Source: Byssochlamys sp. IMV 00236 (Eukaryota > Ascomycota > Eurotiomycetes > Eurotiales > Thermoascaceae). Taken from it: a DNA stretch of 64,000 nt. This document shows positions 1 to 64,000 of the stretch, in pieces (positions within the stretch are counted from its first letter, which is position 1; each line of letters begins with the position of its first letter). The position numbers were made by a program, and so were the translations under genes. The notes under the pieces were generated by a model. It had not been told where the DNA came from. It did not search any database and saw nothing but the letters and a program-made list of their open reading frames with translations. The stretch lies in the NCBI GenBank assembly GCA_001931875.2, contig MSJH02000511.1:1-64000 (forward strand), read 5' to 3'.

Positions 1-825
1 AAAACTAATATTAGGATATGTGCTCTAATACTAACATATGTTTCTCTCTTTTTTCTACATATAAACTCACTATCTCTCTCTCTTTTGACATAATGTCGTT
101 TTATTCAAACATATTTTTCTTTGTCGTCTTTTTACGCAAATAATTTTTTTATTTTATGACAACACTATAAAATTAATGTCAATAATTAATAAAAATACAG
201 TATTACTGAGCCTGTTAAGAAAGAGGGGCATTTGACTTGTCTATTATCTGCTTGATAAACCGGATAAAGTAAGGAAAGGAGCGGACAGAATTAATAACTG
301 GGACGAGCAAGTTGCTATTACCAAGGTATATATCGCTGGACTGCCTTTCGCCCTGACATAGTAAGTGATAAAAAGAGAACTGTTCTGGGGAAGGTCACTT
401 TATGCTTTTGTTCAATATAAGATATCAAATGTTTTGCTGTACAAATCAACGCCCCTCCAGTCTAACACACACAACTGCATCTTAATCCCCTATATGCTTC
501 TTTAGCTGTCTCAAAGAGACTCCGTTTTTAGAATAAAATCATAAGGCCACCAATGTAATCTAAATCAGGGACTTAAAGATTAAACTATCTCTATCAGTTA
601 CTCTTTTTACTGATAAACAAGATTACTTCATATCTTTATATCGGTCGACCAAATTAGAAGCGTGGGGTCAGACTTGATGTCTAAGGCACTATTCAAAAAG
701 TTACACTGTATACTAAATAGGAGCATAGAGCATGTGTCACAACAGATGAATTACAGATTCGTCCTTTTCTTTCTTTTTTTTTTTTTCCCAAAAACTGCTT
801 CCTCCTTCTTTTTTTTATTTGAAAT
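1..825. other. Intergenic, no gene recognised
   Basis: AT-rich sequence with pyrimidine tracts and no convincing reading frame on either strand. The last 60 bases are T-rich and lie just before the first candidate start codon at 826, so they may be promoter or 5' leader. Confidence 0.5.
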
Positions 826-2259
826 ATGAATTTGTTGGAATCCTGTCTTTCTAGAAGAACAGGTTCCCAAATACACCTTTCAGATGACGACGATAATGTC
901 AATGATAATCATATACTCTCTTTTTGCTGTCTTTTGAAAAGAGAAACAAGAGGCGAGATACATTTACCTGAAGAAAACAATGAAATCCTTGACTTTGACG
1001 TGATAAGATCAAGACAGGAACAAGATCTTAATGAGTATTTATATGGTTTATCAGATTGGTCATCGAGGAATAATAAAGACTCTTTTAGAGGAAACAGCTT
1101 TATACAGTCGGAATATAGTCCACTTGCTGGAAATCATTCTCAGACCTCATCACTTGTTGAAGAAGAAGAAGACGCACAGTTTCTATCAGAGCATCGTATA
1201 TCAGCCATAATCGATGATGGACCCAAGGTAATTGATTAGGATGTATTGTAACCAACACTACTTATACGTCTATAAACAGCTGAATAGTGCACATGTCTAT
1301 CATAACAATAACATAGACTCTGCTGTTAACCACCAAGACTTTTTGGACATCGCATTAACACCCCAAAACATCCACAAATATAGCAGTGACACCGAGAATG
1401 AGTCTATGTCATCAGATGAACAAAGTAACACAGTGCAGGAGACATCTGTCCATATTACAGAAAGTGTCCTTGCTGAATCACCCAAAGAATTACCTAGCAT
1501 AAAGCCTTGCTCGATCGAATCCAGCAGCAGTAGAGAAAGCACATTATCTGAGATGGACAATCCCATTGAACCCAATTTCAGTGCAGACATTGACTTTCCA
1601 ACAGCAAGGGTAGCCAAGTTACCTTACCAGCCTGTATCCCCCATGACTATCGGTTTTAAGCCGTCGTCTTCCATAAGTACACCAGTCTATACTGTTCCGA
1701 ATCAATCCGGTACCCGTAGACCCTCCGTGGTTGCAGCCGCACAAAATTTACTAGGTGATAAATTGGACGATTTTACCGAAAAATTGGCTATTATTAAAAG
1801 AAATATCATCAATAACGTAAATAATGATACCAGCGACTTAAGTGATGATGAGTCTGTAGATGATATCAGTAATCATTATTACGATTATAATACATCTGAT
1901 CAACGACAGAGGTAAGCATAGCAAAGGCGAAAAAGGAAACAACTAAACAACAGCCTTTTGATAATAGACCACTTCCATGGGATACGTTCATGTCCAAGTT
2001 TAACAAGCAAGCTAGTCCAAATACAAGACGACAGTTGTTTCCTCTAAGACGTTCAGTGTCTATAGACGATACCCAAAATGAAAGAAGATTATCTGATTTT
2101 TATGAGGAAGATGAACTGTTTGATTTAAACAAAATCGTTGCCATCAGTAAAAATGTACGTACATTCAGTGAAGAGGTCGTAGGCAATGGTATCCGTACCA
2201 TGTTTAATAATATTTCAACACGTATAAAGAATGTACAGTTACCAAGTGATGAAGAATAG
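826..2259 (+). CDS. Unrecognised acidic, Ser-rich protein (3 exons)
   Basis: Proposed exons are 826-1227, 1280-1911 and 1968-2259, giving 441 residues. The 52-nt and 56-nt introns have GT-AG ends and keep the frame. Without the second intron the frame stops at once. The protein is rich in Ser, Asp and Glu with no clear globular core over its first two thirds, including an acidic DDDDN stretch near residue 20 and an EEEED run near residue 115. More ordered, helical-looking stretches lie near residues 300-330 and at the C-terminus. I do not recognise a family. The start is the first ATG of the open frame, and an upstream exon cannot be excluded. It converges on UPF1, with 235 bp between the stop codons. 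Confidence 0.6.
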
Positions 2260-2278
2260 ATTGCTATTATACCCCTCT

Positions 2279-2304
2279 CTCCTTTCTCTCTCTCTCTCTC
2301 TCAG
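2279..2304. repeat. CT microsatellite
   Basis: A run of CT dinucleotides in the gap between two convergent genes. It is probably slippage-prone sequence in a 3' UTR. No other element is visible here. Confidence 0.8.
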
Positions 2305-2494
2305 ATATACTTGACCATGATTTGATTTTATTCAAAAACAATAAAAACAAACTTGTTTAATAAGCAACTATTTCTAATGATAATAGTTTCATCTGAGATT
2401 GTTTGTCGCAACTCTTCTCTTTTAAAAAGAGAAAAGACCAAGCATCATATATGCATATATTAATAACGTCGTATTCAAAGGATGAGAACGCCAA

Positions 2495-5400
2495 TTATTG
2501 ATACATATCCATCCGCAAACGATCACTTTGAGAAAGAGCTAAGCCGATAGAGGTTTGACTGCTATACATATTTTGACTCTCTCCCATCTGCTGCCAAGCT
2601 AATGTATGGTTAACAAATGTGGATGAACCAGGGATGTATCTTTGAGTGTTCTCCAACATGTCTTCACCTGTCTGCTTTTTACGATTGAATACACTGGATT
2701 GTGATAAATCTTGCGTAAAGGGTCCACTGGCAGAAGGTATAAAGGGAATGCTAAACTGTGAGCTAGGAAGTGACCCAAGCTCTGATGGAATGTATCCAAC
2801 AGGATCATGAGTTTGAATAAAATCTTGATCATATCCTTTAGCACCACGACGAGCTATTTTCATTTGAATGAGTGCTCAATTACTATATTTACCATCAAGT
2901 TTCAACTTACTGTCATTGGGCAAAGGTGCTTTAGCAAATGCTTCTCTAGCGTCGACCTGATGAGCAAGGCCTTGACGAAATTTGTCATCTTTACGATAAG
3001 ATTTTCTAGGTCTATTAAATTGAATCATCGATACACGAAGGTTATTCAACGGACCATCCACCAAGCAACCCTTTTCTTTATAATGAACAAGCAAATGATG
3101 CCATAATGGATGCTATGATAAAAAGTTAGAGATAAAATATTCATGGCTTTAGACCAACTTACTCTGCTCAAAATCTTGGGATTACCAAGGATAACAACAC
3201 CATATTTGGCACGGGTAAGAGCGACGTTCAAACGTCTAGGATCACTCAAGAAACCAATACCCTGATGCTCATTTGATCTGACGCAACTGAGAATGATGTA
3301 ATCCTTTTCTCTGCCTTGGAAAGCGTCAACACTAGCCACTTCAATTTCCTTATAGAGGTCTTTTCGTAGAGATCCATTGAATTGCATATACTGAACAATG
3401 TACGAACGTTGGCCTTCATAAGGTGTGACAACACCAATCTGTGAAGGTAAGACACCAGACTTCATAAATCTTGTCACAATCTTTTCACAGTTGGAGGCTT
3501 CTGTTCTGTTCAAATAAGAGGTACCAGAGGTCGAGATTTCTTCATTACCCAAGTTGGCGTAGAACATCATGGGGGTTTCAGGAACAGGCCAAGGGAAATC
3601 CACGTCTTTTCTGATACGTTCTTGTGTGGTAATACCGTTTTGAAGCGTGCCTTCATAAAACATATTACTGGGAAATTCAGAAAGACAAGGGTGCATACGG
3701 TACTGAACTTGAAGACGAATAGGACGAATACCGAGAATAACCAATCTTTCGAAAAGGGATTGACAGAGACCTGCACGGGCTGCCTTCTTGTTCATAATGA
3801 TGGGACCCAGTTGCTGATGATCACCTACCAAGACAGCTTGTTTACAACCAAGGACAAGTGGGATCATACATTCTGGTTCAGATGCTTGTGTGGCTTCATC
3901 AATCAATACCGTACGGAATCTTAGGCTGGCAATACGAGAATCACCTGCACCTACACTTGTACAGCAAATAACGTCTGCATTGGCAAGAATTTCCTTTTCA
4001 CAAGCTCTCTTCAAAGCATTGTATTTTCGTTCATCGGCAGCACTCAATTCACCTTGGTCGCGCTTCAAGTGAATGAGTTTTTGTAACTCGACATTCGTAT
4101 CGTTGTTTTGAACTTGTTCATGAAGTGTCAAAAATGAAACAGGAGAATCCAATTCTTCTCTACTCTTGGCGGTCACACGCACAACCTTTAAGCCTGTTTG
4201 ATGAATCTTTTCAGCAAGTTGATCAACAGCTACATTCGATGGTGCACACACCAAGACTTGGCCAGGATTCATTTTTGCTAAATGATACACAATAGAGGCT
4301 GAGGTTACAGTTTTACCGGTACCAGGAGGACCTTGAATCAAGCTTAGAGGTTTTTGAAGAACTGATTTAACAGCATACACCTGAGAATGATTCAGTTCAG
4401 GAAGATTGGGAGCAGAAAATCTTTTGGAATCATATAAGTCGTGTATTTAGGATAGAGCAAGATATAATTACCTCTTTGGCATCTGAGTCTTTAATACTTG
4501 AGGCTCGACATCATGTCCAAGAAGACGATGATAGATATAGCCACTGACACTTGCTTCATCAACAGCAAACTTCTTCATGGCAATTTGCATACGATCAAAA
4601 CTTGTAGATTTCCAGACAAAGTCAACTGAGAAATTATGGGTGCATTCAACAGGCGGGTTGAGTCCACGAGAGATTTCGAGAGCAACTTCATCACTAATAT
4701 TGTTGGGGATCTTGATGACATGACCAGTAGATTCCCAGGGTTCGTGTAATTCACCACGATATCTCAATCGAAGTTCATCACCCACTGCCAACTTGATTTC
4801 TCCTAGTTCCAACTTGAGGAAATAGAACCATGCGATATGCTTTTGATTAAGACCTACATCCCAGCGGACGACAATATCATCACACGTCTAATTAAAAGTT
4901 TAGATGGATATTCTCTAATGTGTTGATATATCTTACCTGAGATTCCTTCAATTTCTTATCATATTCAGCTTCCATAGTAACTAATGGTCCAAAAATATTT
5001 TGATATTGATAAGCATCCTCATATCTAATATAATGTCAATACCCCATGGATCATATGTATATGCTCTATTTTCTTACCGCAGCAAAACTGGATGAGGTTC
5101 ATCATCAATACCAGGTTTTTCCAAATCCTCTAATGTGGCCTCACTATTCTCCTTCCACAATTCCTCCAACTTGTTGATTTGTTGAGATGTGATCTGACGA
5201 GCACGAAGTTGTTCTTGATCAGAAGGTATCTTGACTAACCAAGTTAAGAAACATCTATCGTCAATCAAAGGCATCCACTGTGTCGTATCCCAATTCATAT
5301 CCTTTGATGAAGGCATAGCTGCACATGGTTGTCTACAAATAGATCAATGCTTAATCAACTGATAGATAAACGTTATGATTTAAATTACCTGCAGATAAGA

Positions 5401-5927
5401 ACGACAACTGTATCACTCTTGGCGGGAATGAAACCCAACAAGAAGACATTACGACAACCACAGTTGTAGCATTCCAAAATAGTATCACCCAAGGGAGATT
5501 CGGGATGAAGAGCGACTTCTTTATGCTTTGCACGAACCAAATGATTAATGATGTGAGAACCAGAAGTATTTCCTCTCGAATTACAAAACCATCGATCACA
5601 GGTAACACATTTGACAACTGAGGCAGGTGAGTGTATGCCGCAGTACTTGCAGGCATGGGGAGGTAAATCCTTTTCTTCTACTGCATTGGCTAATTCTCCA
5701 AAGTCATCGGTGTCTTCAAACTGAAAATCGTTGACAAAAGAAGTTGTACCATTAGCAACTGCGTTTTCTCTTTCGTCCTTTAACGAAAGAGAGGAAATCG
5801 GAAGGTCGATCTCTGTTTCTTTTTGAGTTTGAGTAAAGTCGTTATACTCATATTGAGAAGACTGTGTGTCTGCTGAATATTCCAAGAATGTAAAGTCGTC
5901 TTGTGATGCTCCTTCAAAGTGGTCCAT
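2495..5927 (-). CDS. UPF1: UPF1/NAM7 RNA helicase of nonsense-mediated decay
   Basis: Exons on the minus strand are 5927-5389, 5332-5078, 5024-4937, 4887-4472, 4420-3163, 3112-2911 and 2853-2495. They join in frame to 1,038 residues, the usual UPF1 size. UPF1 is the ATP-dependent SF1 helicase that drives nonsense-mediated mRNA decay in the cytoplasm. The Cys/His-rich domain that binds UPF2 starts near residue 91 ([19 protein letters not shown]). The helicase core has Walker A GPPGTGKT at about 463-470, a [11 protein letters not shown]alker B, a VGDHQQLGP motif, a QYRMHP motif and a [12 protein letters not shown] motif. The C-terminal tail carries several Ser/Thr-Gln sites, the kind phosphorylated by SMG1 in animals. 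Six introns of about 50-60 nt interrupt the gene. Identification is very secure; only the exact N-terminal Met is an assumption. Confidence 0.97.
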
Positions 5928-5940
5928 CCTTTTACATGTA

Positions 5941-5959
5941 AAAAAAAAAAAAAAAAAAA
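5941..5959. repeat. Poly-A tract upstream of UPF1
   Basis: About 19 consecutive A on the plus strand, i.e. poly-T just before the UPF1 start on the coding strand. Pyrimidine-rich leaders recur before many genes in this window, including the giant gene at 33948. Confidence 0.7.
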
Positions 5960-6206
5960 GAATTCAACCAAGTTTGTTATTTTGAATGACCGTCTTTTTT
6001 TTTCAGGTGACTGAGTCCATTGTCTCTCTCTCTCTTTAATAAACCCTTTTTTGGGGGGTTCTACTCATTTTTCATACAAAATAGACATAGAGACATCAAG
6101 CAAGGAGAAGAGGCGAGGGGTTTGATTATTATTAGTAGAAGGACAGAACGCCATAAATAGTTGTTTATTAGGTATCTTCTCGTAAAAGAAATGGATATTT
6201 ACAATG

Positions 6207-6956
6207 TTACTTTAGCCTTCTAGAAATAGGCGTGTATATAGAGTATTCTGCCGGATCTAACAGTCTCTTCCTACCCTCACCCCAATCCATAAAATTACTC
6301 TTTGAGATACGATGAATATAATATTCTGTATAGACTATTGCTTCTGTTTTAGTGTTTGGATATAGTGCAAGTCCATTTGGTCCAGGGTATGTTCCCTGCA
6401 GTACTGATCGAGGTAACCAGGTAGCTGCTTTACTTCCAGGACGTGTTGTTGCCAAAAATATGACACCCTGTACATATTGATCAACCATCTTTAGTCTACC
6501 CAATTTTCGTAAACCTGCGTTTCTATTGCTTCTTTTTGATTGTCCTTTTCGGGTCAAGTATAGTTCAGTGCATATATCATCTTCATCAACCTCTTCGTCT
6601 GATAAATTGGCTCCATCATCTTTGGATTTATCTTTCCTCACTGTGAACAAAGGCTGTATCTTTCTCTTGGGGTGAGGTAATGATGCTGCGCGTTCAGTGA
6701 TTTTTGCATAAGGTTGTAATTTTTTGGTTTCGACCAATTTTGACCAATTTTCTTCAACCGGCACAAATTCGAATTCGTCATCATAAGCTTCTCTTTTCTC
6801 AAGTATTTCCCAACAAGGGCCTTCTACACCAAATGAGTCGGATAGCTCAGGAAATTCTGTATCAGTATTAAGCCATGAGAGATAGCACACCGAGTCTTGA
6901 TCTGACTTTAGTCTGTTTTCAGCAAAGGCAAGAGGGAAATCTTGTAACATCGACAT
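6207..6956 (-). CDS. Unrecognised 249-aa intronless protein
   Basis: A single open frame from ATG at 6956 to a stop at 6207. The N-terminal half is acidic and mixed. The middle has a Lys-rich then Asp/Glu-rich linker (SKDDGANLSDEEVDEDD, about residues 111-127). The C-terminal third is more hydrophobic and looks folded (YVQGVIFLATTRPGS, later YTEYYIHRISKSNF). No signal peptide or membrane segment is visible and I do not recognise a family. Coding is supported by length, amino-acid composition and good fit between neighbours. It is transcribed in the same direction as UPF1, with its stop about 280 bp upstream of the UPF1 start. Confidence 0.7.
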   Translation of the reverse strand: MSMLQDFPLAFAENRLKSDQDSVCYLSWLNTDTEFPELSDSFGVEGPCWEILEKREAYDDEFEFVPVEENWSKLVETKKLQPYAKITERAASLPHPKRKIQPLFTVRKDKSKDDGANLSDEEVDEDDICTELYLTRKGQSKRSNRNAGLRKLGRLKMVDQYVQGVIFLATTRPGSKAATWLPRSVLQGTYPGPNGLALYPNTKTEAIVYTEYYIHRISKSNFMDWGEGRKRLLDPAEYSIYTPISRRLK

Positions 6957-7164
6957 TGAATGAAAGATAAGAAAGAAAAGAACGTCAAGTACTCCTTTTT
7001 ATTTGTTTTCTCTCCCTTTGCTGCGGTGAATTTAATGCATTCCAGCCGCAGCAGGTAAATAAACTAGGGACAGCATTAAATTAGTGAGCACAAGTACCTT
7101 TTTTGGTATGTTTTTGCTTAAAATTAGCGCAAGATCCATTTTTGGCATAAATGACGTCTAAGAG

Positions 7165-7830
7165 TTGACCTTCTTTTCTAGACTTTGTTTACAGTTTGCC
7201 CGGAAAAGATTGTCGTCGGACCTTACAGGTTCCTCACCATCAATGATATTACATTGGCCAAATAGTTTGCCAACATGGCACCGCTTTGATCTGAACAAGG
7301 TATATTTACTTCTTTCAATCTTGAGTGCATTGTTATGCCGTTCACGATTTTTGTACCAGTAATAGCCAGTTTTAATTTGTTAAACTGACAAGAAATTGCC
7401 ATCAAGTGATTCAAGCAAGCACTGTATGGAAGTAGCGATTTCCAATAGATCAAGGATTTTTCTCTCAAGTGACGGGTTTTGTTTCATCCTTTTTCGAGAC
7501 TTTATCAGTTGGTTGATCTTCGCAAAAAAGGGCATCACCAAGACCAGCAACAGCTATATTTGTGAAGATAAAATCAAGTCTTACATCGTGTTCATCTTCT
7601 TCGACCAAGCCTAGTCTCTTCATAGATTTAATGACTACAGAGTAACACTCAGATCTAAAAAAAAATAGCAAGATAAATTACATGTATGTATATTATGTAC
7701 CTCTTGGTGATGTAGTATGGTTGGACTGCAAATATGTAGTCAAAAAGATCACCATAAATGATTGATCTATACCAAACTTCATTGTTGCTGCTGTTGAGTA
7801 GTATTATATTGTAGTATAAGTTGCGTCTAA
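7165..7830 (-). pseudogene. Decayed coding fragment with frameshift
   Basis: Reading on the minus strand gives a coherent but broken protein. It runs from about 7830 (SNNEVWYRSIIYGDLFDYIF), through a plausible intron ending near 7658, to DVRLDFIFTNIAVAGLGDALF. Near 7466 the frame shifts and continues as REKSLIYWKSLLPYSACLNH, to a stop near 7223. More similar-looking residues follow the stop. The composition is protein-like, unlike flanking non-coding DNA. It seems to belong to a family of large multicopy mucoralean proteins of unknown function; that is an impression from memory, not a search. Its 5' end stops at the edge of the inverted-repeat element that begins at 7844. Confidence 0.45.
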
Positions 7831-7843
7831 GTTACTTTTGTCT

Positions 7844-8456
7844 AAGGGAAACACTACATGCACCAGAAATTAAACTAATATTACGGGCGCACCTCTATTC
7901 ATTACCTACGATGTAGACCAACAAAGCTTTTCAATGTGTTTGTTTCTTTGCAGGAAGAAAGAGATTAAAAAAGAAAAGTTTTTTTTTTTTTTGGGAAATA
8001 CTTCATGCACGAAAAAACTCACGAAAAAATGGATTAGCTGATTTTTTCGTGCATATAAGAAAGTGCACACTACGCGCATGAGGAAATCCATGAGAAGGTT
8101 AATGCTACGGGCGCTTCCTTAGGGCACTACATGTGGCATCACTTTACAACTTGAAATTACAAAATTCGCTATCTGACCAAAGACTGTCCAGTTGGATATT
8201 CTTCATAATTACACTTGAATGATCTTGATTCTTTGTTGATAGAACTGACAACATTAAAATTAGAATATAAAAATAACTTTTCTTTTTTATCTTTCTCTTC
8301 TTCTTGAAAAGAATCAATCCAAGATGGTAACTTCATAAAGCTATGTTTAGCGTGGCACCATGAGCTGGAAAGTTTTGTTTGACTGCATCATAGGTAATGA
8401 GTAGAGATAGCGCCCGTAGTATTAGTCTAATTTCTGGTGCGTGTAGAGGTTCCCTT
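7844..8456. mobile_element. Foldback/MITE-like element with ~89-nt terminal inverted repeats
   Basis: The left arm 7844-7932 and right arm 8368-8456 are imperfect reverse complements, for example AAGGGAA, then GCACCAGAAATTA, then TACGGGCGC, then TCATTACCTA. About 435 bp separate them, with no gene. Inside is a perfect 13-bp stem, 8005-8017 with 8042-8054 (ATGCACGAAAAAA and its complement). A further partial copy of the arm core (CTACGGGCGC followed by GCACTACATG) lies at about 8106-8135. This fits a non-autonomous inverted-repeat element. I could not identify a target-site duplication, so the exact ends are uncertain. Confidence 0.6.
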
Positions 8457-9356
8457 TCTGCAGGTTACAACCGTAATTTGAGTAGCAACATAAAACTTAA
8501 ATTGAAAGAGGATTTGATTGCACAAGCCTCGTTGGTATCTTTGAAATCTTTTAAAAATGCTTTTAATCTGCTAAGGAGCGCTATGGGAAAACCTAGAGTC
8601 TCTCTACCTAAGTACTTATGGAGTCGGTCAATACACGCAGACATAGAAGAGGAACAGATAATCAAGATTATTCAATTTACTTTGACGGAGTTTGCAGGAA
8701 AATACAATTGACCACAACTATTTGAACCAAAGCATGAGCGAACTTTTTGGATTGACAGGATTATACACATTTTTCAATCAATTGGAGATCAAACTGGTCT
8801 TTTGAGATTTGAGTGGTGTGAAAAAATCCTGAGTCGTTCTCAGAGACAACAACAGACCTAGGGACTTGGAAGCATGGCCCTGTGAGATATGTGGATGTTT
8901 TGGGATATACAAAAGGAAGATCTAATATAATTGTAATGGAGGCAACGTCTGGAAAAAACAATGAGGACCTCAAACACAGCAAAGGCGACACTTTAAAAAA
9001 CGTAAATGGTTCTATTTGTGCCCTTGAAGCTATTCTAAGACGCTAACCAAACGCCAGCTTCGCAACGGCATCAAACTTATCATCTTTTACCGTCCAATAT
9101 ATCTGTGCTACGATTACATGTCTACTACAGCTCTAATCCTGAAAATATTGGTAGCTTTTTGCATCAAGAATGCCGCTCTGTCGAGGTCCCCTTCCGTTAC
9201 GATGAACGAATTAAATGGATGAATGTCTTTGAACTTGTTTCAAAACTGGTTATAATGCTAAGAGAACAAGTGTTGATAACTGATCAGCTGCAAAAAGAAC
9301 AATCTGGTATCATTCCTATCGACAATGTTGAGACGATACGATTTGTACTTTCTTAG
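8457..9356 (+). pseudogene. Decayed coding fragment in several frames
   Basis: A protein-like signal passes through several frames. A first block is open to a stop at 8711. After that stop the text reads FWIDRIIHIFQSIGDQTGLL, then FEWCEKILS. After more stops and shifts comes VMEATSGKNNEDLKHSKGDT near 8935-9000, and finally an open block 9105-9356 ending in an amphipathic helix-like tail. The pieces are in order and look like one ancestral gene, now broken by at least three lesions. I recognise no function. It abuts the right arm of the inverted-repeat element, and the apparent Met at 8397 lies inside that arm, so it is not a real start. Confidence 0.45.
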
Positions 9357-9590
9357 TTTGGACCTTCTTATAATATATTGTTTTAAGTATTGATGTCATC
9401 TGTATTACTTTTATGCTAGTAGTATATCGTTTATTTTAAATAAATATTTCCTTCAATACGCGTACAAACTTAAAACATCAGCTTAAGGGGAATGGTTTTA
9501 TAAAACAATTGCATTGATAGACCAGACGTATTCTTGCGTCATCGATAATAGATAATGATAGAGTGGGTTTATTAAAGAAAGTCTATAGTT

Positions 9591-10703
9591 TTATGAAGAA
9601 CCAAGACGATAGCCTTGGCCTGGGAAACTGCCTGGTGATGTCGCTGTGTTGCTGTTGCTGTTATTGTTGTTATTATTATTTGAATAAGAAGTATTGACAA
9701 ATGAAGTACTATTTGAGTTAGCAATAGGCAGATACACTCCATGCTCATTCACAGGGACATAATTGGGTGTGGAAATAAGAGGAGATAACCATGGCTTCTT
9801 TTCAAATCTTGCAAAAGATTCGTCAGAGAAAGTCAAAATCTTGGGTAATTTTTCATACACATCTATTTCATTGGTAAGTGAAATCAAGGCATTAGCTACA
9901 AACTTACAGAGATAACCAATGACTGCAGAAATCAAGTTCAACAGAAAGGAAGAGTCAGGAACTAGAAATACAAAGAATAACAAGGCCAACATTGGCATCA
10001 CTTTGTTTGGTATCCGAATAGAACCTGGCAGCCTATATGAATTGATTAGCGTACATATACATGATGCATATACAACTTACATTCTGTTACCACTGGATCC
10101 ATTACGATCATCTTCCAAATAGGACCAGAATATTAAAGCAACTACCCAACCTGTCATACCAGCGTAAACAACGTCCTTTAAACCTTGATCATATGTAGGC
10201 ATAGAAAAGGATATGACAGTGACAAGTATCACATAACCTAAGCCAGGAAGAAGTGTATAGAGTAGAAGTGTTAACCATGCAACCTTGATCGTTCCATGCC
10301 TTTTTTCCAGCTTGTACAATTCTGGTAATAGCCAGATGGTTGTTATCAATAGCTTAGCAAAGGAAGTAGAGCCAAGTGGATACAAAACAAGTCTTTGTAC
10401 TAATAAATCCTTTAATGACTCGATTATAGTAAAATAGTAATAATAATAATAATTACCTTGAAGATCGTTGAGTACTTTATCCACACTAAGAAAACACCAT
10501 TGACTTATGCTTTGTGAATACACCAATAATAATATGTTATCCAACAAGTATATCACATAAGGTACAATCAACGCAAAAACAGAGAAAGGAGGTAAAGATA
10601 GCAACATCTCTTTTACATGAGTCATAAACATGCGTGTTGCATCTCCATTATTATTTAAAGTTGTCGTATTCTGATTGCTGTTGTTCATGACAAAATGGTT
10701 CAA
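9591..10703 (-). CDS. Probable rhomboid-family membrane protein, likely pseudoprotease
   Basis: Exons 10703-10457, 10399-10081 and 10032-9591 give 335 residues with about six hydrophobic segments and a Ser/Asn-rich cytosolic-looking tail. The spacing of helices resembles fungal Rbd2-type rhomboids: RLVLYPLGS, then a YAGMTGW segment at the place of the catalytic GxSG loop, then IRIPNK, then a last helix reading SSFLLNLISAVIGYL. Active rhomboids have Ser in GxSG and His in the last helix (SSFxGHL). Here these read Thr and Asn, so proteolysis is unlikely. Intron 1 is 57 nt, a multiple of three without an in-frame stop, and would add a poly-Tyr stretch if retained. The start lies 89 bp from the divergent PRP3 start. 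The family call is from motif pattern only. Confidence 0.55.
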
Positions 10704-10792
10704 AAGAGCAAATTAAGGCTCCGCATATCACTGAAAAAAATAAAATTATCCCAAATTGCACTTTTTTTTTTCTTGTGTCAAAAGAAAAAAAA
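10704..10792. promoter_or_regulatory. 89-bp divergent intergenic promoter
   Basis: The start codons of the rhomboid-like gene (minus) and PRP3 (plus) are separated by only 89 bp containing a T-tract and A-tracts. Both genes must initiate from this short region, so a shared bidirectional promoter is inferred. Confidence 0.5.
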
Positions 10793-12819
10793 ATGTCTGA
10801 TTTCAAGCAGGTAAAAATTACAAACATTCTTTAATGTATATTCAATAACTCATCGTCAATAGAAACTGATTGAGGCTAAAAGAGCTGAAGTATTAGCAAC
10901 ACTAGCCAAGTTTCAAAAACAAGGAGCAATCAATTCACAGCAACAGTCAGCTGCACGACCACCACCACCGCCACAACAACAACAGCAAAAACAAGCACCT
11001 ACCAACAATAAGAAAAGTGCGCCTGGACCAAGTAATGGTACTTCCACTGGCCTCAACTTGATTGAACTTCAGCGCAGAATTGCTGAAGCAACAAGTCGTT
11101 TGTCCCAAAATAACAATGCGGTAACATTAAAACAACAATAATCGCAAACACATACTAATGTCAATCCAAAGGTACGTACAACACCTGGTGCGCCCTTACG
11201 TGTTTCTGAACTCAAGCCACCAGCTTTCCCTGTAGACGAATCGGGGCATATCGATCTCAAGGCAATGATGGATAAGGGCATTATACCCAGAAGAGAAACT
11301 CCCAATACAAAGGTAAGACTCATATTTATATACATGTTGATTTAACTGATTTCCTCCCACTCTCCTTGATATAGGCTGCACAAAGAAATAAACAAACACC
11401 AGCAGCGGCACCTAGTCCACCGAGAGCACAAAAGAGAAAATTATTACTAGAGGAAGTTCCTTCTGACTTTACGGATCCTAGCAAAAACCCTTATTTTGAT
11501 CCTTCATTAGGAGCCCCAGTCGCTCCCAAAAATCGTCGCTCACGTCAACTAAAGTTTGTCCAGCCTGGTAAATACATTGATATCGCAAATCAAGAAAGAG
11601 CAAAGGCACAATTGGAAAAACTAAAGCAAGAAATTACTGAAAGTGTAAAGAAGGCGGGTATGCAGACAGAATTTGACGTGTCTGATAAAGCTATCAAGGT
11701 AAGAGCAAATGCCCTGATTCCTAATCATATTCTGATTTTTTTTTAAAAAAAAAGAGAGACGCGCCTCCAGCTGTTGAATGGTGGGATGCTCCATTTACAA
11801 AAACATACGAGGAATTGAACGATGCAGACATAGACCCTGATAAATATGAAACATTAGTCACCATGTATATCCATCATCCTGTGCCAATTAAGCCTCCTAG
11901 TGAAGCAAATGCACCACCTATTATCAAATCACTTATGCTTACTACAAAAGAAAGAAAGAAGTTGCGTAGACAAACAAGAGCAGAGGCACAAAAGGAGAAG
12001 CGTGATAAAATCAGACTTGGTTTAATAGAACCTGATCCACCAAAAGGTAAAGAAAAAACAAAATAGATTGGATGAAACTAACTAGTGATATAGTTAAAAT
12101 TAGTAACCTGATGCGTGTCTTGGGTGAAGAAGCAGTACAAGACCCAACCAAGGTAGAAGCACGGGTTCGTAGAGAGATGGAACAACGTCAGAGAATGCAT
12201 GAAAAAGCCAATGAACAACGTAAGCTAACTCCAGAAGAAAGACGAGCCAAGATTTTAAACAAGCTAAAGGAGGATCAAAAGATGAGTAATGAAGTAGCTG
12301 TATTCAAGTAAGTAATGATAAAATGATCGCATGGGGAACATTTCCACTTAAACAATTCTGTGTAGGATAAAATCTTGCTCCCATCCAAAGCATAGATACA
12401 AGATAGAAATGAATGCACAACAACTTCAATTGACAGGAATGGTCATTGTGCATCCTAAATGCAATATTGTTATCGTGGAGGGTGGACCAAAGAGTATTAA
12501 AGCATACAAGAAGTTGATGTTGAGACGTATTGACTGGAATGATATGCCACCTCCAAAAAATCTTGCAGTTGATGAGACAGCTATGGATATTGATCAACCT
12601 AGAAATAGTTATGGTCTTAAAGAAGGAGAAGAAAACAAGTGTTTCCTCGTTTGGACAGGATTGGTCAAGGAGAAATCATTTAAAAAGTTTACTTGGCGTT
12701 CTTTTGAAAGTGAAAAAATGGCCAGAGAAGAATTAAGCAAGTGGCATGTAGAGCATTATTGGGATGCTGCTATCATGGCCACAGATGAGGAACTTGCTAC
12801 TAGACAACCTGAATTGTAA
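10793..12819 (+). CDS. PRP3: U4/U6 snRNP splicing factor Prp3
   Basis: Seven exons (10793-10810, 10863-11120, 11172-11312, 11375-11698, 11755-12046, 12094-12307, 12366-12819) join to 566 residues. Prp3 binds the U4/U6 duplex in the tri-snRNP of the spliceosome. The central region carries the family pattern (KNPYFDPSLG, RRSRQLKFVQPGKY, PAVEWWDAPF, and the basic TTKERKKLRRQTRAEAQKEK helix). The C-terminus is the Prp3/DUF1115-type fold, from KIEMNAQQLQLTGM through EGGPKSIKAYKKLMLRRIDW to CFLVWTGLVKEKSFKKF and KWHVEHYWD. The N-terminus is shortened compared with the human protein and has a Pro/Gln-rich linker. Exon 1 encodes only six residues. Assignment is secure; exon 1 and the acceptor near 11754 are the least certain joins. 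Confidence 0.93.
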
Positions 12820-14263
12820 AGCATTCCAGCAGTCAATTTGAAATAAAAAAAATTGTTTTTAACGTATAAAACAAGTGCTGATGACTATCAATGGAGCTTA
12901 TTCACAACAATACACATACAATCCATTCTTATTATGCCTATCAGACACATATCCATGATAGCTAGTGTATGTAACAACTTCATTTTTAAATATACACTGT
13001 ATAAGCATTGATTCACTTTTAAATCCTAAAGATTATTTGCGAGTGGGTGGAGCAACAGGTTTTGGGCTATCATCTGAAACAGGTTTGTAATCAGACACGT
13101 AACCAGGTATGTGAATTAATAGTATCCGGGGAAGTCCCGAAAAGTATGTCGAAAACATTACTAATAAACCACGATCGACAGAAATTGGAAATGCCAAGGA
13201 AGAGCAAGTAAACAGGCAGCTGCAAAAGTAAGAGTGATGAAAGAGGATCACATTCTTGAGAAAATATGGTGTGAAAAGTTAATTTGTTTTTTATATACGT
13301 ATTCGAAGTGCCCACTTTTTCCTATAATGTAAACAAGGAAAGGATTCCCAGTATGCATAAGATGCATTCGTAAAATCTTGAGCGTGAAAGGAGGAATAAA
13401 GGAAAACGATTACTAATAGACGAAATGGTACATATAATGTTTACATATCTCTTTGGAAAGAGTGCTCTGCATATCTCAATTGTTAGAGCATAGATTATCT
13501 TGGATTTAGTAGCCGGAAGTTATGGCTGTATCTAATGGTTGCTGTTCACCAAAAATGATGCTTATGATCTACTTTGAATTATATCATTTCACTCGCCTTC
13601 AGAGTTTTTTCTTCTTTTGTTTGTATAGTCTGCTTAAAGGATTTTCTTAAGGAGGCACTGCACAATGCCCTTATGTGACGCTGAATTATGCGATAGATTT
13701 TGATGGATTTTGATTTTAATTCGTTCCTGACACTGATCTTATTGTTCATTTTATGACTTGGGTTATGATATTTCTTTTACCATAAGAAGGATTATCTTTT
13801 AAAGAAATAATGATCTATATTTAAAGGAGAGATTCTATTTAATTTGACTTATCACTAAAAGTATGTACACGCAACCTTATAAAGTATGAATTCACTCTAT
13901 TCATACTGATTACAGTCGTTTATCTCAATGCCAGTCATAAGCAGACATTGTTCTACGACACATACTTCTTAGGAACAGACATCATACTTGACAAAGATTG
14001 TTAGATCAAACCAAGGGACAAGTGTTAGAATTTCACACATGAGTACATATAGTGCTCATTAAACCAGCTTACGCGATTATCAAATATAATCAAATAAACA
14101 GTACGCTAGTAATAGTAAATACATAACAGTGTTTTTGAAAAGCTCATTAAAAATCGCTCTGAAACGTTATTTTATGCAAGTGTCGGTGTTTGAATTATAT
14201 GAATGAAAGGGAAGCAAAAGTACCTTGATGAACCTTCTCCTCTTCTGTGTGAATTAAAGAAAA
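12820..14263. other. Intergenic, no gene recognised
   Basis: About 1.4 kb between PRP3 and RPL42. A minus-strand open stretch at 13033-13315 ends in a hydrophilic tail (VSDDSPKPVAPPTRK) that looks faintly protein-like, but I could not assemble a gene. Otherwise the region is AT-rich with no features I can support. Confidence 0.5.
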
Positions 14264-14785
14264 ATGGTAAAGATCCATCATCCATCCATCCATAAAACAA
14301 TCCATCCATCCGATAAAAGCAACAATAAGTCGCAAAGAAAGATCAGCATGTCATGATTTTGTTATTGTGGATGACAAAAATAATAGTGAACAGCTAATTA
14401 ATGATATTTGCTTAGGTCAACATCCCAAAGACCAGAAACACCTACTGCAAGGGCGCTAAATGCAGAAAGCACACACCTCACAAGGTTACCCAATACAAGG
14501 CTGGTAAGGCCTCCTTGTTCGCTCAGGGTAAGAGACGTTACGACCGTAAGCAATCCGGTTATGGTGGTCAAACCAAGCCCGTTTTCCACAAGAAGGCTAA
14601 GACCACCAAGAAGGTTGTCCTTCGTCTTGAATGCACTTGTAAGTTCTCATTAATGTGAAAGGTGAAAATGTGTATTAATTGATCATATAGCTTGCAAGTA
14701 CAAGATGCAACTTGCTCTCAAGAGATGTAAGCACTTCGAATTGGGTGGTGACAAGAAGACCAAGGGTGCTGCTCTTGTTTTCTAA
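14264..14785 (+). CDS. RPL42: 60S ribosomal protein eL42 (L36a/L44)
   Basis: Exons 14264-14266, 14416-14638 and 14691-14785 encode 106 residues, exactly the family length. The sequence follows eL42 throughout: [20 protein letters not shown], the Cys4 zinc-ribbon pairs CKGAKC and [15 protein letters not shown], and a terminal KGAALVF. It sits in the 60S E-site region. The first exon is just the ATG, followed by a 149-nt intron that holds CCAT repeats; such start-codon-only exons are common in fungal ribosomal protein genes. Residue 56 is Pro (QTKPVF), the form linked in yeasts to cycloheximide sensitivity. Codons are strongly biased, as expected for high expression. CCE1 follows in the same direction 156 bp downstream. 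Confidence 0.97.
14278..14312. repeat. CCAT-type microsatellite in RPL42 intron 1
   Basis: An imperfect array of CCAT units inside the first intron of the eL42 gene. Intron location means length changes should be tolerated. Confidence 0.7.
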
Positions 14786-14941
14786 ACATTATACTTTCTT
14801 TTTTTGGCTCTCCCTTCCCCTCTTTCCTTGTGTGTGTGGGTATTTGATGAGTGTAATAAATTTAGTAAATGTCATCTCTAAAATCACACATGGTCCTCTC
14901 ATTTCTTTTTTTCCTCTTTCTTTCCCTCTCTCTATTGGCAA

Positions 14942-15742
14942 ATGCAACCGGCCATAAAATCAAAACAGCTGGCAGAAATCTTGACCACGACATTTAAAAC
15001 AAAGAAGCTTGTGGAGCTTAAAGAGATTGCGCGATCAAGTGGTATATATCAACAAGGCACCAAGTCTGACATTATACAACGACTTGTCAACGAGCTACCA
15101 AGTAAAACACCATCGTCCATACTCTCTTTTGATCTCGGTTACCGAAACTTGGCTTATTGTGTTGTCACTCAGGATGCTACCATCTTGGACTGGGCACGCA
15201 TCGATCTCGAATTGACCACATTTCACCCCTCCACTGTTGCGCCTGTTGTAAGAAAGTTTATAAGGGATCGAATAGAACACAATATGAAAGCAGTGGATTT
15301 GGTTCTTGTAGAACAGCAAAGAGCGCGCTCGAACGGGTCGTGGACAGTACTTGAACATACACTTCGAGTTAATTCAATAGAAGGGATGATCTGGTATGGG
15401 CTGTATGAAACGGCTAATAGCATCAAACGATCTGATTTGGATATGATCGCCTTGAGCCGTCAAAAGGTGGATGCTGCATGGGAAAGTGAGCTCCAACAGG
15501 CGGCAGCACAAACTACAGTGAACAACAAAACGACCTACAAGAAGAAACAGGCTGCTGTTCGTCTAGTTCAGAATTGGTTGGATGAAAAAGAAAACTCAGT
15601 CATCAAACTTAACGATAGACTTAAAGATATGTTTAGAGAAGAGCCAAAAAAGGATGATCTAAGTGATTGTTTACTTCAAGCTCTTGCTTGGTATAAATGG
15701 CAGCAGTTTAGACAAAATTATATTCATTTGTTGACAAGTTAA
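14942..15742 (+). CDS. CCE1: Mitochondrial Holliday-junction resolvase Cce1/Ydc2
   Basis: An intronless 266-residue protein. Cce1 of budding yeast and Ydc2 of fission yeast cut four-way junctions in mitochondrial DNA. An N-terminal SAP-like DNA-binding helix pair covers about residues 20-50 (KLVELKEIARSSG, then GTKSDIIQRLV). The RNase H-like nuclease core follows with the three acidic metal-binding positions in order: Asp in ILSFDLGYRNLAYC near 65, Glu in VLVEQQRAR near 120, and the Asp pair in KKDDLSDCLLQALAW near 240. Family length is about 260-350, so it appears complete. Its stop lies only 4 bp from the stop of the convergent carotenoid oxygenase gene, so the two mRNAs must overlap in antisense. 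Confidence 0.92.
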   Translation: MQPAIKSKQLAEILTTTFKTKKLVELKEIARSSGIYQQGTKSDIIQRLVNELPSKTPSSILSFDLGYRNLAYCVVTQDATILDWARIDLELTTFHPSTVAPVVRKFIRDRIEHNMKAVDLVLVEQQRARSNGSWTVLEHTLRVNSIEGMIWYGLYETANSIKRSDLDMIALSRQKVDAAWESELQQAAAQTTVNNKTTYKKKQAAVRLVQNWLDEKENSVIKLNDRLKDMFREEPKKDDLSDCLLQALAWYKWQQFRQNYIHLLTS

Positions 15743-15746
15743 TTAT

Positions 15747-17724
15747 TTAATTGACAGCAATACCTCTGCCAAATCTATCGGTAAAACTACCATGTAATGT
15801 TACAGCGTTAAATGTGCCTATTGTGCTTCGAGTCACCTCTTTCATAGTTGCTGCATCCAGTATCAATAAAAAGCATGATTCTGATCCACCGTTAGTACTT
15901 GAATTCACAATGGACAAAATAACACCGTCGTCTTCCTTGGTGCCATCTGGGTTGGGTATAAAGACAGGTTCAGAGCAAGAGCAACCGGGTTCGTCCCATA
16001 TTTTTGATGGACTGTCTAGATCGGTATTAGAACCCAAGTAAGGTTGATCGAGATCGAGTTTGATTAAACCATTGACTACAGCACCAGAAGCATAAGAAGG
16101 TGCATGACGCGATTCACAAACACCATAGCAGTAACGATACTTCTTCAAGTTGTACAGTGGATTGAAACGAGGTAATTCGATGTCGTAGCCAATGACTGTA
16201 TAAGAAGCCACACGTCGTTTATTGTATGCTGTTAATGAAGGTGGTGTGAGATCGGACCATGAAGAAGACCACTTTTCTGTATCAGGTTTGGAAACAGGTA
16301 CTTGTCCAAGTCGATAGCGACGGAACTGTGAAGGCGCAATCTTGTGTTCTGTCTTGTTTGCTGTTGCTTTAACGAATCGGGCTGGTTGAACTTTATCAAG
16401 ATTGATCTTGCCAGAAGGCGATTTTCCAAGTTCAAAGCTGGCGTCGATAATATCCGTGTTTTCATACATGCAATAGTCCATAAATATGACTCTTTCTTTA
16501 TGACCACCCGGTAGCTCAATATCTTCGTCCCAAGCATTGGCCACGTGAAAAGAAAAGCAAGGCTCAGCTTCATAAGTGGCAACATGATGACCTGTATGAC
16601 GATCAATGACATGAAAGAGAGTATGACGAGTTTCATCCCAATAGAATGTTTGATAAGCATTTGAGTAATAAAGGGCAGATAGTCCGCCATAGGAGTAGTA
16701 ATAAGGAAAATTGGGTATAATGATGTAATTCTTGGTGAGACTAAAGGAGTGAATGTACGATGGCTTCAAGATTTCGATAGTCTTCCAGGCACCCAAATGA
16801 CGCCAAATAGGTTGATGAACTCTAGCTTGTTGTTCAAATGTCTTTTCTTTTTCTCCAGGAGATGTTGGTAAATAAGGGCTGATTGAAAACGTTTGAAATG
16901 ACGGAGCAGGGCCGAGCTTGACTGTGAAATTGATGTACTCGTCAGTTTCTTCGTCGTATTGATGATGTGAAGCACAGAGCTGTCCTTGGAGCTGCTCGCT
17001 GACATGACCATAAGTAAATGCTTTTATTGGTTCTATATAAATAAACGTAAGTTCTTTGTGATAAGGCAGTATATATAACTTACTTAGAGTATCCTTGTCA
17101 ACAACCTGTAGCGTATTCGCGTCTCTTTTGACTACCAATGCGTCACCTCGTTTAATGCCAGTCTCCTTCTCTAACCTTTCGCCCAAAGGAAAGTTGGGTG
17201 TGATCGTAACATTGACCATTTCAAACTCTGGATCTTTCTCCAAAAGAGCAACATTGGTGCTATACTTGACTATATGATGGAAAACCGACTGAATTCGACC
17301 AAAGATGGTTTTACATGGATCAGGGCCAAATGTCAATAAAGTCTTGTCTTGTTCCTTGTACCTCCTCTCCGTACCATGGGATGTATGACGTGAGTTGTAA
17401 TGTATCTCTTGGGTTTCTCCGGATATTTCAAAGCGATGAAGCATAGCAAGGCCATCGAATGGATGTTCGATATGAAATGTATCACCATTATTCATTAATA
17501 TGTTATAACGGCCGGCGCCTAAGATACAAATCAGCAAATAGCCATATATAGAAAGTGTCGAAATTACCTGTTCTATAAAAGACACCATTGACCCAGGAAG
17601 GTATTTTGCCATGAACCTCTAGTTGAACGGGTGTCTCGCAGGCAGGAACGTTTTTAAATCCAGAAGGCGAAGGTGCTGGTTCGTTTTTGTCCTTGTTTGG
17701 ATTGTTTTCAGCTAATGTAATCAT
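15747..17724 (-). CDS. Carotenoid cleavage oxygenase (RPE65/CCD family, CarS/AcaA-like)
   Basis: Exons 17724-17568, 17518-17084 and 17032-15747 join in frame to 625 residues. This family uses a four-His non-haem iron centre inside a seven-bladed propeller to cleave carotenoids. Candidate iron His residues occur in the expected order: ASHHQYD, SYIHSFSLTKNYIII, SFHVANAWDED and, at the C-terminus, VTLHGSFTDRFG. The N-terminus has the typical PSWVNGVFYRTGAGRYN entry. In Mucorales such enzymes (CarS, AcaA, Tsp3) cleave beta-carotene towards trisporic acid, the mating signal. The length is close to CarS, but which step this one catalyses cannot be read from the sequence. There is no signal peptide. 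It converges with CCE1 over a 4-bp gap. Confidence 0.9.
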
Positions 17725-18659
17725 TTAAAAGAAGTTGAAAAAAAAAAGATAGAAAAGCAAGAAAGACTCCTTTTATACAACTCTTATGTAGTTTCATTAT
17801 TCTGTTTATCTTGACATGTTACAACTTTTGATATGCAGTGGCTAAAGTTAAAAAGAGGAAGAAGAATATTTTGAAAAAGGAGAACTTCGATTTCATTGTT
17901 CTAAATTTACTTTAAAAGTAAAAACTTACTTCTTTCAGGGCGGAAAGAACAAAGAAATTATATGCATGTTAATGCTGTAACTCAATTAACAATATCAGAT
18001 AATATATTGGTTAAAAATGATTGACCTGCTTATGAAAACTATCTGCACGGTCTTTTATACTAGTCTGACCATTTTTAATATATATGTATTCTTAATGTAA
18101 ATCTTTTGAGAACAATGTTAACAAGCCACTAAATGGACATGCACCATAACAGGTAAACGGGAGAAGGGGGGCCAGGAGTACAAGACCAAGCACTGACTGG
18201 TAAAGAAAGCATATTTTATTAGGTTTCTGCATATATGTTGATATTATCCCGTGTAGTAAGCAATGCGCCTTCTTTTTGTTTCAAACATGCTTTCATTATG
18301 TAACCATTTCAAAGGTTAATACTAATTCAAGGTCATTCATATTGCTTATACTACAAGGATAATTGATCTCTCTTAACCATCACCAGAGTATTACTTTTAT
18401 ATCCCATCCACTTTTGCTTCTGGTGAGCTCTCTTTTATCATTTGTGTAACCCGTGTTCAAAAGTGACAAACATTCAAATACCATGAATTCATTAAATACA
18501 GACTCATCTGAAAATATCGCATTACTTATGAATGTAAACCTATTACTTGAAAATGAGAGAATAAAGCCTTCATTGTATGTAACGAAAACTAAAAGAGGTA
18601 TTTTATTTATTTATTTCTATACACTTTAAGATATCAAATGACTAAAACCTTCTTAGCTC
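17725..18659. other. Intergenic, no gene recognised
   Basis: About 0.9 kb between the carotenoid oxygenase start and the DnaJ 3' end. A 40-codon open stretch starts with ATG near 18483 but shows no similarity I recognise. Nothing else is supported. Confidence 0.5.
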
Positions 18660-19982
18660 TTAAAGTTCTTGATGCACAAGCTTGGGCGTTTGATGAGTAG
18701 GATATTTAGTGCCTTTTTTCAAATCTATATAGACATTGTATAAGAGTTGACGTATATATATATATTCTCCCAGACTTACATTCTATTGTTTCTTCATCAA
18801 TTTCTGAAGGGAATATCACCTGGTATTCAACAAACAAATCGCCATGCTTTGAAGGATTATTTTCCAATGGCATTCCTTGACCCTTGATCGTCTGCACAAA
18901 GCCATATTGAGTAATACCTTCCCTGACGAGTTCAACAGTGGAATGATCCAAATGTTTGAGCGTTTTAGTGAAACCGGTGAGTGCTTCAACCAATGTAATA
19001 TGTTGCGTGGTATAAAGATTATCTCCTCTTCTTTCAAATGTTGGATGTGGGGCCGCGTTTATCACAAACACAATATTTCCAGGAATTGTTTCTGGAAACT
19101 CGTCAGATTCTTCTTCAAGGACCTGTAAGAAAAAAAAAGACATTAATATGACACGTTCTCCTTTTCTCATGCTTTCATACTCACAATGCTCTGGCCGTCC
19201 TTCATGCCTTTTTCTACACGAAGCGTGTAGTTTTCATTACCTCGACGCACCTTCTTTCCGCCACAAGCAGGACAGACATGGGCAATAGTTTTACCCTTTC
19301 CTCCACATGCTGTACAGTGCTGTTGAAACTGCTGAAACATACCAGGACCCATCTGGACACGTTTGATGATCATGCCATGTCCATCACAAGTTGAGCAGGT
19401 ACGAATATCTTCAGGTCGACGTGCACCACTGCCATGACAATGATCACAAAGTACTTGCTTTGAGACGTCTACTTCAATATTTGCGCCGTTATATAGATCC
19501 TCAAGACTGACTTCAAGTGGGATAACCGTATCAGGCCCCCTCCTCTCTTGGTGTCTAGCGTTTCTACTTCCTCCTCCTCCAAAAAAGTGCGAGAATATAT
19601 CAAATGGATCGTGGAAAGGGTTACCGCCTCCTCCTCCTTGGTTTTGTTTCAAGCCTTCTTCTCCATAGCGGTCATAGATGGCCCTCTTCTCGTCATCCAT
19701 CAAGACTTCATAAGCTATTATGCAAATCAGTATTCTGTGGTTATCTCTAATTTTCTCCTCTACGTTACCATTTGCTATTTCCATAAACTTTTGCGATGCT
19801 TCGTCATTTCCTGGATTCTTGTCCGGATGGTATACTCTTGATAGTTTCTTGTAATGTCGTTTAATTTGTGCTTTTGGTGCATCTCTTGGAACATCCAGAA
19901 TACTGTAATAATCTTTTGCACTAGCAAACGCGATAAGCAGCACTGCTGCAAACAATAGCCAACTCAAACAAGAAGGCCGCAT
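18660..19982 (-). CDS. SCJ1: ER-lumenal DnaJ chaperone, Scj1/ERdj3 type
   Basis: Exons 19982-19769, 19714-19185, 19122-18780 and 18712-18660 give 379 residues. Scj1 is an Hsp40 that stimulates the lumenal Hsp70 BiP/Kar2 in folding and ER-associated degradation. A signal peptide covers about residues 1-22 ([17 protein letters not shown]). The J domain has the YHPDKNP motif. A Gly/Phe-rich segment follows, then four CxxCxGxG-type zinc motifs ([32 protein letters not shown]) and the C-terminal substrate-binding barrels. The last exon of 53 nt brings the protein to an HQEL ending, a plausible HDEL/KDEL-like ER retrieval signal that is lost if the last intron is ignored. The amidohydrolase 3' end lies about 106 bp upstream. 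Confidence 0.93.
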
Positions 19983-20088
19983 AATCTAATATGTACACTT
20001 AAAAAAAAAAAAGGACAAAGAGGGCTGATAAAGGGGGAGGAAGTTCAATTATTGATTATTTGTAAAAAATTTATTGGTTAGAAGATTT

Positions 20089-23000
20089 TTATAGGGCTTC
20101 CAGACCCTTATCGGAATGGATCAAGACGATGCGACTCTGTATGTCAAATGGATTTCCAGAGTAGACAATAAAGTCATTAGCTTGGTTTACAGAGATTGAG
20201 TTTAAGCCATAGATATCACGGATATTTGAGGTTATGAATTGAATAGCTTGCGTCTCAGTGATTGCTCCACCTTCCAAGTTATGGGCTGGTGATGTAGCAG
20301 CTAACCATCCTGCATCCCATGCCAAGTTACGAGCGAGGCCATCGTCGGAAATACCAACACCAATCTTGACACCATGGCTGTGCAAGACATGGGCAGCGGT
20401 TCCATTGGTTAATGGTGCTCCAGTCAAACAATGAATTGAGTCAAATCGTGAAGGAGTGCAAAGGACGGGACGAAGAATGACAGGAATATCGGCTTCTGCG
20501 AGATGAGGCGCGACAAGGTAAGCCTCGGTTCCTCCAATGATAACAAACTTAGCCTTGGGGAGGTGCTTGCGTTTCAAAATAACGAGAGAAGCAATTTCAT
20601 CCTTGTTGTGAGCCGCAATCACCGTTGGGATCTCACCACGAGCAGCCTGGCCATAGTGGTTGTTCTCCTTCAAGTTTTCAGTTAATAGTTGGCGAATAAA
20701 ACTAATTTGGCTGGAAATAGTAGGGAAACTATCAGACTTGACATCATCACCGATTTGAAGATGAAGAGCAACAGCAGGTGAAATAATGGTGCCGTCATTA
20801 AGAACTAGAGTGTGTTAGTATACTTGTTGCTTCTTGTATAGTTGTGCAAGCTTACTTGAATCAGCGCCAGTCTTGAATGCAGCAGAGACACCGATAACAA
20901 CGTTGGAAGACATGGGGGCAGTAATAGCTGTCAGAATACCTCCCTTGTAGGCCTCTTCCAAATGGCGGGTTCCAAGCTTGATTCCATCAGCAGCAAAAAT
21001 GATATCCTTGGGATCCTTTGATTTACTAGGGCGACCTGTTCCGTCACCAGTGCCAGCCTCGCCTTGGATTTCGATGAGACCAAGTTGGGAGCCAACACCG
21101 ACAAGTCCCTGAATTTAAATAGTTAGATTCATCATTATTCGAAATCATTATGTACTTACCGGAAGGACATATCCGCCTTGAATGTTGTACTCTACAACGG
21201 GTTCATTCGACTGAATAGAAGAGATAGAAGCAGAACAATCGGTACCAGAGCAAATAACGGAACCATCGACAACGACGACATCAATTGGGCCTTTGACAGG
21301 TTCCTGACCAAGGAAAGAATAACCTACGTTCTTCAATACAAAGTTCTTGGTATTTTCTACAGACTGAAGGTCTTCCTTTTTGACGGTAACAGCAGTTGTT
21401 TGCTTCTTAACAGCAGGTTCTATGGGGCGTTCTTCAAATAATGGGACACCATCAATGAATACCTGTAAAGGCGTGGCACCTAGTTCAAGAGGCTCACGGT
21501 CCCAGATGACGACATCGGCATCATAACCGACCTTGAGAGAACCAACACGATGACCTAATCCAATAGCATTGGCAGGAGTTGACGTGACGGTCTTGAAGGC
21601 TTCTTGAGGAGGCAAGCCATAATGTGTGGACTTGGCTGCTTCAAAGGCAAGATGTTGAGAGTTGAGGACAGGGTGATCGCTCTTTAATGCTACTGGAATA
21701 CCAGCATCGTACAGGATCTTGGGTGCTTGAGGGATAGCCTGGAAAGCTTCCTTTTTGTAACCCCAGTGATCAGCAAAGGTTGCAACAGTGATGTTATTAC
21801 GAGCACGACGCAAGATACCGGGAATTCTGTAGGCATCCAATGCGTGATGGAATGCACTAATGGTAAAGTTAAATTCCAAAGAATGACGAATCATGGCTTC
21901 AATATCATGCGTTTCGTAACAATGAACGTTTAAAAGGACTTCACCACGCAACAAGGCAACAAGAGATTCAAGGCTCAAGTCTTCTGGGAAAGGTGTATCA
22001 AAGCGAGACGATGTGTCATCAGCGGCTCTACACCAGTCGTCTTGTTCTCGCATCAATTTTTGAGCTTCTGCAAATTGCTTACGGAATAAATATGCTTCAC
22101 CCAAGCCTATAACAAGGTATAAAGGAAAATGAACTTTAGGGGGCTATTTATATATACGTACGAGTAGAAGGCATATAACCAGCATTTCCATAAAAACGCT
22201 AATGCATAAACTATTAACTTGGAGTTAAGATGTAATTGAATAATGTTACCTTTGGGTTTTCACCACAGGCCATCTTCATCCATCTCCATTTTGTATCTTC
22301 AGTGCTGTCAACGTTGGCTTGCACAAGCATATCTTCATTGCTGAGTGTAGAGATATGACGGAGCTTGAATGCAAATGCTTCACCGCCCATCAAGTTACCA
22401 GAGCCAGGCAGGACTAAAGCGGTAGTTACACCACCAGATGACACAATTCGAATTGCGTTATCTGAAGGATTAAATGCATCAATTGTACGGACAAAGGGAG
22501 TCAAAGGCTGAGTCATTTCATTTGTATCATCTGTCGCATGTAGTTCAGGCCAAGAATCAACACCCATGTGGCTATTGCTTGTGAGTATAGTTCATAACTG
22601 TTTCTTTTATATTTTTACCTGTGCATGTCTACCAGTCCAGGACTTACTACGTGTCCAGCAACGTCAATGACTTTGACATCCCTGTTTGAGTCAAGACTGA
22701 TATTCTTTTCGACTTGACGGATAACACCACTTTCTATATAAATATCGACATCTTCCAAGACATTACCTTGACCATCCCAAACGACAGCATTTTTCAATAA
22801 GATGGGTTTTTGGTTAGGGTCTGCTCTTGGGTTCTTGACACGACTGGGATCTGGTCTGTTCTTCTCTCTACGTCTGTTCTTTATAGCTTCACATTTTTCT
22901 CTACCGTGTTGCATAGTTATTTCGGATACACCCGATTTAACTGTGAATGGTTGGTGTCCTTTGGGCAGTAAAGATGATTCAGGCAACAGTGAAGAAAATA

Positions 23001-23196
23001 AGACGATTCCCAAAAGGACAGCAACGATGAAGATAATGACAATGTAAGCAAGGTTTCTTTTAACAAACTGCTTGAACCCGTCTGCACGTTCAGGCCATGA
23101 TGATTTGGTATGACTAGGTAAGAGTGGATCCGATGAAGAACCTCCTCCCTCTTCATCATTTCGAGGAATAGAGGAATATCCTTGATTTGACGACAT
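20089..23196 (-). CDS. Membrane-anchored amidohydrolase (imidazolonepropionase-like, CE9-type annotation)
   Basis: Six exons (23196-22619, 22571-22250, 22198-22162, 22106-21160, 21108-20856, 20804-20089) join in frame to 950 residues. Residues 1-48 are hydrophilic, 49-70 form one transmembrane helix, and the rest would be lumenal or extracellular, a type II topology. The catalytic part has amidohydrolase features: a beta-sandwich start (AVVWDGQGNVLEDVDIYI), the metal-binding HxH in GLVDMHSHMG, a later His in NVHCYETHD, KSDHPV near the end of the barrel, and ADVVIWDREPLELG. A second amidohydrolase-like stretch follows near the C-terminus (QFITSNIRDIYGLNS). Fungal relatives are often filed under carbohydrate esterase family 9, but the substrate is unknown. 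The 37-nt third exon was inferred from phase and is the least certain part. Confidence 0.8.
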
Positions 23197-23476
23197 TTCC
23201 TCAAGGACAAGATATAAACGAAAAAAAAAAAAAAAGAGAAAAAGCTGAACCTATTTATAATGCGTACTTCATCCAAACTTGATTTCAAAAAGCGAACTGT
23301 GACAGCAGTCCTAGTTTGTGGTACGCACCAACCTTTTTGGAAATTTTTACCTTGTTCATACTACTCCTATCTCTCGGGTGCTTCTCTCTTTTTTATGCAA
23401 TTGCTCATCTATGGGAACTTTTGAGTGATAACTTCTATATTCATCTTGTCAAAAATGGTAATGAAAAGAAGGAAAA

Positions 23477-23899
23477 TTATGAACAGCATTTATTTTCAGA
23501 TCTTTTACTATGTGTCAAGCTATTGTTATTGTTATAAACAGAAGGTGGACGTAGGCGGATAGTGTTGACTGTATTTACAGGTAAGGCATGTACATCTCGT
23601 GATGTATTCCTTTTCAATAGTTTGCTTTTTGATAATTCTTTATAAATTTGGTTAAACATGGTCTCGAATGCCAAAGTTACGTTTGTTGTATCATATGCAC
23701 TCGCTTCAAAAAACATCATTTTCGATTTTGATGCGTAATTCTTGGCTTCTTCTGTACTCACGGCACGACTTGTGTCTGATAAATCTATCTTATTTCCAAC
23801 TAGCACAAGTGGAATAGAATCCTCTATATGTTCATTTAACTCTTCTAACCACTGTGCGATATGATTAAATGATGATTTCCTGGTGATATCTAAAGCAAT

Positions 23900-23934
<35 letters not shown>

Positions 23935-24393
23935 TAGTTCTTTTTGAAAAATAACAACATGACTTACCATAGACTAACAAAGCGCCTACAGCTCCTCTAT
24001 AGAATGCACTCGTAATCGCCTTGTAACGCTCCTGACCGCTTGTATCCCATAACTGAGCTTTAATAACGTGGTTATCCTAAGCTTGTCATCAGTCAAAATT
24101 TAAGCCGCGCATACGACAACTACTTTACAATATTGATCGTTTTAGTGGCAAATTCCACTCCTAAAAGGAAAATAATTTAGGGTTGATAAACATGAAATAA
24201 GTGCCCTTTACCTATTGTACTTCTTGAATCCTGAAGGAATTCGTTTGACTTTTTTAAATAGTTAGTCTTGTTTCTCCCTTTCGCTTATTCTCCTTACCGT
24301 ATATCGAAGTAATAAATTTGATTTGCCTACACCCGAATCCCCAATGATGATGATCTTGAATAAGTAATCATAAGTATCTTCAGAGTAACTCAT
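23477..24393 (-). CDS. Rab11/Ypt31-family small GTPase
   Basis: Exons 24393-24298, 24248-24212, 24160-24129, 24076-23968 and 23889-23477 give 228 residues. Rab11/Ypt31 proteins control trans-Golgi and recycling-endosome traffic. Visible motifs are the P loop GDSGVGKSN, effector region [12 protein letters not shown], switch [27 protein letters not shown] and the EASAYD stretch in place of the usual SAL/SAK. The C-terminus has a variable Asn/Ser-rich linker and ends CCS, suitable for geranylgeranylation. Two features differ from the common Rab11: Ser replaces Ala in the WDTAGQE motif, and EASA replaces ETSA. An upstream in-frame Met at 24453 would add a hydrophobic stretch unlike any Rab, so the start MSYSED is preferred. 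Intron 4 has an AT microsatellite. Confidence 0.93.
23908..23936. repeat. AT/TA microsatellite in Rab intron
   Basis: Alternating AT run inside the last intron of the Rab gene, adjacent to the acceptor side. Confidence 0.75.
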
Positions 24394-24909
24394 AAGGAGA
24401 AAAGAAAAATAGAAAAAGAAAAGAAACAAATGCAAAACGAAAGTCTCAGCCATTTCTTTATTGTTCGTTCGAGACAGAACAGGCTTGAGGTCACACGAAG
24501 TGGCTACAAAGAAAAGAGACTATTTGCTGATTCTGTTTTCTAAAGTGTTCTTTTTTGTTACCCGTGATGAAGAGGATAAATATTAATTTATACTTAAAAG
24601 GGTATTCATTATACACATCCAAGCTATTGTTGCTTTGAATAACGCATCCTTCCGTTTCTATAGCAAACAGCATAAAATTGTTGACATTCTGCCAATACTC
24701 GATTATTATCAAATAATGCACTGCTTAAACTTTATGGAATAGTAAAGAAATATACCACAGTCAACAATGACTGATTATATCTTTAAAGTGCCTATGCCTT
24801 ATGAATACTCAAAAGCTTATTGGCTCAGTTAAACAAACAAACCTTTTTTCAAAGAGCGTCATCTTTGCATTTTTTTTCTTTTCATTGACATCTCACACAC
24901 ACAAGTCAG
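24394..24909. other. Divergent intergenic region, Rab and SNIP1
   Basis: Contains the 5' flanks of two divergently transcribed genes. No reading frame of interest is visible. Pyrimidine-rich stretches lie just before both start codons. Confidence 0.5.
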
Positions 24910-25764
24910 ATGCCCTCACCTTCACGTTCTTACCAAAGGTCAAGATCCCCACGCCGTACTCGTTCAAGATCACCAAACAGATCACGTTCGCCTCGCGACA
25001 GACGCCGACGACACTCTCCTCCTTCTCCCCGTCGTCGACATCGTCCTGATCAAAAAGATGCACCTCGTCAAAGGAGACACGAATGGGGTGGACGAGGAGC
25101 AAGTACCGACAGAAAGGAAGAAGAAGAAGAGCCTGCTGAAAGAGAAGGACCCAACTTTGGGCTTTCTGGAAAATTGGCAGCAGAAACCAATACAGTCAAG
25201 GGCGTAGAGCTCAAATATAACGAACCACCTGAAGCAGCAAAGCCAGACAAAAAATGGAGACTGTATGTGTTTAAGAAGGATGAACAGATTGGTATAGGAT
25301 GATCCAAATGGGGCACACTTAACCTTGATTACTAATATTTACATAGATTTGCTGCATATTCATAGACAAAGCTCTTATTTAATAGGACGTGATCGAGTGG
25401 TAACATCAAAAATAGTAAAAGAGAGAATCATGGTTAACAGAGTTGTAGGTTGTAGACATACCAGTGGATCATCCTTCTTGCTCTAAACAACACGCCGTTA
25501 TTCAATATAGAGAAGTAGACGAAAAGGATGAAAGTGGAAAGTTTCGAAAAGTGATAAAGTAAAGCAAACAAATAAATAAAAAGAAAAAAAGGAGACTAAC
25601 TGCCAGCTTGTAGACCGTTTATTATTGATCTCGAAGCAACAAATGGCACGTTCTTGAATGGAGAACAAATACCTACTACACGCTTCATTGAATTGAAGCC
25701 ACAGGATGTATTAAAGTTTGGTAGCAGTACCAGAGATTATGTACTTTTACATGCAGAAATATAA
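24910..25764 (+). CDS. SNIP1: SNIP1/Pml1-like FHA-domain splicing factor
   Basis: Exons 24910-25291, 25347-25399, 25449-25558 and 25614-25764 join to 231 residues. The N-terminus is an Arg/Ser-rich tract (about residues 5-50) like that of spliceosomal proteins. The C-terminus is a forkhead-associated domain with the SNIP1 pattern: KKWRLYVFKKDEQ, HIHRQSSYLIGRDR, DHPSCSKQHAVIQY, PFIIDLEATNGTFLNGEQI and QDVLKFGSSTRDYVLLH. The phosphopeptide-binding residues R (GRDR), S (SCSKQH) and N (TNGTF) are present. Yeast Pml1 is a subunit of the RES complex that retains and splices pre-mRNA; animal SNIP1 also links to the exon-junction machinery. It converges with the dynamin gene, 57 bp between stops. Confidence 0.92.
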
Positions 25765-25821
25765 TAAACGTATACAACAAGTTATTCTTTTTTTTTTTAA
25801 TAGTATTTACAATAAATGTGT

Positions 25822-28277
25822 CTACAAGGCTTCATTCACCAGATTGGAGGCTTGACGGTATACTTCCAGCATTGTCTTGCACCTTTCTCTTTCCAAAGCA
25901 ATGGTTGGGTCTTCTTTTAATAGTTCTTCAAAGAATTCTTCTCGATATAACGCAGACACTAATCGGTTCTGTACAGATTCCTTTGTATAGTTTACCAAGA
26001 AGTGCATAATGGCCTTGGGCACTAGATCCTGTATCGACTTTCTGACAATATTGAAATAGGATATGATCAAGTATCCTACATACAATTGTTAATATGAAAT
26101 AATCAACGTTTGACATGACATACGTATTAACTCTACTTCTCTCTCCTCTTTCTCAGTGCTCTTGCTTCTAAATCCTTCATCGATGTCACTGATTGATTCA
26201 TTCTAAAAAGAACAAAAAGTTTAGCGACCATCAGTACCTGTTTCCTTCGTTATAGCAACTTACTGGTTGAGTAGTCTGTGCTGTTTCTTGACTGTTTGTT
26301 CTATCATGTGGATGCTGATTCCACATTTGATTTATCGTCGAGTTCTTTGATGTATGCGAGACAGTAGAGATACTTGACGCAGTAGAAGCAATGGACATGG
26401 ACCTAGTGGTCCTATTTAAAGCGATCTCGTTGTTCAAGTACTGACGCATCATCTTTTTACGCTCATTGCTTTCCTGTTCTTTATACTTCTTGTCTAGCTG
26501 CTTAAGCGCTTCTGCTGCAGTAGGAAATTCGGGATGGTTTGTGTTGATATACGAGCATTCGATAGATACAAGACTCTGCACATAGGACAAGGTAGGTTCC
26601 AATCTTTCCTGCAGTAGATCAGCCACCACTTCCACCAATCGGGAATGCAACTTTGGGAACCGAGTGATCTCCTTACTGCCACATGTTTGACAGATCTTGG
26701 TCAACTCTTCATAAGCCAGATGGACACAGCGTAGACTGGGTGCTTCCAGCATTCTGATTTGAGGTCGCACGAGGAGATCAAAGGCCAACTCAGGCACAAA
26801 TAATGATCCTCGAGGACCTGTTGAGTTTCGCATGGCCGTACGGATATCTGCACTTGTCAAGTTTGCACAAGGATGGATGGCGTCCAGCGCGTGCTTGAAA
26901 ACGGTTCTAAAGATAAAGTAGATACGTGCTCCTCCTGAAAGCTCTTTGGTAGAAATCTCGGATGATGTTCCATCAATAGACGATACGAATTCAGTTGAGA
27001 ACAAGGTCAACAGTTTCAAAACGAGTGAACTCTACATATATTGATAAATAAGCGTGTCTTTTCTTTCTTCCTTATTTTAATCTACCTGTTGTATTGACCC
27101 TGACAATGCTGATTCTCCATACTGTGATAGCTCATGCTGTGTTTGGCCGATGAGTGAACTCAATTTTGTTCTCAATTCAGGTAGTTTTTCACGGATGTGA
27201 TTCACAAGGACCTAACATATCCAAGTAAGTTTCCTTCTTCTTTTTTTTTTTGGCAAACACTTTTTTCATACATGGTTCAATTGTCTAGCCAAATATTGCG
27301 ACCCACAACGATCAGCTATGCTTCTATAAGCTGGATGACTCTGGAAAAAGAGCCGTTCTGCATTGATAGCATCACGCATCGATTTACTCGTCAAAATATC
27401 CTGCTGACTGCGATTGACAACGCCAACGAATCCTAATTTCAAGGGAAACACTTTTCCTGTCAGCACATCGAGCGCATTTGTCCCCGCATCCATGAGATCT
27501 AACTTTGTGATGACGCCCATTGTACGTTTTCCTTCTGGATCCACTTGTCTTGCTAATTTTAAGCTATCGGAGTTGGCTAAGTCGATTGTTGCAGGGGTCA
27601 CTGCCAAAATGATGCTAGATTATGCAAGTTATTGTTTGTTTCAAGGTAAGATATTGTCTATTTTCTACCTATTAGGCTTTGAGATATAATCCAGGACAAG
27701 ATCTTGTATCTGTGTGCCAATATCGTCTGGTTGATCACCTTTTTGAATTGTTAATAACTATAGACAAATAGGGGGTTCTTTATATGTTACCTATTGGAAT
27801 CTACAATGTTACGTTAGTTGTCAAATATCTGCTACACAAAACACGGAATCATTTTACCTTGGTTAAGCCTGGAAGATCGATAAGAGTAAGATTGAGAACG
27901 TTATTCAAGTACATCTTTAAACGAATGGGTGTTTTGGAAATGCATTTATTCTCTCCAGCAATCCTTTCGGTATCTTTAATAATTTCCTGTCTAATCTGTT
28001 CAAAATCATAAAATCGTTGACGAGGCAAATGAAGAAATTCTGCATATTCGGTTGTGTCTGAAGCTGTGAATAACTGCAAGACAAGAGGTCTACGAGTAAC
28101 AATGCCACTTCCTCGAGGCAAAAAGTCGCGTTGAACAATGTGCTCGAGAACAGACGATTTTCCTGAACTTTGCTCGCCCACAGTGATTATTTGAGGCAAG
28201 TCTAGATTGTCGCTTCCACCTACAAGCGCAAGAGCATCTTGAAGTTTGTTGATCAAGCCAATGATTGCTTCAGACAT
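25822..28277 (-). CDS. Dynamin-related GTPase (Vps1/Dnm1 type)
   Basis: Eight exons (28277-27858, 27800-27791, 27738-27669, 27614-27272, 27211-27086, 27031-26264, 26202-26124, 26075-25822) give 689 residues. The GTPase domain shows [29 protein letters not shown] and VNRSQQDI. The middle domain and a GTPase effector domain ([16 protein letters not shown]) follow, with a Ser/Thr-rich insert of about 50 residues between them and no PH or Pro-rich domain. That layout fits Vps1 (vacuolar and peroxisomal membrane scission) or Dnm1 (mitochondrial and peroxisomal fission); motifs alone do not decide. Exon 2 is only 10 nt and encodes the conserved IPIG after the DLPG-LTK switch. The first P-loop residue after Gly is Glu, where Ser is usual. 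Confidence 0.93.
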
Positions 28278-29416
28278 GACTAAAAAAGAGAGAAAAAAAA
28301 AAAGAATTTTTTTTTTGTTGCTATAGTTTTTCCTTCCTCTTTCTTTCTCTCTTTCCTTTTTGATTTGGTTTTCCGCCACTAATTGGGCTGTCTGTACCTG
28401 AAATTGAGATCATCTCTTTACTTGTGTGAGCAGTAAGATTATTCTTATTATTATTCTTTACATTACGTTCGATGCACCTGATGTATTTTATATATTCAGT
28501 GCGTTTTTTATTAAGCCAAGCGTATCATACATACTGCTATCCAAACAAAAGGACCAGTTTATTATCATCAGGCTCTAAAAGATAGGTTTTTCCCAGGAAC
28601 TAGTGTTACACATTAACCAAGTGTGCACTAACTTGACTAATGAAACTTTTATGCAACTCAGAAATGTATATTGTCTCATCAAAGTGGCCATGGCTGTAAT
28701 CCATTCGATTCAGAGAAAAAGCCCTGATAATATTGTACAGTGCTATGAATTGGTTTTGAAACGGGCAAGAAGAGACGGATATGGATTACATGAGCAATTA
28801 TGTTCTTATGTATGAAGTCGCTTTTGATATAAATCATGAGTCATGGTCAAATAAAGGGACTCGTGTTGAGGTAGTCGTACCAAAGACTAGATCAAGGACA
28901 ACTACGACTTTGGGATGCAATATCATCATTTGAAATTGTAAATATTCGACTATCTTGATCATTATACTAACTTTGTCAAAAGCACTTTGTATGCCTAAGA
29001 TAACCATGAAGAATTTAAAGAGCATTACACTGTAATGGATAATGCTCTTATCCACTCTTCAGGAGATACTGTCGTCTTTCTACATTTATATTAAAGAAGT
29101 ACATCCTCGGTCGTCATACACTTAATATATATCTCATATTAAGCACACAGCATATATAATCTGTAGATGTAATTGGTTGACATTTATTCTTGCATATAAA
29201 GATCTTTTTTTTTTGTCATGAATCTCTTTCTTTTCTCTGTTCATAAACTATTACAGGCTCATTCCATCTACTTGTATTTTCTAATTTTTGGACTGTAGAA
29301 GTGGGAAAAGTATCTCTAACACATATTTCGTATTACTTTTCAAGCAATAAAGAATTAGAGAAAAGATGATAAAGCTTTTGTATTATTCCTTTATTTCAGT
29401 TGTATCAAAGGTTCGT
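28278..29416. other. Intergenic, no gene recognised
   Basis: About 1.1 kb. An open plus-strand stretch at about 28600-28815 reads protein-like (MAVIHSIQRKSPDNIVQCYE) but has no start, partner exon or family I recognise. It could be a relic. The rest is AT-rich. Confidence 0.45.
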
Positions 29417-31042
29417 TTATAGACCATGGTTGACTTTTTTTTTGACTTCATCGTACTTCTTAAGTGCCATGTGATAAGGCTCCTCAAGATCTACTGCGAC
29501 TTTGTATACTCCATCTATTTTACATAAGGCATCTGACTGACACTTGTCTATGGCTTTTTTGTACCATGTCATTGCTTCTTCATAGTCTTGGTATACAAAA
29601 TTTCCTTTGTAATACCGCTGTCCCAAGTGGTACATACTCCAAATACAACCTCCTCTAGCAGCTTTCTGGAAGCAATTCATGGCTTTTGCATTGCTATGCT
29701 CTATACCACGACCAGAAGAATGCATAACGCCAATTAATCCTACAGCATTAGGTAGACCCATTTCAGAAGCCTTGTTTAAGTATTCTAAAGCTTTTTGATT
29801 GTCTTTCTTGACATCATCGCCTTCCTTGACAATACTGTATTCCTCGTCATCTTCACCAGTTTTATAAATCAGGGCCATGTTATACAGGGCCACTGCGCTA
29901 CCCATATCAGCTGCCTGTTGGAAGTACTTTATAGCCTTTTGTTTGCTTGGCACTACTCCACGACCATAAGCATACATAAGACCTATAGCGCAAATAGCGT
30001 CAGTGGATCCCATATTAGCGGCTGCTTCATAACGCTTCTTTGCTTCATCGTAGTCTTGTTTTACAGTGATCCCATACATAAACATTTGTGCGATCTCATA
30101 AACAGCATTAGCATTTCCCTTCTCTGCAGCCATTTCGTACCATGCCATAGCCTTTCTGTATTTGCCCATTTTGTAGCAATACTTGGCGACGTCAAAAATG
30201 TTGTTAACAGGGTCCTTATGGTTTAGCTTTCCAAAATGTTTTACAGCGCTTGACATGTCTGATTCTTCTACTTTACCCAATTGCTTCTTCATATCACACA
30301 TAACAAGATGCATAATGCTAATTAGTTCAACAGATTCTGGACGGTCATCTGGATCATTTTTCCAGCAGTCCTCAACAAGTTTTCTATAACTTGGAAGCAC
30401 ATCTTTCGGAAAAAGGTTTCGATAACCCATAAGTACCATTTTGCTGATGGATGCATTATCTACCAATTCTTTGTACGGATAGTCTCCATCGACTAATATC
30501 TCCCATAGAATAACTCCAAGGCTAAAGATGTCTGATTTGAAAGAAGGAGGACTGCCTGTGAGCAATTCCGGGGCCATCCAACGAACAGCGTCTTCAGAAA
30601 CTGAGTTGTTAGCTGCATGATCTGCTCCAACTCTAATTAAACCAGCACCTCGAAACTTTGGAGTATTATTTTCATCCAAGATAATACATGAAGATGTTAG
30701 GTTACAATGGACAAGGTTATGGCAATGGAGATAAATCAACCCAGAAATAATGGTTTCAACAAGCTTCAAACGCTCTAAAAATTTTGGCTTTTCCGATTTG
30801 AGAAAGTTGCACAGGCTGTTTCTTTCTGAATGATTAGCAACAACAAGTGCTTTATCATTGTACACCAAGGTAGTGCAGGGTTTATGGATATATTCATCAG
30901 ACAAGTCCTCAAGTATATCTATGTTCTTTTCCCAGCCATTATCGAGATCTTCCAAAGGAATCTCCTTCACAAAAACATTCTTTGCATTCAATTTTCCTTC
31001 ATACTCTTGATATTTGATGATTGTTTCTATGCGTTTTTGCAT
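29417..31042 (-). CDS. Pseudokinase fused to Sel1-like repeats
   Basis: An intronless 541-residue protein. Residues about 1-255 have a tyrosine-kinase-like fold: a beta-3 Lys (VFVKEI), hydrophobic spine, APE motif (RWMAPELLTG), SDIFSLGVILWEI and the late CWKNDPDDRP. Catalytic positions are broken. The HRD loop reads HCNLTSSCI, lacking the catalytic Asp and the metal-binding Asn, and the DFG site reads RGAGL. No Gly-rich loop is visible. About six Sel1-like helical repeats follow from residue 285 onward (for example AKKRYEAAANMGSTDAICAI). Kinase-Sel1 fusions are expanded in Mucoromycota and Glomeromycotina; an inactive kinase suggests a scaffold or allosteric role. No signal peptide is present. 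Confidence 0.88.
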   Translation of the reverse strand: MQKRIETIIKYQEYEGKLNAKNVFVKEIPLEDLDNGWEKNIDILEDLSDEYIHKPCTTLVYNDKALVVANHSERNSLCNFLKSEKPKFLERLKLVETIISGLIYLHCHNLVHCNLTSSCIILDENNTPKFRGAGLIRVGADHAANNSVSEDAVRWMAPELLTGSPPSFKSDIFSLGVILWEILVDGDYPYKELVDNASISKMVLMGYRNLFPKDVLPSYRKLVEDCWKNDPDDRPESVELISIMHLVMCDMKKQLGKVEESDMSSAVKHFGKLNHKDPVNNIFDVAKYCYKMGKYRKAMAWYEMAAEKGNANAVYEIAQMFMYGITVKQDYDEAKKRYEAAANMGSTDAICAIGLMYAYGRGVVPSKQKAIKYFQQAADMGSAVALYNMALIYKTGEDDEEYSIVKEGDDVKKDNQKALEYLNKASEMGLPNAVGLIGVMHSSGRGIEHSNAKAMNCFQKAARGGCIWSMYHLGQRYYKGNFVYQDYEEAMTWYKKAIDKCQSDALCKIDGVYKVAVDLEEPYHMALKKYDEVKKKVNHGL

Positions 31043-33947
31043 TTTTTTTTCTTTATTGGCAAAGATAAAAGTAAGAAAAAAAAAAAAAAGAATGCATAAA
31101 CAAATAAATTAATGTGATATTTATTCCAAGAAAGATATTGTAATCTATTGGACTGGGAGAGAAACCGTTGCATATGTTGGTGCTTTGGTAGTCATTACAC
31201 ATTCTGTTTCCGACATCCCAACGAAACCTTAGCTAAAGCCCATTCCAATACTGTATGAGTATCTGTATGTAAGTTTGTATGCTGACAACTTTGATTGTAT
31301 TCATAGTACTAATGTAGTACATCACGTATAAAAAGTAGTATATAACAGTTATTAATAACAGTTATTATTTTTCCGAGGGCTCTTTATCTTTGTAAAACGC
31401 ATGAATATAAATAAATCTTTTACTTGTCCAAAAAGACATAAAAAGTGGGCACGTCTTAATTCTTTTTTTACCAATAAATGAATATGTTTTATTTTTTGGG
31501 CTCAACTTTGAAGAATACGCTTTTTTGCTACATTATGATTGGCTGCTTTGATTTTGATATCATGCAAGTCAGCTCCAGATAGAGAGTCTTTTTTAATGGC
31601 ACATTAGATAGATTTTATTAGGATCTACTGGTTATTTCAATGGAATCACTACTTAATGTCGTTGATTCATTGTCCTCAGTAATTTCTATCAAACCTACTT
31701 TCTTCGTCTCATTATAGTATTCTTTATATCTCCAGGGCTCCTTTTTTAATCTTTGAATTCCAACAGTAAAGGGTAAATTTGGGCTACCATTGGTAAGCCA
31801 GACCACTTCTACTGTCGCATTCTTTATGGGATCTAGAGATTACTTTATGTTTTCTTCAGTAACTTCCAAATCGTAGACGTAACACGAAGAAGTACTGAGT
31901 GTGTGAAGCAATAACATCCAATTGTGTAAAAAGAAGAAGTAAAGAAAAAAGGTAAGCTATCAATACACGACAACCATATACACCACATTGTAATACGGAC
32001 TATTCATGTGGTGTCGCTCTATCTAAAAAGCTCTCTTTTATATACTCAAATAGGTGTTTCCAGATATATCTCGTCAGCTGAGAATGGTACAGCCATCGGA
32101 TAAGGCTGGATCAGTAATAGCGGATAACGTACGTCTCATTAATAACCATTTTTCGATTTTCTTTGCCAAAACCTGTTCTCTATCAAAAATGGAAGATTGG
32201 GAATTACCCAAAAAAGTGGTGTTGAAGATCAGAAGGAATATTAATAACAGCACATTTCAAGATAATGAAGGGTTGAGCCAGCCATCGACATCCTGGAAAA
32301 GGAATGAAATGAAAGGATATCTTTTGACTCACTCACATAAGGAAAATAATAGCTGTTTCTTATTTATAGGCGCAAGTAAAAATCTGGTGAATGCTAAATG
32401 ACGCGTTGTATGCTGAGATTAAATTAATATATTGGCTATGACCGAGATTAAGGTACGATCAATGCTCAAAGATGATGGATATTTCACTTTGAAAACCCTC
32501 CACAGTCATCTTGTTGTAGATGTAGTTAATGTTTGGAGGTATAAACTATTGCTTTTGCCTTTCCGCAGTCAAATCAGAGTATTGACCCAAATTTAACAAG
32601 GAGTATGAGAAGTACGATAAAAAAAGCAATAGGTACCAAATAGGTACAAGACTACTGTCTAAAATGGTTTTTTGGGGGTGAAAAGTCTTTCTGAAAGATA
32701 AGTCAAACTATCTCCATTTCATCCGGGTAGCCTTAGCGTCTTCTTTCTCTATTATTAGCCGTGTTCATCGCGTTTTGAATGAAGTTCATTCTATTGGCTG
32801 TGTTGTCTGTTTGGTTGCAACAGAGCAATGTTTGTGAACACTTTCGCAAAACTTTGAAAGAATGATGTAAGTTTTACTTTTCTTGCATCACTTGTAGTCT
32901 GTTTCGTCTACTTTACTAATTTACTTAGAGAAACTTGTTCTTTCAGCTATCATAGTTCATTCATTGTTTTATGAAAGAGAATGTAAACAGTAAATGAAGG
33001 TGGGGAAATAACACGAAAATATAAAAGGAAACCAAAAGGGGCCCTAAAGTCGTGTTCTCGGGACTAGAACGTAAATAGTCAAACCTATTTTGCAGCTCGG
33101 GAAGTTTCCGATGGTAAAATGATCAAGTGGTCCCTTGGGCGTTTATGCTGTGCTAGGTTCCCTTAGAGTGGCTTTTAAATAAACAATGCTATCTGCGGCC
33201 ATCATTCGATTTATTGTCATGGCAACTACGCATGAATGACCCTCCTTTGTTCTTTGTAAATGAACGGGTGCAAATGGCGCATAAATATTCGTGTAACTAT
33301 AGCCAGACCTATTTTATAGTAATGGATTATTCAAGTATGTTCCAGCCAAAGATATTGTTTACTGTTTGTTTATTTTTTCTCACTCTCCTTCTTTAAGAAT
33401 AAATAACAGTAATTTTACTCTTAGGTTGTCAGTAGACTCATCTCTATTTCATATCGCGCCTTTGATGAAGTAGTTCTCGCGTAGGTCAAGTACTAACTTG
33501 ATAAAGTAACGCCATAAAATTCATCTATTGCTGTTGTTATTATTAGCTCAATGTTGTATAACAAACAGAAAAAGTTAACTTTATGCAAAAATTTTTCTCG
33601 AATTTTTGACAACCACAAGCCAATTTTTTCTTTTTTAAACTCTATTTATCAATAATGACAAAAGTCATGAATATAGGATAAACCTAGTTTACACTACTTT
33701 TATCCGTCTTTTTATTTTTGAAAAAGTAGTAAAGAAGAAGAGGTTCTACAACCGGACCACGGCTTCATTTTGGAAAGTAAAAAAAGCCCATTTGAAAATT
33801 AGACTTTTTTTTTAATAACGTTTCAGGTAGTACGGTAACACAGATTCATTGTAACCTTTCCAGCATAATCCTTATAAAACCCAATGTCCTTTTCACCTTT
33901 TTGTTCCTTTTACCCCCTTTTTTTCTCTTGTACAAGTACTAAAAACT
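31043..33947. other. Long intergenic region upstream of the giant gene
   Basis: About 2.9 kb with no gene I can support. A 62-residue minus-strand frame at 31618-31806 and a 115-residue plus-strand frame at 32054-32401 have protein-like composition but no recognisable motifs; they may be relics or chance. The last 120 bases before 33948 are rich in pyrimidine tracts, as before other well-expressed genes here, and probably belong to the promoter and leader of the giant gene. Confidence 0.5.
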
Positions 33948-36900
33948 ATGTCCTCTTCTCCTGAAGGCTGGTTTTTCATTAAAAATTTGAACAACGGCTA
34001 CGTTCTGTCAGTCGAAAAGTTCACGGCTGGTGAACCTGTGGTTATCGCCTCCATCCGTAGCAAGGATGTTGACTCACAGCTCTGGCAACATAGCGAAGAT
34101 GGTCGTCTTCACAACAAGAAGACCGGGTTTGTTCTCGATATTGCCAAAGGTAAGCTTTTATTTATCATTTGACGCGTCTCAGTACCCTGACCAATTTTAC
34201 ATTAGGTGCTGCAAAGGTTGGCTCTGATGTGATCGTTCAAAGAGACTCAAACTCCTCTGATGGTCAAACCTTTGGTTTTTCTTCTGACGGCCACATTTAT
34301 CTGGCCAAAGATTCTAATCTTGTACTTGGAATCAAGGACTCCTTCTTCTCTCGTCGCGAAGGCCAACATGTTCATTTACAGTTGGTTGACAAGAAAAATG
34401 TCAAGGAACGCAAGGAGCAGCGCTGGGAATTTGTCTTGCCTGCAAAGCGTACCACTGTTGGTTCTGTTATTTCTGGTTCCGTTGATAGTTTGAAGCGTAC
34501 TATTAGTGGTGCTTCTCTTGGTAGCATTAGTACATCCTCTCTTCATTCTCATCATGGTACGTTTTTTCTAACGCGTCCTTTTTTTTTATTATCTCACTCA
34601 TGCGTTTTTAAAAAGATGAAGAAGGCTGTCTTGACGAGTCTGCTCATTTTCAATCGGATAATTTCCCTGAAAACGAGTTCTTTATTAAGTCTGAATCTAC
34701 CGGTTACTTCGTTGGCGTTGACGCTGCTTCCGTCAATGGTCCCGGTAGCAAATTGTCTCTTGAACCTCTCCGTAAAACTAATTATGAAAGCCAGCTTTGG
34801 CATTATGACGCTTTAACGGGCCGCTTGATTAACAAAGCCTCTGGCTTCGCTTTAAGTGCTGATAACATATCTGATGAAGCCCCCATTTGCCAATCTCCAC
34901 TGTCTTCTGATAAGGATCTAACTAAACAAGCCTGGGCCTTGGGTTCTTCTGGCTCCATCCGCTTAAAGAGTGATCCACACTACGTTCTCGGTTTCAAGGA
35001 TAATTGGTTTAACTTGAACCGTGAAGGTGCTAATGTCTTACTTCAAAAACAAAGTGACCACAAAGTTCACTCTCATCAAAAGTTTGTTATTGTTCTTCCT
35101 ATTTTCAAAAAGAAAACCACTGAAATTGTCTCTGCTACTGAACAAATTGGTGTATTCCCCGAGGGTTACTTTTTTATCAAAAATCAAAAGCATGGTCTTG
35201 TCATTACTGTTCTTGAAACTGAAAAGCTTGCTGCACAAGTTATCGCTACTAAACTGGATATGCAAAATTATAACCGTCAACTCTGGACTCACAAAGACGG
35301 ATTTCTCTTTAACAAGGCGTCAGGTTTGGTGTTGGACGTACGCGGTGGCTGTATAGTTGATGGTTCCGAACTTTGCCAGTATAAGCAAAAGTCAGAAGGC
35401 TATGAAAATCAGCAATGGGGTCTATCTGTCGAAGGCTTTATCCATGCCAAGACTCACAAGGACAAGGTACTTGCTATTGACGCACAATCAGGAGAAACGG
35501 CAAACCTTGTTTTGGCCTCCAGAAAGACACCCGATCACGAAGAACAGCGATGGAATTTTGTTCTGCCTGTCTTTAAGCAAAAGTCTTGTAAGTTTAACAT
35601 GAAGGCAGCATAGCTGTAACTGGATTTTAATTCTAATTTTTTTCCCTAGCTTCTGTTACAGAGACAACTGTCCAAAAGTCTGTTACTCATCATCATTATG
35701 CCCAATACCCAAGCGGCTGGTTCTTCATCCGCTCTTTTACCAGTGGCAGTACTAATGAATCTCCTCTTGTTCTTACTGCAAACGTTTCTGGAGACTCCTT
35801 TACTTTATCTAAAATCAGTAAGGAGGACTGGCGTTACCAACTTTGGATGCACTGGAATGGTATTTTAATCAATTTTGCCACCCAGTTGGCAATTGATGTT
35901 AACAGTAAGTCGCACAGTATTACCATTGTGTATCGTTTCTCTAAATTTTCTTGCATTTAATTTTTTCCAGACGTCGCAGTTGGATCTACCATCCGTCAAG
36001 AATTACGCCAGGCTAACTCTGCTTCTCAAAAATGGTTCATTACCACAGAAGGTTATCTTGTTCATGGCTCAAATTCGGCACTTTCTCTTATCCCAGAATC
36101 TACTGAATCTGGTTACAAACTCACTCTTGTTGAACACGCTTCAGTCAAGCAAGAGCACCGATGGGGTCTCTTATCTCCTGAAGTCAAGGTTGAAAATGGC
36201 CGCCAACTTTTGTCAAGCTGGAAGGTCTCTCTTTTGAGCGAATGCAAGAAAGTGAATGGCCAATATGTACAAAAGACAATCCATCGTATTGCCAACTGGC
36301 CAGAAGATACCTTCTTCATTACTGCACATAACGGCCTCGCCTTGGTGCCCGAAAAGCCACAATCTTACTCTACTGTCATTGTCAGCAAGTTGGAGGTCGG
36401 ACACTACGAGCGATTCCAATGGGCTTTCCGTGACGGCTTCCTTGTTCACGTGGCTACCGGTTTGGTCCTTCATGCGGAAGATGATCTGGTTGGTGGAAGT
36501 GAACTTCAGATCAGAGAACAATTAATTACCGATAAGCATACAATTGACCAACGTCAACGATGGCTCGTAAAGACCGATGGCTCAGTTGTCTCTGAAGTCA
36601 AGAATAACCTTGGTTTTGTCCTGGTAGAGCAAGACAGGCAATTCCATGTCCAACTTGCTTATTCTAACAACACAACCGAGCACTACAACTGGGGCTTTGT
36701 CCACGGTCATTATGAATCTCGCTATAGTGATGTCTACAAGAAGGAACTTCAAGTCTTGTCACGTACTGAAAGAATTCTTTTAACAGTCAGATACGGTCAA
36801 GGTAAATACCGTTAGATATACTGTTCATAATGAGCAATGCGCTAACCCTTGTCCCTTTTTTTATCGTTAGCTACTTCTTCACACACTAAACTTGTCACTC

Positions 36901-39900
36901 ATGTCTGTGGTGTATTCCCCGAGAACTGGTTCTTTATCCGTTCAAAGGCTGATAGTTCTCTTGTTTTGACCGTCTCTGATCGTAAAGAAGGAAGCAAGCT
37001 TATCCTTGCCAAGCTCGATACCAAGAATTTCCGTCGTCAACTCTGGCATGTTCAGGATGAAGAATGCCTCGCTAACCTTGAAACAGGCTATGTCATTGAC
37101 ATTGCTGGTGGTGCATTAAACCCTGGAAGTGACGTTATCCAATGGCATGAAAAGTTCTTGAAGAGACAACGAAAGAACCAAATCTGGGGCCTTACTGTAG
37201 ATGGTCACTTACACCCCAAGTCCCGACCTGGACTCGTCTTAGGTCCTAAGGGTAACAAGGCCGTTGATGGTGCTGAAGTCCAACTACACACTCGAGGCTC
37301 TCTTGACCTTGAATATCAACGTTGGTCCTTTGCTATTCCTGTCTTTGGAAGAGCTAACGGTACGAAGGCTACTGGTGTCTTGGAAAGCAGCAAAGAAGAT
37401 GTTTCTATTGAAAGTATTAGTGAAACTACTGTTACCACAACCAATGTTGATCGCTATGAACGTACCGAGAAGATCACTATTGTCCGTCGCTGGGGTGTGT
37501 TCCCTGAGGGAGGCTTCTTCATTCGTGTCAACTATGGTGAGGAACGTCTTGCCTTGACTGTTGAAAAGAAACCTATTACTGGTAGTGACGGTCTTACTGA
37601 ATACGAGGTTACCTTGAGACCTGTCAACTTTAAGGAATACCAATGGCACTTCTGGTTCTACCAGGATGGTCACCTTATCAATGCTCAAACTGGATTAGCT
37701 TTGGATGCCACTCCCGTTAAAGGCGTCTTGATTGAAGGCGGTCTGCGTACACCTTTGTATGTTCGTGAAAAGAACATGTCACAGTATCAATTCTGGTCAC
37801 TTACTGCTGATGGTGAAATCCATTTGAGATCCGATCAACGCTTAGTCGTCGGTGTCTCCAACTCCAGACGTACTTCTGTATCTGGTGCCCAAGTCGGTAT
37901 TCATGAACTTCGCGTTCGCAAGTTTGTTAACGAAAAGGGTCAACAAGAGGTCTCAATCAAATCTGAACAATGGCTTCGTTGGGTCTTCTCCAAGCCTGTC
38001 TATGGATCTAGCAAGTCAACTACGACTACTACTGAAGAAGTCACTAATGTCGTCTCTGCCATCACTGGTGGTCTTGTTGCTTCTAGTCAAGTAGTGGAAG
38101 GTTTCACTGATCATAAACTTGAAGTCAAGGAAACCGAAGAAAGCTCTGATGACTATGTTGAAGAAAGCGAAAGCGACGACGATGAGGACAGTGAAGAAGA
38201 CGAAGAGTCTGTTAAGCAAGGATCTGTCACTGACAAACTCAACCTTACCGGTAACTTGGGCATTGCCACTGCTGGTGCTACCATCTTGGCAGGTGCTGCA
38301 GGTGCTGCCAACGCTGTCACTTCCATCTTTGGCCAAAGCTCAAAGACAGATTCTACCACTGTTGCTGATAGTCAGAAGCAGGATACTGTTAACACCGAGA
38401 TCAAAAAGGTCACACATGCTTCTCGTCAAGACTCATTCCACCTTTCCTATCAGTATGTTCCCACTGGTTATGAAAAGGTTGTTCGCTACAAGTCTCATCA
38501 GAAGCCATTCTTCCCTACTGATGGTTACTTCATGATCAAGAGTTACCTTCATGGCTATGTCCTTGATGTGGCCAACGGTATTGCCAGAGACGGCAGCTAT
38601 GTTGTTCTTGCTCCTATCAAGACTACTGATTTTGCCAGTCAACTCTGGTCCTACAGAGGTGGCCGCCTTGTCAATCTTAAGGGACATAACCTTGTACTCG
38701 ATGCTTCTCTGACTGATAATGTCTCTTCAGGCGAACGTGTCGGTATCTCCACTCAAAAGACATCATTGGGTATCTCCGATCAACATTGGGAATTTGACCT
38801 TGACAGCGGTGTTATCCATTTAGCTGGCAAGCGTAGCCTCGTTCTCTCTGTTAAGGAGCTCAAACCTGCCACCGAAAAGTCCGGCCCTGTTGATGTCTTT
38901 GTCCAAGAAGAAAAGTCTCACAAGAAGAGTAACTTTGCTCGTGCTGAACAACGATGGGAAATTAAGGTTCCTGCTCTTGTTCCTGTCGATCAAACGAAGA
39001 CTACTAGTGTCGAATCCAGCTACACTATTATCGAGGCTGGTAAGGTCAGTGCTGTCTCAAGTTCTCTTTCTGCCGTTCTTGCTTTTGAATGGTTAAAGTC
39101 AACCTTCTACCATAAGATGGCTCACGACAACCAATGGCCTAGTACTGAAAATTGGTTCTTTGTCCGTGTTGGTAACGAAAACGCCTTCTTGAGCGCAGGC
39201 ACAAGCGCAAAGGATGAAGTAACGTTTTCTTCTATTGTTTCTCGTGATGACCATAAGCGATTCCTGTGGGCTTATGTTGATGGTTATTTGGTGAACTACA
39301 AATACATGCTTCGTCTTGTGTTCGACAAGAGTGCTAGCAAGCTGCTTCTCTCTAGCAGCACAGACACACTTACTCAAGTGTTCTATATTACCAGCAAGGG
39401 CGCTCTTTCTGTCAAGATCGACTCCGAAACTATTTACCTTGCCACAATCGTTGTTGACAAAGCAACAAGCAAGTACAGAGTCACTACTACCACTGAATCT
39501 GAGCACCAGTCAGTTGCTCATCCTATTCAGTTGCACATTCCTGTCTACACCAATTATCAAGTCGAGAAGGAAGCTAATGTAGCCTTGTCTACTGTTATCA
39601 CTTGGGTCCATACCTGTCAAAAGGTTACCACCACAAAGATTACCAAGTCCTACCGCTATGGTGTCTTCCCTGTCTCCACTTGGTTCTTCATCAAGGCCGA
39701 TACAAAGGGTGGTGACAGTCTTGTTCTTGCTGTAAAGGATAACGCTACTTCTGAAGGCGCCAGTTTGGTATTGAAGAAACTTAGCTTCAAGGACTACAAG
39801 AGCCAGCTCTGGACGTTCCGTGATGATTCATTGTATAATTACGGATCCAAGCTTGTGATTGATGTCCATGAAGGTGTTCAAGAGAATGCCTTGATCAAAC

Positions 39901-42900
39901 AGTCCTCTGAATCCGGTCTTGGTACACAGAAATGGTCTCTTACACCTGAAGGTCGTATTAAGCTTGACAGTTATGAGGAATATACTTTGGGTATCCGTCA
40001 ATCCGACAGTATTGTTGAAGATACCGAACTTGTATTGCTTCAATATAACGAGTCAAAGGCTGCCCAAGCTATCACTTGGAAGTTCTCCGTACCAGTATTT
40101 GGCAAGAAGAATGCTGAACATGTTACTTCTATTGATACCATTGCTGCTTCTATTGAAGAAGGTGCTGTTATCGAAACCGTTGAAGAGATCAAGTTCAAGG
40201 TTGATGAAGTATTTGCCAAGAAGACCAAGCGCTCTTCTAACAATGTCGCAAAGACTGATGACAAGGAAAGCCATCATGATGCCCATGACATCCTCAGTAG
40301 CGTTGGTATCGTAGCTGGTGCTGCTGCTGCTGGCACAGCTGTTGTTGGTGTAGCTTCCAAGATTATGGATAAGCTTACTGAAAGCTCTGACTGCAAGAAG
40401 ACCGACTCAATAGCCACCACTGCCGTTCAAAAACAAGAATCCAAGTCCAAGGTTTCTGCAACCGACAAGTCCAAGAATACTGAAACAGTCGTTGTGCGTC
40501 GCTCTAAGCGCACATCAGTACAGGTTATCCAAGAATCCCAATCCATTGTTCGTGCATGGAGAATTGTGTTCAGCCAACGCATTCACCGTTGTGCTTCAAA
40601 GACCGAGTTGATTCAAGCCATTGAGGAATCTCGTGAAGAATTGTTCAGACGTTTGGACGAGCATCTTCGTGTCTACACCTCTGTTGAACACATCGTCTCC
40701 GGCTCCATTCCTGAATGGCATGTCTCCATTCAGCAAGTCAAGGAGCTTTACCGTGCTCGTATCTTTGAAAGCTTCCTTGATCGTTTGCATCATGAAGACA
40801 TCAACTATGCTAACGAGCTTGACTTCGACTCTGTCTTGGATTCTGCTACAGAAGAAGTTGATCGTCACTATGCCTCTGTGATTGAAGAACAAAAGAAGGT
40901 TCAGACGGAAGTTTCTACTAGTGTTGAAGGCAGCACTACAACGGAAGTGTCTTCCCATGAACACATTCTTCTTACTGTCGATACCATCAAAGTCAAGATT
41001 CGTTACTGGCTCATTGGATTGTACGAAGCCATCTCAGTCGCCAAGAAGAACGGTAGCTCTGAAGAGGAAATCAATACTATTGTTGAAAACTCTCGTAAGC
41101 AGCTTTCTGTCGAATTGAGTGAAATCAGATCCTCTGTTACCACTCACGTCGAGAAGTCCTCTACCACATTGGCTTCTAAGCAAACTTCCATTATCAACAC
41201 AATTGACAAGGCCATCTCTCAGACAGAAACCTTGGTTACCAAGCAAGTCACTGCTATTCGTACTGAGAAGCACTATGAAGTCTCTGAAGAGTACTGGCTT
41301 GAAATAACTCGTACTGCCGAAGAAAGCTTGTCTTCTGAACTCAAAGTTTATCAGAATGCTATCACTCAAGAAGTCTCTGAGGCTCAAAACAGTCAAGTCA
41401 GCAAGACTGATCAAGCTGAGATCTCAGTTGTCTTGGATGAAAAGATGGTCAGTGTTGCCCAAGAGACAGTTAGCAACAAGTTGATCGAAACAAAGACCAA
41501 GCTTACCAGTTGGTTTACGGAAGTCACTCAACAAATCTCTTGGATCGCAGAATCCTCTTCATCTCAGGAAACCTTGAAGCAGGACACCATTGCTATTGTC
41601 GATGCTGCTCAGATCGAGCTTGCTACTCGTATTGAGGAAGCCAAGTTGGTCTTACGTACATACTATGCCCATTTGACTTATCTTAGCTGGGCTGAGCGTC
41701 GTCGTATTGAGTATTCCTTGGATAACATCAAGGCATCCATTGTGGCCAATATTACTCACTTCAAGCAATCAATTGAAAAGCAAGAAGTTACAAAGGAGGA
41801 GATTATTCGTTACTCCAACTACTCCTTTGGTGCTACTGTCTCCCGTATGGTTGTCTTGGATATTCAGACAATCGTAACCAAGGTATCCAAGGTTAAGGAA
41901 ACCAAGACAGTTGTCAATACCTCTGACGAAAAGAAGGCTGAGGTCGCAAAGGTTGGTGTCATTGCCGAAAAGAAGTCCACTACCACTGATAAGGTTGATA
42001 CTGTTAAGACGGATGTTTCCAAGACCCAAGAAACCCACAAGGTCGCTGTCGATCAAAAGACCCAAGTAACTGATAAGGTCGAAGCTGAAGTTGAACAAAC
42101 CAAGGTTGGTAAGGTCGAAGAGAAGGTCTCTACAGTCGTTGAAGAGAACAAGACCTCTAGCAACACTGGTAAGACCGTTTTGACTGCTATTGGTGCTGCT
42201 GCTGCCGCTATGGCAAGTGCTGCTATCTTCCATCACCATGAAGGCAAGGAAACTCAAGAAAAGAAGGAATCAGGCGTATCAACTGCTGTTGTTGAGAAGC
42301 CTTCTGTTACTCAGACCAACGTTGTACTTGGAGGTAACGCTGAGACTCTTCATGAACATAACAAGAAGAAGACTACTACTACGAGCAAGCAAGAAAAGTC
42401 TGAGACTCTGGTTGTTGTCTATGATCAGGTCCAAGTCACTGTTCAGGAATGGCTCACCAACTTGAATAAGCGTATTCTTGAATGTGCTCAAAAGAAGTCT
42501 GAAAACGTTCAAGAAGAGATTGATACAATCATTTATGAATCTCAACAAGAACTTGTAGTCGCTATTGAAAAGGCCAAGAGAACAACTACTTCTGTCATCG
42601 GCACTTCTCAAACCTCCTTCCATGACACTCTTGCTTGGATCCGAAGCACTGTTTGGACTCAAACTTCTGAAGTGAAGCGCGTTGCTCATGAATTTGCTAC
42701 TTCTTCAGAGACTGATGTCGCTGTTTATGAACAGAAGCTTAATTCAATCAAGGAAACCACCTTGTCAAAGGTCAATACCACCATTGAAAAGACTAAGCAA
42801 TCTGCTGCCTCAATTCATATTGTTGGTCATGAATCATCTGCTACTATTGCTGCTGGCAAGAAGTTTGAAGGCGTTGATTACTCCAAGACTAGCCACGGTG

Positions 42901-45900
42901 AATCTGTCGAAAAGACAAAGGTTACAGTTGGTATCCTTATTGAAGAGACCCGAACCACTGTTCGCCGTACTCTGGATCAACTTGCTATTTCCATTGCTGA
43001 ACGTCGCAAGCAAGGAGGTGAAAATGTTCAAAGTGATATTCAAGAGATTGTCAAGAAGTCTCGTGAAGAAATCACGCGTTATATCGAGCACTCCAAGAGT
43101 GAGTTTGAAAAGCGTATCACTCATACTCACCAAGTGAAAGAATCCTCAAGCAAGGTTGAAATTGAATTAGTAAAGGAAACCAACAAGAAGGTTCAAGCTA
43201 CCTTGGAGCAAATTCAAGAAACCGTTTTGGTACAAGTATCCAAGGTTGAAGAGGTCTCTACTACCGTTGCTACAACTGAAATCACTGAAGTAGAATACTC
43301 AGAGAAGCTGACTTCCATCTGTCATGAGGCTTACGAAAAGGTCAATGCAACCTTGTCTGTATCTGAGACTATCATTGGTCATCACGTTGAAGTAGTAGCT
43401 GAATCATCTACTGTTGAACACACTACTACTACCGAAAAGACCGAGTCCAAAAAGGTTTCTTTGGGTGTTGAATACGGTATCGTAATTGTCGCTGAAACTA
43501 CCAAGGTCGTCTCTAGTCAATTGTCTCAATTGATTGAGCGTATTCATCATCGTATTACAACTAGCAAGGAGACTGTCGAAGTGGATGTTGAAAGCTATGT
43601 TAAGGAATCCAATGCTGAAATCGACAAGGCCCTTGATGAAGCCAAGTCCAAGATCGAGTATGAACTGTCCATGGTTGCTTCACACGAAAAGGTTGAAGAG
43701 GAGCACTTCCTTGCTGTTATTGAAGAATTACGTACATCATCCAAGAAGCGTATTTCACAAGTACAGGAAGTCGTCGTTTCCAAGAAGGAAGAAACCAAGA
43801 CTGTCTCTGAACGCTTGATGCAAATTGCTGAGGAGTCTCGTCATGAGGTTTCTTCTCATCTTGAATCCTTCAAGGAAACTGTATTGAACAAGACTGAAAA
43901 GGTCAAGGAATCAACTCACCAGGGCTCTTCAGGCTCTACTGTCGTTACCCAAGTTGAAGAAAAGGACCATGAATCCAAGGTTGACCTGGCCAAGAAGGTT
44001 CTTTTGGGATCTGCTGCAGTTGCCGCTGGTACAGCCATTGCTGTTGAAGTCGCCAAGAAGGTTTCTGAACATAAGCAAAAGGTTGAAGAAGAAGAGAAGA
44101 TCAAACAACAAACAGTTGTTGTAGTTGAAGATGTCAAGACGCAATTCAACCAATGGATCTCTTCTCTCACTGAAACCGTTGTGAAGCAAACTAAGGAATC
44201 CCAAGTTTCTCAAGAGGAAATCTCCATTACTGTTGAGAAATCCAAGACCGAATTCTTGGAAGTTATCAAGAAAGCCAAGACAAGCACAGTCATTACTGAA
44301 CAACATCAACAGGATGTCTTGAACTGGATTGAACAAACTGTTGTTGCTCAAGCTAACCGCATTCAGGAAGTTGCTGTCAAGTCTAGTTCTTCTAGCGTGG
44401 TTGACATTGAATCAAGACTTGAAATCATCAAGATTTCCACTACTCAAGAAGTCGAAAAGGCTTTGGAGAAGGTCAAGGACATCAAGTCTTCCACTACCAA
44501 GTTTGTTGGTTCCACTATTGAGCAGCTTCAACAAAAGGAATCTGCCTTATTGGACGTAAAGAGTGAACTCACACTTGTCATTCAAGATGTCAGAACCTCT
44601 CTTGTCACCTTCTTCCAAAAGTTTACTAGCTCTGTTGTTGAACGTGTCAATCAAGGCGGCGATAATGTCTCAAAGGACGTTGCTAATTTGGTTGCCAACA
44701 CTAGAAAGGAGGTTACAACCTACATTGAAAATGTCAAGAATACCGCAACAAAGAAGTTGTCTTCTTTGGAAACCAAGTCAGCTGCCTCAGTTATTTCAGT
44801 TGCAACACTCTCTGGTATTGCTACTGCTGAACTTATTTCTGCTATCAAGTCTACTGAGGAAACTCTCATCGAGAAGGTTAACCGTGTGTACTCTACTGTT
44901 TGGTACATTGAAAAGAACCAGGACACCACTGAGATCATTCAAACCATCCAAACCATTGAAAAGGAAACTACAGTTGAAATCACTACAAAGATCGAAAGGT
45001 CTCATAGCAACGTTGTCAGCGGAATTAAAGAACACCATCATGCCGGTCATATCACTGCCACTGAGACTGTTCATCATGATAGTGCATCCTTGTCCGCTTC
45101 ATTGACCATTCAAGAAGTTAAGGTTACTATTCGTGAATGGCTCCGTACTGTTGCCGAAAGAGTCTCTGTCACTTCTCAAAAGGGTGGCTCATCCGAAGAA
45201 ATCGAGTCTATTATCAATGAAGAAACTACTCGTATCTACGAATACCTTGATTCTTCAGTAACCAAGATTTCTGAACATGTCAAGTCCGAAGAAAAGATTC
45301 AATATCTTCATTCAACTGTTGAGAAGATCAAGTCTACAATCAACAAGACTACCACTGAAATCAAGGTCATTGGTGTCGAGTCTTCTGGCAAGTCCAACTC
45401 TTATGGTGGCTTTGACAAGATGACCTCTGTTATCACCGAACACGAGCACATCATCAGTGAGACACTTGTTACTTATGAATCCAAGACTACAGTCAAGGAA
45501 ACCCATAAGCAGGAATCTCAACATGAGGAAATCGTCAAGCATGAGGAGACCAAGCAAAGCAAGAATGTTGAAACCGTGATCACAGTTGAATACCTCACGA
45601 CTACTATTCGTACCTGGCTTGAAGAGCTCATGATTGAAGTCTCTGAGGTTGCTAAGCGCGAACATGATATCAATGTTGTCACGAAGCAAATTACTTCAGT
45701 CATCAGTGACGCCAAAGAATTCATCACTACCGAATTGGAAATCGTCTCCAAGAGAGTTCGTCAAACGAAGTCTAGCTCTTCTCAAGAACTTGTCAACGCC
45801 ATCCAATGGTCTGTTGGTATGATCCTTCAAAGCACTACCCAAATTCAACAAATCGGCGTCAACTCTGCTGTGTCCTTCAGTACAACTGGCGGTATTGAAC

Positions 45901-48900
45901 AAATGCGTTCTTTAGTCAGCGCAACTGAGACTCAAATCAAGGTTGTTCTCGAACGCTGTGACAAGACCATCAAGGTCGATATTGAGCGTAATGCTACTCA
46001 TTGCGAAAAGTACAAGGCTGTAAGTTGTTATATGCAGAATTTATTACACTAGCTAACATGTATATTCTTAGAAAAAGGAACACAGAAAGCAAGAACGTGA
46101 AAAGGCTGATAAAGTTAAGAAGTCCAAAGACCAAAAGAAGAAACCTTGTGATTCCAAGAAGGATAAGAAGGACAAGAAGTCAAAGAAGCATGACTCTGAT
46201 TCCGAGACTGAATCTGATTCTGATGACTCTGACAGTGATCATTCTGATGCTGATGACCACAAGCAGAAAGTTAAGCATGAAAAGAAGAAGATTGTTAGTG
46301 GTGAAGCTGCCTTGAGTGTCTCTATCATTGTCCGCGAGTGGTACGAAAAGCTCATTGTTGATATCTCTGAGCGTGCCAAGAAGGGTGGATCACATGTCGA
46401 CACCGATATTGAAACTATTGTTCAAAAGTCTACTCGTACTGTCACTGAGAAGCTTCGTCTGATCAGTGAAAATGCTCACAAGTCTCTTGCTGACGTCTCT
46501 ACCGTTCAACAGTACCGTGCCTCTATTGAATGGGCCAAGAACTTGGTCATCCAGAGTAGCCAACAAATCAAGAGCATTGGTATCAACACCGCCATCTCTG
46601 GTACTTCCAAGACCGGTGGTATTGAGCAAATGCGTCCTATTGCAGTTGCCATTCAGCAACAAATCGATGTTGAAATCCGCCGCTACAAGTTGATCACTGA
46701 AAAGCAGCAAGCAACCTCTACTACCTCAGAAGTTGTAAAGAAAGTGGAATCCAAGCCTGTAAGCTCTGTTGAACACAAGTCCAACAGTCAAAAGATCTCT
46801 GTCAGCAAGGAAACCGCTATTGCACGTAAAGAGTACTGCCAGAAACTTCAGACGCATGTTACAGAAGTTGTTTCTGAATCCAAGACTGTCATTACTGCTT
46901 GGTTCTCTCAGGTTATCAGAGACGTTTCTCTTCGTGTACACCAGGGAGGTGATAACGTCCAACAAGACGTTGCTATCATCGTCAAGCAATCCAAGGCTCA
47001 ACTGGACGAAACTCTCAAGCGTACCCACAAGAAGCTTGTCTCTTCTATTGAAGTTCATGAAGAAGATGAGACATTCTCTGTTATCGAATCTCATATCCAA
47101 CAAAGCTTCGAAACTATTCAAAAGACTGTGGACTCCAGAGTAACTCAGATTCAAGAAGTTACTGTTAAGTACAAGTCCGAAACTGAAGTTACCGAGAAGC
47201 TCGCTGGCATCTTGGAAGTCTCAAAGGTACAAGTTAACGAAACTTTGGACACTGCTTGCAAGCACGCAGTTACAGTTATTCAGGAAGAAACTGTTCAGAC
47301 TGAATCTACTGTCACAATTGTTGAAACTGTTGAATACGTCAAGTCTGTAGTCACCTCATGGCAGACAAAGCTTATAGAACAAATTCATGAAATCAGCATT
47401 GATGAAACTATCGAGAATAAGGAAGAACGCATTAATATTCTTATTCAGGAAGCCAATACCGAAATTGAGCGTGTCACTAAGGAGGCCAAGACTAAGATCA
47501 ACGAAAACTGCACTTCAGTCAAGAAGATCAGCAAGTCCAAGCAACAAGAGCTTTTGACTACCATTGACTATGTTCAAGAGACTTTCACTACTGACGTCAA
47601 GAAGGTTCAGGAAGTCAGCGTTGAAGCCGTCAAAAAGTCTGAGACCAACGTCAAGGAATCTATTTCCTCTGTCATTGAGTCTTCTCGTAACAAGATTGAT
47701 AGCTTCCTCACTCGTACCGCTGCTGTTGTTGTAGGAACTGCAACCGCTGCCATGGCTGTTCATGCTATCAAGAAAAAGCATGACGAAGACAAAAAGGTTG
47801 CAAAGAAGACCGAAACCAAGTCCCAAGACCAATGGTCTCTTACTGCTCAAGAAAACGTAAAGGCCATCTCCCAATGGTTTGAACTCTTTACTCAGCGTGT
47901 ATCAACCACTGTACGTCAGCAACAAGGAGATATCACTCAACACATCACCTCTGTTACCGAACACGCCGAGCAAGAAATCTCTGATATCATTGCTACTGCT
48001 CGTAACGATTTCGTCAAGCGATTGTCTCATGAGAACTTGGACCAAGAGGCTTACAGCTATGCTGTGTCTCACTACGAAGAAAGCCTCGAGTCTGTCCGCA
48101 GCTCCATCTTGGTTGAAATCACCGAAGTCAAGAAGGTTGCTATCGAAGCTCACACAGCTGGCAAGGTTGAAATCCTCGATATTGAACTTGGCAAGCTTGT
48201 GAACGAATCCTCTGAGCGCATCAAGGTTGCTATGGGTTCATCTGTTTCCATTACTCACAAGACACAGTCAGAACATGCCTCTGGAAGTGCTGGATCCGTC
48301 GTACATATCGAAGTCAAAGACGAGCAAGAAGTCATTGGTGAAGAAGAAATTGACGTTGAAAAGAAACAAGAGTCTGTCGCTATTGAACACAAAGACAAAG
48401 GTATGTTATCGAATGAAATACATAGGACAACTTCTAATCATTTTCATTAGCTCAAGAAACCAAACATCAGTCTGGTCTTGGAAAGGTTGTTGCTGGCTCT
48501 TTAGCCGTTGGAGCTGCTGCTACCGGTGCTGCTGCCATCATTCATGAAAAGCACAAGAAGGAAGAAAAGGACTCCAAGAAGACCGATTCCCGTCTCAAGT
48601 ACGACACTGGTGTTGCTACCGTAGAGAGTGTCAAGATTACCATCTCTGAGTGGTTCAAGACTCTTGTCCAAAAGGTCTCCACTGCCTCCAAGTCTGGAGC
48701 TTCTTCTGAGCAAATCACAGTGATTGTTCAAGAATCTCGCACAGAATTGACTCAAATCATTGAACATGCCAAGGTTACTGGTGCTGCTCATTGCTCATCA
48801 GCTACTGATGAACAACAGTACATTAGCAAGATCGAATGGGTCTCCTCTGTCGCTCAAGCTCAAGCTACACAGATCCAACAGATTGGTGTCAATGCTGTCG

Positions 48901-51900
48901 TTAGCAAGACTGATCTTACAGCTCAAATGGAATCTTTAGCTACCGCTTCCTTCCATCAGATTGAGGCCACTTTGGATCAAGTCAAGACCTCTGTCAACTT
49001 CCACCAAAAGATCAATAAGCTCACCGGTAAAGTTGTAGACACAACCAAGCACTTGTCCAAGCCTATCACAGAAAAGACTACTTCTGCTGTTGACAAGACC
49101 AAGATTGCTTATGGTGTCATTCAAGAGACCCGTGTTGCCACGGTTGCTCTCTTCGTCTCCTTATCCGAGAGTATCGTCAACCGCATCCGTCAAGGTGGTG
49201 CTAATGTCCAAGAAGACGTGAACAAGATTGTCGAGTCTAGCGAACAAGAAGTTGCCAAGATCTTTGAAAAGGCCAAGACTACCTCTGTTGAAATCGATGA
49301 AAAGACTCGTCTTCAACTTGAGAACTCTCTTATCGAAGTCCACAAGACTGTTCAAGAACAAATGACGCAAGTCAAGACAACCACCATCGAAGTTGTCAGT
49401 TCAACGACTACTGATTCCAAGGTAGCTATCGAAAAGGTCCTCGAAGTCAGCAAGTCCTCAAAGAGCAAGATTGAAACTGGATTTACCTCAATCTCTGAAA
49501 CCATTACTGCAGGCCGTAAGTTGTAAATTAGTATTACATTGTCCCCATACTAAATTATCTTTATAGTTGTTATCGTTAGCCAAACCGCTGAAAAGGCCAC
49601 CAAGACCATTCAAGGTTGGTTCTCTGAACTTACTGAAAAGATCAACAAGGTCTTGGAAGTTAGCGACTGCACTGAAGAAGAGAAGCAGCAAAAAATTAAT
49701 GCTGTTGTTGCTGAAGCTGAGGTTGAGATGAAGACCAAGATTACAAAGATGCAAGAAGAAACAACGATTGCTGAAAAGAAGACTTCTACCGAGGTCTCTA
49801 CAGATCACCACTTGGATGTCTTCTTTGGAAATATCACTTCAACTGTTGAAAGCCAGTTGAACCAAGTCAAGGTTGCTGTTCAAGACAAGAACAAGATTAA
49901 TAAGACAACGATCAATGATGTACTCAAGACCACCGAAACCAAGTTGACACAAGAAGTCAATACTCATTATGATGCTGTCAAGAAGATTACGGCCGTTGAC
50001 CATATCACTGGTACTGCTCAACAGGTCGCCAGTCAAGTTGAAAAGAACAGACATGAGTTATACAAGGACACTATTGAAAAGGTCGCTGTAGGTACTGCTG
50101 CCGTAGCTGCTGCCGCCGCTGTTGCCATTGGTTACCACAAGAAGAACCAACAAGCTGAAACCACCTCGGTTGAAGTCGTCAAGGAAACCTACATTCGCCA
50201 AGTCCGTTCCAAGGTAGACACCTGGTTCACTCGTCTTACTGAAAAGGTCATTGCTCGTACCAAGCAAGGTGGCGATAATGTGTCTGTTGATGTTGCCAAG
50301 ATTGTCGAATCTGCTCAAGGTGAACTTGAAGTCATTGTCAATGAAGCCAAGAGTCAACACAAGACTGAATATGAGTCCTCTGAAACGAAGCGTACATTCA
50401 CCAGCACTCTTGAATGGATCAAGACCACAGCCGTGACTCAATCTACTCAGATCACAGAAATTGTCAGCCATAGCTCTTCCAGCTCCATTGATTTGTCTAC
50501 TCAAATCGAAAACCATGTCATGACTACCAAGCAACAGATCGACAGCGCATTTGATATCCACTACAAGAACGAATCAAGCACTGTTGTCAAGACTGAAGAG
50601 AAGATCAAATTATCCAAGGAAGAGGCCGACTCTAGCTCCACCTCAGTCGAAGTTGTTTCTGGTGAAGAGAAGCATGAAAATGTTGTTCAAGTCGTTGTTG
50701 AAACTCGTGAACAAACGCAGAAGCGTATCAGCTTGGAAACAACTGTGATTGTTCAAGAACGCAAGACCGAGATCACCAACTGGCTTGTTCTCCTCATGGA
50801 AAGCTTGACTACTATTATCCACAGCAATTCCGATAACATCCGTCGTGATCTCTTTGCAAGGCTCGACGTTGCTGAGAAGGAAGTCGACACCATTGTCCAA
50901 GACACCAAGAAGAAGTTCCTTTCCATCACTTCATCCTCTGCAACTAGCAAGGTTGATGTAGAAACACAGAAACTTGTCACAAGCTCCATGAAGCAATCTC
51001 TTGACTGCATCGATAACATCAAGGTCACCGTCCTTCGCCAGATCTCTGTTGTTCGTGAAATCTTGAGCCGTATTGAAGTCGAAGATATTGACGTGATCAC
51101 CGAAAGAATCCACGCTGTCATCACTCGTACTCAGCAACGTGTTCACCACACCTTTGATGCTGGTATTGAATTGGCCATCACCTCTGCCTTTGAAGGCAAG
51201 GTTGTCACCTGGTCTGAGATTGCTACTATTCCTCAATCTTTCAAGGACGTTCGTGTGGTTGCTTATGATCTCGTTGGAACCGTTGTGAACTACCGCAAGA
51301 CCTTGTATGAAGTCTGGAAGAGAATTGTTACTCCCAAGAACGATGTTGTTCTCAGCACATTGGACTTTAACAACTTTGTCAATGACTGGTTCGGTGCCTA
51401 CTCTGAAATCAAGAGAAACAACTTTGTCCAGAAGCGTCCTGTCTCCGATGATGTTAGCCTTCACGAATCCCTTGTTCACATCTTGCAACGCTACTATGTC
51501 AGAGAATCATTCACTGATGCCGAGATTGAAGAACTCTGCGAAAGCTGGAGAAAGATTGATACCTATGAAGATGCATCCATTGGTGTTCGTCGTATCAAGA
51601 ACCAAACCAGTTCCAAGTATGCCACCATCGCCATCTCCGACTCTTTCTCAACTCGTACAATGATCGATTTGGCCCAACAAAACTGTCTCTGCTGGCATGC
51701 TCAGTTCTCTGCTGAGATGTTTACTGGTACAAGCCAATCCGCTACTGAAGCCGTTGTTGAAGGAACTATTCGTTTGCTTGGCTTGAAACGCGCTAGTGAA
51801 CTTGCCCTTGTCTCATCCAACGCTCAATTGGTCTCTGCTGCCAAGAAGCAAGGTTGTCATGCTGTCTTGATCGAACGTGAAGACTTTGCCCAACACACTG

Positions 51901-52070
51901 AGCATGTCTCAGTCGAGTACGATGTCAAGGTTGATGGTTTGGACGTCTTTGGTGAAAGTGTACAAGCTTTCTGGGAACATGAGTCTATGGCTCAAGTTTG
52001 GAACGACAAGCAAGCACCATCTGCTCCTGCCGTCTTTGTTCAAAAGGTCAAGGGATGGTTTAACAAATAA
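33948..52070 (+). CDS. Giant ~5,885-aa protein: beta-trefoil array, helical repeats, HAD-like C-terminus
   Basis: Nine exons (33948-34149, 34206-34556, 34616-35587, 35650-35904, 35971-36801, 36871-46019, 46072-48400, 48451-49515, 49567-52070) join in one frame. All eight introns have GT-AG ends and are 50-70 nt. Residues 1-1,950 hold ten beta-trefoil-like modules. Residues about 2,085-5,600 hold some 19 helical repeats, and residues about 5,610-5,870 a degenerate haloacid-dehalogenase-like fold. Seven Ala/Gly-rich hydrophobic segments lie near residues 1331, 2011, 2638, 3244, 4469, 4706 and 5223. Charged linkers occur near 1290-1320 (acidic) and 3921-3995 (Lys-rich then Ser/Asp-rich). There is no signal peptide, so it is probably cytosolic or membrane-associated from the cytosol. 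Codons favour AAG, GTC and ATC, suggesting high expression. I know of no named protein with this layout; function is unknown. There is no ricin A-chain-like (toxic) domain. Confidence 0.88.
33960..40110 (+). repeat. Ten tandem beta-trefoil-like protein modules
   Basis: The coding sequence repeats a unit of about 170 residues ten times. Each unit opens with a W/YFFI[KR] strand (EGWFFIKN, ENEFFIKS, EGYFFIKN, SGWFFIRS, EDTFFITA, ENWFFIRS, EGGFFIRV, DGYFMIKS, ENWFFVRV, STWFFIKA). A QLWxxxxDGxLxNxxTGxVLD strand set follows, then a DGxIxxxxxxxLVLG set, and the unit closes with a QRWxFxLPVF-like strand. The internal QxW spacing is that of ricin-B-type or fascin-type trefoils. An acidic linker and the first Ala/Gly-rich segment separate modules 7 and 8. 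Sugar-binding residues cannot be judged by eye. Exons 1-5 each end inside modules rather than at module borders. Confidence 0.75.
40510..51230 (+). repeat. About 19 Trp-containing helical protein repeats
   Basis: A diverged helical unit recurs every 150-200 residues. Its first half reads roughly I-x-x-W-[FL]-x-x-L, then a GG-[DES]-N-V loop, then x-x-D-I-x-x-I-V-x-x-S-x-x-E-L-x-x-x-I. The Trp or its equivalent falls near 40556, 41006, 41511, 42449, 42960 (no Trp), 43510 (no Trp), 44153, 44605 (no Trp), 45137, 45612, 46336, 46900, 47357, 47874, 48650, 49145 (no Trp), 49615, 50217 and 50777. A second half often follows, with WIxxxVxxQxxQIQxIG (for example SIEWAKNLVIQSSQQIKSIG). The text is Thr/Ser/Val/Lys/Glu-rich and helix-forming. 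I do not recognise it as spectrin, plakin or another known repeat. Confidence 0.75.
51236..52020 (+). other. Degenerate haloacid-dehalogenase-like domain
   Basis: Residues about 5,610-5,870 follow the order of a type II haloacid dehalogenase. Motif I reads AYDLVGTVVNY (Asp nucleophile position kept), then a helical cap with LHESLVHILQRYY. Motif II reads TIAISDSFS, followed by CLCWHAQFSAEMF. The motif III Lys is absent (GTSQSATEAVVEGTIRLLG), and the motif IV acidic pair is missing (LALVSSNAQLVSAAKKQG). The fold call is from pattern only, but the order and spacing are good. Loss of the Lys and the acidic pair suggests an inactive domain. The exact copy in the right arm (61427-62211, minus) has the same changes. 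Confidence 0.6.
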
Positions 52071-52173
52071 GACATGATGTAATCATTTCCACTATTGTAT
52101 GCTTTTTATCATTTTATATTTGAAAATAAAAAACAAGTGGAATTAAAATACAAGTGTTTATTATAATGTAATG

Positions 52174-52919
52174 TCATGAATAAGCTTGATTAATGCAGTG
52201 AATGTATGAGTGAATATCTGTGTCTGATGCAATAGAGTCTGGTTCATATTTGATCTTGTTTTGTAAAGTGAGTGGAAGTTTGTTTACATCAAACTCTGGA
52301 CAGTAACTTGTCACATTTGCCTGTATTTGTCTTATTTTACAATGACTGCCTATTGACTGATAAAGTATGCTCATGATTTGTTTCCTACAGCATTGTTCGT
52401 TATCTGGCGCACATTTTAATATCCTCTCTTCATCCTGTTGTTCCACAGGTTCCTGTTTTAAGACTCTCTTAGTAATGAAGCTTTCAAATGGATGTGTCTG
52501 TTTCATAAAGTTCATCTCTTGTTTTAATCTCTCATTTTCAAGTCTCAATCTATGAATCTCAGCTGTAAAATCTTGTTTCATTTTACTGTTGATCTCTGTA
52601 AGCTCTTGTATTTCTCTTAATAGTTTTGCTATTCGATCGTTTTTTCTTTCTCGATAGTTTCTCTGATTGATACGGTTTCGTAATCGTCTGTAGGCCTTTG
52701 GATCGTCTATGGCAGCCTAAAAAAAAGAATGAGAAACAATATTGAATCAAACAAACAGATTCAGTACGTCGTCTTCAATAAGTTTGCGACCCACTCTTTT
52801 AACTAGATTAGAGTCAATATATGAAACTATGTTTTTCTTTCTTTTTAATTACTTTGTGTGGTTGACTCTTGTGAGTCAAGCAGATCTGAATCAGTTGAAC
52901 TTTGTCTGGAGTTTGACAT
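52174..52919 (-). CDS. AP-1-like bZIP transcription factor (left copy)
   Basis: Exons 52919-52853, 52802-52768 and 52716-52174 encode 214 residues. The basic region RRLRNRINQRNYRERKNDR (about residues 43-61) has the N-x-x-x-Q-R-x-x-R pattern of fungal bZIP proteins and runs into a Leu/Ile/Met heptad helix. Cys residues lie at 136, 143, 144, 160, 173 and 208. In yeast, the related factor Arr1/Yap8 senses arsenite through cysteines and activates ACR3; the adjacency to ACR3 suggests a similar role, as inference. ACR3 on the same strand ends 40 bp upstream of this start. Downstream, the gene converges on the giant gene with 103 bp between stops. An identical copy lies at 60528-61273. Confidence 0.82.
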
Positions 52920-52959
52920 TATGGAAATAAAAAGAAATGACAGTCGCTTTTATTAAATA

Positions 52960-54157
52960 TTATACTTCTATGTCTTTTTGTTTTTCTTTCCAAGAAAGTC
53001 TTTTTCTAAAATAAAGGCAAATGTATGAAATAATAACTAAAACAGGCACTTCGATTAATGGACCAATAGTTGCAGCCAGAGCTTGTTCTGAACGTATGCC
53101 ATAAGTTCCAATAGCAACAGCAATGGCCAGTTCAAAGTTATTGCTACTTGCTGTAAAAGACTGGGTGACGACTTGCTTGTAAGGAAAGAAGATCTTTAGG
53201 ATGAAGAAGGGAATAAAGAACATGATGATGAAATAGCAAACCAGAGGTACAGCCGTACGACAGACAGGACCTATATGATCAATGATTTGGTGCCCCTGAT
53301 TTGCAAACATGATAATGATTGTATATAAAAGACCAACAAGAGCCAGAGATCCAAATCGATTTATGAATTTTTCTTCATACCACACTGAGCCTTTCCATCC
53401 TTTCAAAGTAAAGCGAGTAATCACTCCAGCAACCAGAGGAATACCCAAATAGATCAAGACGGATCGAGCAACAGCCCAAATATCAACTACGACAGATTTC
53501 TCTGGAGGTGCACCAAACCATGAGGGTACTATGTTGATAAACAGTACTGCATAAGGAGAATATAAAGCAATCTGAAGTATCGCATTGATCGCAACCAAAA
53601 TAGCACAGTAATCTGAATCACCTTCAGCAATGGATACCCAAATGAGGACCATAGCGATACATCTAGCTAAACCAACCATAACAACTCCTGTTCGAAGTTC
53701 AGGCAGATCAGGTAAACAAGCCCATGCAAGAGCAGTCATGACGATAGGACCAATGATCCAGTTTATGAAAATGGATATAGCAATTTGTAACCATACTTGT
53801 TTCTTTGATAATATGATATGAAGCTGTTCATATTTCACCTTACAGAGAACAGGGTACATCATGACAAGTAAACCTATAGCAATAGGCACCGATACTGAAC
53901 CAAATTGGACAGTTTCAAATGACTCTTGTACATGAGGAACATAATAACCAATGACGACACCAATTATCATTGCAAGTAATATCCATAATACCAAGAATCT
54001 ATCTAATAGATTTAATTTCTTTATAGGCGCTATTGCAGAGATAAGATTAGATTTCATGACTATTTCTTTTCATTGTAATCTTACATAATTCGGCCTGCTC
54101 ATCCTTTAATGAATCATGTTTTTCTATAACATCCTTTTCTTCTATAGGACTTGACAT
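52960..54157 (-). CDS. ACR3: Arsenite efflux transporter Acr3 (left copy)
   Basis: Exons 54157-54085 and 54029-52960, separated by a 55-nt intron, give 380 residues with about ten membrane helices. Acr3 exports arsenite from the cytosol across the plasma membrane. The family Cys in helix 4 (GLARCIAMVLIW) and Glu in helix 9 (AIGPLIEVPVLV) are both present, as is LLDRFLVLWILLAM at the first helix. An ORF starting at 54057 lacks the first exon; using exon 1 (MSSPIEEKD) restores a normal hydrophilic N-terminus. The bZIP gene follows on the same strand 40 bp after the stop. Only about 145 bp of upstream sequence is shared with the right copy. Confidence 0.95.
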
Positions 54158-55061
54158 GAAAATATTTTTAAAGAAAGAAAAAGAGGCACATATAAGATAA
54201 GCGTATACCTGTCATTTATACGGCTTGATCTTGTTACACACGGAGAACTGGGTTTAAAATGAATGAGTAATTACAATTTTCAAGGTAAATGGCACTTTTT
54301 TTTTTCTTGCTTACTACAGTGGTGACAGTTCTCATTGAATATGAGACAAAAAAGATTGAGAAAACCCAACTCAAGGTTTTTATATATATACAATCATGCT
54401 TAGAAAAGAAATCTTGATTAATTTATTCAAGAATTCATTGTATATCCAGCACTTATACTCTATTTCAAGAGCAATTACTTGAATAATGATCGATTCATCA
54501 AGCGGACAAGAGCCTATCAGCCGGATAGATATACCAACATGGAAACAAATAGCTATGTTGAAGCCTGTAACCACCAGCTCAAGACTAGTTATCTACAAAG
54601 AGTTGGCAGGCTGGTGTTGTCGTAGATCAATGCCTGATTCTTACTGACAGTGAAATAAACGACAATGATCAATATGAAATAAGATCATGTAAACACTTTT
54701 ATTAATGAATCATGTATAATATGAATAAATCATTACTGCTTTCGTATATAAAGGAATACACGCCCCCTAATAGATAATCTTTCTTACGGTAAAAGAAGAT
54801 AACCCAGATTAGTAAATGGACAATACAATTAGTATCAGAAACGAATTAAAAATTTTATTTATCAATTCATAAATCGTTAGTCATTCAGATCCTCTAGGAT
54901 TCATGTTTATGATTAACATAATCGTGATTTTAATTATTTTGCCTGGGCCAAGGATCACCCCAGAACTCGATCTCTGATGATCATTTGTTTTTATTTAAAA
55001 AGAAATCAAATTGCGAGAAAATAAATATCTCTTTCTTTTTCTTTTTCTTTAACAATACACA
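54158..55061. other. Left ACR3 upstream region and spacer edge
   Basis: 54158-54302 is the promoter-proximal stretch shared with the right ACR3. Beyond the T tract, from 54303, the sequence is unique. No gene is visible; the last 35 bp before 55062 are a CTTT-rich pyrimidine tract before the isomerase start. Confidence 0.6.
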
Positions 55062-55869
55062 ATGTCTGAGCAAAAGCCCGTTCTTTATGGTTACTTTAGA
55101 TCTTCTGCTTCTTATAGAGTTAGAACTGTCCTTGAGATAAAGGGAATTGAATATGACAAAAAGTTTATCAACTTGTCCAAAAAGGAACAAGTATGTGTAT
55201 AAACATGTTTAGGAGTTCATAACTAATGAGTATGAAATAGTTATCTGAAGAATATAAAAAAGTAGTTCCTACCCAAAAATTACCTGCTTTTATTACTAAA
55301 GAAGGCAGACTAATTCTTCAAAGTCAAGCTATTGTTGATTATCTTGATGAAGTTTATCCAGGTTTGTATCAACTACTTGTCATATATCGGAAAGCTTATT
55401 TATCTTAAAGAACCCCCTTTATATCCCAAGGATCCTGTTGACCGCGCTCTAGTAAGTTTTATTTTTATCTTGTTTATACATTTATTTATTTTATATACAA
55501 CAGGTTCGCGAAATTTGCCAAATTATTGCATGTGACATTCACCCTCTTCAGAATTATAGGATCTTGCAACGTGCTGCTCCCGATAGTCATGAAGAGCAAA
55601 CTGCATTTGCCAAAGAGACGATTACAGAAGCATTCAAAGGCCTCGAAGCACGTCTTTCTAAGGTTGCTAGTAAATATTCTTTTGGCAATACCTTAACGAT
55701 GGCTGATGTCTTTGTTGTTCCTATGATAATTAACGCCATGCGACGTGACGTTGATATGTCTCAATTCCCCATCTTGTCTCGATTGTTTGATACTTTAACT
55801 GCCTTGCCTGAGTTCAAGCGAGCTAGCCCTTCTGCTCAACCTGATTGTCCTCCTGAATTAAAGAAATAA
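55062..55869 (+). CDS. maiA: Maleylacetoacetate isomerase (zeta-class GST)
   Basis: Exons 55062-55190, 55241-55361, 55411-55451 and 55504-55869 encode 218 residues, the normal length. The enzyme isomerises maleylacetoacetate to fumarylacetoacetate in phenylalanine/tyrosine catabolism, using glutathione. Visible features are an N-terminal thioredoxin-like domain starting VLYGYFRSSASYRVRTVL, the glutathione-contacting QSQAIVDYLDEVYP, and an all-helical C-terminal domain with YSFGNTLTMADVFVVP. The usual SSCS active-site motif reads SSAS here, so the Cys is Ala; its Ser residues, which bind glutathione, remain. It is the only intact gene in the unique spacer between the two inverted arms and occurs once in the window. 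Confidence 0.92.
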
Positions 55870-56720
55870 ATAGTATGATGGCACCATGACCCAGCCTTTA
55901 CCCAAATCGAATTTTATGCAACCTCTTGTATTTTTAAAGATGAGCATAAATTGTGTTATGTTGACTCAAGATGGCAAGGCACCTATACCTTTGCCACAGA
56001 AAAATATGCTCTTTACGCAACCAGACGCTAAGCTTGGTCTTGAATTGTAACGAGAAAATGATAATAATATGCAGTTTTGTTTGTGCCTAACCAATCATGC
56101 ATATAGTAAAACGGGATGTCCTGAAAACACAGAGTGCTTTTTCTGTTTTACATATAAACTAATGCGTATATCTAAATGATCTGATAGAGAACACGATAAG
56201 TCCAGCCATGATACTGTCGTCTTGACGAACCAAAGAGTAGCGTACGCCACATATGTTTTTGTAAACAGAAAAGCCTCATGGATTTTTCTAGATTGTTTAT
56301 CTTGTAAAGCCTACACTAAATCTTCAAAACTTAAACGTTCCTATATTAAACTTTAAGCAATGGAGATTAGAACATCCCTGATTTGTTACAAACTATATAG
56401 TAGGCACTGTTTTACCTGTAAGTGATGTCTTTATATCCTTTATACTTCCAACACTCGTTTAGGTCTCAGGGGGTGGTTTATCAAGAACAAGTCAACTTAG
56501 AATTGCTTTTGCAGTAGAAGGTTTGAGAAAATACAAAATGATAGAGACTATCATTTTAAAAAAGGGCACACCATGAACATTGGGTTTACTCAAAATTATG
56601 CCGTCAAACGTGGCTCTTCTTTTCAAAGTACCCCTAAATCAAACTTCATTAAAAAAATTTTTATATCTATCAGTGATGCACAACAACCATGTCCAACGTC
56701 GTTTTAAATTAATATGCTAC
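55870..56720. other. Spacer sequence without a supported gene
   Basis: Short broken frames only. One reading near 55900-56030 is protein-like, but its family is unclear and it may belong to the transposase relic downstream. Nothing else is supported. Confidence 0.4.
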
Positions 56721-57694
56721 TATGACTCAACCACTTACTAATAATACTGAGGAGACTAAAGAACTTGTTGCAGGATGCCTATATTCATATGTTGTGACTT
56801 GGCGTTGTCATAAAAATAATATTGTAGAAAGCGTTCCTGAAACCATGAGTAACTAACACGACCGTCCTCGTAAGCGCGGTAGAACTACCCGCAGAATTCA
56901 TATAACATACTATACATATCATCGCGTAGGTGAAAAAGGGAACTCATAATGAAAGATAAGCTGGTGGAAGTTCTGTTAAACAACGCCCAATACAGAAGGC
57001 TAGTAAGAAAACTGGGTACAAGGTCACTTTGGTATTGATTTGTTATGAAGACTAATCTTTCGGTTTCTTGCCATCATGATAAAAGGCTTTGCTTGTCCAG
57101 TCCTAATATGTCTGTTTAGATGCAATTTACAATGTAGCAAGTCTGTATAAAGGTATACTGTACATGATTGTTGCCATCCTATTACTGGAACTAGTTGTCC
57201 AGTAGCATACTTTTTCACTACGGATCAATCTACGTATCCTTTGGCTCGCTTTCTTCATTTTTTGAAACAGTTTGGATTTAATTCCAAGAAAATGACTATT
57301 GACATTAGCCAGCAAGAAGCAAACGCCATTCATTCTGTTCTCTCATCAGATTACAAAAATACAATGGTGTCTATTTCATGTTGCTAGAGCATTGATGGAA
57401 AATATTCAAAACAATATAAGACTAGGAAATTACGTTGAAAATAAGGGAGCTCATGGTTCAATAATTGCTCAACTGAAGTAATTATTGTGGGAGAAGAGCA
57501 CTGTGATATTCAGAGAAAAGCTACAAAGATTTATCATAAGTAATGCGGCATGTGTTGAATTTTTAAATATTTTAGACAGCACCATTTAGTGGATGACAAG
57601 TTCTGTAACTGGTCTGCTGCGTACCAGCTTAATATATTCACAAACATGGAGGCCAAAGCTATGTGGAAAGTTAGCATAATTACCTTCAAAAAAG

Positions 57695-57727
<33 letters not shown>

Positions 57728-58330
57728 TACTCATCGATAGACTCATATATATATATTGGTCAATGATGTTCATGAGGATGACGTTGGGTGTTGGAAGAAT
57801 GGGCAGCGAACAAAGATTGTTGAGAAGTAGAGAGATAACTTTAGAAAGCATTAATGAGCTGTTGTTGGACGACTATATAGAAGAAATGGAAGGTTCAAAC
57901 GGAACTGAATACAACATATATCCCTTCAGTCAAGATGTCAAGTATAAAGTTAAAGTAGAAAATAATTATATGATGTCTTGCGAATTCAAAAACTTTACTT
58001 ACAACTTGTATACCTACAAGCATATAACAGTTTTGAAGTTTATAACAGTCAGCAGCATGTCTCAAAATCCGTAATTCCAGTTCAGCTCATGTAGGCGCTC
58101 TCATACCAGAGATAGCACAGCTGAGACAAATACAATAGATATTGAACCTAGTAGAATAGGCATTGCTCAGGAAGCCATGAAAAAATTGCTGAACTCTTGC
58201 AATAGCCCTCAAGAGCTATCTAATGAAGATATTTTGTTGTTACAGAATGCAAATGGAGTCATTAAAAATGCATTAAGGCAGAGACGCTTAACAGTAAATA
58301 TCAATTTAGAAACACAAACAAGATCGTAAA
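56721..58330 (+). pseudogene. Decayed MULE-type transposase with SWIM-like end
   Basis: A broken coding sequence can be followed in order through several frames. A Cys/His-containing N-terminal part (VVTWRCHKNN, then RPRKRGRTTRRIH) lies at 56726-56910. Near 57175-57330 comes the core CPVAYFFTTDQSTYPLARFL and GFNSKKMTIDISQQEANAIH. The MULE motif WCLFHVARALMENI follows after a shift near 57360, then YQLNIFTNMEAKAMWKVSI. A DRLIYI-type segment and a SWIM-like VENNYMMSCEFKNFTYN with YKHI (zinc ligands partly lost) lie near 57955-58030. A 30-nt poly-A tract interrupts it. At least five stops or shifts are present, so it is inactive. Terminal repeats were not found. Confidence 0.65.
57695..57724. 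repeat. 30-nt poly-A tract inside the transposase relic
   Basis: An uninterrupted run of 30 A on the plus strand, preceded by AAAG. Transposase-like coding continues on both sides, so it is an expansion within the relic rather than a retroelement tail. Confidence 0.8.
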
Positions 58331-59289
58331 GAGAAGCTTTTTTACTCTCACGTTTGATGACGTTATTTTGGATGGGCCTATAAGTAAACCGACTCTTAGT
58401 GGTCGTAACATTTTTATAAATCAATAAAAATACCTTTAGCCGTACTAGGCATAAAAAGCTTTCATAAAACCAGAGCTGTTTAATATATATATTTATCATC
58501 ATTCTTTACCGAATCAAGTCCATATCGTTTTGAGAAAAGTCCAAAGGTTTTTGTTTCAATAATCTTTCGGAAAATGCACATGTAAATACACCATAATCTC
58601 AACGTTGACCTGTGGATAAGATATGGAAACAGGACAGGATGAGATTGGGTTAGGGGTTGGAATTTGCTAGATGCCTCGTGGTTGTGAAATTTGCGTCATT
58701 GAAGAAGTGGTAGATGGGCAAGTCTCTGCATTGGTATGTTATGGGCATTCCTTTAATGTGGTCTCTCATCACCACAACGATGAATTTCATGTTTGATTGA
58801 TTCGAGCTTGTATTCGTCAATTTGAAAGCATAGGGAATCATTATTGGTGAATTTAGTGACAATCTTGAAGAGTTTCCAGACGATGTATTCCGAGTAGCTT
58901 ACTTCGCTTTTCTTCAACCACAGCTGCTTTTGAGAATTGATAGGTACAGTAAAAAGTAGTTTAAGGGTTTTTACCAAGAACAATGCGTTGTTGTCCTGGT
59001 GATACTTGAGGTATTGATTGTTGTTATCATTACTTGTGTAAATGTATAGAACAAAATCAAAGAAGTGATGAGTCACTGTTTTATTCTTTTATTAAAAGTA
59101 AAAAGAAGAACTCATAGTAAAAAAATGGACGACATTAATAGAGAAAAAAAAGTACCATTTACCTTGAAAATTGTAATTACTCATTCATTTTAAACCCAGT
59201 TCTCCGTGTGTAACAAGATCAAGCCGTATAAATGACAGGTATACGCTTATCTTATATGTGCCTCTTTTTCTTTCTTTAAAAATATTTTC
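58331..59289. other. Spacer end, possible minus-strand relic
   Basis: A minus-strand frame at 58753-59076 (107 residues, e.g. LLFTVPINSQKQLWLKKSE) continues in another frame to 58650. It looks like a fragment of an old multicopy gene, but no family can be assigned. Inverted-arm homology begins at about 59145, inside the 145 bp before the right ACR3 start. Confidence 0.35.
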
Positions 59290-60487
59290 ATGTCAAGTCC
59301 TATAGAAGAAAAGGATGTTATAGAAAAACATGATTCATTAAAGGATGAGCAGGCCGAATTATGTAAGATTACAATGAAAAGAAATAGTCATGAAATCTAA
59401 TCTTATCTCTGCAATAGCGCCTATAAAGAAATTAAATCTATTAGATAGATTCTTGGTATTATGGATATTACTTGCAATGATAATTGGTGTCGTCATTGGT
59501 TATTATGTTCCTCATGTACAAGAGTCATTTGAAACTGTCCAATTTGGTTCAGTATCGGTGCCTATTGCTATAGGTTTACTTGTCATGATGTACCCTGTTC
59601 TCTGTAAGGTGAAATATGAACAGCTTCATATCATATTATCAAAGAAACAAGTATGGTTACAAATTGCTATATCCATTTTCATAAACTGGATCATTGGTCC
59701 TATCGTCATGACTGCTCTTGCATGGGCTTGTTTACCTGATCTGCCTGAACTTCGAACAGGAGTTGTTATGGTTGGTTTAGCTAGATGTATCGCTATGGTC
59801 CTCATTTGGGTATCCATTGCTGAAGGTGATTCAGATTACTGTGCTATTTTGGTTGCGATCAATGCGATACTTCAGATTGCTTTATATTCTCCTTATGCAG
59901 TACTGTTTATCAACATAGTACCCTCATGGTTTGGTGCACCTCCAGAGAAATCTGTCGTAGTTGATATTTGGGCTGTTGCTCGATCCGTCTTGATCTATTT
60001 GGGTATTCCTCTGGTTGCTGGAGTGATTACTCGCTTTACTTTGAAAGGATGGAAAGGCTCAGTGTGGTATGAAGAAAAATTCATAAATCGATTTGGATCT
60101 CTGGCTCTTGTTGGTCTTTTATATACAATCATTATCATGTTTGCAAATCAGGGGCACCAAATCATTGATCATATAGGTCCTGTCTGTCGTACGGCTGTAC
60201 CTCTGGTTTGCTATTTCATCATCATGTTCTTTATTCCCTTCTTCATCCTAAAGATCTTCTTTCCTTACAAGCAAGTCGTCACCCAGTCTTTTACAGCAAG
60301 TAGCAATAACTTTGAACTGGCCATTGCTGTTGCTATTGGAACTTATGGCATACGTTCAGAACAAGCTCTGGCTGCAACTATTGGTCCATTAATCGAAGTG
60401 CCTGTTTTAGTTATTATTTCATACATTTGCCTTTATTTTAGAAAAAGACTTTCTTGGAAAGAAAAACAAAAAGACATAGAAGTATAA
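59290..60487 (+). CDS. ACR3: Arsenite efflux transporter Acr3 (right copy)
   Basis: Exons 59290-59362 and 59418-60487 encode a protein identical to the left copy (380 residues), with the same transport Cys and Glu positions and the same 55-nt intron. The two copies are transcribed away from each other, outward from the spacer. The first 145 bp or so upstream is shared; beyond that the right copy has unrelated sequence, so expression could differ. The bZIP start follows 40 bp after the stop. Confidence 0.95.
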
Positions 60488-60527
60488 TATTTAATAAAAG
60501 CGACTGTCATTTCTTTTTATTTCCATA

Positions 60528-61273
60528 ATGTCAAACTCCAGACAAAGTTCAACTGATTCAGATCTGCTTGACTCACAAGAGTCAACCACACAAAGTAATT
60601 AAAAAGAAAGAAAAACATAGTTTCATATATTGACTCTAATCTAGTTAAAAGAGTGGGTCGCAAACTTATTGAAGACGACGTACTGAATCTGTTTGTTTGA
60701 TTCAATATTGTTTCTCATTCTTTTTTTTAGGCTGCCATAGACGATCCAAAGGCCTACAGACGATTACGAAACCGTATCAATCAGAGAAACTATCGAGAAA
60801 GAAAAAACGATCGAATAGCAAAACTATTAAGAGAAATACAAGAGCTTACAGAGATCAACAGTAAAATGAAACAAGATTTTACAGCTGAGATTCATAGATT
60901 GAGACTTGAAAATGAGAGATTAAAACAAGAGATGAACTTTATGAAACAGACACATCCATTTGAAAGCTTCATTACTAAGAGAGTCTTAAAACAGGAACCT
61001 GTGGAACAACAGGATGAAGAGAGGATATTAAAATGTGCGCCAGATAACGAACAATGCTGTAGGAAACAAATCATGAGCATACTTTATCAGTCAATAGGCA
61101 GTCATTGTAAAATAAGACAAATACAGGCAAATGTGACAAGTTACTGTCCAGAGTTTGATGTAAACAAACTTCCACTCACTTTACAAAACAAGATCAAATA
61201 TGAACCAGACTCTATTGCATCAGACACAGATATTCACTCATACATTCACTGCATTAATCAAGCTTATTCATGA
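60528..61273 (+). CDS. AP-1-like bZIP transcription factor (right copy)
   Basis: Exons 60528-60594, 60645-60679 and 60731-61273 encode the same 214 residues as the left copy, with identical introns. Intron phases are 1 and 0. The chosen start is the first ATG after ACR3 and gives MSNSRQSS. A start further downstream would delete the basic region, which is split across exons 2-3, so the two short 5' exons are likely real. Its 3' end converges on the second giant-gene copy. Confidence 0.82.
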
Positions 61274-61376
61274 CATTACATTATAATAAACACTTGTATT
61301 TTAATTCCACTTGTTTTTTATTTTCAAATATAAAATGATAAAAAGCATACAATAGTGGAAATGATTACATCATGTC

Positions 61377-64000
61377 TTATTTGTTAAACCATCCCTTGAC
61401 CTTTTGAACAAAGACGGCAGGAGCAGATGGTGCTTGCTTGTCGTTCCAAACTTGAGCCATAGACTCATGTTCCCAGAAAGCTTGTACACTTTCACCAAAG
61501 ACGTCCAAACCATCAACCTTGACATCGTACTCGACTGAGACATGCTCAGTGTGTTGGGCAAAGTCTTCACGTTCGATCAAGACAGCATGACAACCTTGCT
61601 TCTTGGCAGCAGAGACCAATTGAGCGTTGGATGAGACAAGGGCAAGTTCACTAGCGCGTTTCAAGCCAAGCAAACGAATAGTTCCTTCAACAACGGCTTC
61701 AGTAGCGGATTGGCTTGTACCAGTAAACATCTCAGCAGAGAACTGAGCATGCCAGCAGAGACAGTTTTGTTGGGCCAAATCGATCATTGTACGAGTTGAG
61801 AAAGAGTCGGAGATGGCGATGGTGGCATACTTGGAACTGGTTTGGTTCTTGATACGACGAACACCAATGGATGCATCTTCATAGGTATCAATCTTTCTCC
61901 AGCTTTCGCAGAGTTCTTCAATCTCGGCATCAGTGAATGATTCTCTGACATAGTAGCGTTGCAAGATGTGAACAAGGGATTCGTGAAGGCTAACATCATC
62001 GGAGACAGGACGCTTCTGGACAAAGTTGTTTCTCTTGATTTCAGAGTAGGCACCGAACCAGTCATTGACAAAGTTGTTAAAGTCCAATGTGCTGAGAACA
62101 ACATCGTTCTTGGGAGTAACAATTCTCTTCCAGACTTCATACAAGGTCTTGCGGTAGTTCACAACGGTTCCAACGAGATCATAAGCAACCACACGAACGT
62201 CCTTGAAAGATTGAGGAATAGTAGCAATCTCAGACCAGGTGACAACCTTGCCTTCAAAGGCAGAGGTGATGGCCAATTCAATACCAGCATCAAAGGTGTG
62301 GTGAACACGTTGCTGAGTACGAGTGATGACAGCGTGGATTCTTTCGGTGATCACGTCAATATCTTCGACTTCAATACGGCTCAAGATTTCACGAACAACA
62401 GAGATCTGGCGAAGGACGGTGACCTTGATGTTATCGATGCAGTCAAGAGATTGCTTCATGGAGCTTGTGACAAGTTTCTGTGTTTCTACATCAACCTTGC
62501 TAGTTGCAGAGGATGAAGTGATGGAAAGGAACTTCTTCTTGGTGTCTTGGACAATGGTGTCGACTTCCTTCTCAGCAACGTCGAGCCTTGCAAAGAGATC
62601 ACGACGGATGTTATCGGAATTGCTGTGGATAATAGTAGTCAAGCTTTCCATGAGGAGAACAAGCCAGTTGGTGATCTCGGTCTTGCGTTCTTGAACAATC
62701 ACAGTTGTTTCCAAGCTGATACGCTTCTGCGTTTGTTCACGAGTTTCAACAACGACTTGAACAACATTTTCATGCTTCTCTTCACCAGAAACAACTTCGA
62801 CTGAGGTGGAGCTAGAGTCGGCCTCTTCCTTGGATAATTTGATCTTCTCTTCAGTCTTGACAACAGTGCTTGATTCGTTCTTGTAGTGGATATCAAATGC
62901 GCTGTCGATCTGTTGCTTGGTAGTCATGACATGGTTTTCGATTTGAGTAGACAAATCAATGGAGCTGGAAGAGCTATGGCTGACAATTTCTGTGATCTGA
63001 GTAGATTGAGTCACGGCTGTGGTCTTGATCCATTCAAGAGTGCTGGTGAATGTACGCTTCGTTTCAGAGGACTCATATTCAGTCTTGTGTTGACTCTTGG
63101 CTTCATTGACAATGACTTCAAGTTCACCTTGAGCAGATTCGACAATCTTGGCAACATCAACAGACACATTATCGCCACCTTGCTTGGTACGAGCAATGAC
63201 CTTTTCAGTAAGACGAGTGAACCAGGTGTCTACCTTGGAACGGACTTGGCGAATGTAGGTTTCCTTGACGACTTCAACCGAGGTGGTTTCAGCTTGTTGG
63301 TTCTTCTTGTGGTAACCAATGGCAACAGCGGCGGCAGCAGCTACGGCAGCAGTACCTACAGCGACCTTTTCAATAGTGTCCTTGTATAACTCATGTCTGT
63401 TCTTTTCAACTTGACTGGCGACCTGTTGAGCAGTACCAGTGATATGGTCAACGGCCGTAATCTTCTTGACAGCATCATAATGAGTATTGACTTCTTGTGT
63501 CAACTTGGTTTCGGTGGTCTTGAGTACATCATTGATCGTTGTCTTATTAATCTTGTTCTTGTCTTGAACAGCAACCTTGACTTGGTTCAACTGGCTTTCA
63601 ACAGTTGAAGTGATATTTCCAAAGAAGACATCCAAGTGGTGATCTGTAGAGACCTCGGTAGAAGTCTTCTTTTCAGCAATCGTTGTTTCTTCTTGCATCT
63701 TTGTAATCTTGGTCTTCATCTCAACCTCAGCTTCAGCAACAACAGCATTAATTTTTTGCTGCTTCTCTTCTTCAGTGCAGTCGCTAACTTCCAAGACCTT
63801 GTTGATCTTTTCAGTAAGTTCAGAGAACCAACCTTGAATGGTCTTGGTGGCCTTTTCAGCGGTTTGGCTAACGATAACAACTATAAAGATAATTTAGTAT
63901 GGGGACAATGTAATACTAATTTACAACTTACGGCCTGCAGTAATGGTTTCAGAGATTGAGGTAAATCCAGTTTCAATCTTGCTCTTTGAGGACTTGCTGA
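61377..64000 (-). CDS. Second copy of giant gene, 3' part (cut by window end)
   Basis: Exons 63880-61377 and 64000-63932 (partial) match exons 9 and 8 of the gene at 33948-52070 exactly in translation, including the 51-nt intron. It encodes the last helical repeats, one Ala/Gly-rich segment and the degenerate HAD-like domain. Whether the gene is full length or truncated lies outside the window. The reading frame is intact as far as visible. Confidence 0.9.

Follow-up and report, generated by a model that had tools for sequence, protein, structure and literature searches.

The gene at positions 33,948 to 52,070 of the window, that is, the whole stretch of 64,000 nucleotides analysed here, very probably encodes a gellin of Rhizopus microsporus that works as a wound-gelling protein. 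The first third of the predicted protein fits gellins. The gene comprises nine exons with 17,658 nt, which encode 5,885 amino acids and a stop codon, and its eight introns (50-69 bases) are all of the GT..AG type. The features of the locus are as follows.

33948..52070, forward strand: gellin-like gene, 5,885 aa, spliced translation without internal stop
33948-34149, 34206-34556, 34616-35587, 35650-35904, 35971-36801, forward strand: exons 1-5 of the gellin-like gene
36871-46019, 46072-48400, 48451-49515, 49567-52070, forward strand: exons 6-9
33957..40100, forward strand: ten beta-trefoils, from profile search, with Pfam Ricin_B_lectin in exons 3 and 6; trefoils 1-5 at aa 4-147, 200-349, 363-505, 525-666, 701-837; trefoils 6-10 at aa 884-1029, 1078-1248, 1418-1572, 1624-1763, 1800-1947
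33957..34444, forward strand: trefoil 1, similar to the solved domain 6lci 'mdaA-1' (58% identity)
38256..38306, forward strand: Ala/Gly-rich segment 1, aa 1333-1349, between trefoils 7 and 8
39045..39095, forward strand: hydrophobic motif before trefoil 9, aa 1596-1612
40302..40352, forward strand: Ala/Gly-rich segment 2, aa 2015-2031
40530..51188, forward strand: 19 helical repeats of about 145 aa each, aa 2091-5592, from an iterated profile, composition and periodicity
42177..42227, forward strand: Ala/Gly-rich segment 3, aa 2640-2656
43998..44048, forward strand: Ala/Gly-rich segment 4, aa 3247-3263
47719..47769, forward strand: Ala/Gly-rich segment 5, aa 4470-4486
48492..48542, forward strand: Ala/Gly-rich segment 6, aa 4711-4727
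50082..50132, forward strand: Ala/Gly-rich segment 7, aa 5224-5240
51225..52067, forward strand: pseudo-HAD end, aa 5605-5885, which keeps the nucleophile Asp; neither motif III Lys nor motif IV Asp was detected
61377..64000, reverse strand: mirror copy of the 3' part of the gellin-like gene, continuing past the window end

Gellins are proteins of pin moulds which gel the cell fluid once a hypha has been cut. They are cytosolic, carry ten related beta-trefoil (Gll) domains in tandem with hydrophobic motifs among the trefoils, and unfold and assemble into sheets under flow, and their loss leads to wound bleeding. Gellins were reportedly described from Mucorales together with a mechanism of trefoil unfolding, and to our knowledge they are restricted to Mucoromycota. 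The window protein likewise has ten tandem trefoils and hydrophobic motifs among them (before trefoil 9, and the segment between trefoils 7 and 8), is predicted to be cytosolic, and comes from Mucorales. The relatives with names were all Mucorales by name, with four less familiar genera checked, and neither Phycomyces nor Lichtheimia was among the 24 matches of a search limited to word-sharing relatives. The proposed gellin identity is based on this ten-trefoil array in a Mucorales protein. The initial annotation had regarded the architecture as undescribed, the combination of parts as an unfamiliar one and the function as unknown; these statements give way, since an array of ten trefoils points to the gellins, a published family, and to their role in wound gelling. 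A review states that Mucorales Gellin proteins cause protoplasmic gelation once activated by disturbance, and that Gellin was not detected in Glomeromycotina (PMC12712441).

An iterated profile seeded with trefoil 3 detected exactly 10 trefoils in the window protein, with domain i-Evalues from 8.4e-31 to 1.5e-50, and 19 helical repeats were likewise found by iterated profile (i-Evalues 4.7e-4 for repeat 1 to 1.7e-40); these E-values are optimistic, because both profiles were trained on one and the same protein set. In a Pfam scan that left out exons 1, 2, 4 and 5, the Ricin_B_lectin cut-off (PF00652, 29 bits) was passed by a piece of exon 6 with 96.5 bits and by exon 3 with 52.8 bits. Of the 22 long relatives, 20 had 10 trefoils (11 in one case), and in the 17 complete relatives the array made up about one third of the protein. 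The PDB entry 6lci 'mdaA-1', a single trefoil domain as against ten in the window protein, shared 58% identity with trefoil 1 (E 3e-59) and 26-36% with the other nine, which suggests that 6lci derives from trefoil 1 of an orthologue; 'mdaA' is presumably a gellin.

Judged from comparison with deposited proteins, the window locus is one conserved gene, because the Rhizopus microsporus protein RMATCC62417_03911 (P0041) has an equal length and 99-100% identity to the window protein, and because trefoils, helical repeats and HAD-like end follow each other in identical order in 17 of 22 long relatives. This counterpart had already been deposited, as a hypothetical protein. The initial annotation had described one continuous in-phase gene and had named a conserved order of its parts in Mucorales as a check beforehand; the former agrees with the one open frame over nine exons, and the latter with the order shared by these relatives. 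It is vanishingly improbable that two or more adjoining genes were misread as one. Composition shifts between the trefoil and the helical parts and early ends in some deposited models (P0002, P0003, P0035) would suit such a merger, but a single exon (aa 871-3920) covers trefoils 6-10 as well as helical repeats 1-10, minus the last two residues of repeat 10, and the 17 relatives are single models with all three kinds of part. Furthermore, the 18,598-base contig of P0039 resembles a transcript: it holds a frame of 6,099 aa (18,300 nt), and an intron-sized insert was absent at all eight exon junctions. Two merged genes were rejected on the bridging exon, the single models and the lack of such inserts in P0039.

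The helical repeats were nearly without proline and had their strongest hydrophobic period at 3.67 residues, and their number ranged from 13 to 31 across the 17 complete relatives. The helical-plus-hydrophobic unit had been amplified in tandem in four of eight proteins examined; the number of segments was about seven in Rhizopus and 32 in Hesseltinella, and in distant relatives successive loops between segments were almost identical. Mean identity in the seven most distant proteins was 0.45 for trefoils, 0.31 for helical repeats and 0.37 for the HAD-like end.

A 17-residue Kyte-Doolittle scan gave nine peaks of at least 1.4, including seven Ala/Gly-rich ones (hydropathy 1.5-2.1) and two others (aa 1596, 3507). 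The counts in the initial annotation, namely ten trefoil-like modules, about 19 helical repeats and seven Ala/Gly-rich segments, were thus all recovered. At the motif before trefoil 9, a 17-residue stretch with mean hydropathy of at least 1.0 was present in 21 of 23 proteins, the window protein included, and values in P0048 (0.93) and P0051 (0.31) fell below this threshold; Ala/Gly-rich segment 1 was faint or absent in several distant relatives. Among 203 segments of 23 proteins, the two flanks had means of 3.45 and 3.94 K/R/H residues per 12 residues, and such residues were more numerous on the C side in 110 segments and on the N side in 57. Since the flanks are basic on both sides, no alternation that would indicate a multi-pass topology is visible; membrane insertion stays compatible with this, and the Ala/Gly segments could be true membrane spans. 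Glycine-zipper packing in these segments is unsupported, as small-xxx-small spacing did not exceed that of shuffles (p 0.08; G type 0.42).

The C-terminal region matched HAD-type epoxide hydrolase / haloacid dehalogenase structures in the PDB (E 6.5e-11; profile 3.1e-14). It resembled type II HAD proteins (PDB 8wbm, 8wbr) across about 210 residues and in the position of the nucleophile Asp, but differed from them in the missing motif III Lys and motif IV Asp and in its score for NCBIfam HAD_type_II (TIGR01428; E 3.6e-12), which was 46.7 bits and below the cut-off of 125.4, compared with 155.6 bits for a standalone HAD of the same genome (C664). A Pfam scan of exon 9, up to E 1, found no family. 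The motif I nucleophile Asp was retained in all 20 HAD regions, among them that of the window protein; in aligned columns the motif III Lys and the motif IV Asp each occurred in none of the 20, and both are present in C664. The HAD-like end is therefore degenerate, as had been proposed, and is likely enzymatically dead, a loss that is likely rather than proven because the Asp is kept throughout and the alignment is loose around motif III, where a Lys follows a few residues later in several relatives.

The codon adaptation index, calculated with a reference set of two genes only, was 0.55 over the full gene (0.44 across its first 1,000 codons and 0.53-0.59 beyond them) and 0.22-0.44 for nine other ORFs of the window. 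A Kyte-Doolittle scan found no signal peptide, in line with the initial annotation, and the first hydrophobic window lay at aa 1333. Codon bias and the missing signal peptide suggest a soluble cytosolic protein at high level; the earlier view of an abundant intracellular structural protein holds up, with abundance read from codon bias only. In addition, the mirror copy forms a perfect inverted repeat in which position i pairs with 113447-i. Genome searches with the helical, trefoil and C-terminal parts matched at least both mirror copies, the standalone HAD, a paralogue of the C-terminal part (C234) and small genes with trefoils (C684, C328), and gave a weak match on C90. A second full gellin was not recognised among these matches.

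In an intact hypha, the gellin would be soluble in the cytosol at high level. When the hypha is cut, turgor would drive a fast flow, some of the ten trefoils would unfold under force, and the unfolded trefoils would join into sheets; the hydrophobic motifs would bind organelle membranes, so that the leaking protoplasm gels and the wound is plugged. We infer that the 19 helical repeats and Ala/Gly segments could act as a very long flexible spacer, which would multiply contacts with membranes or other copies, and that the HAD-like end may be a folded, non-enzymatic docking or capping domain.

Leashin is a giant Woronin-body tether of Ascomycota, which has a repetitive middle and serves wound plugging. 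By analogy, the window protein might be a tether or scaffold other than a gellin, whose conserved ends bind two structures while a stretchable middle spans the gap. Its great length, its ends better conserved than the middle, a variable repeat number and the improbability of enzyme activity would all suit such a role, yet we consider it unlikely: it leaves unexplained the fixed trefoil number (10 or 11 in 20 of 22 relatives), which suits gellins. We know of no domain common to leashin and the window protein.

It is very unlikely that the protein is instead a membrane or lipid-droplet coat, with apolipoprotein-like amphipathic repeats and Ala/Gly segments as anchors. Long amphipathic helices are shared with Apolipoprotein A1/A4/E (PF01442), a family that matched a piece of exon 6 (E 1.1e-4) and, with E-values of at most 1, five of the 19 repeats (best 3.5e-7), Phasin matched two of the 19 (best 0.013), and the hydropathy of the segments and the 3.67-residue period point the same way. 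However, the exon 6 piece scored 22.3 bits where the gathering score is 90, PDB apolipoprotein E reached only E 0.15 or worse while designed helical proteins scored better, and the almost identical successive loops of distant relatives suit alternating membrane sides poorly. With such weak profile matches, membership of an apolipoprotein or lipid-droplet family was rejected. The coat reading may describe one aspect of how a gellin works and need not compete with it.

Beyond gellins as we know them, the other two-thirds of the protein contain the tandemly amplified helical-plus-hydrophobic unit and the conserved, likely dead HAD-like end. It is conceivable, though doubtful, that this region is a second, undescribed gelling engine, in which silk-like, tandemly amplified units of one Ala/Gly segment plus a helical stretch would cross-link membranes or copies of themselves after flow has opened the trefoils, capped by the dead HAD as a docking site. 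Literature searches with the gene names RO3G_13835 (R. delemar) and RMATCC62417_03911, and on giant or ricin-type Mucorales proteins, found no paper, and in broader searches the protein was unnamed in titles or abstract starts among the matches listed. In a proteomics paper (PMC11320294), gel band 16 contained EIE86504.1, a 'Ricin B lectin domain-containing protein' with 23% coverage, which was set aside as not shown to be the window protein.

The gellin reading would give a published part in wound sealing to a giant gene that the Mucorales records found still label 'hypothetical' or 'uncharacterized', and some carriers of this gene are moulds which infect people or rot food. Because the ten-trefoil array is only about one third of the protein, the gelation model may lack a partner region, large and repetitive, whose evolution proceeds by tandem duplication.

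The giant protein is most likely a gellin. Profiles seeded from it and iterated over the same protein and its 22 long relatives recovered exactly ten beta-trefoil domains (aa 4-1947), the number given in the initial annotation, and in a cytosolic protein of Mucorales we take ten such domains, related to one another, to be the mark of gellins, which Nguyen and colleagues reportedly described in Current Biology in 2021 (doi 10.1016/j.cub.2020.10.016). A passage of one paper states that Mucorales possess Gellin proteins, that these bring about protoplasmic gelation upon disturbance and that they were undetected in Glomeromycotina (PMC12712441); a passage of another, citing the gellin study of 2021, attributes protoplasmic gelation to aseptate Mucoromycota (PMC10023807), and the same study stands in the reference lists of two more (PMC11842775, PMC9723744). 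PDB 6lci (molecule 'mdaA-1', 206 residues) offers the strongest structural link: it is 58% identical to trefoil 1 (E 3e-59) and 26-36% identical to the other nine over their best stretches. Among the 22 long relatives it matches the N-terminus at 42-62% in 21, with top scores in Absidia and Radiomyces; the figure for P0044, whose N-terminus is cut, is 34%. By these identities 6lci corresponds to the first trefoil of an orthologue, whose source is presumably a further species of Mucorales, and our guess is that mdaA was an earlier name for a gellin.

Rebuilding the gene from the sequence left all coordinates unchanged. Nine exons (33948-52070, +) join into 17,658 nt of a single frame that codes for 5,885 aa and closes with a stop codon, with eight introns of 50-69 bases that have GT..AG ends, in keeping with the proposal of one continuous in-phase gene. 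The frame of the relative P0039 runs to 6,099 aa (18,300 nt) and its contig to 18,598 bases; a frame that is free of introns and fills its own contig is as expected of a transcript assembly, which the source presumably is. At the eight intron sites its length differs from that of the window gene by 0-9 aa, where an intron would lengthen it by 17-23 aa, and the largest difference (+9, junction 7) is shared by the annotated protein P0040. By a reference set of only two genes (ribosomal L3 and one of EF-Tu type), the codon adaptation index was 0.55 for the whole gene and 0.22-0.44 for nine neighbouring ORFs, and 0.44 over its first 1,000 codons, equal to the best neighbour. In a hydropathy scan the N-terminus was not signal-like, in agreement with the lack of a signal peptide in the initial annotation.

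Rhizopus microsporus RMATCC62417_03911 (P0041) has the same length (5,885 aa) and shows 99-100% identity in all four regions compared, so the window DNA is R. microsporus or very close to it. The database search gave 24 matches, from which the fragments P0001 and P0004 were dropped to leave 22 long proteins for alignment; as the search was word-based, the absence of other domain orders among its matches is weak evidence. The order of these parts was the same in 17 of the 22, P0041 included, each of them with ten or more trefoils, 13 or more helical repeats and no less than 90% of the HAD region; such conservation in Mucorales had been named as a check in the initial annotation. We take the five exceptions for putative partial gene models: P0002, P0003 and P0035 are without the HAD end, P0044 has eight trefoils, and P0051 has nine trefoils and six helical repeats. 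The genera named are Rhizopus, Mucor, Choanephora, Blakeslea, Parasitella, Helicostylum, Sporodiniella, Pilobolus, Apophysomyces, Radiomyces, Zychaea, Backusella, Absidia, Cunninghamella and Hesseltinella; placement in Mucorales was confirmed for four of these 15, and the others also belong to that order. A record named Paenibacillus (MAG), P0012, encodes part of the giant fungal protein: it covers 71% of the exon 6 query and is 57% identical there. This bin therefore probably contains Mucorales DNA.

The helical repeat, put at about 19 copies initially, was recovered exactly 19 times by its own iterated profile (aa 2091-5592). Its proline content of 0.1% fits helices, as does its hydrophobicity period, which is strongest at 3.67 residues and almost as strong at 3.6 and 3.75. 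Identity of the other 18 repeats to repeat 4, the reference, is only 14-31%, so in Rhizopus the array reflects old divergence and not recent duplication. The number of residues within 8-mers occurring more than once, our measure of near-identical copies in eight proteins, was 34 for both the window protein and Apophysomyces sp., 25 for Radiomyces and 0 for R. delemar. For the other four it was 2,643 (Zychaea, period 186), 1,212 (Absidia, period 184), 2,872 (Cunninghamella, periods about 225 and 418) and 3,480 (Hesseltinella, periods 87 and 255); the amplified unit contains a hydrophobic segment in Zychaea, Cunninghamella and Hesseltinella. The hydropathy scan of the window protein gave nine peaks of 17 residues at 1.4 or more, seven of which correspond to the seven Ala/Gly-rich segments already described; of the other two, one lies ahead of trefoil 9 and one within repeat 8. 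By one criterion, the window protein has eight hydrophobic segments (the seven and that of repeat 8), Zychaea 22, Absidia 12, Cunninghamella 14 and Hesseltinella 32; the count drops to three for Choanephora and Blakeslea, in which further segments lie below the threshold. The ends are therefore fixed, and the middle acts like a polymer whose length can be adjusted. The seven most distant proteins have a mean identity of 0.45 in the trefoils, 0.31 in the helical part and 0.37 in the HAD end.

The C-terminal 236 aa matched epoxide hydrolases of HAD type as well as haloacid dehalogenases (E 6.5e-11; 3.1e-14 with the exon 9 family profile). When 20 HAD regions (that of the giant protein and those of 19 relatives) were aligned with an intact HAD encoded on its own elsewhere in this genome, the nucleophile Asp was kept in 20 and the motif II Ser in 19, and the motif III Lys and motif IV Asp in none of the 20; the motif III stretch varies in length, and several relatives have a Lys some residues downstream. 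The giant protein reached 46.7 bits and the standalone HAD 155.6 on the NCBIfam model for type II HADs, whose cut-off is 125.4. The end is thus degenerate, as first read, and since the domain is kept with both residues absent and a score under the cut-off, we read it as a putative conserved pseudo-enzyme, whose retained Asp could still be capable of some chemistry. The standalone type II gene (contig C664, stretch L017, 3395-4294) has Asp, Lys and Asp and a low codon index of 0.19.

Related genes were seen elsewhere in the genome. Contig C234 (L016, 2-4966) carries a paralogue of the C-terminal end, a 1,654-aa frame that is still open where the contig ends and whose N-terminus is absent from it; repeats of another kind precede helical repeats and a HAD-like end, which is about 30-34% identical and likewise without Lys and Asp, and the codon index is 0.58. 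Small genes with one trefoil each, related to those of the giant protein, lie on C684 (L033, about 1922-2527) and C328 (L067, 1598-2410), and by eye neither has a signal-like N-terminus.

The contig of the giant gene (C510, 113,446 bases) has the appearance of a perfect inverted repeat in which position i pairs with 113447-i. The comparison covered window positions 19447-64000 and the contig up to 94000, with 1-19446 outside it; all 1,743 mismatches among 37,276 positions fell within 54293-56723, so that a unique loop of ~4.9 kb (54293-59154) separates two identical arms and the giant gene occurs twice, in mirror order. The repeat is either a real palindrome or an assembly product. Two further ORFs were recognised:

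15747-17612 (-): RPE65-family ORF (E 3.4e-78), a family we take to be of the carotenoid-cleavage type
52960-54057 (-), mirrored at 59390-60487 (+): sodium/bile acid symporter-family ORF (E 2.3e-45), adjoining the giant gene

In gellins, flow is said to open some trefoils so that sheets assemble, hydrophobic motifs reportedly bind membranes, and hyphae that have lost gellin are said to bleed when cut. In the giant protein, the helical part and its hydrophobic segments may add reach and extra adhesion, and the HAD end might serve in docking or capping.
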